Positions 1 to 64,000 of a stretch of 64,000 nucleotides of DNA are shown here, piece after piece (positions within the stretch are counted from its first letter, which is position 1; each line of letters opens with the position of its first letter). The stretch spans positions 930,001 to 994,000 of the forward strand of contig NZ_CP049259.1 in NCBI RefSeq assembly GCF_011047315.1. The letters are read 5' to 3'. The notes below the pieces were generated by a model. The model ran no database searches. It saw only the letters and a program-made list of their open reading frames with translations, and was not told the origin of the DNA. The DNA is from Altererythrobacter sp. BO-6 (GTDB lineage: Bacteria > Pseudomonadota > Alphaproteobacteria > Sphingomonadales > Sphingomonadaceae). A program made the translations under genes and the position numbers.

Positions 1-644
1 TGCTGGCGAGCAAGGGCGGGATCATGCCGCCGCTGCCCTATGACCAGTCGGCTGGATATCTGGCTTCGGCGATCGATGCCTCGCTGCGGCGGATGAAGGT
101 CGACACGATCGACCTCTACCAGGTCCACAGGCCTGACATCCTCACGCACCCGCAGGAAGTCTCCCGCACGCTCGACGATGCAGTGGCAGCCGGCAAGATC
201 CGCACGCTGGGCGTGTCGAACTTCACGATCCAGCAAGTCGAAGCGCTCCAGCACTTCCTCGGTCACAGGCTGGTATCGACCCAGCCCGAGATCAGCCCGC
301 TGCGCATCACCTGCTTTGAAAATGGCGAGCTGGACCAGGCGATGCGGCTGGGCCTTTCGGTATTGGCGTGGTCGCCGCTCGGTGGCGGACGACTGCTTTC
401 GCCCGAGACAGCGCGCGACAAGGCAGTGGCGGCCGAGCTTGACCGGATCGCCAAGGAGCAAGGCGTCAGCCGCTCGGTCGCGGCCTATGGCTGGCTGATG
501 GCGCACCCGGCGGGGATCGTGCCGATCATCGGTTCGCAAAACCCGGCCCGGATCGCCGAGGGCGTGGCTGCTATGGGCATGCGCTGGACCCGACAGGATT
601 GGTATGCGGTGCTCGTCGCCGCACGAGGAGAGAGGCTTCCGTAA
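1..644 (+). CDS. Aldo/keto reductase, YdhF-like (5' end outside window)
   Basis: NAD(P)H-dependent aldo/keto reductase; the last 213 residues are visible and the reading frame is open to the left edge, so the N-terminus with the catalytic Asp and Tyr is missing. Visible family features are SKGGI, the DTIDLYQVHRPD strand with its catalytic His, GVSNF, the AWSPLGGGRL loop and the cofactor-binding PIIGSQNPARI near the C-terminus. From memory it resembles E. coli YdhF in spacing and wording. The stop TAA shares its last base with the ATG of the next gene, so the two are coupled. Its place beside an SsuD-type monooxygenase and an FMN reductase suggests it reduces an aldehyde released by desulfonation; that role is inference. 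The family call is secure, the substrate is not. Confidence 0.9.
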   Translation, partial: LASKGGIMPPLPYDQSAGYLASAIDASLRRMKVDTIDLYQVHRPDILTHPQEVSRTLDDAVAAGKIRTLGVSNFTIQQVEALQHFLGHRLVSTQPEISPLRITCFENGELDQAMRLGLSVLAWSPLGGGRLLSPETARDKAVAAELDRIAKEQGVSRSVAAYGWLMAHPAGIVPIIGSQNPARIAEGVAAMGMRWTRQDWYAVLVAARGERLP

Positions 645-1735
645 TGACAGATAAGCAACAATGCGAAATCGCCTGGTTCTCGGCGCTTTGTGATGACGAT
701 TACGAATTCCTCGGCGTTACTGACCAGTATCTCAAGTCTAGCTGGGAGCATTGCCGCAACATCGTGCTGCGCGCGGAGGAAGGCGGGTTCGACAATATCC
801 TGCTGCCTTCGGGCTACGAGCTGGGGCTCGACACCACCGTGTTCGCTGCTGCCGTTGCCACCCAGGTCAAGCGGATGAAGCTGCTGTGGGCGACCCGCAT
901 CGGCGAGGACTGGCCCCCGCAGCTCGCGCGCCGGATCGCGACGCTTGACCGCATCCTTGGCCCTGACGCGACCGGCACGACCGGGCGGCTCAACGTCAAC
1001 ATCATTTCTTCCGACATGCCGGGGCAGAAGATGGACAGCGGCCCGCGCTATGGCCGCGCGACCGAGGTGATGAAGATCGTGCGCACGCTGCTCAATGGCG
1101 AGCATTTGAGCCACCATGGCGAGCACTACCAGCTCGAGCTCGATCCGGCGCGGATCAGCACGATTTCCGGCAAATGCCCGCCGTTCTATTTCGGCGGCCT
1201 GAGCCATGAAGCACGCGAATGTGCGGCAGAAGGCTGCGACGTCTACCTGATGTGGCCCGACACGATGGACAAGGTGCGCGAGAATATCGCCGACTTAAAG
1301 GAACGTGCCGCGAAATACGGCCGTACGCTCAAGTTCGGCTACCGCGTCCATGTGATCGTGCGCGAGACCGAAGACGAAGCGCGCGCCTATGCCGACCGCT
1401 TGCTATCGAAGCTCGACGACGAGGCCGGCCGCGCGATCCGCGAAAAGTCGCTCGATGCCAAGAATTACGGCGTCCAGCGGCAGGCCGAATTGCGCAGCGC
1501 CGCCGATGGCGACGGCTTCGTCGAGGAGAATCTGTGGACCGGCATCGGGCGCGCGCGCTCGGGCTGCGGCGCGGCGATAGTCGGCACGCCCGACCAGGTG
1601 CTCGCCAAGCTGCGCGCCTATCAGGCCGAAGGGATCGAGGCCTTCATCCTCTCGGGCTATCCGCATGTGAACGAGTGTGACATGTTCGCGCGCTATGTGC
1701 TGCCGCAGATCGAGCACGGCCCGCTGCAATTCTGA
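644..1735 (+). CDS. LLM-class flavin-dependent monooxygenase, SsuD family (alkanesulfonate monooxygenase-like)
   Basis: A 363-residue FMNH2-dependent monooxygenase of the bacterial luciferase-like fold that would split C-S bonds of organosulfonates using reduced flavin and O2. Strong SsuD-like stretches are PPFYFGGLSHEA, FGYRVHVIVRETEDEA, LLSKLDDEAGRAI, NLWTGIGRARSGCG and ILSGYPHVNE. The Arg and His of YRVHVIVRE, the Arg of the mobile loop and the Tyr of SGYPH match SsuD active-site positions, while the SsuD Cys54 position is not a cysteine here. I chose ATG 644 because it follows a GAGGAGAGAGG ribosome binding site and overlaps the upstream stop; a longer frame opens at 599. Neighbours supply an FMN reductase and an aldo/keto reductase, as in sulfoquinovose monooxygenase operons. 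Actual sulfonate substrate unknown. Confidence 0.87.
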   Translation: MTDKQQCEIAWFSALCDDDYEFLGVTDQYLKSSWEHCRNIVLRAEEGGFDNILLPSGYELGLDTTVFAAAVATQVKRMKLLWATRIGEDWPPQLARRIATLDRILGPDATGTTGRLNVNIISSDMPGQKMDSGPRYGRATEVMKIVRTLLNGEHLSHHGEHYQLELDPARISTISGKCPPFYFGGLSHEARECAAEGCDVYLMWPDTMDKVRENIADLKERAAKYGRTLKFGYRVHVIVRETEDEARAYADRLLSKLDDEAGRAIREKSLDAKNYGVQRQAELRSAADGDGFVEENLWTGIGRARSGCGAAIVGTPDQVLAKLRAYQAEGIEAFILSGYPHVNECDMFARYVLPQIEHGPLQF

Positions 1736-1745
1736 CTCTGAACCG

Positions 1746-3242
1746 ATGACTGACGCCTCTCCCCCACCATTCGACCTCGCCGTGATTGGCGGCGGGGTGA
1801 ATGGTTGCGGCATCGCGCGCGATGCGGCGGGACGCGGGGCGAAAGTGCTGCTGCTCGAGGCGGGCGACCTGGCCGGGGGCACCTCCTCGGCTTCGACCAA
1901 GCTGATCCACGGCGGTCTGCGCTATCTCGAGCATTACGAATTCGGCCTGGTGCGCGAGAGCCTGTCCGAACGTGAGCGGCTGTGGCGGATCGCCCCGCAC
2001 ATCGCCTGGCCGCTGCGTTTCGTGCTGCCGCATGTGCCGGGCCTGCGACCGCGTTGGCTGGTGCGGCTGGGGCTGTTTCTTTACGATCATATCGGCGGGC
2101 GCAAGCTGTTGCCCGCGACCGAGAATATTGCGCTGGCAAAGCATCCCGCGGGCGCTCCGCTCAAACCCGAATTCACCAAGGCCTTCGTCTATTCGGACTG
2201 CTGGGTGGATGATGCCCGGCTGGTGGTGCTCAACGCCCGCGATGCTGCCGATCGCGGGGCCGAAGTCCGCACCCGTTGCCGCGTCACCTCTTTGGCGCGC
2301 GAGGGCGATCTGTGGCGGATCGAGGCAGGCGGCGAGGCGTTCCATGCCCGCGCCGTGGTCAATGCCGCCGGCCCTGCCGTGCTCAAGCTGCTTGGCCTCG
2401 CGCATGAGCCCGCCGAGCACGGGATGCGGCTGGTGCGCGGGTCGCACATTGTCGTGAAGAAGCTGTTTGATCACAGCTTCGCCTATTTCTTCCAGCTGCC
2501 CGACGGGCGGATTTTCTTCGCCATACCCTATGAGCATGACTTCACCCTGATCGGCACCACCGATGTCGACCACAAGGGCGGGCTCGACAAGGTCGAAGCG
2601 AGCGCCGAGGAAATCGAATATCTGTGCGAAGGCGCAAGCAGGTTTTTCAGGAAGTATGTTTCGCCCGACGATGTCGTATGGACCTATTCGGGCGTGCGCC
2701 CGCTGCTCGACGATGGTTCCGGACGGCCCGAAGCGGCAACACGCGGCTACACGCTCGAATTGTCAGACGAAAACGAAGGCGCACCGATGCTTTCTGTGTT
2801 TGGCGGGAAGCTGACCACCTATCGCCATTTGGCGCAGGACGCGATGGACAAGCTGGCCTCGCGCATGCCGCAACTCGACCAGCCGGGCTGGACCGATGCG
2901 GCACCGCTGCCCGGCGGGGACTTTGCGGTTGGCACGGCAGATGCGAAGGTCGCCGAGCTTGCCGCGCGCTACCCCTTCCTTGAAGCCGACTGGGCGTACC
3001 GGCTGGTCCATGCCTATGGCACCCGCGCCTGGACGTTTCTGGGCGAAGCACAATCGCTGGCCGATTGCGGAGAACATTTCGGCCATGGCCTGACGCAAGT
3101 CGAAGTGGACTTCCTCGTTGCGCAGGAATGGGCCATGACGGCAGAGGATATTTTGTGGCGCCGGACCAAGCTGGGCCTGCGCTTCTCGCCTGAAGAAGCG
3201 GCACGCTTGTCAGCATATCTAACGGAAAAGGTACCAGCATGA
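1746..3242 (+). CDS. glpD: FAD-dependent glycerol-3-phosphate dehydrogenase (GlpD family)
   Basis: A 498-residue flavoprotein, close to the usual length of GlpD, that oxidises sn-glycerol 3-phosphate to dihydroxyacetone phosphate and feeds electrons to quinone at the inner membrane. The N-terminus carries the FAD Rossmann motif GGGVNGCGIARDAAGRG (about residues 15-31), followed by the family signature GGTSSASTKLIHGGLRYLE. The middle has IGTTDVDHKG, VWTYSGVRPLLDDG and SVFGGKLTTYRHLA, and the C-terminal GlpD helical domain ends with TKLGLRFSPEEAARL. ATG 1746 lies 10 bases after the previous stop and starts cleanly; the open frame begins earlier at 1677 without support. It overlaps the next gene by ATGA. 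Placement in a sulfonate-type operon would fit a glycerol-bearing sulfonate such as sulfoquinovosyl glycerol, which is inference. A housekeeping role is equally possible. Confidence 0.9.
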   Translation: MTDASPPPFDLAVIGGGVNGCGIARDAAGRGAKVLLLEAGDLAGGTSSASTKLIHGGLRYLEHYEFGLVRESLSERERLWRIAPHIAWPLRFVLPHVPGLRPRWLVRLGLFLYDHIGGRKLLPATENIALAKHPAGAPLKPEFTKAFVYSDCWVDDARLVVLNARDAADRGAEVRTRCRVTSLAREGDLWRIEAGGEAFHARAVVNAAGPAVLKLLGLAHEPAEHGMRLVRGSHIVVKKLFDHSFAYFFQLPDGRIFFAIPYEHDFTLIGTTDVDHKGGLDKVEASAEEIEYLCEGASRFFRKYVSPDDVVWTYSGVRPLLDDGSGRPEAATRGYTLELSDENEGAPMLSVFGGKLTTYRHLAQDAMDKLASRMPQLDQPGWTDAAPLPGGDFAVGTADAKVAELAARYPFLEADWAYRLVHAYGTRAWTFLGEAQSLADCGEHFGHGLTQVEVDFLVAQEWAMTAEDILWRRTKLGLRFSPEEAARLSAYLTEKVPA

Positions 3243-3814
3243 CCATCAGGATCGTCGGCATCGGCGGCACCGTCAATCCGGGCAGCACCACCGAACAGGC
3301 GCTGCGGCTCGCCGCGGCACAGGCGGGTAGCGAAGGCGCGGAGGTATCGATCTTCGGCGGCGAATATCTTGGAACCCTCCCGCATTATCGCGGCGCGGGA
3401 TACGAGGCCGGCAGCGGCGCCGAACTGGTCGAGGCGGTCCGCCAGGCGCATGGCGTGATCGTGGCTGCTCCCGGCTATCACGGCACGCTCTCCGGCCTGG
3501 TCAAGAACGCGCTCGACTATCTCGAAGACCTGGCCAAGGACGAGCGCCCCTATCTTGACGGTCGCGCCGTTGGCCTGATCGCTACCGCCTATGGAGATCA
3601 GGCGACCATGAGCACGCTGCTCACAATGCGCAGCATCGTCCATGCCCTGCGCGGCTGGCCGACTCCGATGGGCGCGACGATCCGCACCTATCACGGCCTT
3701 TTCTCGCCCGATGGCGAATGCCTCGAAGACCGTGCCCGGCTCCAGCTCGAACTGGTCGGGCGCCAGACATTTCGCGGCGCCCGCGCGCTCGCATCGCTTG
3801 ACACAGGTGCGTGA
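3239..3814 (+). CDS. NADPH-dependent FMN reductase (SsuE/MsuE-like)
   Basis: A 191-residue flavodoxin-fold reductase expected to supply FMNH2 to the SsuD-type monooxygenase two genes upstream. The N-terminal GIGGTVNPGSTTEQAL stretch is the phosphate-binding loop of this family, and the central APGYHGTLSGLVKNALDYLE matches the conserved FMN ring-binding segment of NADPH-dependent FMN reductases. The start ATG overlaps the GlpD stop by four bases (ATGA), and its own TGA shares a base with the next ATG, so it lies inside a coupled operon. Two-component FMN systems of this kind are well known for SsuD/SsuE and MsuD/MsuE. No transmembrane or signal sequence is visible, so it is cytoplasmic. Confidence 0.87.
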   Translation: MTIRIVGIGGTVNPGSTTEQALRLAAAQAGSEGAEVSIFGGEYLGTLPHYRGAGYEAGSGAELVEAVRQAHGVIVAAPGYHGTLSGLVKNALDYLEDLAKDERPYLDGRAVGLIATAYGDQATMSTLLTMRSIVHALRGWPTPMGATIRTYHGLFSPDGECLEDRARLQLELVGRQTFRGARALASLDTGA

Positions 3815-4404
3815 TGGAAGGCCTGCAACCCGCACTCGATGCGCTGGCCAAAGGGCGCATCATCGTCATCACCGGTGACCGGCTGCGCGGCGGCGATATC
3901 GATTTCTGCGTCGCGGCCCAGCATGTAACGCCGGAAGCGATCAATTTCATGGCGATGCACGGGCGCGGGCTGATCTGCCTGGCACTGACCCCGGCGCGCG
4001 CGGTGAAGCTGGGGATCGAGCTGATCAACCCGGGCCGCGAACAGCAATCGGGCCGCCCGCATGGCCGCTCGATCGAAGCTGCGACCGGCGTCACCACCGG
4101 CATATCAGCGGCGGACCGCGCGCATACGGTCAAGGTCGCCATGGCGCCCGATGCCAGCGCCAGCGACCTCGTCTCGCCCGGCCATGTCTTCCCGCTGATC
4201 ACGGCAGAAGGCGGTGTAAAGGAACGTCCCGCGGCAGCCGAAGCCTCGATCCACTTGTGCCGCATGGCCGGCGCGGGCGATGCTGCGGTGATCTGTTCGA
4301 TCATACGCGACGATGGCGAGATGGCGCGGATCGAGGACCTTCAGGAACTGGTCGAGCGACATCAGCTTGCAGTGGCTGACATCGGGCAAATCATGCGCAG
4401 CTGA
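3814..4404 (+). CDS. RibB-like protein with degenerate metal site (3,4-dihydroxy-2-butanone-4-phosphate synthase family)
   Basis: A 196-residue protein with clear RibB family stretches: HGRGLICLALT, GVTTGISAADRAHTV, LVSPGHVFPL and the C-terminal RDDGEMARI. RibB normally makes the four-carbon precursor of riboflavin from ribulose 5-phosphate with Mg2+. Here the acidic loop DRENEGD reads DRLRGGD, and the segment that carries HTEA in E. coli reads AAAEA. By my alignment the two Mg2+ ligands (E38 and H153 in E. coli numbering) and also E40 and E174 are lost, while R37, D42, C66 and H136 are kept. It is therefore probably not an ordinary synthase; a flavin-related binding or altered lyase role is possible. 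ATG 3814 overlaps the FMN reductase stop; a GTG lies one codon earlier at 3811. Confidence 0.78.
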   Translation: MEGLQPALDALAKGRIIVITGDRLRGGDIDFCVAAQHVTPEAINFMAMHGRGLICLALTPARAVKLGIELINPGREQQSGRPHGRSIEAATGVTTGISAADRAHTVKVAMAPDASASDLVSPGHVFPLITAEGGVKERPAAAEASIHLCRMAGAGDAAVICSIIRDDGEMARIEDLQELVERHQLAVADIGQIMRS

Positions 4405-4422
4405 CCGGTGATCGTTCGCCGG
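4405..4422 (+). terminator. Weak hairpin between convergent genes
   Basis: CCGGTGA at 4405-4411 can pair with TCGCCGG at 4416-4422 around a four-base loop, with one G-T wobble. It starts directly after the RibB-like stop codon and sits between convergent genes. There is no clear T run, so termination is only a suggestion. Confidence 0.3.
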
Positions 4423-4432
4423 CTTTCGGGCG

Positions 4433-4681
4433 TTAGATCACGAAATCGAGCGGTTGCGGCAGTTTGCTGCGATTGACCACCATCTTGCCGTGCAGCGTTT
4501 CGATCTGTTTGCTGCCGGTCTTGACGAACAGGAACGGCAACAGACCGTGGAGGATGCACGCCAGCCCACCCAGCACCATCCGCACCCCAAAGCCGGTCGC
4601 ATGGACCAGATGCTCGCCATAGGTTTCGCCGACCGATGCCGGATGCTCGATAAATGCCTTGCTGATAGCGCTGCGGTCCAC
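4433..4681 (-). CDS. DUF6356 family small membrane protein
   Basis: An 82-residue protein in which FIEHPASVGETYGEHL opens the conserved domain of DUF6356, a family I associate with sphingomonads and relatives. A hydrophobic segment, GVRMVLGGLACILHGLLPFL, could span the membrane, and the tail IETLHGKMVV is also typical. Function is unknown. I chose GTG at 4681 because an AGGGA ribosome binding site stands about seven bases upstream and the conserved domain begins nine codons later; the frame itself stays open to 5044 with no plausible coding. It ends convergently with the RibB-like gene and is divergent from the Lrp-type regulator, separated from it by about 106 AT-rich bases. Confidence 0.72.
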   Translation of the reverse strand: MDRSAISKAFIEHPASVGETYGEHLVHATGFGVRMVLGGLACILHGLLPFLFVKTGSKQIETLHGKMVVNRSKLPQPLDFVI

Positions 4682-4787
4682 AGAAATTCCCTGTATGGTT
4701 GCAGACGAAGGAATAGCACCGCTGAACCGCAAAAAAATCCCAAAGTTTTGTGGAAATAACAGTCTAATTGGGTTAATCACACTGTCT

Positions 4788-5264
4788 ATGGGCGATTCAG
4801 TCGAGTTAGATTCCAAGGACTGGGCAATCCTTGGAATCCTGCAAATGGACGCCTCGCTGCCGGTGCAGGCCATTGCCGAGCGCGTCGGGCTGTCCAGCAA
4901 TCCGTGCTGGCGGCGGATCAAACGGATGGAGGATGCGGGCGTGATCGCGCGCCGGGTCGCACTGGTTGATGCGGCGCGGGTCGGCTTCAAGACCACCGTA
5001 TTCGTCGCAATCCGGACCGCGCGCCACGATGCCGAATGGCTCACTGCCTTTCACGAGGCAATCGCCGGGATCGACGAGATCAGCGAATGCCACCGCATGG
5101 CGGGCGACATCGATTACATGCTGAAGCTGCGGGTCCGCGACATCGCCGATTATGACCGGATCTACCAGCGGTTGATCCGCCGCGTGCCCGGCCTGGCTGA
5201 TGTGACTGCCAGCTTTTCGATGGAGGAAATGAAAAGCACAACCGCGCTGCCACGGCCAGGTTAA
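4788..5264 (+). CDS. Lrp/AsnC family transcriptional regulator
   Basis: A 158-residue DNA-binding regulator of the feast/famine type. An N-terminal winged helix-turn-helix is seen in ILGILQMDASLPVQAIAERV and LSSNPCWRRIKRMEDAGVI, and a C-terminal RAM ligand-binding domain ends in the usual MEEMKSTTALP. ATG 4788 follows an AT-rich stretch and gives the normal family length, whereas the frame opens upstream at 4659 without a sensible protein. It is divergent to the DUF6356 gene and convergent with the formylglycine-generating enzyme gene at 5292, with only 27 bases between stops. It could respond to an amino acid or to a metabolite of the upstream operon. No operator could be assigned by eye. 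Confidence 0.87.
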   Translation: MGDSVELDSKDWAILGILQMDASLPVQAIAERVGLSSNPCWRRIKRMEDAGVIARRVALVDAARVGFKTTVFVAIRTARHDAEWLTAFHEAIAGIDEISECHRMAGDIDYMLKLRVRDIADYDRIYQRLIRRVPGLADVTASFSMEEMKSTTALPRPG

Positions 5265-5291
5265 TCGCGCTCCGTCATGTGGAATGGCGGT

Positions 5292-6305
5292 TCAGGAAGC
5301 GGGCAAACCGTCGTATACCAATCTGAACCCGACATTTGACGCGCCCAGGCCCGGGTCGCGGCCATGGCGGCTTTCAGGACGATAGCGCTGGCAATAGTTA
5401 GGTGCGCACAGATAGCTGCCGCCCTTCATCACCCGGCTTGAGAAGCCCGGATTGAGCGGATCATATGCGTCGTTCTCGCTTGGCCCGCGCGGATTGTCGC
5501 GATCTTCCGGGTCATGGCCCGCGCGGAAGAAATCCGCGGTCACTTCCCAGACATTGCCGACCATGTCGTACAGCCCGAATGCATTGGGTTTGAAGCAGCC
5601 GACCGGGGCGATGCCCTTGAACCCGTCGCTCGCCTCATTGGCGACGGGGAAGACACCCTGCCAGCTGTTGGCGAGTTCGGGCGCGGGCTGCTCAGTATAT
5701 TTCTGCTCGCCGGCACTGGCCGCATATTCCCATTCGGCCTCCGTGGGGATCCGGCCGCCTTTCCAAGCCGCATAGGCCTGCATATCATCCCAGGCGAGGT
5801 GGACCACCGGCTGGTCGGGCACCGCATCCGGACCTTCCGGACCGTAGGGCTTCTTCCAGTTCGCTCCGGGCAGGTATTCCCACCAATCATTGTAATTGCG
5901 CGAAGGCTTGTCGGGCGGGGTAAAGACCGCCGAACCCGGTTCAAGCATGAAGGCGGGGATCTGTTCCACCGGCACGCCGAACATCTCCGGATCGACCGGT
6001 TTCTCCGCGACTGTGACATAGCCGGTAGCCTGAACGAATTGGGCAAATTGCCGATTGGTCACTTCGTGCGGGTCGATCCAGAATCCGCCAACCGTTGTCT
6101 GACGTTCCGGGCCTTCCTCGGCGTAGACCGCGCTGCTGCCCATGGTGAAAGTTCCGCCTTCGATCCGCACCGGCGCATCGGGCGGAGTTGCGCAGGTCTT
6201 CGCCGCCGCGAAATCGAGCGCCGACGTGGGAAGTTCCGCACTTTCTTCCGGCCCGCTGCAGGCGGCAATTGCCAGCAACAATGCGATCGCCGTAACTTGC
6301 CTCAA
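5292..6305 (-). CDS. Formylglycine-generating enzyme (sulfatase-maturing), predicted lipoprotein
   Basis: A 337-residue member of the FGE-sulfatase (SUMF1) family. It converts the Cys of C-x-P-x-R sulfatase motifs to formylglycine using O2. The fold markers are GGTFTMGSS, HEVTNRQFAQFV, PVVHLAWDDMQAYAAW, GRIPTEAEWEYAA and GNVWE. The C-terminal block KGGSYLCAPNYCQRYRP keeps both redox-active cysteines, at about residues 300 and 305, which separates true enzymes from mere fold relatives. The N-terminus has a signal with lipobox LLLAIAAC, so it is probably anchored in the periplasm. Start TTG 6305 overlaps the kinase stop by TTGA, giving the signal peptide directly; the frame opens further upstream at 6392. 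Three Cys-type sulfatases in the same locus are its obvious clients. Confidence 0.85.
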   Translation of the reverse strand: MRQVTAIALLLAIAACSGPEESAELPTSALDFAAAKTCATPPDAPVRIEGGTFTMGSSAVYAEEGPERQTTVGGFWIDPHEVTNRQFAQFVQATGYVTVAEKPVDPEMFGVPVEQIPAFMLEPGSAVFTPPDKPSRNYNDWWEYLPGANWKKPYGPEGPDAVPDQPVVHLAWDDMQAYAAWKGGRIPTEAEWEYAASAGEQKYTEQPAPELANSWQGVFPVANEASDGFKGIAPVGCFKPNAFGLYDMVGNVWEVTADFFRAGHDPEDRDNPRGPSENDAYDPLNPGFSSRVMKGGSYLCAPNYCQRYRPESRHGRDPGLGASNVGFRLVYDGLPAS

Positions 6306-7336
6306 CGCCGCACATCCCTGCTGCCGCTGGCGATTGCTTCGACATCCGCCAGCGTCGCCAGCATGATATCCCCGCGCACCGAATGCGCCCATTCGGCGCA
6401 GGCCGTGGCGAATGTCGCAGCCTCATCGCGCGACATGCGGGTCAGCAAGGCGTGCATCACGCCCGCGGCAAAGGCATCACCCGTGCCGACCCGGTCGACG
6501 ATATTTTCCAGCGCAACCGTCGCACTTGCAGAGCTGCCGCTTCGATCGGCCACCAGCCCGGTCAGATCTTGGCGATCAGACGAATGGACCACCCGCCGCG
6601 TCGCGGCCATGTGCTGCAAGCGCGCAGAGGCGGCAAACATGGCTTGCGCCGCCTCGTGGAAACCTTCGTCCGGATCGGCGTGATCGTAGCTGCCGCCCAC
6701 CATCATCGCGGTCGCGCGGCGTCCGGCAAAGATCAGGTCCGCCTCAAGCGAGAGATCGCGCAGGATTCCCGCTGCCTGATCTTCGCGCCCCTGCCACAAG
6801 GCCGGCCGGTAATTGGTGTCAAAGGCGATCTTCAATCCCATCGTCTGCGCCTGCGCGATCGCCTCGCGCAGTGCGGCAAGCGCCTTGTCTCCCAGTGCTG
6901 CAGTGATCCCGCCGACAAACAGCCATTCGGCCCCCGCGAGGAGCGTTGGCCAGTCATAGCTGCCAGGGTCGATTTGCGCGAAAGCCGATCCCGCGCGATC
7001 ATAGGTAACGCGCGGAGAACGGGTCATTGCCCCGGGCTGGAGGTAATAGGTGCCAAGGCGCGAGGATGCCACGCGTGGCGCCGCCAGCGCGACACCAAAT
7101 CCCGCGATGGCGCGCGCCGCAGCCTCGCCGACCGGATTGTCCGGGAGGGCGGATACCATGCGGGCACGATGCCCCAGGCCCGCCAGGTTTGCCGCAACAT
7201 TCGCCTCCGCCCCGCAAAAGGTCGGTTCAAGCACCGGCTCCTGAAACAGCAATTGCGTGGACGGAGCAGCGAGCCGCAGCAGAATTTCGCCAAAACAAAC
7301 AATCCGCGGCGCTTGATTATATCGATCAGACGTCAT
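6302..7336 (-). CDS. PfkB-family sugar kinase, probable 2-dehydro-3-deoxygalactonate kinase
   Basis: A 344-residue ribokinase/PfkB carbohydrate kinase. The N-terminus CFGEILLRLAAP and the FCGAEANVAANLAGLG sugar-binding segment resemble KdgK-type kinases, FDTNYRPALW is the central strand, and VDRVGTGDAFAAG near the C-terminus holds the anion hole and the catalytic Asp. It would phosphorylate 2-keto-3-deoxygalactonate to the 6-phosphate, the substrate of the aldolase at 11511. Specificity for the galacto or gluco form cannot be read from sequence; the neighbouring galactonate-type dehydratase and DgoA-like aldolase point to galacto. ATG overlaps the upstream esterase stop (ATGA) and its stop overlaps the FGE start, so it belongs to the leftward symporter operon. 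Confidence 0.82.
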   Translation of the reverse strand: MTSDRYNQAPRIVCFGEILLRLAAPSTQLLFQEPVLEPTFCGAEANVAANLAGLGHRARMVSALPDNPVGEAAARAIAGFGVALAAPRVASSRLGTYYLQPGAMTRSPRVTYDRAGSAFAQIDPGSYDWPTLLAGAEWLFVGGITAALGDKALAALREAIAQAQTMGLKIAFDTNYRPALWQGREDQAAGILRDLSLEADLIFAGRRATAMMVGGSYDHADPDEGFHEAAQAMFAASARLQHMAATRRVVHSSDRQDLTGLVADRSGSSASATVALENIVDRVGTGDAFAAGVMHALLTRMSRDEAATFATACAEWAHSVRGDIMLATLADVEAIASGSRDVRR

Positions 7337-8868
7337 CCAGCCTTTCCATCATTCGCATCGTTCGGCTCAACCAGGAGTTCGAACGGCCCCAAGGGTCGCT
7401 GCTGCCCGTCAAAGACATTGCAGATCGGTGCGGCGCCCCAGCAATAGCGCACCAGATCAAATGTGAAACCCTCTGGAATCTCGACAGCAACGCTATCACC
7501 AATCAAGCGAGCGTCGGCGAAGCGACATTCGCGGTTTGCAGCGGTATGGCACAGCATGAAAGGCCCTGGCCTGCCCCAGCTGGCGGCCATCAGCCCGGCA
7601 TTGCCGCCGGCAATCCGCACGCGAACCTCGCCACCCTCGCGCCGGGCATCGATCGGACGCGGACCAAGCGTCCCCGCCGGCGCGGCATACAGAAGGTGCG
7701 AAAGGACAGCCGCGGCCCGCAAGCCCACTGGCTTCTTTAGCGGCGGATGGATGTCGAGCCGCTCGCCGACGTCGCTGGTCACCACAAGTCCGGCACGCCG
7801 GTCGGCTTCGGCGACGCGGCGCTGTGCTTCGCGCACTTCCGCCCAATTGTGTTCCGCTGGCTCGCTCGACAAAGGCCCGAAGGGGGCAAGCTGGACGATG
7901 GCGAACGGCAGGTCCTCACCGAACCTCGCGCGCCAACTTGCGAGCAGCGCCTCGAGCTGCGACTGGTAAGCAGCGCGGGCATTTGGACGGCGTGTGTTGT
8001 TCTCGCCCTGGTACCAGATGACTCCGGCCATCCGCATCCGCCCGAGCGGCGCAATCATGGCATTGAACAGATTGGCATAGCCCAGGCGCGGCCGCCCCGG
8101 TTCCTGCCCCGGCGGTGGTGGCATCTGCCACAATGCATCGAGCTGCGATCCGAAGCGCGCTTCCGCCGCCGCCGGATCGGCGCGGAATTCATCCAGGATA
8201 GCGAGCGCCTCCTCCATTCCACCCGCTTGCTGCAGTCCCTCATAGGGGAGCCAAGCCTCGATCGGCGTGCCGCCCATCGAAGCATCGATAAGGCCCACCG
8301 GCACAGCCTGCGCCTGTGCGATCGCGCGCCCGGCAATCAGGCACACGGCGGAAAAATCGCCCGATCCGCCATACGCAGTGGTCCATTTCGCAGGTTCGGA
8401 AAAGTGCGCCTGCTCGACCCGTGCGGTCGCAGTCGGAACCGAGAGGAGGCCGATATTACGATCGATCGGGAGCTTGCGCTCGCGTGCTTCAAGCGCCGTC
8501 TGGGCCATGCTGAACTGCATGTTCGACTGGCCTGAACAGAGGAAGACCTCGCCGATGCGAATGCCCTCCAGCTCCAGCCGCTCGCCGCCGCTGGTCGCGA
8601 CAAGCGCCAGGTTCTCCCCCGACGCCATTGCCGGGAGCGTCACACGCCAGGCGCCATCCTTGCTGGCGGTCGTATCTGCCTGTGTCCCCGCGAATTCGAC
8701 GCTGACCTTCGCGCCCGCGGCGGCGCTGCCGGTCACTTCGATCGGCTGTCCGCGCTGGAGCACCGCGCCATCGGACAACGCCGGTCCAAATGTCAGCGAT
8801 TGCGCTAAGCCCGGCGTCGGCAGGACAAGCGCCGCGACGAACAGGGCCTTGCCTAGCCAGCTTGTCAT
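7333..8868 (-). CDS. Sialate O-acetylesterase-like carbohydrate esterase (SASA domain)
   Basis: A 511-residue exported esterase that probably removes acetyl groups from a sugar. A signal peptide (ALFVAALVLPTPGLAQ) precedes the domain. The catalytic Ser lies in FLCSGQSNMQFSM, the oxyanion-type block is GVIWYQGENN, and the Asp and His are seen in DIHPPLKKPVGLR. ATG 8868 starts four bases after the lactonase stop; a GTG at 8880 in the same frame would overlap it. The protein sits between the lactonase and the kinase of the galactose route. This suggests that the polymer carries acetyl esters, or that the esterase trims an acetylated side chain. The true substrate need not be sialic acid, since family members act on varied glycans. 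Confidence 0.83.
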   Translation of the reverse strand: MTSWLGKALFVAALVLPTPGLAQSLTFGPALSDGAVLQRGQPIEVTGSAAAGAKVSVEFAGTQADTTASKDGAWRVTLPAMASGENLALVATSGGERLELEGIRIGEVFLCSGQSNMQFSMAQTALEARERKLPIDRNIGLLSVPTATARVEQAHFSEPAKWTTAYGGSGDFSAVCLIAGRAIAQAQAVPVGLIDASMGGTPIEAWLPYEGLQQAGGMEEALAILDEFRADPAAAEARFGSQLDALWQMPPPPGQEPGRPRLGYANLFNAMIAPLGRMRMAGVIWYQGENNTRRPNARAAYQSQLEALLASWRARFGEDLPFAIVQLAPFGPLSSEPAEHNWAEVREAQRRVAEADRRAGLVVTSDVGERLDIHPPLKKPVGLRAAAVLSHLLYAAPAGTLGPRPIDARREGGEVRVRIAGGNAGLMAASWGRPGPFMLCHTAANRECRFADARLIGDSVAVEIPEGFTFDLVRYCWGAAPICNVFDGQQRPLGPFELLVEPNDANDGKAG

Positions 8869-8872
8869 CGCG

Positions 8873-9769
8873 CTAACCACGAAAGACCGGCGCGGGCAGG
8901 CCCTTCACGCCGAGGCGGTAGACCAGCACATCGCCCGCATGCGGCTCCAGCGCCAGCCGATCGTCTGGCAGGCCCTCGCGCGCAGTCGTCACGAACAGGA
9001 GGTCGAGCTCCGGTCCGCCAAACGCGATGCAGGTCGCCTGCGACACCGGCAGATTGATTTGCGTGAATAGGCTGCCATCAGGATTGTAGGCGGTAACCCT
9101 GCCTGAACCCCATTCGGCATTCCACAAACGCCCCTTTGCATCGACTTCAGACCCGTCAGGATAGGCCTCGCCTGCCAGCCGCGTAAACACGCGCCGGTCT
9201 GATATCGAACCTTCAGGCGCGAGCGCATAGCTGGCGATTTCCTGGCTCGGCGTGTCGGTAAAATAGAGCCGGTCGCCAGCCGGCGAAAAGCAGGTCGAAT
9301 TGCTGATGGTGATCCCGCTCAGCAGGATATGCGGCGTGCTGCGATCGGCGCGGTCGAGCCGCCACAGCGAGCCGCGCTCGGGCGGGGAACCCGCTTCGCG
9401 CTCGACCATGCTGCCCGCCCAGAAACGGCCCTGCCGGTCAACCCGCCCGTCGTTCATCCGAACGCCGCGATATTCGGGCTCGGTACGGAACAGCCAGTCG
9501 ATCTGCCCGGTCGCTGGCCGGCAGAGTGCAAACCCGCTGGCAAAGGCGCAGACCAGTTGCTCGGGATCCGCCGTAAGCCCGAGCGACCCAAGCCGTTCAG
9601 GCAGGTCGAACCGCGTTATCGCCTGCGAAGGCCAGTCGATCCGCAGCAATTGCGCCTGCTGGATATCGGTCAGCCACAGCGCGCAGAGCCGCCCGTCCCA
9701 GACAGGCCCCTCGCCCAGCACGCATTGCGTTGGGATGGTCCCGACCAGTTCGTACTGCTCTGCATCCAT
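8873..9769 (-). CDS. SMP-30/gluconolactonase family sugar lactonase
   Basis: A 298-residue six-bladed beta-propeller lactonase. The metal and active-site motifs of the SMP-30/regucalcin family are all visible: LGEGPVWD with the Glu ligand, RMNDGRVDRQGRFWAGSM, the SNSTCFSP Asn segment, FTDTPSQEI and YPDGSEVDAKGRLWNAEWG with the catalytic Asp. In this locus it would open galactono-1,4-lactone, the product of the SDR dehydrogenase at 14514, to galactonate. It starts five bases after the symporter stop, and a second in-frame ATG two bases further inside is possible. There is no signal peptide, so it is cytoplasmic. Specificity is inferred from context only. Confidence 0.86.
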   Translation of the reverse strand: MDAEQYELVGTIPTQCVLGEGPVWDGRLCALWLTDIQQAQLLRIDWPSQAITRFDLPERLGSLGLTADPEQLVCAFASGFALCRPATGQIDWLFRTEPEYRGVRMNDGRVDRQGRFWAGSMVEREAGSPPERGSLWRLDRADRSTPHILLSGITISNSTCFSPAGDRLYFTDTPSQEIASYALAPEGSISDRRVFTRLAGEAYPDGSEVDAKGRLWNAEWGSGRVTAYNPDGSLFTQINLPVSQATCIAFGGPELDLLFVTTAREGLPDDRLALEPHAGDVLVYRLGVKGLPAPVFRG

Positions 9770-9773
9770 CTCG

Positions 9774-11394
9774 TCACCACCAGGTCGTATAGAACGCGAT
9801 CAGTATGGCGATGACAGCCAGCGAGGCGATATTGAAGCCCGACGTGGTCCGATAGGAAATCCCCTCGGTCGAGACCCGATCCTTGCCCGCCGCTGCCGGG
9901 AAAACCAGCGACAGCACGATGGCGAGCGCCAGAGCCGTCAGGAACACGATGCCCATCCGGTCGATGAAGGGCAGCGTGGGCAGCAGCGCCTTGAACAGGT
10001 AGGACAGGCCAACGGATGCCACCGCCGCGCCGATCGCGCCCGCCTCGCTCGCCTTCTTCCAGAACATGCCGAGCAGGAAAATGACCGTGATGCCCGGCGT
10101 GAAGAAGCCGGAGAATTCCTGGATGAACTGGAACGCCTGATCCGATCCGCCCAGCAGGGGGCGTGCGGTCAGCGCCGCTATGGTTATCGACACCACCGCT
10201 GTGATCCGGCCGACCAGTACCAGATGCTTTTCGCCTTCGGAGGTCGATCGCGGCCCTGCTTCGCCATCGGCCTCATTGTCTTCCGCCAGGCTGTGGCGCC
10301 CCGTGAACTTGGCATAAAGGTCGAGCGTGAAGATCGTCCCGATCGAAGTTGATCATCGAAGCGAGCGTTCCGACCACCGCCGCGATCAGCGCCGCGAAAA
10401 CGAGGCCGAGAATGCCCGCCGGGAGCAGGTTCATCATCATCGGATAGGCCTGGTCCGGCCGCTCAAGATCCGGCGCCAGGATCACCGCCGCGATGCCCGG
10501 CACCACGACAATGAAGGGCACGAGAAGTTTCAGGAAGGCTGCAAACACAATCCCCTTCTGCGCCTCGGCCACGCTCTTGGCGGCCAGCGCACGCTGGATG
10601 ATGTACTGGTTGAACCCCCAATAGGCGAGGTTCGCGATCCACATTCCGCCGATCAGTACGGAAATGCCCGGAAGGTCACTGTAGAACGGATTGTCGGGAG
10701 ACAGGATCATGTCGAATTTGCCCGGCAGCTCTTCGGTCAGGCGCACGAAGCCACCAACGAAACCGGCGTCCCCGCCCACTTCATTGAGCGTAATGACGCT
10801 GATCATGATCCCGCCCAGCACCAGCAGCGTGACCTGCACGATATCGGTGAGCGCGACGGCCTTGAGCCCGCCGTAGAGCTGGTAGAGCAGCGAAAATGCG
10901 GCAATCGCAAACATCGCGGTGGTCTGGTCGATGCCAGTGACAGTTGTCACTGCCAGCGAGCCCAGCCAGAGCACCGAGGTCAGGTTTACAAAGACGTAGA
11001 GCGCCAGCCAGAACAGCGCCATCAATGTGCGGATATTGGTGCCGTACCGCTGCTCCAGGAACTGCGGCATCGTGTAGATGCGGTTCTTCAGGAAGATCGG
11101 CAGGAAGTACTTGCCGACGATCAGCAGCGTCAGCGCGGCCATCCATTCGTAGGAGGCGATCGCTAGGCCAATGGCATAGCCCGAGCCCGACATGCCGATG
11201 ATTTGCTCGGCGGAGATATTGGCTGCGATCAGCGAAGCACCGATCGCCCACCACGGCAGGCTCTTCGATGCCAGGAAGTAATCCGAGCTGTCCTTTGCCT
11301 TGCCGTCCTTTTCCCGGCTGACGAATTGCGCCAAACCGAATATGAAGACCGCGTAGACCACGATCACGACGATATCGATTGTCGCGAGACCCAT
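9774..11394 (-). CDS. Sodium/sugar symporter (SSS family), single-base frameshift
   Basis: A solute:sodium symporter of the sugar branch, about 539 residues once the break is repaired. The first part reads MGLATIDIVVIVVYAV, then the SSDYFLASKSLPWWAIGASL and AANISAEQIIGMSGSGYAIG blocks typical of SglT-like carriers, with many hydrophobic helices. Near 10338-10340 one extra G (CCC on the plus strand) shifts the frame; removing it joins SMINFDR to TIFTLDLYAKFTGRHS, which is the expected SSS wording. The remainder continues without stops to 9774. It would take up galactose or a small oligosaccharide across the inner membrane. First gene of a leftward operon, with an operator-like box at 11427-11441 ahead of it. 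Confidence 0.8.
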
Positions 11395-11426
11395 GTTTTC
11401 TCTCCCTCTCCCCAGACATTGATTGC

Positions 11427-11441
11427 ATTAATAGTATAATT
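11427..11441. promoter_or_regulatory. Operator-like box, PUL copy 1 (divergent symporter/aldolase region)
   Basis: ATTAAT-AGT-ATAATT agrees at 10 of 12 arm positions with the AATAAT-N3-ATTATT boxes at 17078 and 28820. A perfect TTAAT-N6-ATTAA repeat (11428-11443) overlaps it. It lies 33 bases before the symporter ATG and 70 before the aldolase ATG. Probably bound by the FadR/DgoR-like regulator at 13813. Confidence 0.55.
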
Positions 11442-11510
11442 AAGCAATAGGGAATCGAGGGGTTTTCGCAGAGCCAGAAACGGCACGCATCGGAGGGGAA
11501 GAAAAGCGCT

Positions 11511-12134
11511 ATGCATCATGAGCTTGCCGGGCGGTTGCCACTGGTCGCCATTCTGCGCGGGCTGGAACCGGACCGCGCGGTGGAGGTTGCCGAGGCGCTG
11601 ATCGAGGCCGGATTCGATATCCTCGAAGTTCCGCTCAATTCACCTGAGCCGCTGCGCAGTATCGGCTCAATAGCCGACGCACTGGGCGAACGGGCGCTGG
11701 TTGGCGCAGGGACCGTGCTGACGACCCAACAGGTCGATGCGTTGAACGACGTGGGCGCGCGACTGGTGGTTTCGCCCAATTGCAACCCCGCGGTGATCGA
11801 GCGCACGGCGAGCCATGGAATGGTATCCTTGCCCGGCGTCCTGACCCCGACCGAGATGTTTACCGCGCTGGGCGCGGGTGCAAGCGGGCTCAAGATTTTC
11901 CCGGCCGAACTGTTTTCGCCCGGCGCCGTGAAGGCGGTGAAAGCCGTGTTGCCACCTGCAGCGCCGGTCTATGTCGTTGGCGGCATCAATGCCGGCAATA
12001 TGCGCGAATACCTCAATGCCGGAGCGGCTGGATTCGGGATGGGCAGCGCATTGTTCAAGCCGGGCAAGCCGACCAGCGAGATCGCGCGTGACGCGGCAGC
12101 AATTGTGGCAGCCTATCGCGCTGCGGCTGTTTGA
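11511..12134 (+). CDS. dgoA: 2-dehydro-3-deoxy-6-phosphogalactonate aldolase
   Basis: A 207-residue class I aldolase that cleaves 2-keto-3-deoxy-6-phosphogalactonate to pyruvate and glyceraldehyde 3-phosphate, the last step of the De Ley-Doudoroff route. It matches the DgoA style of the KDPG/KDPGal aldolase family: LVAILRGLEPDRA, EVPLNSPEPLRSI (galacto-type wording), ALVGAGTVL with the catalytic Glu region, VVSPNCNPAVI and GLKIFPAELFSP with the Schiff-base Lys, then VVGGINAGNM. It is transcribed rightward from the shared promoter region 11395-11510, and its last 22 bases overlap the convergent beta-helix gene. The EVPLNSP motif is the main reason for preferring KDPGal over KDPG aldolase. Confidence 0.86.
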   Translation: MHHELAGRLPLVAILRGLEPDRAVEVAEALIEAGFDILEVPLNSPEPLRSIGSIADALGERALVGAGTVLTTQQVDALNDVGARLVVSPNCNPAVIERTASHGMVSLPGVLTPTEMFTALGAGASGLKIFPAELFSPGAVKAVKAVLPPAAPVYVVGGINAGNMREYLNAGAAGFGMGSALFKPGKPTSEIARDAAAIVAAYRAAAV

Positions 12135-13820
12135 GATTCTTGTGCCAAAGTGATCACGGCGCCGATCCCCGGGGAAGTCTTTAGGTCAAACGGCGTGCCG
12201 AAGAAATCAACCACCGGCACTTCGCTGACCGTGGCTAGTACGCCCCGCCCCGCTGCTGGAAATCGCGGATGTCGGACCATCGCACCACCACCCAGCGCGG
12301 GACTGCCAGCGCGCAGTTGATATCCCGCCGCCACGCTCGAACCGGGATCGGCGAAGCGCGGATCCATCGCTACGGCCTGCTGATCGAGTGCCCGAAAAGC
12401 CTCGTTTACCCGCCCGAAAAAGAGATTGCCCTGCAGCTCGAGCTCGCCGCCGCTCAGCTCGAGCCGCATCGTCTCGCCGATCATCGCTTCGCGTGAGGCA
12501 TAGAAGATGTTGTTCCAAACATATGCGCCGCGCGCGGAAATCGAGATCGGGATAGAGACCCGGGCGCACGAACACCGTGTTGTTATAGATATAGATTTCA
12601 TCGGAGGGGACGGTCCCGCGCGAAAACGGGCTGAGCCACAGCGTATTTCCGACCTTCTCGCGCAGGCCGTCGTTCACGCTGATGTTGTAGCGCCAGATAA
12701 TGTTGCGGTTCCTGCCGAGAATCTCGACGAACCCGCCCTCGCTGTCATGCGAGAAATTGTACTGGTAGAGGATGTCGCGGTTACCAAAATCGACATGCAT
12801 ACCGTAGCTGTCCTTGTAGCCGCGGACATGGTTCGATCGATTGTGCTGGGCCACGACTTCAGCCGAATTGAACACCCAGGCTCCACTGCCCCTGCCTACC
12901 ATTCGAGCTGGCACCAGTGACGATCCGGTGCGCGTGAAATCATTGTTTTCCACCAGTACCATGCGCGCGCCGGACAGCAGGACGGCGCTTCCGCCCATAT
13001 CGAAAAAGCGGTTGTTGCGGATCACGATATCGCGGTTGAATTCGGTGTCGGGATCGCGGGTGTGCGCATCCCGATATCCCTCCCCCGCCCCATCGTGGGT
13101 GATCATCACACCGAAGCGTCCGCTGCGTTCGAAATGGCTGTCCTCGATAACGACATCGCGGAAATAGGAGGGCACTTCCTTGCCTCCGGCACTAATGGTG
13201 GAAATGCGGATGCCGGCGATCCGTACCCGGTTGAAAGCCTGCTCATCTTCGTGCGAGAGCCGTTCGGCAAAGATGTCCCTGATGGTCAGGTTGCGGAAGC
13301 GAAAATGCTCAAGCTTTCCGCCATTCGAATTCAGCAGGCTTATGCCGAAACTCGCCTCCTTCGGCTCGCCGGGAAGCGCGCGGCGAACGTCATTGGCAAT
13401 CTCGAGATCGCTGATCTCGATGTACTGCTGGTTCCAGATTGCGATGGCGGAGGCAAACTGCCCATCAGACGTAGCTCCGCCGTCGATGACAGGCTTGCTC
13501 CCTTGGCCATAATGCGCAAACACCAATGGCATGCCCGGCGCACCGGAAGATCGGATCCTCAACTGGCCGGGGAAGGTATCGCCGGCCCTGAACAAGACCC
13601 GGTCGCCTGGATCGAAACGCGCCTCGCTTACACGTTCGAGGGTTCGCCACGCCTGGGAGGGGCTCTCGCCAGTTGCTTGATCGTCACCGGCGCTGCTTAC
13701 GAAATAGCTTGTCCCTGGTTTGCCGGGTTCCTCACCACGCAAGCCCGGTGATTGTGCCAGCGAAAGCAGTGCGAAGAGCACCGCCCAGAAAGCGCTGGTG
13801 AGCGCACTCCCGCTATTCAC
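12113..13820 (-). CDS. Exported right-handed parallel beta-helix protein, single-base frameshift
   Basis: About 568 residues after repair of one extra base near 12526-12537 within a CG-rich run. Before the break the frame reads GLYPDLDFRA; after it continues GAYVWNNIFYASREAM to the end. The N-terminus has a signal peptide (FWAVLFALLSLAQSPG). Repeated short strands with NN and N-x-F steps (IVIRNNRFFDMGGSAVLL, VLVENNDFTRTGSS, ILYQYNFSHDSEGG, IIWRYNISVND) indicate a pectate-lyase-like parallel beta-helix. Such folds include glycosidases, lyases and galactanases; I cannot place this one in a named family. It follows the FadR regulator gene, beginning at GTG 13820 (or 13832) overlapping its stop. 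Probably acts on the same galactan as GH16 and GH2. Confidence 0.72.
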
Positions 13821-14514
13821 CGGACCGGGCACGCTCGTCGAGCAAGCGGATAGCCTCCTTCAGAAGCGCGTGGGCGGCCTCGTCCGCACTCTTGGCGTCA
13901 CCCTTTTCGATGGCGACGTAGATCTTCTCATGGTCGGGCACGCTGGCGGTGCGCACGCCCTTGGCCGAATTGGTCAGCCGGATCGAGAAGCGCAGCGCGG
14001 TCTCGATCACATGGCTGAACTGGACGAAAAAGCGATTGCCGCTGGCATGGAGGATCGCGATGTGGAAAGCGATATCGGCTTCCAGCGAATCCATCCGTCC
14101 GGCTTCGGCCTCGCGCATATCGTCGAGCCTGCGCGCGATTTCGGCAATCGCCGCCTTGTCCTGACGCAACGCCGCCGCCGCCGCCGCCTTCGGCTCGATC
14201 CCTTCGCGCACCACCAGGAAGTCACGCATCAGCTCGAACGAGAAGCGGCGTTGCAGGATCCAGCGCAGGACGTCGGGGTCGAGGATATTCCATTTCGATT
14301 CCGGCTCGACATAGGTGCCGCGGCGCGGGCGCGAACCAACCAGCCCCTTGGCCGTGAGCATCTTGATCGCTTCGCGGATCACGGTGCGCGAGGTTTCGTA
14401 TTCCTTGGCCAGGTCCGCTTCGATCGGCAGACTGCCGTCAGACGGCGTATCGCCGCGCACAATCTTGCTGCCGAGCATTTCAACCAGTTCGCGGGTGAGA
14501 TATTGGCTGGCCAT
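13813..14514 (-). CDS. FadR/GntR family transcriptional regulator, DgoR-like
   Basis: A 233-residue regulator with an N-terminal winged helix (LPIEADLAKEYETSRTVIREAIKMLTAKGLVGSRPRRGTYV in pieces, about residues 28-70) and a C-terminal all-helical FCD ligand domain with metal-type ligands in the EADIAFH and VPDHEKIY segments. The NILDPDVLRWIL linker is typical of galactonate- and sugar-acid-responsive members such as DgoR. It lies in the dehydratase-SDR operon, sharing one base with the SDR stop. It is the best candidate to bind the AATAAT-N3-ATTATT boxes and to release them on a sugar acid of the galactose pathway. Ligand and binding are inferred. Confidence 0.84.
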   Translation of the reverse strand: MASQYLTRELVEMLGSKIVRGDTPSDGSLPIEADLAKEYETSRTVIREAIKMLTAKGLVGSRPRRGTYVEPESKWNILDPDVLRWILQRRFSFELMRDFLVVREGIEPKAAAAAALRQDKAAIAEIARRLDDMREAEAGRMDSLEADIAFHIAILHASGNRFFVQFSHVIETALRFSIRLTNSAKGVRTASVPDHEKIYVAIEKGDAKSADEAAHALLKEAIRLLDERARSGE

Positions 14515-15284
14515 CAGACCCTGCCTCCATCGATTACGAAATGCTGGTTGGTGATCATGCGGCTGTCATCGGCGGCCAGGAACAGCGCGAGATTGGCCGA
14601 ATCGCGCGGTTCGATCCGTTCTTTCAGGCAGACTTGCTCCATCCATTCGGCTTCCGCCTCCGGGGTCAACCACAGATCGAGCTGGCGCTGGGTTACGACC
14701 CAACCGGGCAGGATGGTGTTCACACGGATTTTGTCGACGCCGTATTCGCGCGCCAGCGCCTTGGTCATGCCCAAGAGGCCGGCCTTGGCGGTGACATAGC
14801 CGGGCATGTTGGCCGGGCCGAGCACCGCATTGATCGACGAGAAGTTGACGATCGAGCCGCCCTTGCCGCTGACCCGCATCAGCTCGATCGCCTGCTGAGA
14901 TGCAAAGAAGGCGCAATCGAGATTGACCGCCATGCACTTGCGCCAGCTCTCTTCGCTGGTTTCGAGCGGGTCATGACGCGTGTCGTTTGCGACATTGTTG
15001 ACCAGCACGCCCAGCCCGCCAGCCTGCGCGGCAAAGTCGGCAATCGCCCCCTTGAGCGCGGCGACATCGGTCACGTCCACCTTGCGGAACCAGGGACGCG
15101 CGTGGCCTGCCTCTGCAATTGCCTCGCCCAACTCAGCGGCGGCATCTTCGGCAAGGTCGATATGGCCCACTATCGCGCCTTGCCCGGCAAAGGCCTCGAC
15201 CATCGCCGCGCCGATCCCGGTCGCACCGCCGGTGATGAAGACGGGAACGCCGCTCAGGCTCGGATAGATCGCATAGCGGCTCAT
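14514..15284 (-). CDS. SDR family sugar 1-dehydrogenase, probable galactose dehydrogenase
   Basis: A 256-residue classical short-chain dehydrogenase. It has the nucleotide-binding TGGATGIG, the NNVAN strand end, the catalytic Ser in NFSSINAV and Tyr/Lys in YVTAK. The N-terminal RYAIYPSLSGVPVFITGG and the C-terminal LPGWVVTQRQLDLWLTPEAE resemble Caulobacter xylose dehydrogenase (XylB) from memory, a group that also includes NAD-dependent galactose and arabinose dehydrogenases. In this locus it would oxidise galactose to the galactonolactone opened by the SMP-30 protein. Start and stop each share a base with the neighbours, so it is coupled to the dehydratase and the FadR regulator. Confidence 0.84.
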   Translation of the reverse strand: MSRYAIYPSLSGVPVFITGGATGIGAAMVEAFAGQGAIVGHIDLAEDAAAELGEAIAEAGHARPWFRKVDVTDVAALKGAIADFAAQAGGLGVLVNNVANDTRHDPLETSEESWRKCMAVNLDCAFFASQQAIELMRVSGKGGSIVNFSSINAVLGPANMPGYVTAKAGLLGMTKALAREYGVDKIRVNTILPGWVVTQRQLDLWLTPEAEAEWMEQVCLKERIEPRDSANLALFLAADDSRMITNQHFVIDGGRV

Positions 15285-17008
15285 CAGTGGCTCTCCCGCT
15301 TCACTTCGGCGCCGCTGCTGCCGACCAGGAAGTCGAGGTCAGCCCCGAGATGTGCCTGCATGACGTGCCGGCGATGGAGCGCGACATAGCCGCGCGTGGT
15401 GTCGAATGCTTCGGGTGGACGCAAAGCGGCGCGGCGCGCCAGTTCCTCGTCCGAAACCAGCAGGTTGACGCTGCGCGCCTCCGCATCGAGCTCGATTTCG
15501 TCGCCTGTCTCGACCAGGCCGAGCGGCCCGCCGATCGATGTCTCCGGCGAAGTATGCAGCACAACCGTGCCGAACGCCGTACCGCTCATCCGTGCGTCGG
15601 AAATGCGCACCATGTCCGTCACGCCCTGCGCCAGCAGCTTTTGCGGCAGCGGCATGTTGCCGACTTCAGGCATGCCCGGGTACCCTTTCGGCCCGCAGCC
15701 CTTGAGCACAAGGATCGAGTTTGCGTCCACTTCGAGATCGGGATCGTCGATCCGCTCCTTGAAGTCCTCGATCGTCTCGAACACCACCGCCTTGCCGCGA
15801 TGCTTGAGCAGGTTCGGCGAGGCAGCGCTGGGTTTGATGATTGCGCCATCGGGCGCGATATTGCCGCGCAGCACCCAGATTCCCGAGCGCTCCTTGAAAG
15901 GCTGGTCCGGAGTCGCAATCACTTCGGGATTGTAGATTTCCGCACCGGCGATCTGCTCGCCCAGCGTCATGCCTGAAACCGTCTCAACGCCCAGGTGAAG
16001 CTTTTCCGCCATGGCTGACATCAGCGCCGGCATGCCGCCGGCATAGTGCAAATCTTCCATCAGGTATTTCCCCGATGGCATGATGTTGGCGAGCAGCGGC
16101 ATGTCCCCCGCCAACCTGTCGAAATCGTCGAGCGTGAGCTCGACCCCGACCCTCCCGGCCAGCGCCAGCAGGTGGATCACCGAATTGGTCGATCCGCCGA
16201 TCGCGGCATGCACGCGGATCGCGTTTTCGAAGGCCTCGCGGGTGAGGAAGTGCGACAAGCGCTTGTCCTGGCGCACCAACTCCACGATCCGCCGCCCGGT
16301 CGCGTGCGACATCGCCTGGCGATTGGCATCGACCGCGGGGATCGTGGCGTTGTATTTGAGCGATACGCCCAGCGCCTCGGAAATCGCCGCGAAACTGGAG
16401 GCCGAACCCATGGTGTTACATGTCCCGCGTGAACGCGACATGCCGCTTTCGGCGGCCATGAATTCGTCCTGCGTCATTTCGCCCGCGCGCACCGCTTCGG
16501 AGAATTTCCAGACATCGGTGCCCGAGCCGATATCGCGCCCGCGGAACTTGCCGTTGAGCATCGGGCCGGAGGAAACCACGATGGTCGGCAGGTCGACGCT
16601 CGCCGCGCCCATGATCTGCCCCGGTGTGGTCTTGTCGCAGCCGCCCAGCAGCACCACCCCGTCAATGGGATTGCCGCGGATCGATTCTTCGACCTCCATT
16701 GCCAGCAAATTGCGGAACAGCATCGCTGTGGGGCGCATTTGTGTTTCGCCCAGCGACATGGCGGGGAATTCGAGCGGCAACCCGCCCGCTTCCCACACGC
16801 CGCGTTTCACATAGTCTGCCAGCTCGCGCATATGCGAATTGCACGGCGTGATTTCCGACCAGGTGTTGCAGATGCCGATCACCGGTCGCCCGTCGAAGGC
16901 ATCGGCCGGATAGCCCTGCGCCTTCATCCACGAGCGGTGAATGAACCCGTCGCGGTCCAGCTTGCCATAGCTGTGCGCGCTGCGCAGTTTTTTAGGCGTA
17001 TCACCCAT
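15284..17008 (-). CDS. IlvD/Edd family sugar-acid dehydratase, probable galactonate dehydratase
   Basis: A 574-residue [2Fe-2S] dehydratase. The three cluster-binding Cys motifs are seen as GICNTWSEITPCN, LLGGCDKTTPGQ (with the Lys that can be carbamylated) and SRGTCNTMGSAS. The C-terminal half has KPSAAS, VLKGCGPKGYPGMPE and RISDARMSGTAFGTVVLH, including the catalytic Ser region. Length and wording fit the sugar-acid branch (arabonate, xylonate, galactonate) rather than the branched-chain amino-acid enzyme. It would turn galactonate into 2-keto-3-deoxygalactonate for the kinase at 6302. First gene of a leftward operon; the 131 bases upstream contain two inverted repeats. Confidence 0.86.
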   Translation of the reverse strand: MGDTPKKLRSAHSYGKLDRDGFIHRSWMKAQGYPADAFDGRPVIGICNTWSEITPCNSHMRELADYVKRGVWEAGGLPLEFPAMSLGETQMRPTAMLFRNLLAMEVEESIRGNPIDGVVLLGGCDKTTPGQIMGAASVDLPTIVVSSGPMLNGKFRGRDIGSGTDVWKFSEAVRAGEMTQDEFMAAESGMSRSRGTCNTMGSASSFAAISEALGVSLKYNATIPAVDANRQAMSHATGRRIVELVRQDKRLSHFLTREAFENAIRVHAAIGGSTNSVIHLLALAGRVGVELTLDDFDRLAGDMPLLANIMPSGKYLMEDLHYAGGMPALMSAMAEKLHLGVETVSGMTLGEQIAGAEIYNPEVIATPDQPFKERSGIWVLRGNIAPDGAIIKPSAASPNLLKHRGKAVVFETIEDFKERIDDPDLEVDANSILVLKGCGPKGYPGMPEVGNMPLPQKLLAQGVTDMVRISDARMSGTAFGTVVLHTSPETSIGGPLGLVETGDEIELDAEARSVNLLVSDEELARRAALRPPEAFDTTRGYVALHRRHVMQAHLGADLDFLVGSSGAEVKRESH

Positions 17009-17063
17009 CCAACATGACTTTCATTCAATGCGGTCCCACGACCGAATGTGCCACATACACCTT

Positions 17064-17080
17064 ATTGAAATTTGTTCAAT
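17064..17080. promoter_or_regulatory. Inverted repeat ATTGAA-N5-TTCAAT upstream of dehydratase
   Basis: A perfect 6-base inverted repeat (17064-17069 and 17075-17080) lying 56 to 72 bases before the dehydratase ATG and touching the AATAAT-N3-ATTATT box. It may be a second regulator site or part of the same one. I did not find a second copy in the window. Confidence 0.35.
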
Positions 17081-17092
17081 AATACTATTATT
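17078..17092. promoter_or_regulatory. Operator-like box, PUL copy 2 (dehydratase promoter)
   Basis: AATAAT-ACT-ATTATT is a perfect 6-base inverted repeat with a 3-base spacer, 70 bases upstream of the dehydratase ATG. It shares both arms exactly with the box at 28820. Likely site for the FadR/DgoR-like regulator encoded in this same operon. Confidence 0.62.
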
Positions 17093-17139
17093 AAACGCAA
17101 GGTCTTTTCTGCAATAAAGCAGCGGGTTGAAGCTCGCGC

Positions 17140-18558
17140 TTATTGCGGATGCGGGTCCTCCAGTTCCGCCTTGCTGCGCGCTATCCCGGTGGCGATGTGC
17201 TCTTCCGAATAGCGGCGGACATCTTCCTGCGACCAGAAGGAGCCCGTATTCCAACGTGGGTGCGACATTTTGCCTTCCCAGGCGAACAGGCGGCGCAGCA
17301 TGGCGCGCAGCCGCTCTGGCTGGGTTTCTGCGAGATTGCGTGTTTCGCCGATATCGCGGCTGAGATCGTAAAGTTCGGCGGGCCGATCGGGGTAGCGGAG
17401 CATCTTCCAGTCGCCATCGCGCATCGCGGCCATGTTGTCATAGCGCCAGAACAGCGCTCGATCCTGCTTTGCCTGCGCTGTCACCAGCGAGCGCCCGTCG
17501 AGATTGCTGGGCACACCCAGCCCGGCCAGATCGAGCGACGTCGGCAGGATATCCATCAGCGAAACTGGCTCGCTGCGCCGCTCGCCCGCCCCCCGGCCAT
17601 CGGGATAGCGGACGACGAAAGGCACACGGATGCCGCCTTCGAGCAAAGTTCCCTTTGTTCCGCGCAGTGGTGCATTGCTGGCATCCAGCCCGATCCGGTC
17701 GCCGCCGTTGTCATTGGTGAAGACAACCAGCGTGTTATCGACGAGGCCGTTCGTCCGCAGCGCCTGGAGCACAGTGCCGGTTGCCCGATCAAGGCCCCAG
17801 GTCATCGCCGCGAGCCGCCGCCTTTGCGGATCGGCGATCGCGCTGAAGCGCGCCTCGTCTTCCGCCAGCGCCTCCATCGGTGTGTGGACGGCATTGAAAG
17901 CGAGATAGAGCACGAAGGGGCGGTCGCGATTGGCCGCAATCTGCGCTGCTGCTTCGCGCGCGAGGTCGTCTGACAGATAGGCTTCAGGCTGCACCGCCGC
18001 GCCGTCGCGTTCGAAGGAACCGGGCCTTACCGCTTGCGGGAAATAGCTGCTGGAACCGCCGAGAAAGCCGTAAAAATGCCCAAACCCGCGCGCGTTCGGG
18101 TGAAATTGCGGCAAGCTGCCGACGTGCCATTTGCCGATTGCGATCGTGGCATAACCCGCTGCCTGGAACAGGTCACCGATCGTCCGCTCTTCAACCGCCA
18201 GCCCCATGTAGGCCGGATCGACTCCGGGCGTCGGTTCATGGGTGAGGTTGAATTCATAGCCGAACCGCTGGGTGTAACGGCCGGTCAGCAACCCGGCCCT
18301 TGAAGGGCTGCAAAACGGCATGGTGGCATAGGCCGCTTCATAGACCACGCCCTGTCTTGCCAGCGCATCGAGGTTGGGGGTCGCAAATTCGCGGCTGCCC
18401 TGAAACCCGAAGTCGGCATATCCTGCATCGTCGGCCAGGATGATGACGATGTTCGGGGGTCTCGCCGCCTTATCGCCTGCCTGCGCGCGGTTCGTGGCGC
18501 AGCCAAGCACTGCCCCGGTCAGTGCCAGAAGCAGCGCAAGGCGGGTTGCGAGTATCAC
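17140..18558 (-). CDS. Sulfatase (type I, Cys-type), predicted lipoprotein
   Basis: A 472-residue alkaline-phosphatase-fold sulfatase. The N-terminus has a lipobox (LTGAVLGC), then the metal-binding VIILADDAGYADFG. The signature CSPSRAGLLTGR places the maturation Cys at about residue 83, to be converted to formylglycine by the enzyme at 5292. Further markers are AIGKWHVG and VFTNDNGGD with the second metal Asp and Asn. It would remove sulfate esters from galactan fragments in the periplasm. The ATG overlaps the stop of the upstream sulfatase by ATGA. It is the last gene of the receptor operon. S1 subfamily and regiospecificity cannot be judged without a search. Confidence 0.88.
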   Translation of the reverse strand: MILATRLALLLALTGAVLGCATNRAQAGDKAARPPNIVIILADDAGYADFGFQGSREFATPNLDALARQGVVYEAAYATMPFCSPSRAGLLTGRYTQRFGYEFNLTHEPTPGVDPAYMGLAVEERTIGDLFQAAGYATIAIGKWHVGSLPQFHPNARGFGHFYGFLGGSSSYFPQAVRPGSFERDGAAVQPEAYLSDDLAREAAAQIAANRDRPFVLYLAFNAVHTPMEALAEDEARFSAIADPQRRRLAAMTWGLDRATGTVLQALRTNGLVDNTLVVFTNDNGGDRIGLDASNAPLRGTKGTLLEGGIRVPFVVRYPDGRGAGERRSEPVSLMDILPTSLDLAGLGVPSNLDGRSLVTAQAKQDRALFWRYDNMAAMRDGDWKMLRYPDRPAELYDLSRDIGETRNLAETQPERLRAMLRRLFAWEGKMSHPRWNTGSFWSQEDVRRYSEEHIATGIARSKAELEDPHPQ

Positions 18559-20120
18559 CGCTCACCCTCGAACCGCGTGCGCGAGACAATGGCGTTGAGC
18601 AAGGCGCGCATCCGCGACACGTCCTCAGGGCGATCGCGCGCAAGATTGCGGGTTTCGCCGATATCGCGGCTGAGATCGTAGAGCTGCGCTGTATTGCTGG
18701 CGCCGCTTTCGATGCCTTTGCCCGCAACGAATGCAGCCTGGTCCGGATTGCGCAGCGGGGCAATGAACTTCAGATCGCGCTCGCGCAGGACGAGCCCCGC
18801 GACCCATTCCTTGAACAACAGGTCGCGCCCCATGGGATCGCTTCCAAGCCAGGCGCCGAGCTGGTTGCGGCTGTCGATCGCCACATCGGGCCTGAGTTTC
18901 GCGCCGGTTAGCGATGCGAGCGAAGCGAACAGGTCAACCTGGCTCACCACGGCATTGCTGGTCCCCGGTGCGATGCGTCCTGGCCACCAGGCAATCGTCG
19001 GTACCCGCGCGCCCGCCTCGAAGGCAGAGTATTTTCCGCCGCGCAGCGGCCCGGCGGGCTTGTGGTTGCCGAGCAATTCGACCGCCCCGTCCTCATAACC
19101 GTCATTCAGCACCGGGCCATTGTCGCTGCTGAAGATCACCAGCGTATTCTGGTCGAGACCCAGGCGTTCGAGTTCGGCGATGATCTGTCCGGTCATCCAG
19201 TCCATCTGGACAATGGCGTCGCCGCGCGGGCCCATTGTCGTCGCACCCTGGAAACGCTTGGCCGGTAGGCGCGGCACATGCGGATCGTGGAACGCGAAAT
19301 AGATGAAGAAGGGCTGGTCCTTGCTCTCGCGAATGAAGCTCTTTGCCTTTTCGGTGAAGACCTGGTGGAATTCCTCATCCACCCATTCGGCCGATTTCCC
19401 GCCCTTCATGTGACCGATCCGCGAGACCCCGTTGATGATCGTATCGGAGTGCTGCCTGTCAGCCTTGTAGCGCAGCAGCTCGGGGTTTTCGTATCCGGTT
19501 GGCCGGTCGCCGATCTTTTCCTTGTAGCTGACGCTCAGCGGGTCAGCCGGATCGAGCCCGACGATGCGGTGGTTCTCGAGATAGGCGGTCGGCACGCGGT
19601 CGCCGGTCGCAGGCAAGAGAAACGAATAATCGAAGCCGATCTCCAGCGGTCCGGGTTTGACTTCGGCGTTCCAGTCAACCGCGCCGTCACCAAGGCCCAG
19701 ATGCCATTTGCCGATCACAGCGGTGCGATAGCCGCGCTCTGACAGCATATCGGCGATGGTGTATTTGTCCGGCCTGATCAGCAGCGGCGCATCACCGGGC
19801 AGGATCTCGGCCTTGCTGCGAAAACCGTATTCCCCCGTCAGCAGCGCATAGCGCGAAGGGGTGCAGGTGGCCGCTGCCGCATGCCCGTCCGTAAACCGTA
19901 CACCCTCCCTCGCCAGCCGGTCGACATTGGGCGTGGGCAAGCCTTCGGCCCCATAGGAACCCAGATCGCCATAGCCGAGGTCATCGGCATAGAAGATGAT
20001 GATGTTGGGCGGCCGATCCGCCTGCGCCGTCACACGCGGTGCGGACTGATCTACCGGAGCGCAGGCAGCAATAGCTGCCAGCGTGATTAGCGTTGCCGCA
20101 AGGCGGAATGCATGCCTCAT
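18555..20120 (-). CDS. Sulfatase (type I, Cys-type), predicted lipoprotein
   Basis: A 521-residue sulfatase with lipobox LAAIAAC at the N-terminus. It has the metal site IIIFYADDLGYGDLG, the formylglycine motif CTPSRYALLTGEYG with Cys at about residue 86, AVIGKWHLGLG, and IFSSDNGPVLNDGYED for the second metal ligand set. The longer middle segment (SFLLPATGDRVPTAYLE, then EFHQVFTEKAKSFI) is typical of carbohydrate sulfatases of the arylsulfatase A type. It is coupled by ATGA overlaps to both neighbours. It differs clearly from the two adjacent sulfatases, so the three probably act on different sulfate positions. Confidence 0.88.
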   Translation of the reverse strand: MRHAFRLAATLITLAAIAACAPVDQSAPRVTAQADRPPNIIIFYADDLGYGDLGSYGAEGLPTPNVDRLAREGVRFTDGHAAAATCTPSRYALLTGEYGFRSKAEILPGDAPLLIRPDKYTIADMLSERGYRTAVIGKWHLGLGDGAVDWNAEVKPGPLEIGFDYSFLLPATGDRVPTAYLENHRIVGLDPADPLSVSYKEKIGDRPTGYENPELLRYKADRQHSDTIINGVSRIGHMKGGKSAEWVDEEFHQVFTEKAKSFIRESKDQPFFIYFAFHDPHVPRLPAKRFQGATTMGPRGDAIVQMDWMTGQIIAELERLGLDQNTLVIFSSDNGPVLNDGYEDGAVELLGNHKPAGPLRGGKYSAFEAGARVPTIAWWPGRIAPGTSNAVVSQVDLFASLASLTGAKLRPDVAIDSRNQLGAWLGSDPMGRDLLFKEWVAGLVLRERDLKFIAPLRNPDQAAFVAGKGIESGASNTAQLYDLSRDIGETRNLARDRPEDVSRMRALLNAIVSRTRFEGER

Positions 20121-21582
20121 TGGCTGCCTCCCTGCTTGCCAGCCTTACCGCCGGGCTTCGGCCACGTCCCAAGTGGCGGGAAGGCCGGCTTCGGCGCCAT
20201 CTTGCCATTCCAGACCTGGTAGACCTTTTCGAGCTGCGCCATATTGCCCTTGTTGGCCGGGCCGATGTTCTTCTTCTCCCCAACGTCCTCGCGCAGGTTG
20301 AACATTACGCCGTTCTGGCCATTGAAGATGTATTTGAGGTCTCCGATCACCATGGCGTGCTGGCCCTGGTCGAACTTGCGCCAGAACAGCACCGGCTGCG
20401 GATCGCCGGTCTTTTCGCCAAGCAGGTAGGGCATGAGGTCCACGCCATCGAGCGGGCGATCAGGGCGCACTTCGATCGCAAGCTGGCTGGTAATCGTGCC
20501 GACAATGTCCATCGAGCTGACCGGCCGGGTGTAGTCCTTGCCGCCAATGATCCGCGCCGGCCAGCGCATCGCAAACGGCACGCGAACGCCGCCTTCGAAC
20601 AGCTGGCTCTTGCCGCCCCGCAGCGGAGCGTTGTTGGCGATTGGCTGTTCGCCGGTTTCCGCCGTGACAACGCCGCCATTGTCGGAAAGGAAGAAGATCA
20701 GCGTATTTTCCGCCTTGCCCGATCGATCGAGTTCATCGAGCAATTTCCCCACGCCATCGTCAACCGCGCTGATCATCGCGGCATAGGTGCGTCGCTTCGG
20801 ATCGGCGATATCCGGGAACCGGTTCAGATACTTCTCGGTCGCCTGCAGCGGCGAATGCGGCGCGTTGTAGGCGAGGTAGAGGAAGAACGGCTGTTCTGCC
20901 CCGGAGCGGCGGCGGACGAATTCAACCGCCCGGTCGCTCAACTCATCGGTCAAGTACTGCTTGAAGTGCACGCGCTTGCCATTGTCGACCAGCTTCGTGC
21001 GATACCAGTCATAGGGCTTCTTCGAATCCGAGATGTCCTCGAACACCGTGTTTTCCGGAAAGTAGTCGTGCCCGCCCTCAAGGAAGCCATAGAATTCGTC
21101 AAAGCCCCTCACCCGCGGGCGCAGCGTCTCATGGGTTCCCATGTGCCATTTGCCGATGGCCATTGAATAATAGCCCGAACGCTTGAGCATTTCGGAGATC
21201 ATTTCTTCCGAACGCGGCAGGCCGCCGCGCGGATCGGACGGGTCGGCATTGGGGTTGCGATCGAAACCGAAGCGCGACTGGTGGCGTCCGGTGAGAAGTC
21301 CTGCACGGCTGGGACCGCAGACCGGGAAGGTCACGTAACCTCTGGTAAAGCGAACACCCTCGTGGGCGATGCGATCGATGTTCGGGGTGGGAATTTCCTC
21401 GCTGCCATTGAAGCCAACGTCGCGATAGCCCTGGTCATCGGTGATGATCACGATGATGTTGGGACGCTCGTCGGCAACAGCTTCCTGCCCGGCCAGCGCG
21501 GGTGACTTTACAGACGCCGAAGCGAAAACGACCGTGATCAAGGCAATCGCCGTCCCGATGGCCCGCATTTTGAACTGGCCGA

Positions 21583-21586
<4 letters not shown>
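20117..21586 (-). CDS. Sulfatase (type I, Cys-type), secreted
   Basis: A 489-residue sulfatase with an ordinary Sec signal (ALITVVFASASVKSPALAG), not a lipobox. Motifs are IIVIITDDQGYRDVG, CGPSRAGLLTGRHQ with the maturation Cys at about residue 90, AIGKWHMGTHE and FFLSDNGGVVTAE. The family-typical VSSMDIVGTI segment follows near the C-terminus. It begins four bases inside the end of the GH2 gene (ATGA overlap) and couples to the next sulfatase in the same way. Expected in the periplasm, acting with GH2 on sulfated galacto-oligosaccharides. Confidence 0.88.
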
Positions 21587-25641
<4,055 letters not shown>

Positions 25642-25655
25642 GGCCGAACCCTTTG

Positions 25656-25685
25656 GCGGGTTCCGGGGCGATCCCCGAAACCCGC
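25656..25685 (-). other. Strong intercistronic hairpin between TonB receptor and GH16
   Basis: Two 13-base arms (25656-25668 and 25673-25685) pair with one mismatch around a four-base loop. It starts eight bases downstream of the receptor stop and ends before the GH16 ATG. There is no T run. It could lower downstream expression or protect the receptor mRNA end, giving unequal levels within one operon. Confidence 0.55.
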
Positions 25686-25693
25686 AAGGTTGA

Positions 25694-28600
25694 TCAGAAG
25701 TTGAGCGAGGCCCCGAAGGTGTACTTGCGCCCGGCGAAAGCGAGGTAATTCACCAGTGGCTCGTATTTCAGGTAACGGAACGTGCCTTCGTTGGTCAGGT
25801 TGATCGCGTTGAACGTCAGGCGCAGATACTTGTTGACCTTGAAGCGGGCCGCCAGGTCCAGCTGCTCGCGCCCGGATTCGATTTCCGGTAGCGTCTCTGG
25901 CCGCGCAAAACCAAGCTGCACGCTTTCGCGACGGGTGAATTCGGAGCGCTTGTTATAGGCAAGGCGCAGGCTGAAACGGCCGTCGTCATAATAGGCGCCC
26001 AGGTTCATCGCCTTGTCCGACAAGCCCCGGCGGCCGACTGTTTCGCCTTCCGCATCCAACAAATCGCTGGCTTCATCGACGATGGTGTAGTTCGCAGTTA
26101 CGCCCAGATGGCGCAGGAACCCGGGCAGGTAGTTGAAGGCATGCGCCATCCCCAATTCCAGCCCCTTGATCTTGGTACCCGCGAAATTGCCATAGGTGTT
26201 GATCGAAAAGACTTCACCACCGATCTCGTAGTCGATCGGATCAGGGCTCAGGAAGATCGTGGAATCGATGTTCTTCTTGAATACGGCCGCCGACAGGAAG
26301 CTGCCCTTGTCATAATACCATTCAAGCGAAGCATCGAAATTGTCCGAGCGTACCGGGTTGAGGTCGGGGTTACCCGCCTGCCCGAAACCGGCATAATCCG
26401 GATCGACATCGCTGCGCGTGATGTTGAGCGCTGGCGAAATCAGGTTCAGGCCCGGCCGCCCCAGCGTTCGCGAATAGGCCGCCCGCAGGATCAGTTCCTT
26501 GGTCAGCGCGAAGTTGAGGTTCAGCGTCGGCAACCAGTCTTCATAGCTGCCGGGGATCGTGACCGTGTCCCAGCCGGTATTCGCTTCATTGCGAATATAC
26601 CCGGCCGAGGTGGTCTTGGTTTTCACGTATCGAAGTCCGGCATTGCCGTACATGTCGATCCCGCCAATGGCTGCGGTCTGGAAATCCGCCCGGAGATAGA
26701 AAGCGGTGGTTTTCTCGCTCACGTCAAAACGTTGCGCGGTCTGCTCGTAATAGCCAGCGCCGGTGTCAGGATTGATCGCCCGAATGTCGATCAGGTTGAA
26801 ATAGTCTTCAACTGCCTGCAGATCGCAGCCTGCGTTAGAGCCCCAAGTGCGCGGCAAATTGCCGCCAAAGCTTGCCAGCATGCCTTCGCGGCCAGCCGTT
26901 GTTAGACACGAGGCAAGGAAAGCGGACGTTGCCAGCGCCCCGGCGTCTGTCGTCGAAGGCGAATTAGGGTCAACCGGCACGCGCTGGATGTTCACGAATT
27001 GCGCCGGAGGCCGCACGCCATCCCATTCGGTGAAGACACCATTGCCCTGGCTCTGGTTCGGATTCTGGTAGCTGGCCCTGAAGAAGCTGCGCTCGGCCCA
27101 GCGGAAACCAGCCTTGAGAGCTGTGAAGAAGTTGGCGTCCGGCTCCCAGGTCAGGTCGAACCGGAATGAGTCGTCCTTGTTCTTCGTGTCGCTGGCGTTG
27201 CGCTGATACTGGAAATAGCGCTGCCGGATGTAATTGATATCGCCGGGATTCAGCTCGACCAGGTTCGCTTCCGAAACCAGCGAAGTCACGCCGTAGCGGG
27301 CCGATGGGAAGGGATTTTCGTAGAACGTGACATCGGGAATCTTGTTGTCGCCAAGGTTGAAATCGACGAAGTTGTAGAAATCCTGCGCGTTGAACGCGGC
27401 AGCATTTCCGCCCTGCTGCTCGATCCCGGTGTTGAGCTGCGCCTGGATGACGGTGTTGGCCTTGCCCCGTGAAGTCGAACCCTTCGCGTAGAAGTTCAGC
27501 GTGGGCGTGACATCCCAGTCCGCTTCGAGCGAATATTGCTGGGATTCGCGCTCGACGGTGTTGATCGACGGGGCGGCGCCGACGCGATTGGTAGCGGACG
27601 CAAGGCGCCCAGCTTCCATGATGTACACGTCACCGAAAGTCGGGGTGTTCGCCAGCAGCGTGTAAACATTGTTGGGGCTCGCCAGCGGGCCGGAACGCGG
27701 GACGTTGAAATTGATCGAATAGTTTGCCCCGGTCAGGTTTTCCTCGATATCGGTCAGGACCGTGTCGAAGCGGATTGCGAGCGTATCGGACGGCTGCCAT
27801 TCGAGCGTGCCGTTGAGCGATTTCTTGGTGTCGTCGCGTTGGCGCTCGAAGAAGCCGAACTGGCCGGGAATGTAGAAAACGAAATTCGGATCACCAGCGC
27901 CCGCTGCGTTACAGGTCGGGTTGAATTCATAGCGATAAGGGTTTGGTTGCGCCGTCACGTTGGCCTGGCAGAAGAAGTTGTATTGGCCGTTCGAGGCATT
28001 TGGATTGTTCTGCGGAATGTCCGCTCCGGTCTTGCGGATCCAGATACCCGGCGCAGCGTCGAAGTCACCACCGCCATAGACTTCCGCGACGCTGGCGGTT
28101 TCCTTGTAGCCGACGTTGAGCAGGATCCCGAAGTCGCCGATCCCGGTGTCGCGGAACTGCTTGAGCAGGAATACCGAAGCGTCCTGGTTCTTGAGGCTGC
28201 CGACATCGGCGACCTTGTGCGTGCCGTTGATGTTGAGGACAAAATCCTTTTTGCCCGCCAGCGGTGCGCGGGTCTGCAGGTTGATCGTGCCGCCAAGCGA
28301 ACCTTCGATCGAATCCGCCGTAGGTGTTTTCAGGATTTCCACCCCGGCGAACAGCTCTGCCGGAAGATCCTGGAAGTTCACCCCGCGCTCCGCGGCGGTG
28401 CCCGAAATGGTTTCGCCATTGAGTTGCACGTTGTTCTCGGACAGGCCGCGAATCTGCACGCCCTGGCCCTCACCGTCGTCGCTCCTGGTAACCTGCACAC
28501 CAGAGATGCGCTGCAGCGCTTCGGAGATGTTTTCGTTCGCGAGCTGGCCGATATCTTCAGCGGTGATCGAGTCCTTGATCTCGGTCGCGCGACGCTTGTC

Positions 28601-28787
28601 ATCGATCGAGCTTTCGATCGACTGGCGCACACCCGAGACGATGATGATGTTTTCCGGCGCTTCATTCGCCGCAGGTACGGCTTCCGATTCTTGCGAGGTC
28701 TTGCGCCATCGCCGGCACCCCGCTCGCGGCAACGCATGCCACGGCCAGTGCCAGCACGGATCCCGATCCCTTGAAATAGCGGCTCAT
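25694..28787 (-). CDS. TonB-dependent receptor (carbohydrate type), single-base frameshift
   Basis: About 1030 residues after repair. The start ATG 28787 follows a GAGGGAGAGGG ribosome binding site and gives a signal peptide ending VPAMAQ; one extra A near 28699 then shifts the frame. Repair gives MAQTSQESEAV, after which the long frame runs unbroken to the C-terminal FGASLNF. The plug domain shows ITAEDIGQLANENISEALQR, GVQIRGLSENNVQLNGETIS, FQDLPAELFAGVEILKTPTA and SLGGTINLQTR, the style of the large sugar-transporting receptors of Xanthomonas and Caulobacter. It would import oligosaccharides released at the surface. It heads the GH16-GH2-sulfatase operon, with an operator-like box 33 bases upstream. 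Confidence 0.86.
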
Positions 28788-28819
28788 ATCCCTCTCCCTC
28801 AGATAAGCCAAATGTTATA

Positions 28820-28834
28820 AATAATATGATTATT
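28820..28834. promoter_or_regulatory. Operator-like box, PUL copy 3 (TonB receptor promoter)
   Basis: AATAAT-ATG-ATTATT, with the same perfect 6-base arms and 3-base spacer as 17078-17092. It lies 33 bases before the receptor ATG, the same distance as the box before the symporter ATG. Confidence 0.62.
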
Positions 28835-29078
28835 AGGCTAATAGGCATGAGTCAAGTGCGCGTGTCCGGCGCCACTTGTCCACGCGGAAAGGGACTGGCT
28901 GGCCGAGCCAAATCAATGCTTTACGCAGAAGAAGAACGGGACGAAATCCATCGCCCGGTCGATCCGCTCTGCGGGCGCACCAAACATCCCCGCCCCAGTT
29001 TGCCGCTGGCGCGCTGGCATGCCTGCGCCGCAGCACGACTGGATTGCCTCGCTACCTTCGAGCTTCTACCAAGGCGGG
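28835..29078. other. Intergenic region, about 244 bases, no gene seen
   Basis: This stretch lies between the receptor promoter and the exported SnoaL-like gene. Open frames on both strands have no family wording and look like chance frames in GC-rich DNA. It should hold the promoter of the rightward gene at 29079, but I cannot place a convincing -35/-10 pair. Confidence 0.5.
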
Positions 29079-30105
29079 ATGCCGAATTTCCTTATCGCCA
29101 GCCTTATCGTGACAAGTCTCGCCACAGTCGCGTCCAGCGATGCTCCCGCCGCTGGGGTCTGGACCAATACCGAGGACGCCTATTTCGCCGAGGAAGAAGG
29201 TCGCCAACAGCCAGAATGGGCCGGGTTCGAGATCGGCGAAGACGGTCGCTGGCGACAGATCGACGCCTTCGGCATGCCCCTGGGCGAATGGGCCGAAGGG
29301 TCGATCCCCGGCGTATCGCGCCGGGAGAGTGGCGGCTGGCAAATCGGGACAAGCGAATTGCGCCGGGCACGGCCCTTCACCTGCTGGATGTCAGTCAGAA
29401 AGCCGCAGGACAAGCCCGATGGCAGCGCCGACTGGAGCTTCCAGTCGGGCCTGCGCACCTTCGATCAGGGCGGGCGCATCGCTGTGGGCGGCGGTGACGC
29501 GCCCGAAGCGACGATCCGCCTGCGCAATGTGACCTGGGCCAAAGGGAGCCGCAACGCCCCTTCACTGGTGCTCTATATCCATCAGGACGATCCCGATCGC
29601 GCGGTGTCCTATGCCTGGGCAGCGCCGGATTCTGGAACGGATCGGAATCAATCTGCGCTGGATCCAGGGCAGTTGCAGCGTCGATTATGCGGTGATGGGC
29701 GGCACTGACGCAGCGCTCGTCAAAGCCGGGCAGGATTGGAAAACGCTGTACGAAGCAGGCGATTGGGCAGCGCTACGCCAGCTTTACACCGATGATGCCG
29801 TGCTGATGACCGCCAATCAGGAAAAGATCGAAGGCGCGGACAATATCCTGGCGTTTCTGCAGCGCCTGTCGGGAGCCGGAGCGAAGGTCGAGTTCCGTTT
29901 TGAGCCGGAGGAAGCCGTGGCCAAGCCGCCGTTCGGCTTCGTCACGGCCAAATACCGGATGGATATCGCCTTTCCGGGCCGCGATCCGGTGGTAGTCGCC
30001 GGGCGATCCTATCTCGTCTACAAATGGCAGGATGGCGGATGGAAGCTGTGGCGCGATATCGACAATTTTGCGCCTGACGTGACTGCGGCAGATTTCGCGG
30101 ACTGA
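29079..30105 (+). CDS. Exported protein with C-terminal SnoaL-like (DUF4440) domain, single-base frameshift
   Basis: About 341 residues after repair. The N-terminus has a signal peptide (FLIASLIVTSLATVASSDAPAAG) and a domain I do not recognise (VWTNTEDAYFAEEEGRQ, WAGFEIGEDGRWRQIDAFG). One extra G near 29634-29638 shifts the frame; repair joins WAAPDS to ERIGINLRWIQGSC. The C-terminal part (DWKTLYEAGDWAALRQLY, DDAVLMTANQEKIEG, YLVYKWQDGGWKLWRDI) is a SnoaL/NTF2-like cone. It could instead be two genes, the second starting at ATG 29695. The first gene of the right-hand region, convergent with the operon ending at 30119. Function unknown. Confidence 0.6.
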
Positions 30106-30118
30106 TGCGTCCTTCCGC

Positions 30119-30595
30119 CTACTCGCTGTCCGCCGCCATCCGATAATACAGGTCCGCAAGGTATATTGGCGCGGCATCGGGCGCTTCGCACCAGCCGGTC
30201 AGGTACCAGCGGCGGTCGACCTCTTCCCACAGGCTCAACACGTGGTTCCAGCCACCCATCGCCTTGCCGGCATGGCGAAACACCCGGCCTTCGCTGTCGC
30301 GGGCATCCTGGCGAAAGGCGATCCGCCATTCCATTTGCGCGCTGACCAGCCGCGCCGGGCCGGGAATGCCCAAGTCAAGCACGCCGGAGAAGGCAAGACT
30401 GACGCTTTCATGCAAGCGCTCGTTTCCGCGCAAATAGGCCAGCACCGCCGGAAATTCGGTAAAGACCTCGCTTACCTCCTCCGCTTTGTAGAAGCGGAAA
30501 TGGTCGCGCCGCCAGAAATCGGCAATGACATCGGTCGCGATGCGGCCCCAGGCCGCGGCATAGGCGTCGAGCTCGGCGGCGAGGTCCTCAGCCAT
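30119..30595 (-). CDS. NTF2-like/SnoaL-like small protein
   Basis: A 158-residue cytoplasmic protein with an opening helix (LAAELDAYAAAWGRIATDVI) and later strands (RLVSAQMEWRIAFRQDA, RVFRHAGKAMGGWNHVLSLW, VDRRWYLTGWCEAP) that look like an alpha+beta cone of the NTF2 superfamily. No catalytic residues can be assigned with confidence. ATG 30595 overlaps the end of the YciI-like gene by eight bases; the frame opens at 30634 without support. Last gene of the leftward operon that begins at 39661. Such folds often act as hydratases, isomerases or small-molecule binders in catabolic clusters. Confidence 0.6.
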   Translation of the reverse strand: MAEDLAAELDAYAAAWGRIATDVIADFWRRDHFRFYKAEEVSEVFTEFPAVLAYLRGNERLHESVSLAFSGVLDLGIPGPARLVSAQMEWRIAFRQDARDSEGRVFRHAGKAMGGWNHVLSLWEEVDRRWYLTGWCEAPDAAPIYLADLYYRMAADSE

Positions 30596-30899
30596 GTTTC
30601 CACGCCGCCCCGCCAACCCAGTCGCCGGCGACACCCAGGAACTGGCTCATGCGCACACTGTCCCACACGCCAGCAGCGAAATAAGGATCGGTTTCGAATT
30701 TGGCGCGCGCGGCATCCTTGTCAGCTGCCTTGATCACCAGCAGCGAACCGATTGTTGCGCCCTCCTCCTTGAGCGGGCCAGCAATCGCATAATCGTCGAT
30801 ATGCGCTTCGACATGAGCGAGATGATCCGCCAGCAATTCTTCGCGCAAGGCAGGTGCCTGTGCGCCGTCAACACAATGAAAGGCGAACAGCGGCATCAT
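30588..30899 (-). CDS. YciI family protein
   Basis: A 103-residue ferredoxin-like alpha+beta protein of the YciI family. It has FAFHCVDGAQAP, REELLADHLAHVEAHI with the conserved His, the GPLKEEGATIGSLLVIKAAD strand and the DPYFAAGVWDSVRM helix. In related clusters these small proteins are thought to act as dehydrochlorinase-like or isomerase-like enzymes or as accessory binders. Two adjacent ATGs (30899 and 30896) are possible; the first overlaps the VOC gene stop as ATGA. Confidence 0.78.
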   Translation of the reverse strand: MMPLFAFHCVDGAQAPALREELLADHLAHVEAHIDDYAIAGPLKEEGATIGSLLVIKAADKDAARAKFETDPYFAAGVWDSVRMSQFLGVAGDWVGGAAWKHG

Positions 30900-31795
30900 C
30901 CCACCTCCACGCATTCGACAAGCTCGTCGCCCACGCCAATCGCGGTAGCAGCGCGGCGCCCTTCGTATAGCGCACCCTCGCGCGCGGCAGGCGGCGTGAT
31001 CCAGTCAGCCGAGCAGGCGTCCAGATCCTTGACCGCCAAAGTCACCAGCGCATTGCCCGGAGGCAGCATTCCGGCGTGGCGTGCGCGTTGGGTGGTGGCA
31101 TCGGGATAATCATCCACTTCCACGATCGGCAGGCGGCCGTGGTTGACCATGGTGATGGTCGTCTGCGTTTCGGGCGGCAGGCCGAAGGCGTCGTTGATCA
31201 TGCTGTATGGCAGGGTGTAGTCGCTGCCCCGGCCAAGCCCCAGCCGCTGCTGGTACCACGCGATGCTGCGCTCGCGATCGGGCGTTGCCAGCACGACGAT
31301 GAAGATCCGGTCTACCGGGGCATGCGCGCGGGGCAGGTCGGTATCAGGCAAATCGCCGAGCACCTGGTTGAGATAGATCATCTCCTGCCCGGTGCCCAAA
31401 GCCTGCATTGGGATGAAGGCGGGCTCGATATTCTCCAGCACCTTGGGCGGGCCAACGATGGTGAACAGGTCTTGCGGCAAGGCCTCGGGCCAATGCCACA
31501 CGTCCTCCACCGTGCATTCGAACGCGGCCCAGCCATAGCTGCGGTTGGGGACGTAAGCGGGATGCGCGGGTTGCTCGACCAGCCGGAACCAGCAGGGCGC
31601 ATCACTGGCGGGCCGCATCACGGCATAGCGCGAACCCTTATTGGCCGGGCAACCCCAGCTAACGGCGAGTTCGGCATCGAGTTCGCCTTGCTCGACCAGC
31701 TCAAGCTGCAGAACATCGCGATAGGCGCGCATCGCGCGATCGAGATCGGGCACGGTCGACAGCCCGCCCATGATGGTTCCATGCGCGATGCTCAT
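30896..31795 (-). CDS. VOC family protein (two glyoxalase/dioxygenase-like modules)
   Basis: A 299-residue cytoplasmic protein with two beta-alpha-beta-beta-beta halves. The first starts at GTIMGGLSTVPDLDRAMRAY, the second at DRIFIVVLATPDRERSIAWY, and a late strand has ALVTLAVKDLDACSADWI. VOC proteins bind a metal and catalyse isomerisation, epimerisation or ring cleavage. Here candidate ligands are HGTI near the N-terminus and a C-terminal Glu, but I cannot confirm a full set. It is coupled by ATGA to the crotonase-family gene upstream and to the YciI gene downstream. A second VOC protein of the cluster, exported, lies at 49937. Confidence 0.78.
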   Translation of the reverse strand: MSIAHGTIMGGLSTVPDLDRAMRAYRDVLQLELVEQGELDAELAVSWGCPANKGSRYAVMRPASDAPCWFRLVEQPAHPAYVPNRSYGWAAFECTVEDVWHWPEALPQDLFTIVGPPKVLENIEPAFIPMQALGTGQEMIYLNQVLGDLPDTDLPRAHAPVDRIFIVVLATPDRERSIAWYQQRLGLGRGSDYTLPYSMINDAFGLPPETQTTITMVNHGRLPIVEVDDYPDATTQRARHAGMLPPGNALVTLAVKDLDACSADWITPPAAREGALYEGRRAATAIGVGDELVECVEVG

Positions 31796-32562
31796 TGGTC
31801 GACCCCCGAGCCAAAAACGGGTTTTCGCTTCTCAACGAAGGCCTGTGTGCCTTCGGCAAAGTCCTCACGCGTGAAAGCAGTCGCGAAGATGCCAAGGGTG
31901 GCCGCGTCATCCTCCACCTGCCCGTCAAGGATGCGGCGCACGAATCGCTTGTTCTCGATCGCGGAATAGGTCGACGCGGCCAGGATCGCCTCGACGAGTT
32001 CCTCGCTGCTGTCGCGTACCATTTCGACCAGCCCGATCCTTAGCGCTTCGTCGGCGCCTAGCAGTTCGCCAGTGAAAAGGATGCGTTTCGCCTGGCCTGG
32101 CCCGACCAGATCAGTCAGCAGCTTTACGTCATGCAGCGGGTAGACCAGCCCCAGCTTGCCCGGCGTAATCCCGAACCGCGCGCGCGGTGTCGCCACCCGA
32201 ATATCGCACGCCAGCGCCAGCCCGCAGCCGCCGCCAACGCAATCGCCATCGATAAATGCGACCGTGGGCAGGTTGATCCGCGCAAGTTCATGCTGGACGC
32301 GGTTGATTTCCGCCTGGTTGGCTTCGCGCCAGCTTGCATTGTCCTTATTGGCGAGCAGTTCCTTGATATCCGCGCCCGCACAGAAGGCGCCCGAACCATC
32401 GGCGGCGCGCAGTTCGAGCAAGCGGATCGAGGGATCGCTTTCGGCATCGCGGATCAGCGCCGGGAAGGCTTCCCACATCGCCATGTTGATCGCGTTGCGC
32501 GCTTCGGGCCGGTCGATCAGCAGCCGCGCGACTGCGCCGTCTTTTTCCAGCCTTACAGTCAT
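31792..32562 (-). CDS. Enoyl-CoA hydratase/isomerase (crotonase) family protein with atypical active site
   Basis: A 256-residue crotonase-fold protein. The CoA-binding and oxyanion features are present: RLLIDRPEARNAINMAM, GAFCAGADIKEL and DGDCVGGGCGLALACDIRVAT. The two glutamates used by true enoyl-CoA hydratases do not appear to be kept: the first position is Gly in GGGCGLAL and the second lies in TPGKLGLVYP. The reaction is therefore likely something else in the superfamily, such as isomerisation, a retro-Claisen step or thioester hydrolysis. ATG 32562 overlaps the deacetylase stop (ATGA). The substrate would be a CoA thioester made by the ligase or CoA-transferases of this region. Confidence 0.8.
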   Translation of the reverse strand: MTVRLEKDGAVARLLIDRPEARNAINMAMWEAFPALIRDAESDPSIRLLELRAADGSGAFCAGADIKELLANKDNASWREANQAEINRVQHELARINLPTVAFIDGDCVGGGCGLALACDIRVATPRARFGITPGKLGLVYPLHDVKLLTDLVGPGQAKRILFTGELLGADEALRIGLVEMVRDSSEELVEAILAASTYSAIENKRFVRRILDGQVEDDAATLGIFATAFTREDFAEGTQAFVEKRKPVFGSGVDQ

Positions 32563-33428
32563 GCCGGGTTCTCCTTCATGAAGTGATCGGCGATCGCCTT
32601 GCGGGTCGTCACCCATACCCCATCATGGGCACGAACGTGGCGGAAAAATTCCTCCAGCGCCCAGATCCGCCCCGGCCGGCCGATGATGCGCAAATGCAGA
32701 CCCAGGCTCATCATCTTCGGATTGCCGTCCTCGCCCTCGCGATACACCTGGTCGAAATTGGCCTTGGCATAGTCGAGCCACTGGTGCGGGGTCAGCGCCG
32801 GATCGGTCCACATCTTCATGTCGTTATTGTCGAGCTGGTAGGGCACGATGCACATCGGCGTGCCGGTGGTTTCGCCATCCCAGAACGGCACGTCGCCCGA
32901 ATAATCGTCCATGTGATAGGTGAAGCCTTCCTCCTGCAGCAACCGGCGGGTATTGTCGGTCAGGAGATAGCGGCTCAGCCAGCCATAGGGCCGCACGCCG
33001 CAGGTCTGCTCGATACTGCTCACGGCTTTGCGGATGAAGGCGCGCTCGTCCTCCTCGCTCATCTTGAACTGGTGGATCCAGCGATAGCCGTGGCTCACCG
33101 GCTCGTGGCCAAGTTCGCGGATCGCCCCGGCAATCTCGGGATGGTTTTCGAGGCTCATGGCCGCGACGGTCCAGCTGGCCGTGATGTCATATTGCTTGAG
33201 CAGTTTGACGATCCGCGGCGCGCCCGCCTTGATCCCGTAGAGGTAATTGCTCTCATTCGAATAATTGCGCATCTGCGACTTCACGAACACGCCCAGCTCG
33301 TCGACCGGCTCCATCCCGCGATCGCCGCGCGCGATGGTCATCTCGCTGCCTTCCTCGACATTAACGACGACCGATAGGGCCATCTTGGCGCCGTTCGGCC
33401 AATCTATTCTCTCTTCTTGCACAAACAT
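32559..33428 (-). CDS. Polysaccharide deacetylase family protein, PuuE-like (copy 1)
   Basis: A 289-residue NodB-fold protein of the PuuE/allantoinase-like group. The usual metal-binding DD is replaced by NVEEG, and the motif-2 region reads SHGYRWIHQF; SLGLHLRIIGRPGRI closes the barrel. In PuuE this group hydrolyses a cyclic amide without metal, so this protein may open a lactam or imide or cleave an amide rather than deacetylate a polymer. It starts at ATG 33428, just after a hairpin repeat, and overlaps the crotonase gene. Two further relatives lie at 61757 and 62674. Confidence 0.82.
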   Translation of the reverse strand: MFVQEERIDWPNGAKMALSVVVNVEEGSEMTIARGDRGMEPVDELGVFVKSQMRNYSNESNYLYGIKAGAPRIVKLLKQYDITASWTVAAMSLENHPEIAGAIRELGHEPVSHGYRWIHQFKMSEEDERAFIRKAVSSIEQTCGVRPYGWLSRYLLTDNTRRLLQEEGFTYHMDDYSGDVPFWDGETTGTPMCIVPYQLDNNDMKMWTDPALTPHQWLDYAKANFDQVYREGEDGNPKMMSLGLHLRIIGRPGRIWALEEFFRHVRAHDGVWVTTRKAIADHFMKENPA

Positions 33429-33430
33429 CT

Positions 33431-33498
33431 CCGTTCGGTTCGAGCGCAGTCGAGAACCGTTCGTGCCAGCGTGTCTCGACTACGCTCGACACGAACGG
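33431..33498. repeat. REP-like inverted repeat in an operon gap
   Basis: Arms at 33431-33457 and 33471-33498 are imperfect inverted copies (about 22 of 27 positions agree), both carrying the word CGAGCG-AGTCGAGA. Short repeats of this style are scattered in many sphingomonad genomes, from memory. It fills the gap between the SDR stop and the deacetylase start and could act as a partial terminator or mRNA stabiliser. Confidence 0.6.
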
Positions 33499-33514
33499 AA
33501 CGTTGTATCGGCGG

Positions 33515-34318
33515 CTAGTGCATCTCCTCTCCGCCCGAAACGTTCAGCGCCTCGCCGGTCACATAAAACGCCGCTTCGCTGGCCAGCCACACGCAGGCCG
33601 CAGCGGTGTCGCTCGGCAGTCCCGGGCGGCCCATCGGGTTCTTCGCGCTCATATTGGCGAGATAGGCCTCAACGCTGTCGAAGCCGAGCAGCCTGGAAAA
33701 ATACTCGTTCTGCTGCGCGCCCAGCCCGGTGGTCACATGGTTGGGGCACACCGCATTCACCGTGATGCCGTGCTTGCCCAGCTCGACCGCGCTGGCGCGG
33801 GTCAGCCCGACCATGCCGTGCTTACTCGAAACATAGGCCACCAGGTGCGGAAAGCCGGTCTTGGCGGCCTGCGAAGCGATATTGATGATCCGCCCGCCTT
33901 TGCCTTTCTCGACCATCGCCCGCGCGGCGGCCTGCGTGCAGTAAAACGCGCCCGAGAGGTTCACCGAAATAACCTTGTCCCACTCGTCGGCGATTTCGAC
34001 CTCGAGCAGGGCTTTCATCTTGAAACCGATCCCGGCGTTGTTGACGAGTACGTCGATCCCGCCGAACCGCTCGACCGCGGCGGCGACCAGTGCCTGGCAC
34101 TGCCCGGCATCGGACACATCGCAAGCCACCGTCAGCACTTCAGCCCCGCGCCCGCGCAGCTCGGCCGCCACTTCCTCCGCCTCGGCATCGATCGAAAGGT
34201 CGGAAACGACGCAATTCGCGCCCTCATCGGCAAAGGCCTGCAATATGCCCTGCCCCAGCCCCTTGTGCTTGCCCGATCCGGTGACGACGACGATCTTACC
34301 CGCAAATTTTCCGGCCAT
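33515..34318 (-). CDS. SDR family NAD(P)-dependent oxidoreductase
   Basis: A 267-residue classical short-chain dehydrogenase. It has the cofactor-binding TGSGKHKGLGQG (longer glycine loop than usual), NNAGIGFK, the catalytic Ser in NIASQAAKT and the Tyr/Lys pair in YVSSKHG, then PNHVTTG. The C-terminal VTGEALNVSGGEEMH is also typical. It would interconvert an alcohol and a ketone in the pathway. ATG 34318 shares one base with the preceding stop. Downstream of it the operon is interrupted by the REP-like hairpin. Confidence 0.87.
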   Translation of the reverse strand: MAGKFAGKIVVVTGSGKHKGLGQGILQAFADEGANCVVSDLSIDAEAEEVAAELRGRGAEVLTVACDVSDAGQCQALVAAAVERFGGIDVLVNNAGIGFKMKALLEVEIADEWDKVISVNLSGAFYCTQAAARAMVEKGKGGRIINIASQAAKTGFPHLVAYVSSKHGMVGLTRASAVELGKHGITVNAVCPNHVTTGLGAQQNEYFSRLLGFDSVEAYLANMSAKNPMGRPGLPSDTAAACVWLASEAAFYVTGEALNVSGGEEMH

Positions 34319-34629
34319 CACAAATCCTCCGTCAGCACGAAGTGCGGCGCGTCGGCAAAGCCCTGGAACGGCGCGGCGGCAGCCTGGAAGCTCTCGGTCG
34401 AGATATCGGCGATAAAGGCATCCATCCCGGTGATGTCGATGATCTCGAAATATTCATAGGCGGGCTTGGCGTTCTCGTCGCCGAACACGCCGGTTGCCTT
34501 GTGCACGGTGAAGCCGGTGACCGAACCAAGCGCGTTGACCGTGGGTATGTCGCGGGTCTTCGCCCACTCCTCATATTCGCTGACGCTTACTCCGGGCTTG
34601 AGATTGAACAGGCAGATGATGCGCATCAT
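34318..34629 (-). CDS. EthD/REDY-type small dimeric alpha+beta protein
   Basis: A 103-residue protein with a ferredoxin-like pattern: IICLFNLKPGVSVSEYEEW, then GFTVHKATGVFG, FEIIDITGMDAFI and a C-terminal FVLTEDL strand. It resembles the dimeric alpha-beta barrel families (EthD, REDY-like) seen beside oxidoreductases and CoA enzymes. No catalytic residue can be assigned. Two ATGs (34629 and 34626) are possible; the first overlaps the amidase stop. Probably an accessory or isomerase-like protein of the pathway. Confidence 0.6.
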   Translation of the reverse strand: MMRIICLFNLKPGVSVSEYEEWAKTRDIPTVNALGSVTGFTVHKATGVFGDENAKPAYEYFEIIDITGMDAFIADISTESFQAAAAPFQGFADAPHFVLTEDL

Positions 34630-35777
34630 GGCTCTCCTTGCAATTGTGGTGCGCGGTAGGCGCGCAATTTGTCGTCGAGATGGCGTGCCAGCGCGAACAG
34701 GCCCGCTTCGTGTCCGGCAGCGCCCACAATCTGCACGCCCAGCGGCAGGCCGTCTCCGGTCCACCCCATCGGCAGGCTGAGTGCGGGCAGCCCCGCTATA
34801 TTGGCAAGGCAGGTGAAATCGGCCTGCGCGGCAGGCTCTTTCTCGCTGTGCGGGAAAGGCGCGTTGGGCACCGTCGGCAGGATCAGGAAACCGTTGCGTT
34901 CGACCAGCGCGTGGATTTCCTCGGCTGTGCGGGCGAGCACCTGCTGGTCTTCGGTCCAGTCCGCGGTGCTGCGGCGCGGGCCGTAGGCCAGCAGCTTCGC
35001 CAGATGATCCGACGTGGGCACACCGTGCAAATGATCCGCCATCGCCTTCGAGACCTGGATGAAACCGGCATAACGGATGCGGCTTTGCGGGCTGGAAAGG
35101 CTCGCCGTCGCGACCGGCCGGGGCAATGCCCCGCAGGCCGCAGCAAACGCGCTTGCCACATCGGGATGCAGTTCCACGCCATGGTCGGCCAGCGTCGCCC
35201 CCGCGCCTTCGATCGCGCCTTCGCCGAAATCGGACATTACGCGCGCGACCTGCTCCAGCGTGTCGAGATCGCGCGCCAACGGGCCGACCGCATCAAGCGC
35301 ATAGTCGGCTGGCTCGAGCCCGTCCTGGCTGACGCGATCAGTCGCGGGCTTGAAGCCATAAATCCCGCAATGCGCCGCCGGAATGCGGATCGAGCCCATG
35401 GTGTCCGTGCCCAGCGCCACGTCGCACAGCCTCGCTGCCACCGCTGCGCCACTGCCGCCCGATGAACCGCCCGGAGAATAGCCCGCACGGTGCGGGTTGT
35501 GCGTCGGCCCGAAATGCGGATTGTCGGTCTTGGCGCCAAGCGCCGCCTCTTCCATGTTGAGAATGCCGGTGATTGCGGCGCCCGCATCGCGCAAGCGGCG
35601 CACCACTTCGGCGTCGCGCTCAGCCCGTCGTCCTTCCCATGCGCCCAGCCCGGCGTGGAACCGCATTCCCGCGACCGCGATGTTCGCCTTTACGCCCACG
35701 GTCATGCCGGCGAGCGGCCCTGCACCGCCCCGCGCATCATCATCGCGGAAGAGAAAGGCGTTGAAGCGGTCGAGCAT
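34626..35777 (-). CDS. Amidase signature family protein
   Basis: A 383-residue serine amidase. The Ser-cisSer-Lys triad is visible as the Lys of VGVKANIAV (about residue 30), the Gly/Ser-rich [17 protein letters not shown] and the nucleophile Ser in [13 protein letters not shown] (about residue 129). It would hydrolyse an amide to acid and ammonia or amine. It is a little shorter than many members, which is normal for the allophanate hydrolase or small-amide branch. It lies seven bases downstream of the acyl-CoA ligase gene, so the released acid may be the ligase substrate; that is inference. Confidence 0.87.
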
Positions 35778-35784
35778 GCTCAGC

Positions 35785-37152
35785 CTATACCCCCCGCTGG
35801 TCGATCAGGCGGAGCGGCTTCTGCCGCGTGTCGATCTCGGTATCGCTGGCGGTTTCGCCCGGGCCGACCAGCCGCACTTCGACTTCGACGCCCAGCCCGC
35901 GCCGCAGCGTGTCGGCCAGTTCACCCGCGTCGCTGCCACCCCGGCTTTCCAGCGTCACCGTCATGTGATCCTTCTGGCTGGCGTCGCGGCGCAGATGGCA
36001 GACATATTCGCCGGTGAGGTCCGCACGGTTCTCGATAATCGCGCCGATCGCATGCGGGAACACGTTGATCCCGCGCAGTTTGACCATGTTGTCGCTACGG
36101 CCCTTGAAGCCGGCGATGCGCTTGAACACGATCTCGCCGAGGCCATCGAGTTCGTGCGTAATGTCATGCGTGTTGAAGCGGATGCAGGGCGCGATATCGT
36201 CCTTGTAAAGGCATGTAACGACCATGTCCCCGGTTTCGCCATGTGCCACCGGCGCGCCGCTATCGATGTCCAGCAGTTCGAGATATTGTGCGTCTTCCCA
36301 GACATACATACCCTCACGCTCCGGCCCCTCGCCCGCGATGGTGCCGGTGTCGCCCACGCCGTACCAGTCATAAGCCTTTGCGCCGTGCCAGGCGGCTTCG
36401 GTGCTGGCGCGATCCTCCGTGCCAAGATGGCCGATGATCATGCGGATATTGATCTTGTCGAACAGCCCCTCGGCCTCGGCGGTTTCCGCCAGCTTGCGGA
36501 TATAGTCGACGAAGCCGACGATCGCGGTCACCCCGAAATCGGCCATCAGCCGCACCTGGTTGACGCTGCGGGTTTCGATCCCCGTGCCGGCGGACAAGAA
36601 CACGCTGTTGGTGAAATGCGTCACCGCCTCGCGGATATAGTGCCCGCCGTTGATCATGCCGTGGCCATAGACCGAATGGACGACATCGCTCGGCTCAAGG
36701 CCCATCCAGCGGTACATCCGCCCGACCAGCAGATTGCCGACCTCGCGCCCCTTCGGCCCGAACATCAGCGTTTGCGGCTTGCCGGTGGTGCCGCTGGTGG
36801 TGTGGAAGATCGTCGGCGGGCGCGTCGCCGGATCGCCCATCCCGTGGAAGTCGCCATAGGGCGGGTAGTCCGCGATCGAGGCCATCAGGTCGCTCTTGTC
36901 GTAAACCGGCAGCTTGGTGATGTCCGCAAGGCCGCGGATGTCACCCGGCTCGATCCCCTGCGCGCCCCACAACCGCTGGTAGAACGGCACCTGCCAGCCG
37001 CGCTGCATCAGCCGCCGGAATTGCGCGTCCTGGATCGCAAAAAGCTCGTCGCGGCTCATAGATTTGTAGCGCGCGGTGAAGGCCTCGCCGATCGGGTAAT
37101 CCGATAGCAATTGCCGGTGGTCGAGCGCTTCGAAATAGGTCGGGTAGGTCAT
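35785..37152 (-). CDS. Phenylacetate-CoA ligase-like (PaaK family) acyl-CoA ligase
   Basis: A 455-residue adenylate-forming enzyme that would activate an aromatic or other acid with ATP and CoA. The P-loop-like TTSGTTGKPQTLMFGP, the DWYGVGDTG motif and the hinge-side GFKGRSDNMVKLRGINVFP are standard PaaK landmarks, and the length fits. The protein is coupled to the MmgE/PrpD gene upstream (ATGA). Substrate is unknown; PaaK relatives act on phenylacetate, coumarate-like and heterocyclic acids. It is one of three routes to CoA thioesters in this region, beside two CaiB-type transferases. Confidence 0.86.
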   Translation of the reverse strand: MTYPTYFEALDHRQLLSDYPIGEAFTARYKSMSRDELFAIQDAQFRRLMQRGWQVPFYQRLWGAQGIEPGDIRGLADITKLPVYDKSDLMASIADYPPYGDFHGMGDPATRPPTIFHTTSGTTGKPQTLMFGPKGREVGNLLVGRMYRWMGLEPSDVVHSVYGHGMINGGHYIREAVTHFTNSVFLSAGTGIETRSVNQVRLMADFGVTAIVGFVDYIRKLAETAEAEGLFDKINIRMIIGHLGTEDRASTEAAWHGAKAYDWYGVGDTGTIAGEGPEREGMYVWEDAQYLELLDIDSGAPVAHGETGDMVVTCLYKDDIAPCIRFNTHDITHELDGLGEIVFKRIAGFKGRSDNMVKLRGINVFPHAIGAIIENRADLTGEYVCHLRRDASQKDHMTVTLESRGGSDAGELADTLRRGLGVEVEVRLVGPGETASDTEIDTRQKPLRLIDQRGV

Positions 37153-38435
37153 AGGGCTTTCGTGAAATAAGCGAGAGGGTCATCGAAGATGCGCTGGTCG
37201 GCATCGGTGGGGGCGAGTTCGTGGGCGAGCGTGAATTTGGCTTCGGCTTGCGCTTCGCTCAGCGGATTGTCCGGGCTGCCGAGCGTGGCGCCGATATGGT
37301 GCCGCTGGCTGGTCCCGTCCTTGAAGGCGATGCTCAAAGCCTGCGGAAACAGGGCATTGGGGTCCTCATTGCCGTCAGGCACCAGAGCGACCTTGTCGGC
37401 GAGCGCAGCCAGCGCCGGATCGGCCATGTGTTCCGGCGTGAAGCGGCGCGGGTCGATCCGCCCGTCCGTGAGCATCAGCGCGGCGAGCCAGGGCAGGCAC
37501 AGCCGGGCATAGGCCGGGGTCATTTCGCGCAGGTAGGGCCGCGCGACGAGCCGCCGGATCAGCGGCGGGCAGGCGAGCTCGATCGTCGCGACCGCGGCAG
37601 GATCGAGCGCGAGTTCCTGCAGCTTGCCCAATGCGGCATGGCTCGCCCGGCCCGAAGGGAACGGCTTCACGCTGACTTCGGAAATCCGCCAGACCTTGCC
37701 GAGATCGCATGTATAACGCGCAAGATCACCGCGATCGAACAACTGGTAATAGCCGAATTGCCCCTCCAGCGGGTCTTTCGGCCCCGGAAACCCGGCCTTG
37801 GCCAGGTCGCTCGCCGTAACCGCTGCACGCGCGGCATTGGCGATCTGGAATGGCAGCGTGGCCAGCCCCTCGACATGCGCCTGCATCGTCCCCGCCGCCG
37901 AGGAATAGGCGATACCGAGCGTGTCATCCAGCGGCGCGCCGTCGATCCGCGCCACCGCCAGCGCGGCGCCCAGCAGGCCCGCTGTCGCCGGGCGGAAAAA
38001 GCTGAGTCCGGTATCCGCCGCAAGGCCAATGCCCGAAGCGACATCAACGCCGATCGCGAGCGCGGTGAGCGCCGCTTCGGGATCGCATCCGCCCTGCCGG
38101 TCGATTGCGGCGCCCAGCGCGGCCACCACGGTGCTGAGCGCGTGGACCACCGCAGGCTCGTGCACAGCGTCCCATTCCAGGCAATGGATGCGATAGCCGT
38201 TGACGAAGGCCGCGGCGGGTGCCGGCAAGCGCTCGTCCGTGCCGATCAGGCGCGCATCGTTGCCGCTGCCCATTGCCCGCGCGGTAGCGAGAATGGCATC
38301 CGCACCCGGTGCGTTTGCACCCGCCGCACCCACCGCCAGCGTATCGGCGAGCAACCGCAGCGCATCGGCGCGCGCTGCATCGGGCAGCACATGATCCGCT
38401 GCCGCAAAGGCGAGGAGATCGGCGGTCGCGCTCAT
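37149..38435 (-). CDS. MmgE/PrpD family protein (copy 1)
   Basis: A 428-residue member of the MmgE/PrpD family, which includes 2-methylcitrate dehydratase, cis-aconitate decarboxylase and iminodisuccinate epimerase. Landmarks are AAFVNGYRIHCLEWDAVH, the ALTALAIGVDVASGIGLA helix, AAGTMQAHVEGLATL and VKPFPSGRASHAALG. It would act on a carboxylic acid or its derivative. ATG 38435 overlaps the upstream stop (ATGA); another ATG three codons earlier (38444) is equally readable. It forms a tandem with a clearly different paralogue, so a two-subunit enzyme or two successive steps are possible. Confidence 0.83.
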   Translation of the reverse strand: MSATADLLAFAAADHVLPDAARADALRLLADTLAVGAAGANAPGADAILATARAMGSGNDARLIGTDERLPAPAAAFVNGYRIHCLEWDAVHEPAVVHALSTVVAALGAAIDRQGGCDPEAALTALAIGVDVASGIGLAADTGLSFFRPATAGLLGAALAVARIDGAPLDDTLGIAYSSAAGTMQAHVEGLATLPFQIANAARAAVTASDLAKAGFPGPKDPLEGQFGYYQLFDRGDLARYTCDLGKVWRISEVSVKPFPSGRASHAALGKLQELALDPAAVATIELACPPLIRRLVARPYLREMTPAYARLCLPWLAALMLTDGRIDPRRFTPEHMADPALAALADKVALVPDGNEDPNALFPQALSIAFKDGTSQRHHIGATLGSPDNPLSEAQAEAKFTLAHELAPTDADQRIFDDPLAYFTKAL

Positions 38436-39661
38436 CGCGTCCATTCCTCGATCAGCGTATCGAGCGCGGCAGCGTCATGCTCGTGAAGCGCCAGCGATAC
38501 CGCCTTGTGCGCTTCGCTTTCGGGCAAGCCGCCCCAGCGTGCGAGGCTGTGCATCTTGGCGATGAGTTCGCGTTCGCCGATCGGCCGTTCGGGATCGCCC
38601 AGCGTGTCCACCAGTTCCAGCCCGTTCACCCGCGCGCCGAAATGTGCCGGATAGCGCGCTGTAATCGCGGAATCTTCTGCCGCAGTCACCTGCGCCCGAA
38701 GGTCCGCGAGAGCGGCAATCGCGTCTGCCGCAAAGTCCTGCGGTTCGGCGCTGCGTCCGTCTGCCACCACGGCAATCGCATGCTGGAGCGAGAATTTGGC
38801 TTCGAGTTCGGTGGTCGGATTGGGCCGGTCGCAGAAGGCCAGCGCATCGGCATAGGTCTCGACTGTGAACGGCGGAATGAGCTTGCCCGCGGCACGCAGT
38901 TCCATCGCCGCATCGATCGCCGGATGGGCATGGCGGCAGGCAGCCCACGGTTTGAAGCTGACCTGGTCGATCAGCCAGCCATCGCCATTGTTCGCCAATT
39001 CGCCGGGCTCGCGCGTCATCGCGGCAAACAGCCCTTGCGGCCCCTCGAGGATCGCTTGCGGCCCGGTTGCGCCGTAATGCACATGCAGCGCCGCATCGCG
39101 CCCGGTCCGCACCGCATGGTGGATATGCCACTGCTTTGTCAGCACATCCTTGTCATGCCGCATGTGCCATAGACCGCCCGCGACCGAACCGGCATTGCCC
39201 AGCGCGTTGGCGTATTCGATCGGCGCAAAACCGATCAGTGAACCGAACGCGGCACAGGCGCCGAACAGGCCCATGGTCGCGGTAGGGTGCCAATGGGCAT
39301 AGTGGTGCGCATCGAACGCCGCGCCGATCGCGATCATCGCTTCATAACCGCGCACCGCTGCATCAAGCCGCTGATCGAGCGAAGCACTGGGCAGGCTCAT
39401 CGCCGTAGGCCAGATCACTGGCCCGGGATGGAGCAGCGCGGTGCGATGGACATCGTCCATCTCCAGCACATTGCCGAGATAGGTTGCGCGCTCCCACCCC
39501 TGGCTCGAAATTGCGCCGCTCAGCGCGCCCGCTTCGCTGTTTCGGGCGCCCGCGATGCAAGCGAGCCAATCGAGCAGGTGCAAACGTGCACGGTGGCGCT
39601 CGCTTTTGCCAACGGGCCGCGCTATTGTCCGGACAAGTTGAGCCAGCAGCGGGTCGCTCAT
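38432..39661 (-). CDS. MmgE/PrpD family protein (copy 2)
   Basis: A 409-residue MmgE/PrpD protein. It shows DWLACIAGARNSEAGAL, the VLEMDDVHRTALLHPGPVIW block with the conserved Asp and His, AHWHPTATMGLFGACAA and VSFKPWAACRHAHPAIDAA. It is first in the leftward operon that runs to 30119. ATG 39661 gives the family start; the frame opens at 39709 but would overlap the regulator gene. The palindrome TTGTCCGGACAA lies inside its codons 9-13, so its own transcription may start further upstream or be blocked by the bound repressor. Substrate unknown. Confidence 0.83.
   Translation of the reverse strand: MSDPLLAQLVRTIARPVGKSERHRARLHLLDWLACIAGARNSEAGALSGAISSQGWERATYLGNVLEMDDVHRTALLHPGPVIWPTAMSLPSASLDQRLDAAVRGYEAMIAIGAAFDAHHYAHWHPTATMGLFGACAAFGSLIGFAPIEYANALGNAGSVAGGLWHMRHDKDVLTKQWHIHHAVRTGRDAALHVHYGATGPQAILEGPQGLFAAMTREPGELANNGDGWLIDQVSFKPWAACRHAHPAIDAAMELRAAGKLIPPFTVETYADALAFCDRPNPTTELEAKFSLQHAIAVVADGRSAEPQDFAADAIAALADLRAQVTAAEDSAITARYPAHFGARVNGLELVDTLGDPERPIGERELIAKMHSLARWGGLPESEAHKAVSLALHEHDAAALDTLIEEWTR
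39625..39636. promoter_or_regulatory. TTGTCCGGACAA operator-like palindrome, copy 1
   Basis: A perfect 12-base palindrome of the GT-N4-AC type favoured by HutC-like GntR regulators. It lies 55 bases before the GntR gene ATG at 39691 and inside the start of the divergent MmgE/PrpD gene. Four more exact copies occur at 45439, 45476, 47232 and 47274. Probable autoregulatory site. Confidence 0.7.
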
Positions 39662-39690
39662 GCGCGCACTCCCGTCATGGCCGAGGGTTG

Positions 39691-40485
39691 ATGGAGCAAA
39701 GGTTGGCAACGAAGGCCAAAACCAAATCGAGTGCGGACAAAGCGGCCAAGCAAGGACGCATGCCGCGCTATCTCATGCTTGCGGCCGAATTGCGCGAAGC
39801 GATCCTGGCCGGCCAATTTGCCGGTGGAGAACAGTTTCCGACCGAGACGGCGCTGTGCCAGCGCTATGACGTCAGCCGCTTTACGGTTCGCGAGGCGCTG
39901 CGCCGGCTTGAAGCGGAAGGGCTGATTGCCCGCAAGCGTGGTTCTGGCACCACGGTGCAACCGCCCGCCGCCCGCGGAGGGGCACTGCACCAGCCGCTCT
40001 CCAACGTCGGCGAATTGCTGCAATATGCGCGCGGCAGTGCGGTGATCTATCGTCCGGCGGGGCAGGGCCCGCTGCCAGCCGAGATCGCGGAGCAGATCGC
40101 GCCCGACACGACGGGGAGCTGGACGATGTTCAGCGGCCTGCGCCAGCAGGACATCGGCGCCAAACCGATCGCGGCGACCACCGCCTATTTCCATGAGCGG
40201 CTCGGCGATGCGATCGAAGCGCTGGACCTCAATGCCAGCCCCAAGACACTGTTCAGTCAGGTGGAAGAACTGACCGGGGTCAGCGCAAGCACAGTGACGC
40301 AAGATATCCAGGCGATCGCGGCCAATGACGAAATCGCCAAGGCGCTCGACGTGGAACCCGGCAGCCCCGTTCTGCAAATCCTGCGTTGCTATATCGACCG
40401 CAAAGGCCAGGTGTTCGAAATCTCCGTGAGCCACCACCCCGGCGATCGCTTCGCCTACGCGATGCACATCGACATCGAGGGATAG
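39691..40485 (+). CDS. GntR family transcriptional regulator, HutC/UTRA type
   Basis: A 264-residue regulator. After a Lys-rich N-terminal tail the winged helix-turn-helix is seen in RYLMLAAELREAILAGQF, PTETALCQRYDVSRFTVREA and RLEAEGLIARKRGSGTTV. The C-terminal UTRA ligand domain includes PKTLFSQVEELTGVSAST, EIAKALDVEPGSPVLQI and VSHHPGDRFAY. HutC-type proteins are usually repressors that bind GT-N4-AC palindromes and let go on binding a small acid or sugar. It lies alone on the plus strand between two leftward operons, with a TTGTCCGGACAA site 55 bases before its ATG. It is the best candidate to control the whole right-hand cluster. A TTG start at 39703 is a weaker alternative. Confidence 0.86.
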   Translation: MEQRLATKAKTKSSADKAAKQGRMPRYLMLAAELREAILAGQFAGGEQFPTETALCQRYDVSRFTVREALRRLEAEGLIARKRGSGTTVQPPAARGGALHQPLSNVGELLQYARGSAVIYRPAGQGPLPAEIAEQIAPDTTGSWTMFSGLRQQDIGAKPIAATTAYFHERLGDAIEALDLNASPKTLFSQVEELTGVSASTVTQDIQAIAANDEIAKALDVEPGSPVLQILRCYIDRKGQVFEISVSHHPGDRFAYAMHIDIEG

Positions 40486-40493
40486 CATACAGG

Positions 40494-41606
40494 TCACGCG
40501 GGCCGCTTCACCAATGGCGGAACGTCGCCCGGCGCCCAGTCCTCGCCGACAAAGCGGATTGCCGGCGCGATGTGCCTGCCACCGCCCTCGCCGGCGACCC
40601 ACAACCCGCGTTCGGCAATATGAGGCTCGTCCAGCGCTTCGCGGAAATCGAGCACCGGGGCGAAGGCGACGTCCTTGTCCGCGAACCACTGGACCCATTC
40701 GTCGCGGGTCTTCGTGGCAAAGGTTGCGCGCAGGAAAGCGATCAGCTCGCCTTGCTCTCCCGCCGGTGCTTCAGCCAGAGGCAACAGGTCCTCGCGCCCC
40801 AATGCGGTGAGCAGGTTCTTCGCGAATTTGAGCTCGCGCCCGCCCAGCGCGACATGCTGGCCATCGCTGGTCTTGTAGACCTGGTAAAAGGCCGCGCCGC
40901 CAAGCGAACGCTGCGAGGCCGATTTCGGGCTCGGCCCGCCAGCAATGGCGCTACCCGCGGTGTGCACGCACCACGGCAGCAGGCTGTCGAACATGGCACA
41001 GTCGATATAGGCACCCTCGCCCGTTCGCTCGCGCCCCACCAGCGCCATCAGCACGGCCGAAAGCGCAGTCAGCCCGGCGGCCATGTCCGCGCTTGGCGCG
41101 CCCGGCACCACCGGCGTGCCGTCAGGCCCGTCATTCACGGCAAGGAAGCCCGCCAGCGCCTGCACCGCCATATCATGCGCGGGGTGATGCGCCAGCGCGC
41201 CATGCTGCCCGAAGGCCGAGATCGAGCAATAGACGATGTCGGGCTTGAGCGCCTTGACGCTGTCATAGTCAAAGCCCAGCCGCGCCATCACGCCGGGTCG
41301 GAAGCCCTCGACGAACACATCGGCGCGGGCGATCAGGTCGCGCAGCGCCGCCGTGCCTTCGTCGCTCTTGAGGTCGAGCACGACGCTGGTTTTGCCGCGG
41401 TTGAGATTGGCGAACCACACCGAATGCTCGGCCCCTTCACCAGCTGGGCCATAGGTGTCGAACGGGGCCTGCTCACGCGCCGGATCGCCCGCTGCCGGTT
41501 CCACCTTGATCACTTCGGCGCCCTGATCGGCCATCATCACCGTCATCATCGGCCCGGGCAGGAACTGCGTCAGGTCGACCACCGTGATGCCAGTCAGCTT
41601 GCCCAT
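40494..41606 (-). CDS. CaiB/BaiF-type CoA-transferase (copy 1)
   Basis: A 370-residue family III CoA-transferase. It has the N-terminal GITVVDLTQFLPGPMMTVMMADQGAEVIKVE pattern in its usual parts, NRGKTSVVLDLKS, the Rossmann-like FRPGVMARLGFDYDSV, and the catalytic Asp in GAPSADMAAGL. It would move CoA from a donor thioester to a carboxylic acid by an aspartyl-CoA intermediate. It is the last gene of the leftward operon that starts at 45379. The paralogue at 41627 differs strongly, so different acids or a heteromeric enzyme are possible. Confidence 0.86.
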   Translation of the reverse strand: MGKLTGITVVDLTQFLPGPMMTVMMADQGAEVIKVEPAAGDPAREQAPFDTYGPAGEGAEHSVWFANLNRGKTSVVLDLKSDEGTAALRDLIARADVFVEGFRPGVMARLGFDYDSVKALKPDIVYCSISAFGQHGALAHHPAHDMAVQALAGFLAVNDGPDGTPVVPGAPSADMAAGLTALSAVLMALVGRERTGEGAYIDCAMFDSLLPWCVHTAGSAIAGGPSPKSASQRSLGGAAFYQVYKTSDGQHVALGGRELKFAKNLLTALGREDLLPLAEAPAGEQGELIAFLRATFATKTRDEWVQWFADKDVAFAPVLDFREALDEPHIAERGLWVAGEGGGRHIAPAIRFVGEDWAPGDVPPLVKRPA

Positions 41607-41626
41607 GTCTCCGTCATTCCCCCGCT

Positions 41627-42844
41627 TCAGATGGTGCCGCTGTGACGCAGCCCGGCAATCTTCTCGGCGTCGTAGCCGAGTTCTGCAAGGATCGCATCGC
41701 TATCAGCGCCCAGCAGCGGGGCGGCACGATTGGGCGGGCGCTGCCCGTCGAACTTCAGCGGGCTGGCGAGGATCTGCAAGTGCGGATTGTCAGGATGGGC
41801 CACTTCATCGCGCAGGCCGATTTCCCGCAGCCACGGATTATCGAGCGCGGCGCCCAGTGTATAGACTGGCGCCACCGGCACATGGCCGGCCAAAAGCTCC
41901 TGCCAGTAGGCCATCGGCTGCTTCACGAATTCGGCATCGAGCAGCGCCGTAAGCTCGTCACGGTGCGCCAGCCGGTCGGCATTGCTGGCGAAGCGCGGAT
42001 CGGCTTTCAGGTCGTCGCGCCCCATCCGGTCACACAGGATGTCCCAGAACTTGGGCAGCTGGCACATCACGAACATCCAGCCATCGGCCGCCTTGAACAT
42101 CTGGCTGGGAGTCGCCGTCGGATGCGCGCTGCGCGGCGTGCGCTGGGTCTCGTCGCCATGGTTCATGTACCACAGCGCGGGATAGCTGGTCTGGTGCAAT
42201 GCGGCGCTGAGCAGATCGGTATCGACATCGCGTCCCTTGCCGCTGCGCTGCGCGTCGACCAGCGCCCCCAGCAAGCCGATGCAGAAGATCGTGCCGGTGA
42301 TGAAATCGACCATCGACAGGCCCATCCGCTGCGGATCGCCGCCCGGCTCGCCGGTCATCTGGCAATAGCCTGCCTCGGCCTGCATAAGATAATCGTAGCC
42401 CGGCCATTTGGCGCGCTTGTTGTCGCGACCATAGGCGGAAAGGTGCGCGCAAACGATCGCAGGGTTCACATCCTTGAGCGCGGCATAGTCGAGCCCCAGC
42501 CGCGCCGGCAGGTCGCCGCGCATGTTATTGGCGACGACATGGCTGCGCTCGACCAGCCGGTGGAGCACTTCCTGCCCCTCGGCGGTGTTGAGATCGAGCG
42601 TGAGCGAACGCTTGTTGAGGTTGAAACTTTGGAAATAAGTGCTTTCGCCCTCGCGCAAGAAATGTGGGCCCACGGCGCGCGCCGTGTCGCCGCCACCGCG
42701 CTTTTTTCCATCTGGACCGTTCTTGGACGGCGGTTCGATCTTGATGACCTCCGCCCCCATCTGGGCGAGGAACATCGTCCCATAGGGTCCTGCGCCATAT
42801 TGTTCGGCGCTGATGACACGGAATCCGGAAAGCGGAAGGTTCAT
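41627..42844 (-). CDS. CaiB/BaiF-type CoA-transferase (copy 2)
   Basis: A 405-residue family III CoA-transferase with GFRVISAEQYGAGPYGTMFL, KIEPPSKNGPDGKKRGGGD, FNLNKRSLTLDLNT and the candidate catalytic Asp in RMGLSMVDFITG. The C-terminal half carries TPSQMFKAADGWMFVMC and LREIGLRDEVAHPD. ATG 42844 begins it; GTG two codons upstream is in frame. It follows the acyl-CoA dehydrogenase by 13 bases. Together with the dehydrogenase, hydratase and lyase it could activate and break down a branched dicarboxylic acid. Confidence 0.85.
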   Translation of the reverse strand: MNLPLSGFRVISAEQYGAGPYGTMFLAQMGAEVIKIEPPSKNGPDGKKRGGGDTARAVGPHFLREGESTYFQSFNLNKRSLTLDLNTAEGQEVLHRLVERSHVVANNMRGDLPARLGLDYAALKDVNPAIVCAHLSAYGRDNKRAKWPGYDYLMQAEAGYCQMTGEPGGDPQRMGLSMVDFITGTIFCIGLLGALVDAQRSGKGRDVDTDLLSAALHQTSYPALWYMNHGDETQRTPRSAHPTATPSQMFKAADGWMFVMCQLPKFWDILCDRMGRDDLKADPRFASNADRLAHRDELTALLDAEFVKQPMAYWQELLAGHVPVAPVYTLGAALDNPWLREIGLRDEVAHPDNPHLQILASPLKFDGQRPPNRAAPLLGADSDAILAELGYDAEKIAGLRHSGTI

Positions 42845-42857
42845 GCCCACCGCGCCC

Positions 42858-44042
42858 CTAGATCGGGTTCTCCTTGATATGCTGGCGGGCGATAATGATC
42901 CGCTGCATCTCGTTGGTCCCCTCGCCGATGCACATCAGCATGCTGTCGCGGTAATAGCGTTCGATGTCGTATTCCTTGGAATAGGAATAGCCACCGTAAA
43001 TGCGCATCGCCTCCTGGCTGTTTTCGACCGCTGCTTCCGAAGCGAAATACTTCGCAATACCCGCTTCCTTGTCGCAGCGTTCGCCGCGATCATAGGCTTC
43101 CGAGGCATCAAGCGTCAGCAGCCGTGCGGCGCGGGCGCGCGTCACCATCTCGCCGAGCTTCAGCTGGATCGCCTGGTGCTGCGCGATCGGCTTGCCCATG
43201 GTTTCGCGCTGCTGCGCGTATTCGGTCGCCAGCCGCAGCGAGCCTTCGGCCAGCCCCACGCCGCGCGCGGCCACGTTGATGCGGCCCAGTTCCAGCCCGC
43301 CTGTCGCCTGGAAGAAGCCCTGCCCTTCGACCCCGCCGATCAGCTGGTCGGCCGGAATGCGGTAATTGTCGAAAATCAGCTCGGCGCTGTCGATCGACTT
43401 GTAACCCAGCTTGTCGAATTTCTTGCCGGTGGTGAATCCGTCACGCTTGTCGGCGATGAACAGGCTCATCCCCTTGTAGCGCGGTTCAGCCGCCGGATCG
43501 GTCTTGACCAGCAATGCGAAGCAGGATCCGTTGAGCGCATTCGAAATCCACGTCTTGGTGCCGTTGATCACGTAATGATCGCCGTCGCGCACTGCGGTGG
43601 TGCGGATCGCCTGCAGGTCGGTGCCGGCATTGGGCTCGGTCAGCGCCAGCCCGCCGCGAATCTCTCCGCTGGCGAATTTGGGCAGCCACTTGGCCTTTTG
43701 CTCGGGCGTGCCGAAGCGTTCGACCGCCGCCGCCATGATCAGGTGCGAATTGAAAATGCCGGTGATCGCCATCCAGTAGCTGGAAATGCGCATCACGATC
43801 TTGGCATAGGTCGTCGCCGGCAGGCCCAGCCCGCCATATTCCTGGCCGATAGTGGCACCGAACAGGCCCATTTCCGACATCTGCTCGACCAGCTTTTCCG
43901 GCCAGATGTCGTTGTGGTCATGATGCTGGATCACCGGGATCACTTCACGCTCCAGCCAGCGGTCGATCGCGTCCATGAAGGCGCGTTCCTCATCCGGGTC
44001 GATCGTGCGGATCTGGTCGTCAAACTTGGGGGCGGTAGCCAT
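42858..44042 (-). CDS. Acyl-CoA dehydrogenase family protein
   Basis: A 394-residue FAD-dependent acyl-CoA dehydrogenase. The domain order is the N-terminal helices (EERAFMDAIDRWLEREV), the FAD-binding strand segment ALTEPNAGTDLQAIRTTA, NGTKTWISNALNGSCFALL, the QRETMGKPIAQHQAIQ helix and the C-terminal IYGGYSYSKEYDIERYYRD. The catalytic Glu is the one in IGEGTNEMQR. It would desaturate a CoA thioester, such as a succinyl-type or short branched substrate, before hydration by the MaoC protein next to it. ATG 44042 is ten bases after the MaoC stop. Confidence 0.87.
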   Translation of the reverse strand: MATAPKFDDQIRTIDPDEERAFMDAIDRWLEREVIPVIQHHDHNDIWPEKLVEQMSEMGLFGATIGQEYGGLGLPATTYAKIVMRISSYWMAITGIFNSHLIMAAAVERFGTPEQKAKWLPKFASGEIRGGLALTEPNAGTDLQAIRTTAVRDGDHYVINGTKTWISNALNGSCFALLVKTDPAAEPRYKGMSLFIADKRDGFTTGKKFDKLGYKSIDSAELIFDNYRIPADQLIGGVEGQGFFQATGGLELGRINVAARGVGLAEGSLRLATEYAQQRETMGKPIAQHQAIQLKLGEMVTRARAARLLTLDASEAYDRGERCDKEAGIAKYFASEAAVENSQEAMRIYGGYSYSKEYDIERYYRDSMLMCIGEGTNEMQRIIIARQHIKENPI

Positions 44043-44052
44043 GGGAAAATCC

Positions 44053-44562
44053 TCAGTCGTCGAGATTGCCGAAGCCGCGCTTCCATACGAGTACGGTGCG
44101 CTTGTAATGCGCGACCACATCGCCGTGCTGGTTCTTGGCGATGGTCTTGAAGGTCACGATGCCCTGTTCGGGGCGGCTCTTGCTTTCGCGCTTTTCCAGC
44201 ACTTCGCTTTCGCAATAAAGCGTGTCGCCAACGAACAGCGGCTTGGTCATCCGCACTTCGTCCCAGCCGAGATTGGCGATCGCCTTGCCGCTGGTGTCGG
44301 ACACGCTCATGCCCGTCATCAGCGCGATGGTGAACGGGCTGACCACCAGCGGTTTGCCGAATTCGGTATCTTTCGACAGCTCATAGTCGAAATGCGCCGG
44401 GTGGGTGTTCATCGTCAGCAGCGTGAACCACACATTGTCGGCATCGGTGATGGTCCGTCCGGGCCGATGTTCATAGACATGGCCTTCCACGAAATCCTCG
44501 AAATAGCGGCCCTGCACCTCGCGGAAGCGACCGGGGGCAACTTCGATAACACCGTCACGCAT
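44053..44562 (-). CDS. MaoC family dehydratase/hydratase
   Basis: A 169-residue hot-dog fold hydratase. The catalytic Asp and His are in the segment TITDADNVWFTLLTMNTHPAHFD, and LVVSPFTIALMTGMSVSDTS and LFVGDTLYCESEVLEKRES are typical of mesaconyl- or itaconyl-CoA hydratase-like members. It overlaps the CitE-type lyase gene by eight bases. In combination these two would hydrate an unsaturated CoA ester and split the product by a retro-Claisen step. Substrate not proven. Confidence 0.84.
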   Translation of the reverse strand: MRDGVIEVAPGRFREVQGRYFEDFVEGHVYEHRPGRTITDADNVWFTLLTMNTHPAHFDYELSKDTEFGKPLVVSPFTIALMTGMSVSDTSGKAIANLGWDEVRMTKPLFVGDTLYCESEVLEKRESKSRPEQGIVTFKTIAKNQHGDVVAHYKRTVLVWKRGFGNLDD

Positions 44563-45379
44563 TTGCTTGTCCTTTGCTGCGCGCGATCACCGCGCGATAA
44601 GTCTTGATCATCGGGGCTTCGAGCATGCGGCCCTTGTGCCGCACCGCCTTGCCGCCGGTTTCCTCGTAAACACGCAATGCCTCTTCTGCTTCGGCGATCT
44701 CCGCTTCGGTGGGCGAAAAGGCGGCTTCGATCGCAGGGACCTGGCGCGGATGGATCGCGGCCTTGGCGGAGATCCCGATCGCCCGCGCAGCCTCGCATTC
44801 GCGCTCGAGCCCTGCGTCATCGTCGAGGTGGATGAAGGGCACGTCGATCAGTGGTTTGCGCGCCTCGGCACAGGCCAGCACCAGCTGCTGGCGCGCGGCG
44901 AGCAGCGGTTCCCACGATACGGCCACGCGCAACTCGCCAGAGAAGTCCGCCCCACCGAACATCAGCGCGCAGACCTGCGGGTGGCTGACGATTGCCAGCG
45001 CGCTGCGCAACCCTCGCGGCGTTTCGATCAGCGGGATCAGCTGCGGGCAGCGATCGCCAAGCGCGCTCGCGACGATATCCAGCTCAGTCGCGGTTTCGAC
45101 CATCGGTACCATCAGGATCGCGGGCAGCACGTCGGCTTCGGTCAAAGCGGCAAGGTCGCGAATCCCGGCGGCGGTTGTCACGGCATTGATGCGGATGGCA
45201 AAGCCTTCACCCGCCTCGGCCACCTGCTGCAACGCAGCGGCGCGCGCGCTTTCCTTGTCGGCCGGGCCGACCGCATCCTCAAGGTCGATTACCACCAGCC
45301 CGGCACCGGCAGCAGCCGCTTTCGCAAAGCGATCTGGCCGCGAACCCGGCACGAACAAGAGGCTGGAAGCTGCAAACAT
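44555..45379 (-). CDS. HpcH/HpaI (CitE-like) CoA ester lyase
   Basis: A 274-residue TIM-barrel lyase of the malyl-CoA/citramalyl-CoA type. Landmarks are LLFVPGSRPDRFAKA, VVIDLEDAVGP with the acidic metal ligand, FAIRINAV, LIPLIETPRGL, LMFGGADFSGEL and AKAAIHPRQVPAI. It would cleave a 3-hydroxyacyl-CoA such as citramalyl- or methylmalyl-CoA to acetyl-CoA or propionyl-CoA and a 2-oxo acid. ATG 45379 is chosen by family start; the frame opens in the promoter at 45487. First gene of its operon; a TTGTCCGGACAA site lies 60 bases upstream. Confidence 0.86.
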   Translation of the reverse strand: MFAASSLLFVPGSRPDRFAKAAAAGAGLVVIDLEDAVGPADKESARAAALQQVAEAGEGFAIRINAVTTAAGIRDLAALTEADVLPAILMVPMVETATELDIVASALGDRCPQLIPLIETPRGLRSALAIVSHPQVCALMFGGADFSGELRVAVSWEPLLAARQQLVLACAEARKPLIDVPFIHLDDDAGLERECEAARAIGISAKAAIHPRQVPAIEAAFSPTEAEIAEAEEALRVYEETGGKAVRHKGRMLEAPMIKTYRAVIARSKGQANA

Positions 45380-45436
45380 GCGAATAGATCGAGTCCCGAT
45401 TGAGGCCCGCAAAAGCGGGGAAATTGTCGCTTCACA

Positions 45437-45452
45437 ATTTGTCCGGACAAAT
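45437..45452. promoter_or_regulatory. TTGTCCGGACAA operator-like palindrome, copy 2 (16-base extended)
   Basis: A perfect 16-base palindrome whose core is 45439-45450. It lies 60 bases before the CoA ester lyase ATG, and its centre is 37 bases from the next copy at 45476. Probable site for the GntR regulator at 39691. Confidence 0.72.
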
Positions 45453-45475
45453 CTAATGTCAAGCGAAATGCGGAG

Positions 45476-45487
45476 TTGTCCGGACAA
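45476..45487. promoter_or_regulatory. TTGTCCGGACAA operator-like palindrome, copy 3
   Basis: A perfect 12-base palindrome 31 bases before the DUF1838 gene ATG at 45518. With copy 2 it frames the divergent promoter region between the lyase operon and DUF1838. Confidence 0.72.
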
Positions 45488-45517
45488 TTTATGCCGTCAC
45501 CGAAAGGGAGAGTATCG

Positions 45518-46441
45518 ATGAAATCTTTGAAAGCGCGTTTGGTTGCAGCCGCCCTGCTGACGGGAGCCGCGCTTGCCGGCCAGCCCGTGCTGGCCCAGAC
45601 GCTTGACCCAGCCAAGCCTGAAGATGCGCTGGAAATCGCCAAGCGCATCCAGTGCGGCGAGGCCGACGGCAAGCCTGCAGTCTATCACTGGGCGGGCAAT
45701 GTCTATTCGCGCGTCATGGGTGAACCCGATCGCCTGCTGTTCAAGGGCGAAGGCATGAACATCCGCACCTGCGTTTCGGTGACCGATCCCAAACGCGGCA
45801 AGGGCTGGCGCATGGTCAGCCGCGAAATCATGCTCTACCTCGACCCCAAGACCGGTGAGGTCCTGCGCCAGTGGGACAATCCCTGGACCGGCGAAACGGT
45901 GGAGGTGATGCATATCGCCAACGATCCGGTCAACCAACGCGCGCAGTTCCCCTATGCTGCGGATGGCACGCCCTATAAGTTTGCCGGGCGGCGCGAGGGG
46001 CGCTGGATCTTCTCCCCGTTCGAAATCCCGCTGTTCTATCACAACGTCCTGGGCGGCGATTACCAGGACTATGTGGGCGGCAAGTACCACGCGATGGAAA
46101 TCTTCGATTTCGCTTATGATGCCGACGAAATGCTCAACCCCAGAAAGCATCCGATGGCTTATCCGATCGTGTCGTGGGTGCGGATTTCGGACTGGATGCC
46201 ATGGATGAAGATGCGCGGCCGCCAGGGACAGATGGTGTTCAACGCGATGGGCAACAAGCTGAAAAGCTTCGACGAACTGCCTGCCGTGCTGAAAGACGAG
46301 ATCGCGCTGAACTATCCGGATTACACCACCGCGCCGCCGGTTGATGACGCACGTCCCAACGAAACCACTTGGACCGTCTTCAAGAAGAAGGTCGATGCAC
46401 AGCGCGCCGCTTCGGGTGATGCGCCCAAGACCGGACACTAA
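45518..46441 (+). CDS. Exported DUF1838 family protein
   Basis: A 307-residue protein with a Sec signal (LVAAALLTGAALAGQPVLAQ). The body carries DUF1838 wording: HWAGNVYSRVMGEPDRLLF, GMNIRTCVSVTDPKRGKGW, REIMLYLDPKTGEVLRQW, NPWTGETVEVMHIANDPVN and VLGGDYQDYVGGKYHAMEIF. The family has no known function but recurs in sphingomonad catabolic clusters. The ribosome binding site AAAGGGAG precedes ATG 45518. A promoter-proximal TTGTCCGGACAA copy suggests co-regulation with the CoA pathway. Expected location is the periplasm. Confidence 0.84.
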   Translation: MKSLKARLVAAALLTGAALAGQPVLAQTLDPAKPEDALEIAKRIQCGEADGKPAVYHWAGNVYSRVMGEPDRLLFKGEGMNIRTCVSVTDPKRGKGWRMVSREIMLYLDPKTGEVLRQWDNPWTGETVEVMHIANDPVNQRAQFPYAADGTPYKFAGRREGRWIFSPFEIPLFYHNVLGGDYQDYVGGKYHAMEIFDFAYDADEMLNPRKHPMAYPIVSWVRISDWMPWMKMRGRQGQMVFNAMGNKLKSFDELPAVLKDEIALNYPDYTTAPPVDDARPNETTWTVFKKKVDAQRAASGDAPKTGH

Positions 46442-46453
46442 GTATGCCGGCAG

Positions 46454-46481
46454 GGCTCCAGTCGGGCAACCGACTGGAGCC
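46454..46481. terminator. Bidirectional terminator-like hairpin
   Basis: A perfect 12-base stem (46454-46465 with 46470-46481) and GCAA loop between the convergent ends of the DUF1838 gene and the membrane-protein gene. No strong T run on either side, but the position and stem length fit a shared terminator. Confidence 0.75.
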
Positions 46482-46485
46482 TCGC

Positions 46486-47169
46486 TCAATAGATTGGCTT
46501 CACATTGCCCAGGAAGGCCGTGACCAGCAGCAATAAATAGACCGCCCAGACCCATATGCGGGTGCGGTCCATCGTCCGGCGCAGCGGGATCTCGGTCTCG
46601 TCGCTCGACCCTTCAGTCAGCAGGCGCCCCAATTGCGCGCCGACCGGCTTGAAGGCGACATCGATCATGATCGCAGCGGCGAAAATCAACCCGAACAGCA
46701 AGGCCTTCCACGCCAGCCAGTCAGGCTCGATCGGATGGTTGGTCAGCAGCGATTCCGCGCCCAGGAACAGATAGCCGGCACAAAGAAGGTAGCGGATCCA
46801 CCCTTCGATCTTGCGGTCGCGCGCCGCACGCGGGGTCATGTCATGGTTGTGGGCGTCGAACACCAGCCACAGCCAAACGGCGGCAATGGCCCAGCCGAAC
46901 AGGACAATCGCCAGCGGCAAATCCCACCAGCCCCCCATGTAGGACACCGTCAGCGATATCGGCACCATCAACGCCCAGGCGGTGCGCGGGGTGAGATCGA
47001 TGATCACCAGCAGCTTGAGCAAGGCGATCCGCTGGTCGAGCGTATAGGTTTCGCGGCGGCGAAAATGCTGGCCGAGCACAAACACCCCGACGTCAGCCCC
47101 CAGCCACAGCACGAACAGCAAAAGATGCACGTAAACCAGCGTCGGGTAAGCGAAATCCGCAAGCGCCAT
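46486..47169 (-). CDS. Integral membrane protein, about six helices, unknown family
   Basis: A 227-residue protein with several hydrophobic segments, for example TLVYVHLLLFVLWLGADVGV, the PLAIVLFGWAIAAVWLWLVF stretch, WLAWKALLFGLIFAAAIMID and the C-terminal WVWAVYLLLLVTAFLGNV. Charged linkers such as HNHDMTPRAARDRKIEGW lie between them. A His near the first helix and another in HNHD could bind haem or metal, which is speculation. ATG 47169 starts just upstream of the first helix; the open frame extends to 47265 through the operator. A TTGTCCGGACAA site lies 63 bases upstream, so it belongs to the cluster regulon. It may be an inner-membrane electron carrier or transporter. Confidence 0.72.
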   Translation of the reverse strand: MALADFAYPTLVYVHLLLFVLWLGADVGVFVLGQHFRRRETYTLDQRIALLKLLVIIDLTPRTAWALMVPISLTVSYMGGWWDLPLAIVLFGWAIAAVWLWLVFDAHNHDMTPRAARDRKIEGWIRYLLCAGYLFLGAESLLTNHPIEPDWLAWKALLFGLIFAAAIMIDVAFKPVGAQLGRLLTEGSSDETEIPLRRTMDRTRIWVWAVYLLLLVTAFLGNVKPIY

Positions 47170-47228
47170 TTGAGCCCCCTTCAAGCAAAACTGTTGCGCG
47201 AACGGCACGCCGCGCGACCGATCACTAC

Positions 47229-47246
47229 AAATTGTCCGGACAATTT
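47229..47246. promoter_or_regulatory. TTGTCCGGACAA operator-like palindrome, copy 4 (18-base extended)
   Basis: A perfect 18-base palindrome around the core 47232-47243, the longest of the five copies. It lies 60 bases before the membrane-protein ATG at 47169. Its centre is 42 bases, about four helical turns, from copy 5. Confidence 0.75.
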
Positions 47247-47273
47247 GCATTTCTGCGCTTGACAAGCAAGAGG

Positions 47274-47285
47274 TTGTCCGGACAA
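47274..47285. promoter_or_regulatory. TTGTCCGGACAA operator-like palindrome, copy 5
   Basis: A perfect 12-base palindrome 75 bases before the TonB receptor ATG at 47360. Together with copy 4 it would control the divergent promoter pair. Confidence 0.72.
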
Positions 47286-47359
47286 ATTTGCATCGCAGGA
47301 CGGGCCAACAGATCGGCGGGCAGCCGGCGGCACCTCACTCCAGGGAAGGAAAGCGACCT

Positions 47360-49937
47360 ATGACGCTGCGTAAAACGACCAAGCTGGCACTGGCCGGCGT
47401 GACTTCTGCAATTGCTATTGCCGCCATCCCAACCACCGCATCGGCACAGGATGAAGCCGCCGCTGAAGAGGAACAGCGCGGCATCAACAATATCATCGTG
47501 ACTGCGCAGCGCCGCGAGGAAAGCGTGCAGGATGTGCCAATCGCCATCAGCGCCTTCAATCAGGCCGAGCTTGAGACGCGCGGCGTCACCAGCGCGCTGG
47601 AAGTGGCGCAGTTCGTGCCCAACCTCGTCGGCCTCAACAACACCGGCCTCGGCACCGCCAATTCCTATTACCTGCGCGGCATCGGCAACACCGAATCGAT
47701 CGCGACCTTCGATCCGCCGATCGGCACCTATGTCGATGACATCTACATCTCCCGCCAGAACGCCAACAACCTGTCATTCTTCGATGTCGAACGGGTTGAG
47801 GTGCTGCGCGGCCCGCAAGGCACGCTGTTCGGCCGCAACACCACCGGCGGTGCGGTCAATGTGTTCCTGTCGGAACCGGGCGACGAAGTGTCGGGCTATG
47901 CCGAAGTCGGCTATGGCAGCTACGAGCGGATGATGGCGCGCGCTTCGGTCGACCTGCCGCTGGCGGACAGCTTCGCGATCAAGGTTTCGGGCTATTGGCA
48001 GAATGACGATGGCTACGCGAAGAACACGTTCACCGGCGAACGCGTCAACGAGAATGACGGCTGGGGCCTGCGCCTTGGCCTGCGCGGCAAACTGTCCGAC
48101 ACCGCCCGCTGGACCGGTTCCTACATCCACACGTTCGCGGATTCATCGAACATTCTCAATTTCGATTGCGACCCGCTCGATCCATCGAATTGCAGTGGCC
48201 GCTTCGTTTCCACCGGCCTGAGCAAGAACGGCTCGTTCAATGGCTTGCTGACCGGCAAGAAGAATGATTTCGGACTGGGCAACGAAGCGACGATGGATTT
48301 CGTCAGCTCCAACTTCGAATTCGAAGTGTCGCCGGATGTGTCTATCAACGTGATCACCGGCTTCGTTTCGATCCGGCAGGATTTTGCGCTGGACTTTGCC
48401 GACGGCCGCGGCCTGCCCGGCATCACCGCACCCGTGCCGGCGCTGTTCCTGCCTGGCACGCCGCCGGTGCCTTCACGTTACACCTTCGGCGCATTTACCA
48501 TCGCCAACGAAGGCCAGCATGACCAGTTCACGCAGGAAGTGAAGTTCAACGCCTCGCTCGGCGATGGCCTGATCGACCTGGTCGGCGGCGTCTATTATTT
48601 CCAGGAATGGAACACGACCGACTTCGGCGATATCTTCACCTTGCCCTTCGCCCCGCCGCCGAACGGCTTCCCCTTCGTGCTGGCAGACCGCACGCTGAAG
48701 AACGAAGCCAAAGCCTGGGCAGGATATCTCCAGGGTGACCTGAACGTCACCGAACGGCTCACCGTCACCGCGGGCATCCGCTACACGGATGAGGAAAAGA
48801 CCTTCAACATCCGCGACAACCGCGCTTCGTGCAATGACGGCACGATTGAAGCCGGCTGCCTCGACAACAGCAACCTTTTCGTCGACGTGCCGCTGGTTCC
48901 GCAGCGGGTGAACATTCCCGCGCAAGCAAAGCGTGGGCCTGTGGACCCCGCGTTTTGCGATAAACTACGAAGCGGCGGACGACATCCTGCTGTTCGCCTC
49001 AGCCACCCGCGGGTTCAAGTCAGGCGGCTGGAACGCACGCGGCACAGCGGGACGACAATTGCTGCCGTTCGATCCCGAAATCGCCTGGAGTTACGAAGTC
49101 GGCGCCAAGACCACGCTGTTCGACAACCTCGTGCGGCTCAATGTCACAGGGTTCTGGCTCGACGTGCAGGATCTCCAGACCCCGTCCGCTTTCACTAACC
49201 CCGACGGATCGCTGGCCTTCATCACCCGCAACTTCGCCGACTATCGCAACAAGGGCGTGGAAGTGGAATTCCAGACCGCGCCGGTTGACGGGCTCAACCT
49301 GTTCGCCTCGCTTGGCTACCAGGATGACAAGTACATCATCGATCGCAATGCTCCGGCGCGCGACTTGTTCGGGGTGCAGTCGGTTGCCGCACAGCAGGCA
49401 GCCTGCCTTGCGGAACTGGCCGCGGGCCGCATTCCTGGCGGGCCGACCGGCGCCACCGATCCGCGCCGGTTCGACACCGCGCCCAATTGCGGCACCGGCA
49501 TCGTGACGCCCGACGGTTCGATCGCAGAGCCGGTGCGTACGCCCGACTGGACGATCGCACTGGGTGGCAGCTACGAAGCCGAAATGGGCGATTTCTCGCT
49601 CATTCCCGCAATCAACGCCAACTGGCGCAGCGACAGCGAAGTCGGCACCAGCCAGGTGACGCTGTATGACGGCGACGTCACCGGCCCTGTCACGAACATC
49701 GTCTATCCGGCCAACATCCAGGGGATCGGCAACCGTATCGATCCGGCCAGCGGATCGTTCAGTCCGGCGCGCTGGATCGTCAACGCCTCGCTGACGCTGA
49801 GCCATGTCAATGGCTGGTCGCTGGTGGCCGAGTGCAAGAACTGCTTCGGAGAGGAGGCGGTGGAATCCGCACTGGCCAATTACAGCTACCTCAATGCGCC
49901 GCGCACCTGGATGCTGCGGGCCAAGTACGACTTCTGA
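47360..49937 (+). CDS. TonB-dependent receptor (small-molecule type), single-base frameshift
   Basis: About 858 residues after repair. The signal peptide ends TTASAQDE, then the plug begins NNIIVTAQRREESVQDVPIA with AISAFNQAELETRG, NSYYLRGIGNTESIATFDPP, VDDIYISRQNANNL, VEVLRGPQGTLFGRNTTGGAVN. One extra A near 48924-48927 shifts the frame; repair joins NIPAQA to SVGLWTPRFAINYEA. The barrel then runs to the C-terminal LRAKYDF. The style is that of receptors linked to aromatic or other small substrates in sphingomonads, unlike the sugar receptor at 25694. It heads a coupled rightward operon and has an operator copy upstream. It would bring the substrate of the whole cluster across the outer membrane. 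Confidence 0.86.
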
Positions 49938-50971
49938 TGCGAACTGCCGCCGCGGCGATACTTCTCTCCCTAGCCGCGGCGGCGCCTACGCTGGCCCAGC
50001 AGCCCGATGCGGCTGCATTTGGGGTGCAGCCCTGGACCGAAGCTGTTGTCAGTGTGACCGACCTTGACGCCAGTTCATCATGGCTGGTGGCAGATGGCGG
50101 CTGGCGCATAGTTGCCGAAGGCGACCTTGCCCGGGCCGAACTCGATTACTGGCGACTCCCGGACACAATCACCGCCACCTTCCGCAAGATCTGCGCGCCG
50201 GCGGCCGACACCGGCTGCATCCGCTTCGTCAAATTCGACGGCGCGGAACGCCAGCGCCCGATCCGCTTGGCCGCGCGCCCGTGGGACACTGGCGGAATCT
50301 TCTCGATCATGCTGCGCAGCGAGGATACCCAGGCGCTATTCGATGCCGCCATCGCGCGCGGATGGTGGGCGGAAAGTGAACCCTACGCCTTCAGCTTCGG
50401 CGGATCCGATCTCGTCAATGTGGTGGTGCGCGGCCCGCACGGCGTGAACTACGCGCTCTACCAGCGCAAGGCCCCGCCCTTCACCGGTTTCCCGGTCGGA
50501 CGGCTGAGCCAGGCGTTCAACACCATGCGCATGGTGCAGGACCAGCCCGCCAGCCTGGCCTGGTATCGCGACCGGCTGGGCCTCAAGGTGCTGTTCGATG
50601 CGCCTTTCACCGATCCCGAACCGCGTTCGAACAATTTCTCCGTCCCTGCCAATCTCGCCACCACGCTGGTGCGCCGGGCGGCAGTGGTACAGCCAGACCT
50701 GCCGGGCGAAACCGGGCGGATGGAACTGATGGCGTTCGAAGGCTTCGAAGGGCGCGATCTGTCAGCCAGTGCTTCTCCGCCCAATCTCGGCATCATATCG
50801 GTGCGCTACCCAGTGCGCGATCTGGGCGGCTATTACGGCTTCCTGGCGGCGCAGGGCGTCACTCCGGCCTACCAGCACGACCAGGTGCCGATCGGCGGGC
50901 TCGGCAAAGTCGACATCATCGCCGTGCGCGATCCGGATGGCAATCTGACGGAGTTCTACAGTGCGCCGTAA
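49937..50971 (+). CDS. Exported VOC family protein
   Basis: A 344-residue protein with a signal peptide (AAAAILLSLAAAAPTLAQ) and two VOC-like modules. The first includes TEAVVSVTDLDASSSWLV, the second starts QAFNTMRMVQDQPASLAWYR and ends VDIIAVRDPDGNLTEFYSAP, the classic VOC C-terminal strand with the Glu ligand. Export is unusual for this mostly cytoplasmic superfamily and suggests a first reaction in the periplasm. The ATG overlaps the receptor stop by one base. Its partner in the cytoplasm could be the VOC protein at 30896. Confidence 0.78.
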   Translation: MRTAAAAILLSLAAAAPTLAQQPDAAAFGVQPWTEAVVSVTDLDASSSWLVADGGWRIVAEGDLARAELDYWRLPDTITATFRKICAPAADTGCIRFVKFDGAERQRPIRLAARPWDTGGIFSIMLRSEDTQALFDAAIARGWWAESEPYAFSFGGSDLVNVVVRGPHGVNYALYQRKAPPFTGFPVGRLSQAFNTMRMVQDQPASLAWYRDRLGLKVLFDAPFTDPEPRSNNFSVPANLATTLVRRAAVVQPDLPGETGRMELMAFEGFEGRDLSASASPPNLGIISVRYPVRDLGGYYGFLAAQGVTPAYQHDQVPIGGLGKVDIIAVRDPDGNLTEFYSAP

Positions 50972-52163
50972 GCTGCTTGCTGCAACCATCGCTGCACTGG
51001 TCGCTGCGCCGCTTTTGGCGCAGGAGGATCCCGGCTTCGATCGGCGCTGGCAGAGTATGCTGGCGGGCGGATACGAGCCGCTGACCATCCCCACCGACTG
51101 GTACGATCCGGTGGCGCAAGTGAAGGGCGCGGAAACCCCCGCGGCCACAACCCCGGTCGCAGATTCCGGTATCGCGCCGACCGCGCTCGAAGCCGCTGCC
51201 AGCTGGGCCGAAGATCAGAACTCCACCGCCTTGCTTGTGGCCCGGAACGGCCAGCTGGTGTTCGAACGCTATTGGCAGGGTTCGGGACGCGACACGCGCT
51301 TCAACCCGCAAAGCATGAGCAAGACAGTGCTGGCGATGCTCGTCGGGATTGCGATTGATAAAAGACACATCCGCTCGGTCGACGATCCGCTGGAACGCTA
51401 CATCACCGAATGGAAAGGCGAACCGCGCGGCCAGATCACGCTGCGCCAGATGCTGTGGATGTCATCAGGTCTCGAGCAGGGCGATGCCGGTTTCGGTTAC
51501 AAGGTCAGCCCCGAGAACCCGATCGTGCGGCATTCGCTGGGCAGCGACTTCACCCGCCTGCTGCTGTCACTGAAGCCGGTCGGCGAACCGGGCCAGAAAT
51601 TCGACTACAACAACCAGGTCAACCAGCTGATCGGGCTTGCGCTCGAGCGCGCGACCCGGCGTGACTACGAAAGCCTGCTGTCCGAATGGCTGTGGAAGCC
51701 GCTCGGGCTGAGAGATGCAGCGATGCCGCTCGACCGTGAAGGCGGGCTGGTGCTGACCAGCTGCTGCATCCTCTCGCGGCCGGTCGACTGGCTGCGGATC
51801 GGCGAGCTTTTCGTCAGCGGTGGGCGCTATCAGGGCAAGCAAATCGTGCCCGAAGCCTGGCTTGAGGAGATGCTCCAGCCCTCCCCCGGCTATCCCGGCT
51901 ATGGCTACCAGGTGTGGGTCGGCAATCATACGATTGGCGGCGAGCGCCCGCCCGGCGTGCCGCTGGTGCCATGGCAGAGCGAAGGCTTCGCCGCGCCGCA
52001 AGTGGTGATATTCCACGGCCACGGCGGGCAGCGGGTCTATGTCATGCCCGACAAACAGTTAGTTATCGTGCGTGCGGCGCGGCAATGGCCCGCGGCATGG
52101 GACGACGCATTGCTGCCCAATGTGATATGGCGGGGCACCGCCGAACGAGGAGATGCCGAGTGA
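50961..52163 (+). CDS. Exported serine hydrolase (beta-lactamase class C/EstB-like)
   Basis: A 400-residue penicillin-binding-protein-fold hydrolase with signal peptide (LLAATIAALVAAPLLAQ). The active-site Ser and Lys are in SMSK (about residues 118-121), the Tyr in FDYNNQ and the third motif in HGHGGQ. Members act as esterases or cleave 6-aminohexanoate oligomers, so an ester or amide in the substrate is a plausible target. GTG 50961 overlaps the VOC gene end by eleven bases. Expected in the periplasm. Confidence 0.86.
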   Translation: MRRKLLAATIAALVAAPLLAQEDPGFDRRWQSMLAGGYEPLTIPTDWYDPVAQVKGAETPAATTPVADSGIAPTALEAAASWAEDQNSTALLVARNGQLVFERYWQGSGRDTRFNPQSMSKTVLAMLVGIAIDKRHIRSVDDPLERYITEWKGEPRGQITLRQMLWMSSGLEQGDAGFGYKVSPENPIVRHSLGSDFTRLLLSLKPVGEPGQKFDYNNQVNQLIGLALERATRRDYESLLSEWLWKPLGLRDAAMPLDREGGLVLTSCCILSRPVDWLRIGELFVSGGRYQGKQIVPEAWLEEMLQPSPGYPGYGYQVWVGNHTIGGERPPGVPLVPWQSEGFAAPQVVIFHGHGGQRVYVMPDKQLVIVRAARQWPAAWDDALLPNVIWRGTAERGDAE

Positions 52164-53461
52164 CCGCAGACACAGCCCAGCCAGCCGCAAGTGACCGCGG
52201 CGAGTTCTCGAAGGGCTGGACCGTCCTGCTTGCAGGCGTGCTCGGCGTCATGTGCGGCGCGTCGCCGATCCCCTATAACGTCATCGGCTTTACCGCCGAA
52301 CCGCTCCAGGCGGAGTTCGGCTGGAGCCAAACCCAAGTGCTTCTGCCGATCACCCTGTTCGGGGTGATCGCGAGCGTCCTGGCGCCCGTTTTCGGCTGGA
52401 TGGCCGACAGGTTCGGCGTGCGCCCGGTCGCGCTTTGGTCGCTGTTTGCCTTTGGTCTCGCTTTCGCGGCGATCTCGCTGACGCCGACCGCGAACGAGCC
52501 GTCCACGCTCTACATCTACTATGGCTTCTGGGTGGCGCTCGGCCTGGTCGGGATCGGATCGACGCCGGTAACGTGGAGCCGCGCGATCAATCTGTGGTTC
52601 TTCAAGCATCGCGGGCTGGCGCTGGGCATCCTGCTGATGGGGACCAGCCTTGCCGCGATCATTATCCCGAAATTCGCGGTCTGGGTGATCCAGACGCAGG
52701 GCTGGCGGGCGATGTTTGCGGCAGTGGCGCTGTTTCCTGCGGTTGCGCTCGTCATCGCTTTCTTCCTGTTTCGCGAGCCCCGCCCGGACGAGCGTCCGAA
52801 GGCGATCGAGAGCGCCAGCGGCAGACTGACCGGTGTAACGCTTGCCACCGCACTGAAGGATTATCGCTTCTGGTTGATCTGGCTGTCGATCGGACTGATC
52901 GCGGCGGCATTCGGCGGCGCCTTCATCAACATGCCCACCATGCTGCGCCTGCGCGGCGTGGAGGCGCAGACTGCCGCCACCGTAATGGGTATCCTGGGCC
53001 TCGGCATTTTCGCAGGACGACTGATCACCGGTGCCCTGCTCGACCGTTTCTGGCAGGGCTTCGTCGCCTTCCCGCTGCTGTGCCTGCCGGCCATATCGGC
53101 CTGGCTGCTGCTGGGCGACAGCATCACTTTCCCGCTTGCCGCAATGGCCGGGTTCCTGCTCGGCTTCGCCGCCGGGGCGGAAAGCGACCTCATCGCATAC
53201 CTGACGGGGCGCTATTTCGGCATGGCCAATTACGGCAAGATCTATGGCATGCTTTATATGCCGTTCGGGCTGTTCTCCGCCGCTTCGCCGGTCATCTACG
53301 CGCAGGTGTTCGACCGCACCAGCAGCTATGATCCGATGCTGATGGTTTCCATCGGCATGTTCATCGCAGGCGGCGCCTTGCTGCTTTTTCTAGGGCGATA
53401 TCCCACTCAGTTTCCCGAAGCTGAAGCCGATCCCGCTCTCGCCCGGATGGAGCCTGCCTGA
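52160..53461 (+). CDS. MFS transporter (monocarboxylate-permease-like)
   Basis: A 433-residue major facilitator with about twelve helices. The loop motif GWMADRFGVRPV (helices 2-3) is the MFS signature, and the SRAINLWFFKHRGLALGILL and RYFGMANYGKIYGMLYMPFG segments resemble the oxalate/monocarboxylate permease branch. GTG 52160 overlaps the hydrolase stop as GTGA; an ATG just before it is out of frame. It would carry the acid produced in the periplasm across the inner membrane. Substrate is unknown. Confidence 0.85.
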   Translation: MTADTAQPAASDRGEFSKGWTVLLAGVLGVMCGASPIPYNVIGFTAEPLQAEFGWSQTQVLLPITLFGVIASVLAPVFGWMADRFGVRPVALWSLFAFGLAFAAISLTPTANEPSTLYIYYGFWVALGLVGIGSTPVTWSRAINLWFFKHRGLALGILLMGTSLAAIIIPKFAVWVIQTQGWRAMFAAVALFPAVALVIAFFLFREPRPDERPKAIESASGRLTGVTLATALKDYRFWLIWLSIGLIAAAFGGAFINMPTMLRLRGVEAQTAATVMGILGLGIFAGRLITGALLDRFWQGFVAFPLLCLPAISAWLLLGDSITFPLAAMAGFLLGFAAGAESDLIAYLTGRYFGMANYGKIYGMLYMPFGLFSAASPVIYAQVFDRTSSYDPMLMVSIGMFIAGGALLLFLGRYPTQFPEAEADPALARMEPA

Positions 53462-55023
53462 TGGCCACGCTTGCTGCAGAAAACCCGCTCGCCCCGATCG
53501 CCGCCAAGGTTGCGGCGAAATCGCTGCTGACCGATCCGGACACTCTGTCGCTTTACAGCCATGACGTCTTGTCGCGCGGCAATGCCCCGCTCGCAGTGTT
53601 CCGCCCGGCGAGCGTGGAAGAACTGGCCGCGGGTGTCGGTGCCGCGACCAAGGCCGGGGTTGCGGTGGTGCCGCGCGGCGGCGGGATGAGCTACACCGGC
53701 GGCTATCTTTACGATGGCGGACCGTTCCTGCTGGTAGACACCGCTGCGCTCGACGAAATCCTCGACATCAACGAGAGCGACATGACTGTCACGGTCGAGG
53801 CGGGTTGCAGCTGGGACAAGCTCTATCGCACGCTCAAGCCGCGCGGGCTGCGTGCTCTCGCCTGGGGCACGCTGTCCGGCATACGAGCCGCGATTGGCGG
53901 CGGGATGAGCCAGAACGGTCTGTTCTGGGGCGCACGCAACGGCAGCGCGGTCGACAGCGCGATCAGCTTCGATGTGGTGCTGGCCGATGGCACGATCGTC
54001 TCCACGGGATCGGATTTCTTCCGCCCCTTCGGCCCAGACCTCACCGGGCTGTTCGCCGCCGACTGCGGCGCCTTCGGCGTCAAGGCGCGGGTAACGCTGA
54101 AGCTGGTTCTTGAAGCGACCGCATTCGCCTATGGCTCGTTCAGCTTCGCCAACCATGATGCGCTGCTCGGCGCGATGAGCGAAATCGCGCGGGCCGAACT
54201 CGCCGCTGAAAGCTTCGCCTTCGATCCCTTCCTGCAAAGCCAGCGGATGAAGCGTGACACGCTGCTGAAGGACGCCAAGCAGCTGGGCAACATGATGAAG
54301 GCACAGGCAAAGTCGGGCGGCATGTTCAAGGCGCTTAAGGAAGGCGCCAAGGTTGCGCTGGCGGGCCGCTCGTTCCTCGACGATGTGCCCTTCAGCCTGC
54401 ATTGCATCGCCGAAGGGCGGCACCAGGGCGCGGTTGATGCCGATATGCGGGCGATCGAAGCGATCGTGCGCGAGCATGGCGGCGAGGTGGTCGAAAATTC
54501 GATCCCCAAGATCCTGCGCGCCAATCCCTTCCCGCCGCCCAATTCGATGCTCGGCCCCGATGGCGAGCGCTGGGTGCCGGTGCATGGCTTCCTGCCGCAT
54601 TCCAAGCTGGTCGAGGCGTGGGAGCGGTTGCAGGCGCTGTGGACTGACAATGCCGAAGCGATGGCGCGGCTGCAGGTCGAAACCGGCGCGCTGATTGCCG
54701 CGACCGGGCGCACCAGCTGCCTGATCGAACCGGTGTTCTTCTGGCCGGGCGAGCACAATCCGCTGCACAATCAAGCGATCGAGCCCGACCACATGGCCAA
54801 GCTTTCGTCCGCGCCCGACAACCCCGAAGCGAATGCGCTGGTGATGGAACTGCGCGAGCAGGTGATCGCGATCTTCCGCGAACTCGGCGCGATCCATTTG
54901 CAGATTGCGCGCGCCTATCCACTCAAGCAAAGCCACGATCCGGCTGCCTGGGCCATGCTCGAAGCGCTCAAGCGGCAGGTCGATCCGAACGGACTGATGA
55001 ATCCGGGTTCGCTCGGGCTATAG
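53461..55023 (+). CDS. FAD-linked oxidase (PCMH-type, GlcD-like)
   Basis: A 520-residue flavoprotein. The FAD-binding PCMH domain has FRPASVEELAAGVGAAT, VVPRGGGMSYTGGYLY, VDTAALDEIL, TVEAGCSWDKLYRTL and GLFAADCGAFGVKARVTLKL. The C-terminal cap ends LEALKRQVDPNGLMNPGSLGL, as in lactate or glycolate oxidase and vanillyl-alcohol oxidase relatives. It would oxidise a hydroxy acid or alcohol. It overlaps the MFS stop by one base. No signal sequence is obvious. Confidence 0.85.
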   Translation: MATLAAENPLAPIAAKVAAKSLLTDPDTLSLYSHDVLSRGNAPLAVFRPASVEELAAGVGAATKAGVAVVPRGGGMSYTGGYLYDGGPFLLVDTAALDEILDINESDMTVTVEAGCSWDKLYRTLKPRGLRALAWGTLSGIRAAIGGGMSQNGLFWGARNGSAVDSAISFDVVLADGTIVSTGSDFFRPFGPDLTGLFAADCGAFGVKARVTLKLVLEATAFAYGSFSFANHDALLGAMSEIARAELAAESFAFDPFLQSQRMKRDTLLKDAKQLGNMMKAQAKSGGMFKALKEGAKVALAGRSFLDDVPFSLHCIAEGRHQGAVDADMRAIEAIVREHGGEVVENSIPKILRANPFPPPNSMLGPDGERWVPVHGFLPHSKLVEAWERLQALWTDNAEAMARLQVETGALIAATGRTSCLIEPVFFWPGEHNPLHNQAIEPDHMAKLSSAPDNPEANALVMELREQVIAIFRELGAIHLQIARAYPLKQSHDPAAWAMLEALKRQVDPNGLMNPGSLGL

Positions 55024-56181
55024 ATGGCGCTGGAGCTTGACCGCAGGCGCGCCATCGCCGCCGGAATTTGCTCCGCCATCGCCGCGCATGTGCCGCTGTC
55101 GGCAACCGAAGGAGAGAACGTGACCGACGCAAAAACCTACACCGCAATGGCGATGCAGCTGACTGCGCGCTCGCTCGAAGCGCTGCCCGATGCCGCCGCT
55201 GCGCGCGCCGCGATGCTCGAACATATCGCCGCGATCGAAGGCCAGATCCGCACCAGCGCGATCTTCGTGGCGCAATATTCGGGCAAGCCGGTGAAGCTGG
55301 TGGTGCTGCCCGAATATCTCTTCACATCCTATCCGGGGCGCATTTCCATTCCCGACTTTGCCGCGCGGGTCGGCTGGGCTGCTGGCGGCGCCGAATACGA
55401 GGCGCTGGGCGCAGTGGCAGAGCGGTTGGGGATGTTCCTGGCTGGCAATGCCTATGAGACCGACGAAGCCTTTCCCGATTTCTATTTCCAGACCAGCTTC
55501 GTCGTCGCGCCCAATGGCGAAGTGGTGCTGCGCTATCGCCGGCTGCTGTCAATGTTCGCGCCCAGCCCGCACGACGTGTGGGAGGCCTATCTCGACAAAT
55601 ACGGGCTGGAGGGCGTGTTCCCGGTCGCGCGGACCGAAATCGGCAATCTTGCCTGCATCGCCAGCGAGGAAATCCTCTATCCGGAGATCGCCCGCGCGCC
55701 TGCGCTGCGCGGGGCCGAAGTGTTCTGCCATTCCTCGAGCGAGATCGGCTCGCCGCTCGCCACCAACAAGGATGTCGCGAAGCAGGCCCGCGCCTTCGAG
55801 AACCTCGCCTATGTTGTTTCGGCCAACACCGCGGGTATCTCAGGCACGGCGATGCCGCTCTCAAGCGCCGAGGGCAACAGCCAGGTGGTCGACTGGAAGG
55901 GCCGGGTCATCGCGCAATCGGGCGATGGCGAAACGTTCACCGCCTTTGCGCCGATCGACCTTGGAGCCTTGCGCGAGGGGCGCCGCACTCCGGCCATGAC
56001 CAATTACCTGGCGCGCCAGCGCCCGGCGCTGTTTGCCGAGGCCTATGCCGCCGCGGCCGAACCTTTCCGCGGGCCTGACGGGATGATGCAGGGCGGCAAG
56101 CCCGCCATCCCCGACCGCGACTATTTCCGCCGCGCGCAAGAAGAAGTGATCGCGCGGCTCGATAAATCGGGAGTGATCTGA
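55024..56181 (+). CDS. Carbon-nitrogen hydrolase (nitrilase superfamily) with atypical catalytic site
   Basis: A 385-residue nitrilase-fold protein. The catalytic Glu is in VVLPEYLF and the nucleophile Cys in GNLACIASEEILYPE, followed by ARAPALRGAEVFCHSS. The position of the catalytic Lys (usually YRK) appears as Arg in VVLRYRRLL, which is unusual. ATG 55024 adjoins the oxidase stop and gives a twin-arginine-like start (ELDRRRAIAAG); a GTG at 55120 has a much better ribosome binding site (GAAGGAGAG) and gives 353 residues without it. Either may be the real start. It could hydrolyse an amide or nitrile, or be a binding protein. Confidence 0.82.
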   Translation: MALELDRRRAIAAGICSAIAAHVPLSATEGENVTDAKTYTAMAMQLTARSLEALPDAAAARAAMLEHIAAIEGQIRTSAIFVAQYSGKPVKLVVLPEYLFTSYPGRISIPDFAARVGWAAGGAEYEALGAVAERLGMFLAGNAYETDEAFPDFYFQTSFVVAPNGEVVLRYRRLLSMFAPSPHDVWEAYLDKYGLEGVFPVARTEIGNLACIASEEILYPEIARAPALRGAEVFCHSSSEIGSPLATNKDVAKQARAFENLAYVVSANTAGISGTAMPLSSAEGNSQVVDWKGRVIAQSGDGETFTAFAPIDLGALREGRRTPAMTNYLARQRPALFAEAYAAAAEPFRGPDGMMQGGKPAIPDRDYFRRAQEEVIARLDKSGVI

Positions 56182-56903
56182 TGCAGCACCGCACCGTTTC
56201 GGGAAAGATCCGCTACAGTTCGATGAAGCCCGGCATGGAAGGGCAGGAACGCGGGCGCGAATGGTTTACCTTCACGCACCACGGCGATGGCTCGGTCATC
56301 ATGCGTGCGCGGTGCGAGATCGAGGAGCCGGACCCCACCGTGCTGCGCGATATCGTCTGCCACATCGGGCCCGATCGGAAACCGCACAACCTGCTGGTGC
56401 AGCTGACGCTGGGCGACGAATTTCTTGGCTCGGGCTGGATGCGTTATGACCAGGCAGCGGGCGAAATCACCTGCGAAAGCTTTGGGCCGTCGATTGGACG
56501 CAATTCGGAAAGCCGCGAGGCGGGAACCTTCGATGCATTCGGCACGCATCCGGTGGTCGGCGACGGCTTCACGACGCGGCTGATGGATGTCAGCCAGGGG
56601 CCGCACCGCCGCAAGCTGCGCTTTTTCCTGCCCTCGCCCGATCACCGCGGCGCCACCCCGCCGCAGATCGCCGAAGTCGAGATGGTGATGGAATATGTCG
56701 GCGAAGAGGAGAAGACGGTCGAGGCGGGAACCTTCCGCTGCCGCCATTACCGCTATGTCGATGACAGCGACGAAGGCATGGGCGGGACGCGGCATCCCGA
56801 TTTCGACATGTGGGTCACCGCCGACGATGACAGCGTGCTCGTCTACGGCTCGATCGACGGCTATATGATGAACCGCTACGAACTGGTCGAGCTGGAGCGT
56901 TAG
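56181..56903 (+). CDS. Conserved protein of unknown function
   Basis: A 240-residue cytoplasmic protein of mostly beta character (GREWFTFTHHGDGSVIMRAR, EMVMEYVGEEEKTVEAGTFR, HPDFDMWVTADDDSVLVYGS). I do not recognise the family. A repeated pattern of long strands and the ending YMMNRYELVELER suggest a lipocalin- or DUF3108-like barrel, which is only an impression. Its ATG shares one base with the preceding stop, so it is the last gene of the receptor operon. It ends six bases from the convergent dehydrogenase gene. Confidence 0.7.
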   Translation: MQHRTVSGKIRYSSMKPGMEGQERGREWFTFTHHGDGSVIMRARCEIEEPDPTVLRDIVCHIGPDRKPHNLLVQLTLGDEFLGSGWMRYDQAAGEITCESFGPSIGRNSESREAGTFDAFGTHPVVGDGFTTRLMDVSQGPHRRKLRFFLPSPDHRGATPPQIAEVEMVMEYVGEEEKTVEAGTFRCRHYRYVDDSDEGMGGTRHPDFDMWVTADDDSVLVYGSIDGYMMNRYELVELER

Positions 56904-56909
56904 TCTGGC

Positions 56910-57938
56910 CTAATCCGCCACCCGCACCAGCACCTTGCCCATATGCGCCCCGCTGTCCAAGTGGCGATAGGCGGCGGGCGCATCGGCAAAGCCGAACTCG
57001 CGATCGACCTGCATCTCGATGCCGTTTCGCGCAATCACATCAATCGCTTTGGCCAGCATGGCCTTGCTGCCGCTGGCGATCCCCTTGATCGTGATGTTCT
57101 TGCCGATGATCTCGCCCTGGCTCGCGCTGGCGCTATCCTGCGGACTGCCTGACAGCGCGCCCAGCGTGCCGATCCGCCCGCTTACGCCCGTCGCGCGCAC
57201 TGTTTCCCCCAGTGCCGGGAAGCCCAACGTATCGACCACCACGTCCGCACCGCGCCCGCCGGTCGCTTCCAGCAGCGCCGCCGCCCAATCGGGCCGGTCG
57301 CGATAGTTGATCGCGTAGTCCGCGCCCATCGCGCGGGCTTTATCAAGCTTGTCATCGCTGGAGGAGGTGATGGCGAACTGCGCCCCCAGCGCCTTTGCCA
57401 GCTGCAGTGCGAAGATCGAAACGCCGCCGGTGCCCTGCGCCAGCACCAGCCTGCCCGGACCAGCCCCGCCGAAGGCGACCATCGCATGCCACACCGTGCC
57501 GCCCACCACAGCCAGCGTCGCAGCAGTCTGGTCAGACACCGCATCGGGCAGCTTGATCGTAGCACTGGCTGGCAGCACCAGCTTTTCCGCAAGCCAGCCA
57601 TCGGCGGTGACACCCATGTCGGCTCCGAATATGTGGAACCCGTAAGCCTCATCCTCAAGCCAGGCCAGGAAATGCGGCGCAATCACCCGGTCACCCGGCG
57701 CAAGGCCGGTCACGCCCTCGTCCAAGGCCTCGACCACGCCGACTCCGTCGGACAGCGGGATGCGCGCTTCGGGCAGGTCGCTGCCGTATTGCCCGCGCAG
57801 CACCATCAGATCGCGGTAGTTGAGCCCGGCTGCAGTCACGCGCACCAGCAGCTCGCCCCGCCCCGCAACCGGATCAGCCCGCTCGGACTGGCGCAAGCTT
57901 TCGATTCCACCTCTCGGCCCGATTTCCCACGCTTTCAT
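56910..57938 (-). CDS. Zinc-independent alcohol dehydrogenase/quinone oxidoreductase (MDR family)
   Basis: A 342-residue medium-chain reductase. It has LLVRVTAAGLNYRDLMVLRG, the IPLSDGVGVVEALDEGVT strand and the nucleotide-binding AQGTGGVSIFALQLAKALGA with SSSDDKLDKARAMGADYAI. The cysteine cluster and His-Glu motif of zinc-containing members are absent, so it belongs to the quinone-oxidoreductase-like branch. It would reduce an enone or aldehyde with NADPH. Last gene of the leftward operon that runs in from beyond the right edge. Confidence 0.86.
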   Translation of the reverse strand: MKAWEIGPRGGIESLRQSERADPVAGRGELLVRVTAAGLNYRDLMVLRGQYGSDLPEARIPLSDGVGVVEALDEGVTGLAPGDRVIAPHFLAWLEDEAYGFHIFGADMGVTADGWLAEKLVLPASATIKLPDAVSDQTAATLAVVGGTVWHAMVAFGGAGPGRLVLAQGTGGVSIFALQLAKALGAQFAITSSSDDKLDKARAMGADYAINYRDRPDWAAALLEATGGRGADVVVDTLGFPALGETVRATGVSGRIGTLGALSGSPQDSASASQGEIIGKNITIKGIASGSKAMLAKAIDVIARNGIEMQVDREFGFADAPAAYRHLDSGAHMGKVLVRVAD

Positions 57939-57942
57939 CGCC

Positions 57943-58197
57943 TTATGCCTCCCTGATCGGGGCGAACACCCGGTCGATGAATTCCTTCACTTTCGCCTCA
58001 CGGTCCACGTGTGAACCGCTTTTCGCTTCTTCGAGCGCCAGCAGCCGTTCTTCCTGCACCCACACTTCCTGGGCCAGGTTCATCACCACTGCCACGAAGC
58101 GGTCCATCCCCGGATCGCTGAAAAAGCGCGGATTGCCCTGGTCGTCATAGAGGCTGGGCGGCGCGTCCTCGGGCCTGAGGGGTGCTTCCTCGCTCAT
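57943..58197 (-). CDS. Small conserved protein, unknown function
   Basis: An 84-residue acidic protein (PPSLYDDQGNPRFFSDPGMDRF, then a helix FVAVVMNLAQEVWVQEERLL and a charged C-terminus). It is not recognisable. ATG 58197 overlaps the methyltransferase stop as ATGA and the stop is five bases from the next gene, which supports a real coupled gene. It might be a subunit of the methyltransferase. Confidence 0.62.
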   Translation of the reverse strand: MSEEAPLRPEDAPPSLYDDQGNPRFFSDPGMDRFVAVVMNLAQEVWVQEERLLALEEAKSGSHVDREAKVKEFIDRVFAPIREA

Positions 58198-59381
58198 CGC
58201 TTGAACGCTCCGAAACCGTACCACATGACCCCTTCAGCAAGCCGCCCGGTGGTCTGCTGGCCCACTGCTTCGGCGCGGTCGCCATGCGCGGCATCGGCCA
58301 CCGCCGCTTCGCCATAAATCCCGATCGAAGGAACCACGAAATCGAAATAGTCGGCCTCACCGAACCCCGCGCGGGCGCACAGCTCGCGCGGCACTTCATC
58401 GCGATAGCCTTTGTAGTACGGCTCGTTGTTGTAGTAGCTGTCCCAGTCGAGATAGAAGCCGTCGAACGCGCCCATCTGTTCGTTGGGCGGCAGTTCCATA
58501 TGCAGCATCAAGCCGCCGGGCTTCAGCACGCGAAATGCTTCCTCGAACACCTTCGCGCGCTGCTTCTTCGACAATTCGTGCAGGAACATGCTGGACCATA
58601 CGACATCGAAGCTGCCATCTTCGAAGGCGAGATCGTCGGCACACATCTGGCGGAATTGTACTTCCTGCCCCTGCATCTTCGCCCGCGCTGAACCATAAGC
58701 CAGCGGCCCCGGTGCAGCATCGATCGCGATCACCTCTGCGGCGGGGTAAGCCTGCTTCCACGGCAAGGTATTGTGGCCAATCGTGCACCCGAGGTCGAGA
58801 ATCCGCTGCGGCGCGAAATCGGGAAAGCGCTGCCGGATATACTGGCTCATCGAGAGGCCGATGTCGTCGAGATTGGCGCCCATCAGCCCCATCGAGAACA
58901 CCGCAAGCCCGCGGTCATAGACGGCACCCGCTTCAAGGCTGTCCGCCCCGCGGGTGTAGCTGCCCGGCATCAGGTGCACGTCGATCGCATGGACGTTGCG
59001 CGGCACGTCGAGCGCGGGATCGAGCTCCAGCCCGCCCGGCGCATCGGCGACCTTTGCCGCTTCTGCGGCAAGCCGCTCCGCCTCGCGCTCGACGCTGTCG
59101 GCCACGCTCGCCCACACCATCTTCTGCGCCTGCACCCGCATCGCCGAATAGATGTTGAACGCAGGGTCGCCGCGCAGCGCCTGATGCGCCTCGCGGCTGG
59201 ACTCCGGATCGCGCCCATGCTCCTTGCGAAAGGCCGGGGCGGCGCGGCGCTCATAGGCGGACTTCATATCCGCCGCGAGGTCGTTGAGGATCAGGCTGCG
59301 CATGCCCGAAACAAAGCGCCCGCGCGCTACTTCGTCGGGCGTCGATTGCGCCTTCATCGGATGCTTGAGTTCGACCGTCAT
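58194..59381 (-). CDS. Class I SAM-dependent methyltransferase with long N-terminal extension
   Basis: A 395-residue protein. The catalytic domain (from about residue 190) has motif I ILDLGCTIGHNTLP, motif II IAIDAAPGPLA, motif IV DVVWSSMFLHEL and the VLKPGGLMLHMEL strand. The first 180 residues (helical, rich in Glu/Arg/Ala) are not part of a normal class I enzyme and are unknown to me. It would methylate an O or C atom of a pathway intermediate, or the reverse through a demethylase. Coupled on both sides by overlaps. Confidence 0.82.
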   Translation of the reverse strand: MTVELKHPMKAQSTPDEVARGRFVSGMRSLILNDLAADMKSAYERRAAPAFRKEHGRDPESSREAHQALRGDPAFNIYSAMRVQAQKMVWASVADSVEREAERLAAEAAKVADAPGGLELDPALDVPRNVHAIDVHLMPGSYTRGADSLEAGAVYDRGLAVFSMGLMGANLDDIGLSMSQYIRQRFPDFAPQRILDLGCTIGHNTLPWKQAYPAAEVIAIDAAPGPLAYGSARAKMQGQEVQFRQMCADDLAFEDGSFDVVWSSMFLHELSKKQRAKVFEEAFRVLKPGGLMLHMELPPNEQMGAFDGFYLDWDSYYNNEPYYKGYRDEVPRELCARAGFGEADYFDFVVPSIGIYGEAAVADAAHGDRAEAVGQQTTGRLAEGVMWYGFGAFKR

Positions 59382-59887
59382 GGTTGCTCTCCTTGTGCTG
59401 CCGGGCCGACCACTGGCCGTTCCACCTGGGGAACGCCGTGATCGGCGAAATCGGCGATGAAGCGGGCGTCGCCAACCCGCCCTACCATATCCTCGCGCAG
59501 CGGCGCCTCGGCATAAATGCTAACCGTATAGTCACCCGCGCTCGGGTTCTGGCGAATGGGCAGGATCTGCTCCTGATAGACCTTGCTGTTCCAGAAGGCG
59601 CGCGCATTCTCGATACAGGGGAAGCGCACGGTCAGATTGACGTACCCCTGCGGCAGGTCGCCTTCGAACACTTCGAGCGGTTGCGGCATGGTAACGTAAT
59701 AGCCGCCGAGCTTCTGGTAGACCTCGCTGTCGGCAATCGCCTTGCCATAGGCGAGCAACCGCGCGCGATCGAGCGTGCGCCCTTCGACGACCATGTAGAC
59801 CGGCGCATCGCAGGTGGATTGCGGCGGGGGCAGTGCCTCTGCCGCGGGCAGCGCCTGAAGCAACAGTGGCATGGCAAAGGCGATCAT
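59378..59887 (-). CDS. Exported DUF1330 family protein
   Basis: A 169-residue protein with a short signal peptide (MIAFAMPLLLQALPAAEA) and a DUF1330 domain: APVYMVVEGRTLDRARLLAY, GGYYVTMPQPLEVFEGDLP, LTVRFPCIENARAFWNS and VYQEQILPIRQ. The domain is a dimeric ferredoxin-like fold of unknown activity; most members are cytoplasmic, so export is a point of note. ATG 59887 overlaps the upstream stop as ATGA; the frame opens to 59947. Confidence 0.78.
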   Translation of the reverse strand: MIAFAMPLLLQALPAAEALPPPQSTCDAPVYMVVEGRTLDRARLLAYGKAIADSEVYQKLGGYYVTMPQPLEVFEGDLPQGYVNLTVRFPCIENARAFWNSKVYQEQILPIRQNPSAGDYTVSIYAEAPLREDMVGRVGDARFIADFADHGVPQVERPVVGPAAQGEQP

Positions 59888-60342
59888 GGCTCGATCTTCC
59901 ATTCGTCGCACAGCGTGCGCTTCCATGGGCGCCCGTCCTTGAACCATTGCCAGGTCCGTGCGCGGCTCTGCCCGTCGGGCGCGATGTTGATCATCTCGAT
60001 GTAGTACGCGCCGGGAACATCGAGCCGGTCAAGCTTCAGCATCAGCGTGTTCTCGCCGGTCTGCCAGCCATAGCCGCTGAAGCGGTCGGTTGCCCAGAGC
60101 AGCCGCTCGCCTTTCAGCCGGCCGCCGAATTCATAGGTCGCCTCGCGCCCGTCATCCCAGCTGAGCCAATTGTGCTGGATATAGTGCCAGGGGCCGTCAT
60201 CGGGGAATTCGCAGTGGGTCTTCACCCTGTGCGCGTCAATCGGTGTCCCGTCTGCCTCGAAATGGCGATACCAGCCGTCCCACCAGCCTTCGTGCAGCAG
60301 CATGGCGGGCATCACGGCGGCGAGTTCGGCCCGGTTGCCCAT
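59884..60342 (-). CDS. Conserved protein, lipocalin-like, unknown function
   Basis: A 152-residue Trp-rich protein (LLHEGWWDGWYRHFEADGTP, WHYIQHNWLSWDDGREATYEF, SRARTWQWFKDGRPWKRTL). The alternation of long strands suggests a small beta-barrel such as a lipocalin or DUF3598-like domain, but I do not recognise it. It shares one base with the aldehyde dehydrogenase stop and overlaps the DUF1330 gene by four bases. Could bind the pathway substrate. Confidence 0.62.
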   Translation of the reverse strand: MGNRAELAAVMPAMLLHEGWWDGWYRHFEADGTPIDAHRVKTHCEFPDDGPWHYIQHNWLSWDDGREATYEFGGRLKGERLLWATDRFSGYGWQTGENTLMLKLDRLDVPGAYYIEMINIAPDGQSRARTWQWFKDGRPWKRTLCDEWKIEP

Positions 60343-61760
60343 CAGCCAACGCTCCGTTCGGCATAGGCGTCGAGCGGCAGTGGCTGGCCCGTCTGGCGGA
60401 TGTGCGCCTGTTCGCGCAGGAAGCGCAGCATCCCGCTGTCGCCCATGCGGCTGGGGCCTAGCCCCGAGCCCTTGCGCGACTGGTTGGTGGCGTCACCGAC
60501 CATGCTGGTAAGCGCCCCGTCCTGCAGCGAAATCGCGCCCGCATCGAGCCGGGTGGCGATGCTCGCCGCTTCCTCCAGCGAACCAGCGAGTACCGCTGCG
60601 GACAAGCCGTATTCGGTATCATTCGCCTGTTCGATGGCATCATCGAGATCGTCATAAATCGTCACCGGGATCACCGGGCCGAAAGTTTCCTCGCGCATGA
60701 CGGCCATATCCCGCGTGACATCGGCGAGCACGGTCGGGCGCAGGTATTTGCCGCCGCCGAGCGTCTCGACCTGCCCCCCTGTCAACACACGCGCGCCTTT
60801 CGCCACGGCGTCGTCGATCTGCGCCTGCACCTTGTCCGCCTGTGCCGGGAAGATGAACGGGCCGAGGTGGCCCTGCGCGGGATCGGGCCAGGTCACCTGC
60901 ACCGCCTGCGCCGCTTCGACCAGTGTGGCCAGGAACGGCTCGGCAATACCGCGCGCAACATAGATCCGCTCGATCGACTGGCACGCCTGCCCGGTCGCGA
61001 CCACGCTGGAGCGCAGCGCCACCTGCGCCGCCCAGTGCGGATCGGCGCTTTCCAGCACGATCATCGGATCCTTACCGCCCAGCTCAAGATTGGCCGGGAT
61101 CAGCTGGCGCGCCGCTGCCTCCGCCACTTTGCGACCGGTAGAGGTCGAGCCGGTGAAGCAGACATAATCGACTTCCTCGATCAGCGCCTGGCCGACCTCA
61201 GGCCCGCCCATGACATAGGCCAGCGGCAATTCGGGCACCTGCGCCAGCACCGCGCGCATCGGCTCGACGAACCGCGGGGTGACTTCGGAAGGTTTCACCA
61301 GCGCCGCGCAGCCGGCCATCAGCGCCGGGACCGCGTCGATATGGCTCAGGATTACCGGGAAGTTCCACGGGCAGATTGCGCCGAACAGCGGGAACGCGCT
61401 GTAATCGATGGCGATTTCGATACCGGGCGTGGCTGAAGGCTTCGGCCCGCGCTCCAGCCCGGCGAACAACTGCGGGCCCCTTGCGGCCCAGCGGCGGATA
61501 TTGGCCGCGCAGCCCTGAACTTCGATCCACGACACCGTCCCGCGCCCGGTGTCGATAGTGAGCGCGGCTGCGATCTGCGGCGCGGCGGCATCGATGGCAT
61601 CGGCAAAGCGCAGCAACACCGCGGCCCGACCTTCGGGGCCGAGCGCTTCCCACGCCGGTTGCGCCGCGCGCAGGCGGGCTGCGGCGGCGGCAATTTCTTC
61701 GCGCGAGTTCGCCGCGAATTCATAATCCTCTTCACCGGTGCGTGGATTGCGCGCCTTCAT
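60342..61760 (-). CDS. Aldehyde dehydrogenase family protein
   Basis: A 472-residue NAD(P)-dependent aldehyde dehydrogenase. It has the cofactor-side CPWNFPVIL, the general base Glu in PANLELGGKDP, the catalytic Cys in ATGQACQSIERIYV, and REETFGPVIPVTIYDDLDDAI. The Arg in SIERIY follows Cys as usual. It would oxidise an aldehyde of the pathway to its acid. ATG 61760 overlaps the deacetylase stop; the frame opens at 61778. Confidence 0.88.
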   Translation of the reverse strand: MKARNPRTGEEDYEFAANSREEIAAAAARLRAAQPAWEALGPEGRAAVLLRFADAIDAAAPQIAAALTIDTGRGTVSWIEVQGCAANIRRWAARGPQLFAGLERGPKPSATPGIEIAIDYSAFPLFGAICPWNFPVILSHIDAVPALMAGCAALVKPSEVTPRFVEPMRAVLAQVPELPLAYVMGGPEVGQALIEEVDYVCFTGSTSTGRKVAEAAARQLIPANLELGGKDPMIVLESADPHWAAQVALRSSVVATGQACQSIERIYVARGIAEPFLATLVEAAQAVQVTWPDPAQGHLGPFIFPAQADKVQAQIDDAVAKGARVLTGGQVETLGGGKYLRPTVLADVTRDMAVMREETFGPVIPVTIYDDLDDAIEQANDTEYGLSAAVLAGSLEEAASIATRLDAGAISLQDGALTSMVGDATNQSRKGSGLGPSRMGDSGMLRFLREQAHIRQTGQPLPLDAYAERSVG

Positions 61761-62677
61761 GCCTGCTGCTCCTCCCATGCCGAAGCTATCGCGCTACCGG
61801 AAGCGAACCATGCCTCTTCGCGCCCGGCCAGATCGTCAAGGAGATCCTCCAGCGCAGCAATGCGGAACGGTTGCCCCATGATGTATGGGGTCAGCTGAAT
61901 GGGCAAGACACGAGCGGAGGACTGTGCCGCCGCCTCATCCGCCAGCCAGTCAAAGGCATCGCGCATCATTTGCGCCCAGGCCTCGGCCGAATGCTGCTGG
62001 ACCGCGACGATCTGCTGGTCCGACAGGTCAACGCTCGATGGCATGGCGATCATCCCGTTGGCAAAGCGATAGGGCAGCTCGTCATTGACCCAATCGGCGC
62101 ACCACGTCAGCCCGTGCTCTTTCAGCAGGTCGAGCGTACGCCAGCTTTGCGAGCGTGCGATCGAATGCCACCCCCTGGCCTTCGTGCCAGTGGCCGCTTC
62201 CAGCCGCGCCTGCGCGTCAGCGATCAGCGCGCGTTCGTCTTCCTCGCTCATCGAAGACGCGATGGTGCCATTCATATCGGTGGAATGCGCGACGATCTCG
62301 TGCCCGCCCGCCTTTACCGCGTCGATCAGCGCGCCATAGCGTTCTGCCACGGCGGCATTGATCGCAAAGCTGGCCGTAACCCCGGCCTTGTCCAGCGCTT
62401 CGAGGATGCGGAACACGGCCACCCGGTTGCCATAGTCGCGCACTGTGTAATGGCGATAATCGGGATAGGGCGTGACCATGTGGCCCGGTGCGCGAAACGG
62501 CTGGTCAGTGGGCGTGATCGGGAAATATTCCAGATTGATGGTCAGGAATACGGCGACCGATCTGTCCCCCGGCCAGCGCACCGGCGGGCGCGTGTGGATA
62601 TTGGACCAGGTGTAGAAATCGTGGTCATAGCCTTCCCCGCGCCGGGGATACTGCGTGTATTCGTCGGGAAGGCTCAT
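61757..62677 (-). CDS. Polysaccharide deacetylase family protein, PuuE-like (copy 2)
   Basis: A 306-residue NodB-fold protein. The motif-1 segment reads FLTINLEYFPI and the motif-2 segment reads EIVAHSTDMNGTI, so the metal-binding DD and the HxxxH spacing of deacetylases are changed. IARSQSWRTLDLLKEHGLTW and QLTPYIMGQPFRI follow. It pairs head-to-tail with copy 3 through an ATGA overlap. The two may form one enzyme or act in sequence on related amides. Confidence 0.82.
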   Translation of the reverse strand: MSLPDEYTQYPRRGEGYDHDFYTWSNIHTRPPVRWPGDRSVAVFLTINLEYFPITPTDQPFRAPGHMVTPYPDYRHYTVRDYGNRVAVFRILEALDKAGVTASFAINAAVAERYGALIDAVKAGGHEIVAHSTDMNGTIASSMSEEDERALIADAQARLEAATGTKARGWHSIARSQSWRTLDLLKEHGLTWCADWVNDELPYRFANGMIAMPSSVDLSDQQIVAVQQHSAEAWAQMMRDAFDWLADEAAAQSSARVLPIQLTPYIMGQPFRIAALEDLLDDLAGREEAWFASGSAIASAWEEQQA

Positions 62678-63552
62678 TGCTGCGCCCTCCAGCTGTCGAT
62701 GATCTCTCCCGCGCGGGCTTTCCAGCAACGCGGATCGGCAGCAATATGGCGCAGCGCTTCCTCGAACGGGCCGATGCGGTGCGGCTGGCCGATCAGATAG
62801 GCATGCAGCGGAATGCACATCACCGTACCCGATTGGTCGCCTTCACTCGCGAGCCGCTCAAACTGCTTGATCAGGCTATCGGCATATTCGCGCCCGGCCA
62901 TGCCGTAGACGTTGAAGCCGTAATGGTCGTTGACCTCAAGGCTGTAGGGGATCGAGGCGAGATTTCCGGTCTTGGTCTTCACCTGCTGCACCTGGTCATC
63001 GTGATAGAGGTCGCAGGTGTAATCGAGCCCGTATTCGGCGATAAGGTCCAGCGTACGCGGCGTATGCGTCAGCGCCGGGGCCAGCCAGCCGCGAATGCGC
63101 TGCCCGGTCGCTTTCTCGACCGTCTCGAGCGAGTCCTCGATGATTGCCCGCTCCTGCTCTTCGGACATGCCGTAGGAATAGCGCGTGTTGTAGATGCCGT
63201 GACTGAAGAACTCCCATCCGCGCGCGACGCCATCCGCGACAACCTCAGGATGATGGTCGCATAATGCCACTGACAGGCTGACGCTGCCCGGAAAGCCGTG
63301 GCGATCCATTACATCTGCCATGCGCCAGTGGCTTACGCGGTTGGAATGGTCGCGATAGGAATAGCCGACGACATCGGGATGCGGCCGTCCCCACGGCTTG
63401 CGCTGCGGATTGAGCGGGGGGTCGATCTCGTAATATTCGAGATTGGGCGCGACCCATACCGCACAGGTCTTGCCTTCCGGCCAGACGATCTTCTTGCGGT
63501 CGCTGTAGGGATCGTAATCGTAAAGCCCCGGATCGGGCGCGCCCTCCTGCAT
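62674..63552 (-). CDS. Polysaccharide deacetylase family protein, PuuE-like (copy 3)
   Basis: A 292-residue NodB-fold protein with VWVAPNLEYYEIDPPL, EFFSHGIYNTRYSYG, APALTHTPRTLDLIAEYGLD and CIPLHAYLIGQPHRIGP. As in copies 1 and 2 the metal ligands are altered, consistent with a PuuE-like amidohydrolase. It starts three bases after the stop of the isochorismatase-fold gene. Copy 3 resembles copy 2 more than copy 1 by eye. Confidence 0.82.
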   Translation of the reverse strand: MQEGAPDPGLYDYDPYSDRKKIVWPEGKTCAVWVAPNLEYYEIDPPLNPQRKPWGRPHPDVVGYSYRDHSNRVSHWRMADVMDRHGFPGSVSLSVALCDHHPEVVADGVARGWEFFSHGIYNTRYSYGMSEEQERAIIEDSLETVEKATGQRIRGWLAPALTHTPRTLDLIAEYGLDYTCDLYHDDQVQQVKTKTGNLASIPYSLEVNDHYGFNVYGMAGREYADSLIKQFERLASEGDQSGTVMCIPLHAYLIGQPHRIGPFEEALRHIAADPRCWKARAGEIIDSWRAQQ

Positions 63553-63555
63553 GGT

Positions 63556-64000
63556 TCAGCGTGCCTCCAGCCAATCGATCACCGCCTGCACCGGTTCGAC
63601 ATCGGCGTATTTGAGCTGCAGGTCAGTCAGGTTGGCGAAGTGATAGCTTTCGTGCTTGTCCGCGCAGGTCTCGATCGGCACGATCGTGCGATAGCCGTGG
63701 CTCAGCGCATCGACCGCCGTGGCGCGAACGCAGCCGCTGGTCGAACCGCCGGCCACCACCACCGTATCCACCTTGTGCCAGGTGAGATAGCTGGCCAGTG
63801 GCGTTTCGAAAAAGGCGCTGGGCATGCGCTTGGTATACTGCAGGTCATCGGCGCCGATCTCGCAGCGGGGGTCGAACTGGTGGCGCTCGCTGTCATACTT
63901 GATGTTCTGCAGCGAATCCTCGGTATCGGTGCGCGTACCCCACACGCCGGCATCGCCCGCATCCGCCTTGTAAGCGACGCGGCTCCAGATCACCGGCATG
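63556..64000 (-). CDS. Isochorismatase-fold (cysteine) hydrolase, N-terminus outside window
   Basis: The last 147 residues of a cysteine hydrolase of the isochorismatase superfamily. The nucleophile Cys is in GSTSGCVRATAVDALSHGYR, and KRMPSAFFETPLASYL carries the conserved Lys; the preceding VIWSRVAYKADAG shows that the fold begins upstream of the window edge. Relatives cleave carbamoyl or amide bonds, for example N-carbamoylsarcosine. With the PuuE-like genes next to it, it suggests a stepwise ring-opening and deamidation. First visible gene of the leftward operon. Confidence 0.85.
   Translation of the reverse strand, partial: MPVIWSRVAYKADAGDAGVWGTRTDTEDSLQNIKYDSERHQFDPRCEIGADDLQYTKRMPSAFFETPLASYLTWHKVDTVVVAGGSTSGCVRATAVDALSHGYRTIVPIETCADKHESYHFANLTDLQLKYADVEPVQAVIDWLEAR

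Follow-up and report, generated by a model that had tools for sequence, protein, structure and literature searches.

The window (the whole 64,000-nucleotide stretch of DNA analysed here, from an Erythrobacter-like bacterium) contains a putative catabolic gene cluster arranged around a gntR gene (Table 1). The 12-letter perfect palindrome TTGTCCGGACAA is present as five exact copies, all of them where the initial annotation had placed them. The perfect palindromes at the five sites are, in order, 12, 16, 12, 20 and 12 bases long, and the extended form of the motif is AATTTGTCCGGACAAATT. Of two longer palindromes described earlier, the 16-base one is correct, whereas the one given as 18 bases reaches 20. 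The centre spacings reported for the two paired sets, 37 and 42, are also correct.

Table 1. Positions of the predicted operators and of the genes of the cluster (window coordinates).
Feature	Coordinates	Strand	Remarks
Phenylacetate-CoA-ligase-like protein	35785..37152	-	Probable later gene of MmgE/PrpD operon
Second MmgE/PrpD-family gene	37149..38435	-
MmgE/PrpD-family gene	38432..39661	-	Divergent from gntR; contains predicted operator 1
Predicted operator 1, TTGTCCGGACAA	39625..39636		Inside 5' end of MmgE/PrpD frame, 54 bases before gntR ATG (39691)
gntR (P0001), putative HutC-subfamily regulator	39691..40485	+	GntR wHTH PF00392 and UTRA PF07702
Second class III CoA-transferase	40494..41606	-	Last of lyase operon
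CaiB/BaiF (class III) CoA-transferase	41627..42844	-
Acyl-CoA dehydrogenase	42858..44042	-
MaoC-type hydratase	44053..44562	-
HpcH/HpaI (CitE/RipC-like) CoA lyase	44555..45379	-	First gene of predicted regulated operon; start ATG by eye
Predicted operator 2, 16-base palindrome	45439..45450		Precedes HpcH/CitE-type CoA-lyase operon
Predicted operator 3	45476..45487		30 bases before DUF1838 gene
DUF1838 protein	45518..46441	+
Membrane-protein-like frame	46486..47169	-	By eye; no Pfam match
Predicted operator 4, 20-base palindrome	47232..47243		Precedes membrane-protein gene
Predicted operator 5	47274..47285		Precedes TonB-receptor gene
TonB-dependent receptor, first part	47360..49198	+	Apparently (by eye) continues as 48933-49937, other frame
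Aldehyde dehydrogenase and two polysaccharide-deacetylase/allantoinase-like genes	60342..63552	-	Probable later genes of isochorismatase-like-led operon

The number of copies is far above chance, as had been claimed. From base composition, 0.0026 copies are expected per window and 0.12 per genome, and none was observed in 100 dinucleotide shuffles. The window contains no further site at one mismatch and a single one, at 31641, at two mismatches. In a 99 kb segment, TTGTCCGGACAA is the only 12-base palindrome that occurs at least three times. A genome-wide scan, which the initial annotation had suggested, revealed eight exact copies, all between 969625 and 1012760 (genome coordinates, equal to window coordinates plus 930000) and thus within 43 kb around gntR; none is unrelated to the cluster. 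Seven of the eight are intergenic by our own gene calling. Since they extend past the window, the predicted regulon would be larger than the window; the putative operator of an operon whose first gene is isochorismatase-like, for example, is at genome position 994307, just beyond the window end. Four further sites with one mismatch are found elsewhere in the genome, the same number as for a reversed-pattern control, and a wider regulon in this genome was therefore rejected.

The copies had been described as lying before the genes they would control, and this is the case for the lyase operon, the DUF1838 gene, the membrane-protein gene and the TonB-receptor gene. The copy at 39625, assigned to gntR and 54 bases before its ATG, falls inside the MmgE/PrpD frame, whose start codon is at 39661 on the minus strand. 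Among 48 distinct gntR upstream regions (our own included, identical ones dropped), a counterpart of this site is present in 8 at up to one mismatch, in 13 at up to two and in 17 at up to three, and 31 have none within three mismatches. Because the site is inside a gene and has counterparts in just 17 regions, autoregulation is the weakest of the claims made here and is only possible.

The putative regulator and its predicted recognition residues

Judged by its domains, P0001 is a GntR regulator of the HutC subfamily. Its N-terminal part matches the GntR winged helix (PF00392, 76 bits, cut-off 27) and its C-terminal part the UTRA effector domain (PF07702, 62.8 bits, cut-off 23.8), and no match to the FCD effector domain of the FadR subfamily was found in it. 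HutC itself, the histidine-utilisation repressor, belongs to the same subfamily, and HutC regulons of Sphingomonadales have been reported to include a TonB transporter (PMC5343134). However, P0001 scores only 88 bits against the model for HutC proper (TIGR02018, cut-off 220), and no hut gene is recognised among its annotated targets. P0001 is the sole UTRA protein among the four GntR proteins of the genome that exceed the cut-off. The others were rejected as binders: two carry FCD domains, and one, of 112 residues, has the GntR domain only.

The GT-N4-AC form of the sites had been called that of HutC-type regulators, an assignment that agrees both with the GntR and UTRA domains and with the spacing of GT and AC in HutC-subfamily sites, which is mostly 4 bases (PMC4494728). 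In the sites examined here, GT-CCGG-AC, the gap is likewise 4 bases. The subfamily divergons described by Suvorova et al. (PMC4494728) are similar in having single or paired sites in divergent regions, but the HutC consensus quoted there, NyGTMTAKACNy, has a TA centre, whereas our exact sites have CG; a TA centre does not define the subfamily.

The nearest solved structure to P0001 is NagR (YvoA) of Bacillus subtilis, a relative over the full-length sequence. The dre sites of NagR are also palindromic with GT-N4-AC geometry, and in NagR Arg38 is described as reading the base before GT and Arg48 as reading the G of GT (PMC4333415). The G-reading arginine is kept as Arg63 in P0001. In contrast, the position of Arg38 is occupied by Thr53, the base before GT is T rather than G, and the centre is CCGG rather than CTAG. 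The predicted base-reading residues of P0001 differ from those of NagR where the operator bases differ, with Thr53 matching T in place of G, a point in favour of P0001 as the regulator of these sites. Across 33 ortholog rows (at least 41% identity), the Arg38 position holds Ser, Thr, Ala or Gly but in no case Arg, and Arg63 is followed by Phe or Tyr, with His once. The annotated targets of P0001 also set it apart from NagR, as they are not GlcNAc genes.

Co-occurrence of motif and regulator across genomes

In the same genus, at least two motif copies are present in 9 of 10 genomes with a gntR ortholog versus 0 of 27 without one (Fisher 8e-8). In a sample of 296 genomes of the order, the motif occurs in all 26 that have a P0001 ortholog at 41% identity or more, a cut chosen after the list was seen. 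At least two copies are found in 24 of these 26 versus 4 of the 270 others (Fisher 5e-29, for related genomes that are not independent); the count includes G139, discussed below, and becomes 23 of 25 when that genome is removed. Where clusters are re-ordered in other genera, the sites follow the same target genes. The proposal of a GntR regulon is supported by co-occurrence with the regulator, by tracking of the same genes through rearrangement and by the confinement of the exact copies to the cluster.

We also started from the motif in other orders of the class. It lies in a stretch holding the same enzyme orthologs in 10 of 29 genomes, against 0 of the 19 in the rest, where the criterion (an ortholog of the acyl-CoA dehydrogenase AcdH, of MaoC or of the deacetylase PolyDAc1, of at least 56% identity, anywhere in the fetched stretch) was chosen on reading the results. 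The 29 are all the non-own genomes with a motif match, and each was inspected. G339, left out of the 10, has just a GntR homolog (31%, Ser after Arg) beside its site. The signature is less strict in genomes outside the order, where cluster-adjacent homologs have Lys, Gln, Gly or Ala at its first position. At the next position, Ile or Met occurs in a second homolog of G498 and in the homologs from the stretches of G485 and G357. The stretches fetched from G519, G338 and G470 showed no homolog.

Several genomes depart from the pattern. G006 and G322 have the ortholog and one motif copy each, that of G322 more than 1 Mb from its gntR. One extra copy lies far from the cluster in each of G027, G239 and G264, in G027 without an adjoining cluster gene, and one of six sites in G038 is without a recognised neighbour. 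G202 (2 copies) and G105 (3 copies) have no P0001 match at 1e-20 among the up to eight candidates scored per genome. In G048 none of four copies adjoins a cluster enzyme ortholog, two precede TonB-like genes only, and its 36% homolog has no site beside it even when one mismatch is allowed. G093 has Thr and Tyr at the two signature positions, yet no exact site.

Promoter overlap and mode of control

In nine same-genus genomes, sites are conserved in place at the HpcH/DUF1838, membrane protein/TonB, isochorismatase/hydrolase and methyltransferase genes. Measured from the first base of a conserved TTGAC, operator 2 lies 12 bases further on, and it is conserved in all nine aligned genomes; for operator 5, the distance from the first base of a conserved TTGACA is 15 bases. 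Operators 4 and 5 recur as a pair (up to one mismatch) in 8 of 9 genomes, exactly 42 apart. A counterpart of operator 3, as a second site with up to one mismatch, is present in 6 of 9, our own included, at 37-40 from operator 2.

It is very probable that TTGTCCGGACAA is the operator through which the GntR protein acts as a repressor of the catabolic cluster. In the mechanism that we infer, the protein would physically bind the sites, act as a repressor and not as an activator, and respond to an intermediate as inducer: a GntR dimer would sit on each palindrome with one winged helix per half-site. The bound dimer would cover the -35/-10 region and keep RNA polymerase off. Genes repressed in this manner would be those for TonB importers, an MFS transporter and catabolic operons encoding the CoA lyase, hydratase, acyl-CoA dehydrogenase, CoA-transferases, allantoinase-like and isochorismatase-like hydrolases and methyltransferases. 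The substrate or a pathway intermediate would bind the UTRA domain and release the repressor.

Because the sites overlap TTGACA-type promoters, the protein most likely represses rather than activates. The same regulator and sites could serve activation, or either function depending on the promoter, but this is unlikely. In its favour, a constant spacing such as that of the 42-base pair is taken as a sign of co-operative pairs (PMC4494728), and in the isochorismatase/hydrolase region the conserved TTGACA is 45 bases before the site. However, the spacing in the other divergent region drifts (37, 39, 40), and at the lyase, TonB and methyltransferase promoters the operator falls downstream of a conserved TTGAC but ahead of the expected start point, so that protein bound there would stand in the way of the polymerase.

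Even less probable is that the palindromes are operators of another protein of the neighbourhood. Candidates are an FCD-type GntR (13813-14514), an Lrp/AsnC protein (4788-5264) and a LysR-like protein recognised by eye (genome 1005289), none of them more than about 35 kb from a site. A homolog of the Lrp protein flanks sites in G004 and G030, but Lrp does not track the motif in 61 genomes and was rejected; the orthologs nearest to it (79-89% identity) belong to G002 and G008, two genomes without a copy. The FCD-type gene has no match in the clusters of relatives and the LysR-like protein few, at 25-36% identity, whereas every one of the nine same-genus relatives with an ortholog has gntR in its stretch.

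It is very improbable that the palindrome is an iterated or structural element of these genomes with no bearing on how the cluster is transcribed. This reading is favoured by G139, which has 36 scattered exact copies (109 at up to one mismatch; the 15 contexts examined resemble coding sequence and have GC-rich flanks), with none in G325, its sole congener in the sample. Against it, the exact copies of our genome are all in one cluster and mostly intergenic, 64 sites in nine genomes have AT-rich flanks, and positions relative to genes are conserved. Two G139 copies also precede TonB/membrane and MaoC orthologs.

Relation to described regulons and possible substrate

The operator and regulon of P0001 were not found in the literature searched, in which the TTGTCCGGACAA string matched only Drosophila stem-cell work and DUF1838 only Streptomyces antibiotic-cluster work. 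Among the matches listed, none concerned this catabolic cluster by title, and nothing usable on iterated palindromes appeared.

Repression by a GntR protein as a control mechanism is itself ordinary. Somewhat short of an even chance, in our estimate, is a broader proposal: P0001 may found a HutC-subfamily group not described before, whose recognition signature would be a residue other than Arg at the NagR-Arg38 position, an SR that precedes Phe, Tyr or His, and TTGTCCGGACAA as operator. This group would govern a catabolic route, likewise undescribed, that extends over several alphaproteobacterial orders. In this route, allantoinase-like, N-carbamoylsarcosine-amidase-like and CoA enzymes would jointly degrade a branched compound that contains nitrogen and is taken up through TonB receptors. 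Family and structure searches give clues to the substrate at class level only (allantoinase PuuE-like, N-carbamoylsarcosine-amidase-like, RipC-like lyase and LeuC-like isomerase), and the subfamily models above cut-off are broad ones only, for 3-isopropylmalate dehydratase large subunit and hydroxymethylglutaryl-CoA lyase.

Since motif and reading residues together depart from the described pattern, these regulators may offer naturally occurring data on the GntR recognition code. The association would also link the unassigned DUF1838 family and an unannotated membrane protein with a pathway. TTGTCCGGACAA may serve as an exact 12-base tag for reading the genes of the pathway off a genome, as in the motif-first picks above, and this makes the identity of the compound that would release the repressor a testable question.

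Distribution of the palindrome in the BO-6 chromosome

The 12-base palindrome TTGTCCGGACAA occurs five times in the window, at exactly the positions reported in the initial annotation, and is absent from 100 shuffles. A genome-wide scan, which had been proposed as a check, yields eight exact copies on the single-contig chromosome (3,035,715 bases), all of them within genome positions 969625–1012760, the window being offset by 930000, whereas ∼0.12 copies per genome are expected from base composition. With one mismatch allowed, four further sites are found elsewhere. Because a reversed control pattern also gives four, the predicted regulon looks confined to one cluster of the chromosome. The spacings of 37 and 42 bases first noted for the paired sites were recovered on recomputation. 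Extended palindromes of 16 and 18 bases had also been described; the first is correct, but the longest measures 20 bases.

Positions of the palindromes and of genes discussed in the text (window coordinates unless marked)
Feature	Position	Direction	Perfect palindrome (bases)
Site 1	39625		12
Site 2	45439		16
Site 3	45476		12
Site 4	47232		20
Site 5	47274		12
Copy outside window	994307 (genome)		
Copy outside window	1003420 (genome)		
Copy outside window	1012760 (genome)		
gntR, ATG adopted at 39691	39691–40485	+	
HpcH-type lyase, ATG read by eye	45379	leftward	
TonB receptor after site 5	47360–49937		
TonB receptor, first frame	47360–49198		
TonB receptor, second frame	48933–49937		
Second GntR-family gene (FCD domain)	13813–14514		

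In the window, the predicted targets are an operon encoding an HpcH-type lyase, MaoC, an acyl-CoA dehydrogenase and two class III CoA-transferases, together with genes for DUF1838, a membrane protein and a TonB receptor. Beyond it, one site separates an isochorismatase-like operon from a divergent alpha/beta-hydrolase operon, with 11 bases to the ATG of the latter, another lies 17 bases before a methyltransferase gene, and a third is flanked by the genes for a second TonB receptor and for an MFS transporter. Start codons were assigned by a simple gene caller; for gntR the ATG at 39691 was adopted, and for the lyase that at 45379 was read by eye. The TonB receptor after site 5 spans two overlapping frames, and looks either frame-shifted in BO-6 or affected by a sequence error.

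Co-occurrence with the regulator gene

Orthologs of P0001, the product of gntR, are encoded by 10 of 37 genomes of the same genus (63–100% identity), which carry 8, 6, 2, 1, 6, 6, 5, 5, 5 and 5 exact copies. Among the 27 genomes without an ortholog, two have one copy and 25 have none. When 296 genomes of the order were sampled, 26 had an ortholog at ≥41% identity; each of these has at least one copy, and 24 have at least two. Copies are present in 27 of the other 270 genomes. Only G202, G105, G038 and G048 have two or more, and the last two encode P0001 homologs of 34–37% identity, below the cut; since at most eight candidates per genome were scored, some homologs may be missed. The Fisher values (8e-8 for the genus, 5e-29 for the order) overstate certainty because related genomes are not independent. 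Named records with an ortholog belong to Erythrobacter, Altererythrobacter, Porphyrobacter, Novosphingobium and Parasphingopyxis.

Sampling 240 genomes across the class showed the motif in 29 besides the window's own, and every site of these was retrieved with its flanks. Ten of them (G517, G391, G498, G519, G357, G485, G338, G470, G529 and G446) have in their stretches an ortholog (≥56% identity) of at least one of three cluster enzymes, namely the acyl-CoA dehydrogenase, MaoC and the first deacetylase, and in several cases it follows the site directly. GntR homologs (29–36%) also occur in the stretches of G517, G391, G498, G485, G529 and G446; none was seen in those of G519, G338 and G470. 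The stretches of the remaining 19 genomes contain no such enzyme ortholog, and chance copies on the order of this number are expected at ∼0.1 per genome, a figure taken from BO-6, from which the sampled genomes differ in size and composition.

Several other genomes carry copies in different settings. Locus L080 (G006) looks like a decayed cluster, with full-length orthologs of gntR and of one CoA-transferase, partial matches to MmgE/PrpD and the second CoA-transferase, and one operator. In G139, of the same family as BO-6, 36 exact copies (109 with up to one mismatch) are scattered over 3.4 Mb on both contigs. The flanks of the 15 examined are GC-rich and coding-like, and its only congener compared, G325, has no copies; the pattern is like that of a highly iterated palindrome with the same sequence as the operator of G139's own GntR ortholog. 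Four genomes (G039, G045, G051 and G056) each have one exact copy with AT-rich flanks, with an SDR homolog nearby in G045 and G051. They encode ∼30% homologs away from the site, with His after the recognition Arg, and possibly hold a small related regulon.

Conservation of site placement

In nine genomes of the genus, BO-6 included, the lyase-side site sits within 21 identical consecutive bases. The membrane protein/TonB pair is spaced exactly 42 bases apart in eight of the nine (≤1 mismatch), G005 having a single site, and the DUF1838 pair, complete in six genomes, is spaced by 37, 39, 39, 39, 40 and 40 bases. The isochorismatase/hydrolase genes and the methyltransferase gene each keep a single preceding site in all eight genomes aligned there, a set without the G005 stretch. 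In other genera, gene order has changed and sites still precede the HpcH, membrane protein, TonB and DUF1838 orthologs. Of the six exact sites in G038, from another family, five adjoin orthologs of isochorismatase, TonB/membrane protein, HMGL/CaiB, aconitase and g51, and the sixth is without a recognized neighbor; a one-mismatch site adjoins this genome's own 34% gntR. In G048, none of four sites is beside a cluster enzyme, and two precede TonB-like genes. In seven relatives (G004, G025, G027, G030, G034, G035 and G036), DUF1838 and the membrane protein are separated by an additional TonB receptor, which is absent from the window and has a one-mismatch operator of the TTGTCCAGACAA type.

Site 1 had been assigned to gntR and does lie 54 bases before it, but it falls within the frame of the divergent MmgE/PrpD gene. 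Across 48 non-identical 330-base stretches upstream of gntR, the window's own among them, the closest match to the palindrome has at most one mismatch in eight (own, L118, L123, L125, L126, L127, L150 and L167), at most two in 13 and at most three in 17, leaving 31 with no match within three. Autoregulation is therefore predicted to differ between species, and this is the least certain part of our interpretation.

Predicted operator recognition and repression

P0001 carries GntR and UTRA domains, and its closest solved structure is NagR (YvoA) of Bacillus subtilis. According to PMC4333415, NagR contacts the base before GT through Arg38 and the G of GT through Arg48. In an alignment, P0001 has Thr53 in place of the former, and Arg48 is matched by Arg63. 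PMC4494728 reports that Arg at the first position favors G/C before GT, and that Met right after the second Arg accompanies A/T centers, although not significantly. P0001 has Thr and Phe at these positions, and in its predicted operator GT is preceded by T and the center is CG. In none of the 33 ortholog rows at ≥41% identity is the first position Arg; the second is Phe or Tyr, with one His. Best homologs from other orders vary at the first (G529 Lys, G391 Gly, G498 Gln, G446 Ala, G517 Lys) and have His or Tyr at the second; Ile or Met occurs there in the G485 and G357 homologs and a second G498 homolog. Given this variation, the putative recognition signature is firm only within the order.

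Promoter elements were called by eye against a consensus. A conserved TTGAC begins 12 bases before the lyase-side operator, and TTGACA begins 15 bases before the TonB-side operator and 28 before that of the methyltransferase. A dimer bound at these operators would mask the spacer, the −10 element or the start point, which would result in repression. The constant 42-base spacing could reflect cooperation between paired sites; PMC4494728 reports that paired sites work separately in its control divergons.

We consider it very probable, from comparative sequence evidence, that the palindromes are operators through which P0001 represses the catabolic cluster; this confidence is slightly reduced by the sites in G048 and by the looseness of the signature in other orders. 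As a kind, HutC-subfamily repressors that govern a local catabolic regulon are well known. No description of this operator, regulator group or pathway was found in the literature searched, and where the best 120 of 1116 listed rows for the regulator group bear a name, it is only that of a GntR-family or HTH-type regulator.

The window also encodes a second GntR-family protein, with an FCD domain. A short-chain-dehydrogenase-like frame adjoins its gene, and other frames around it resemble sugar catabolism by eye.
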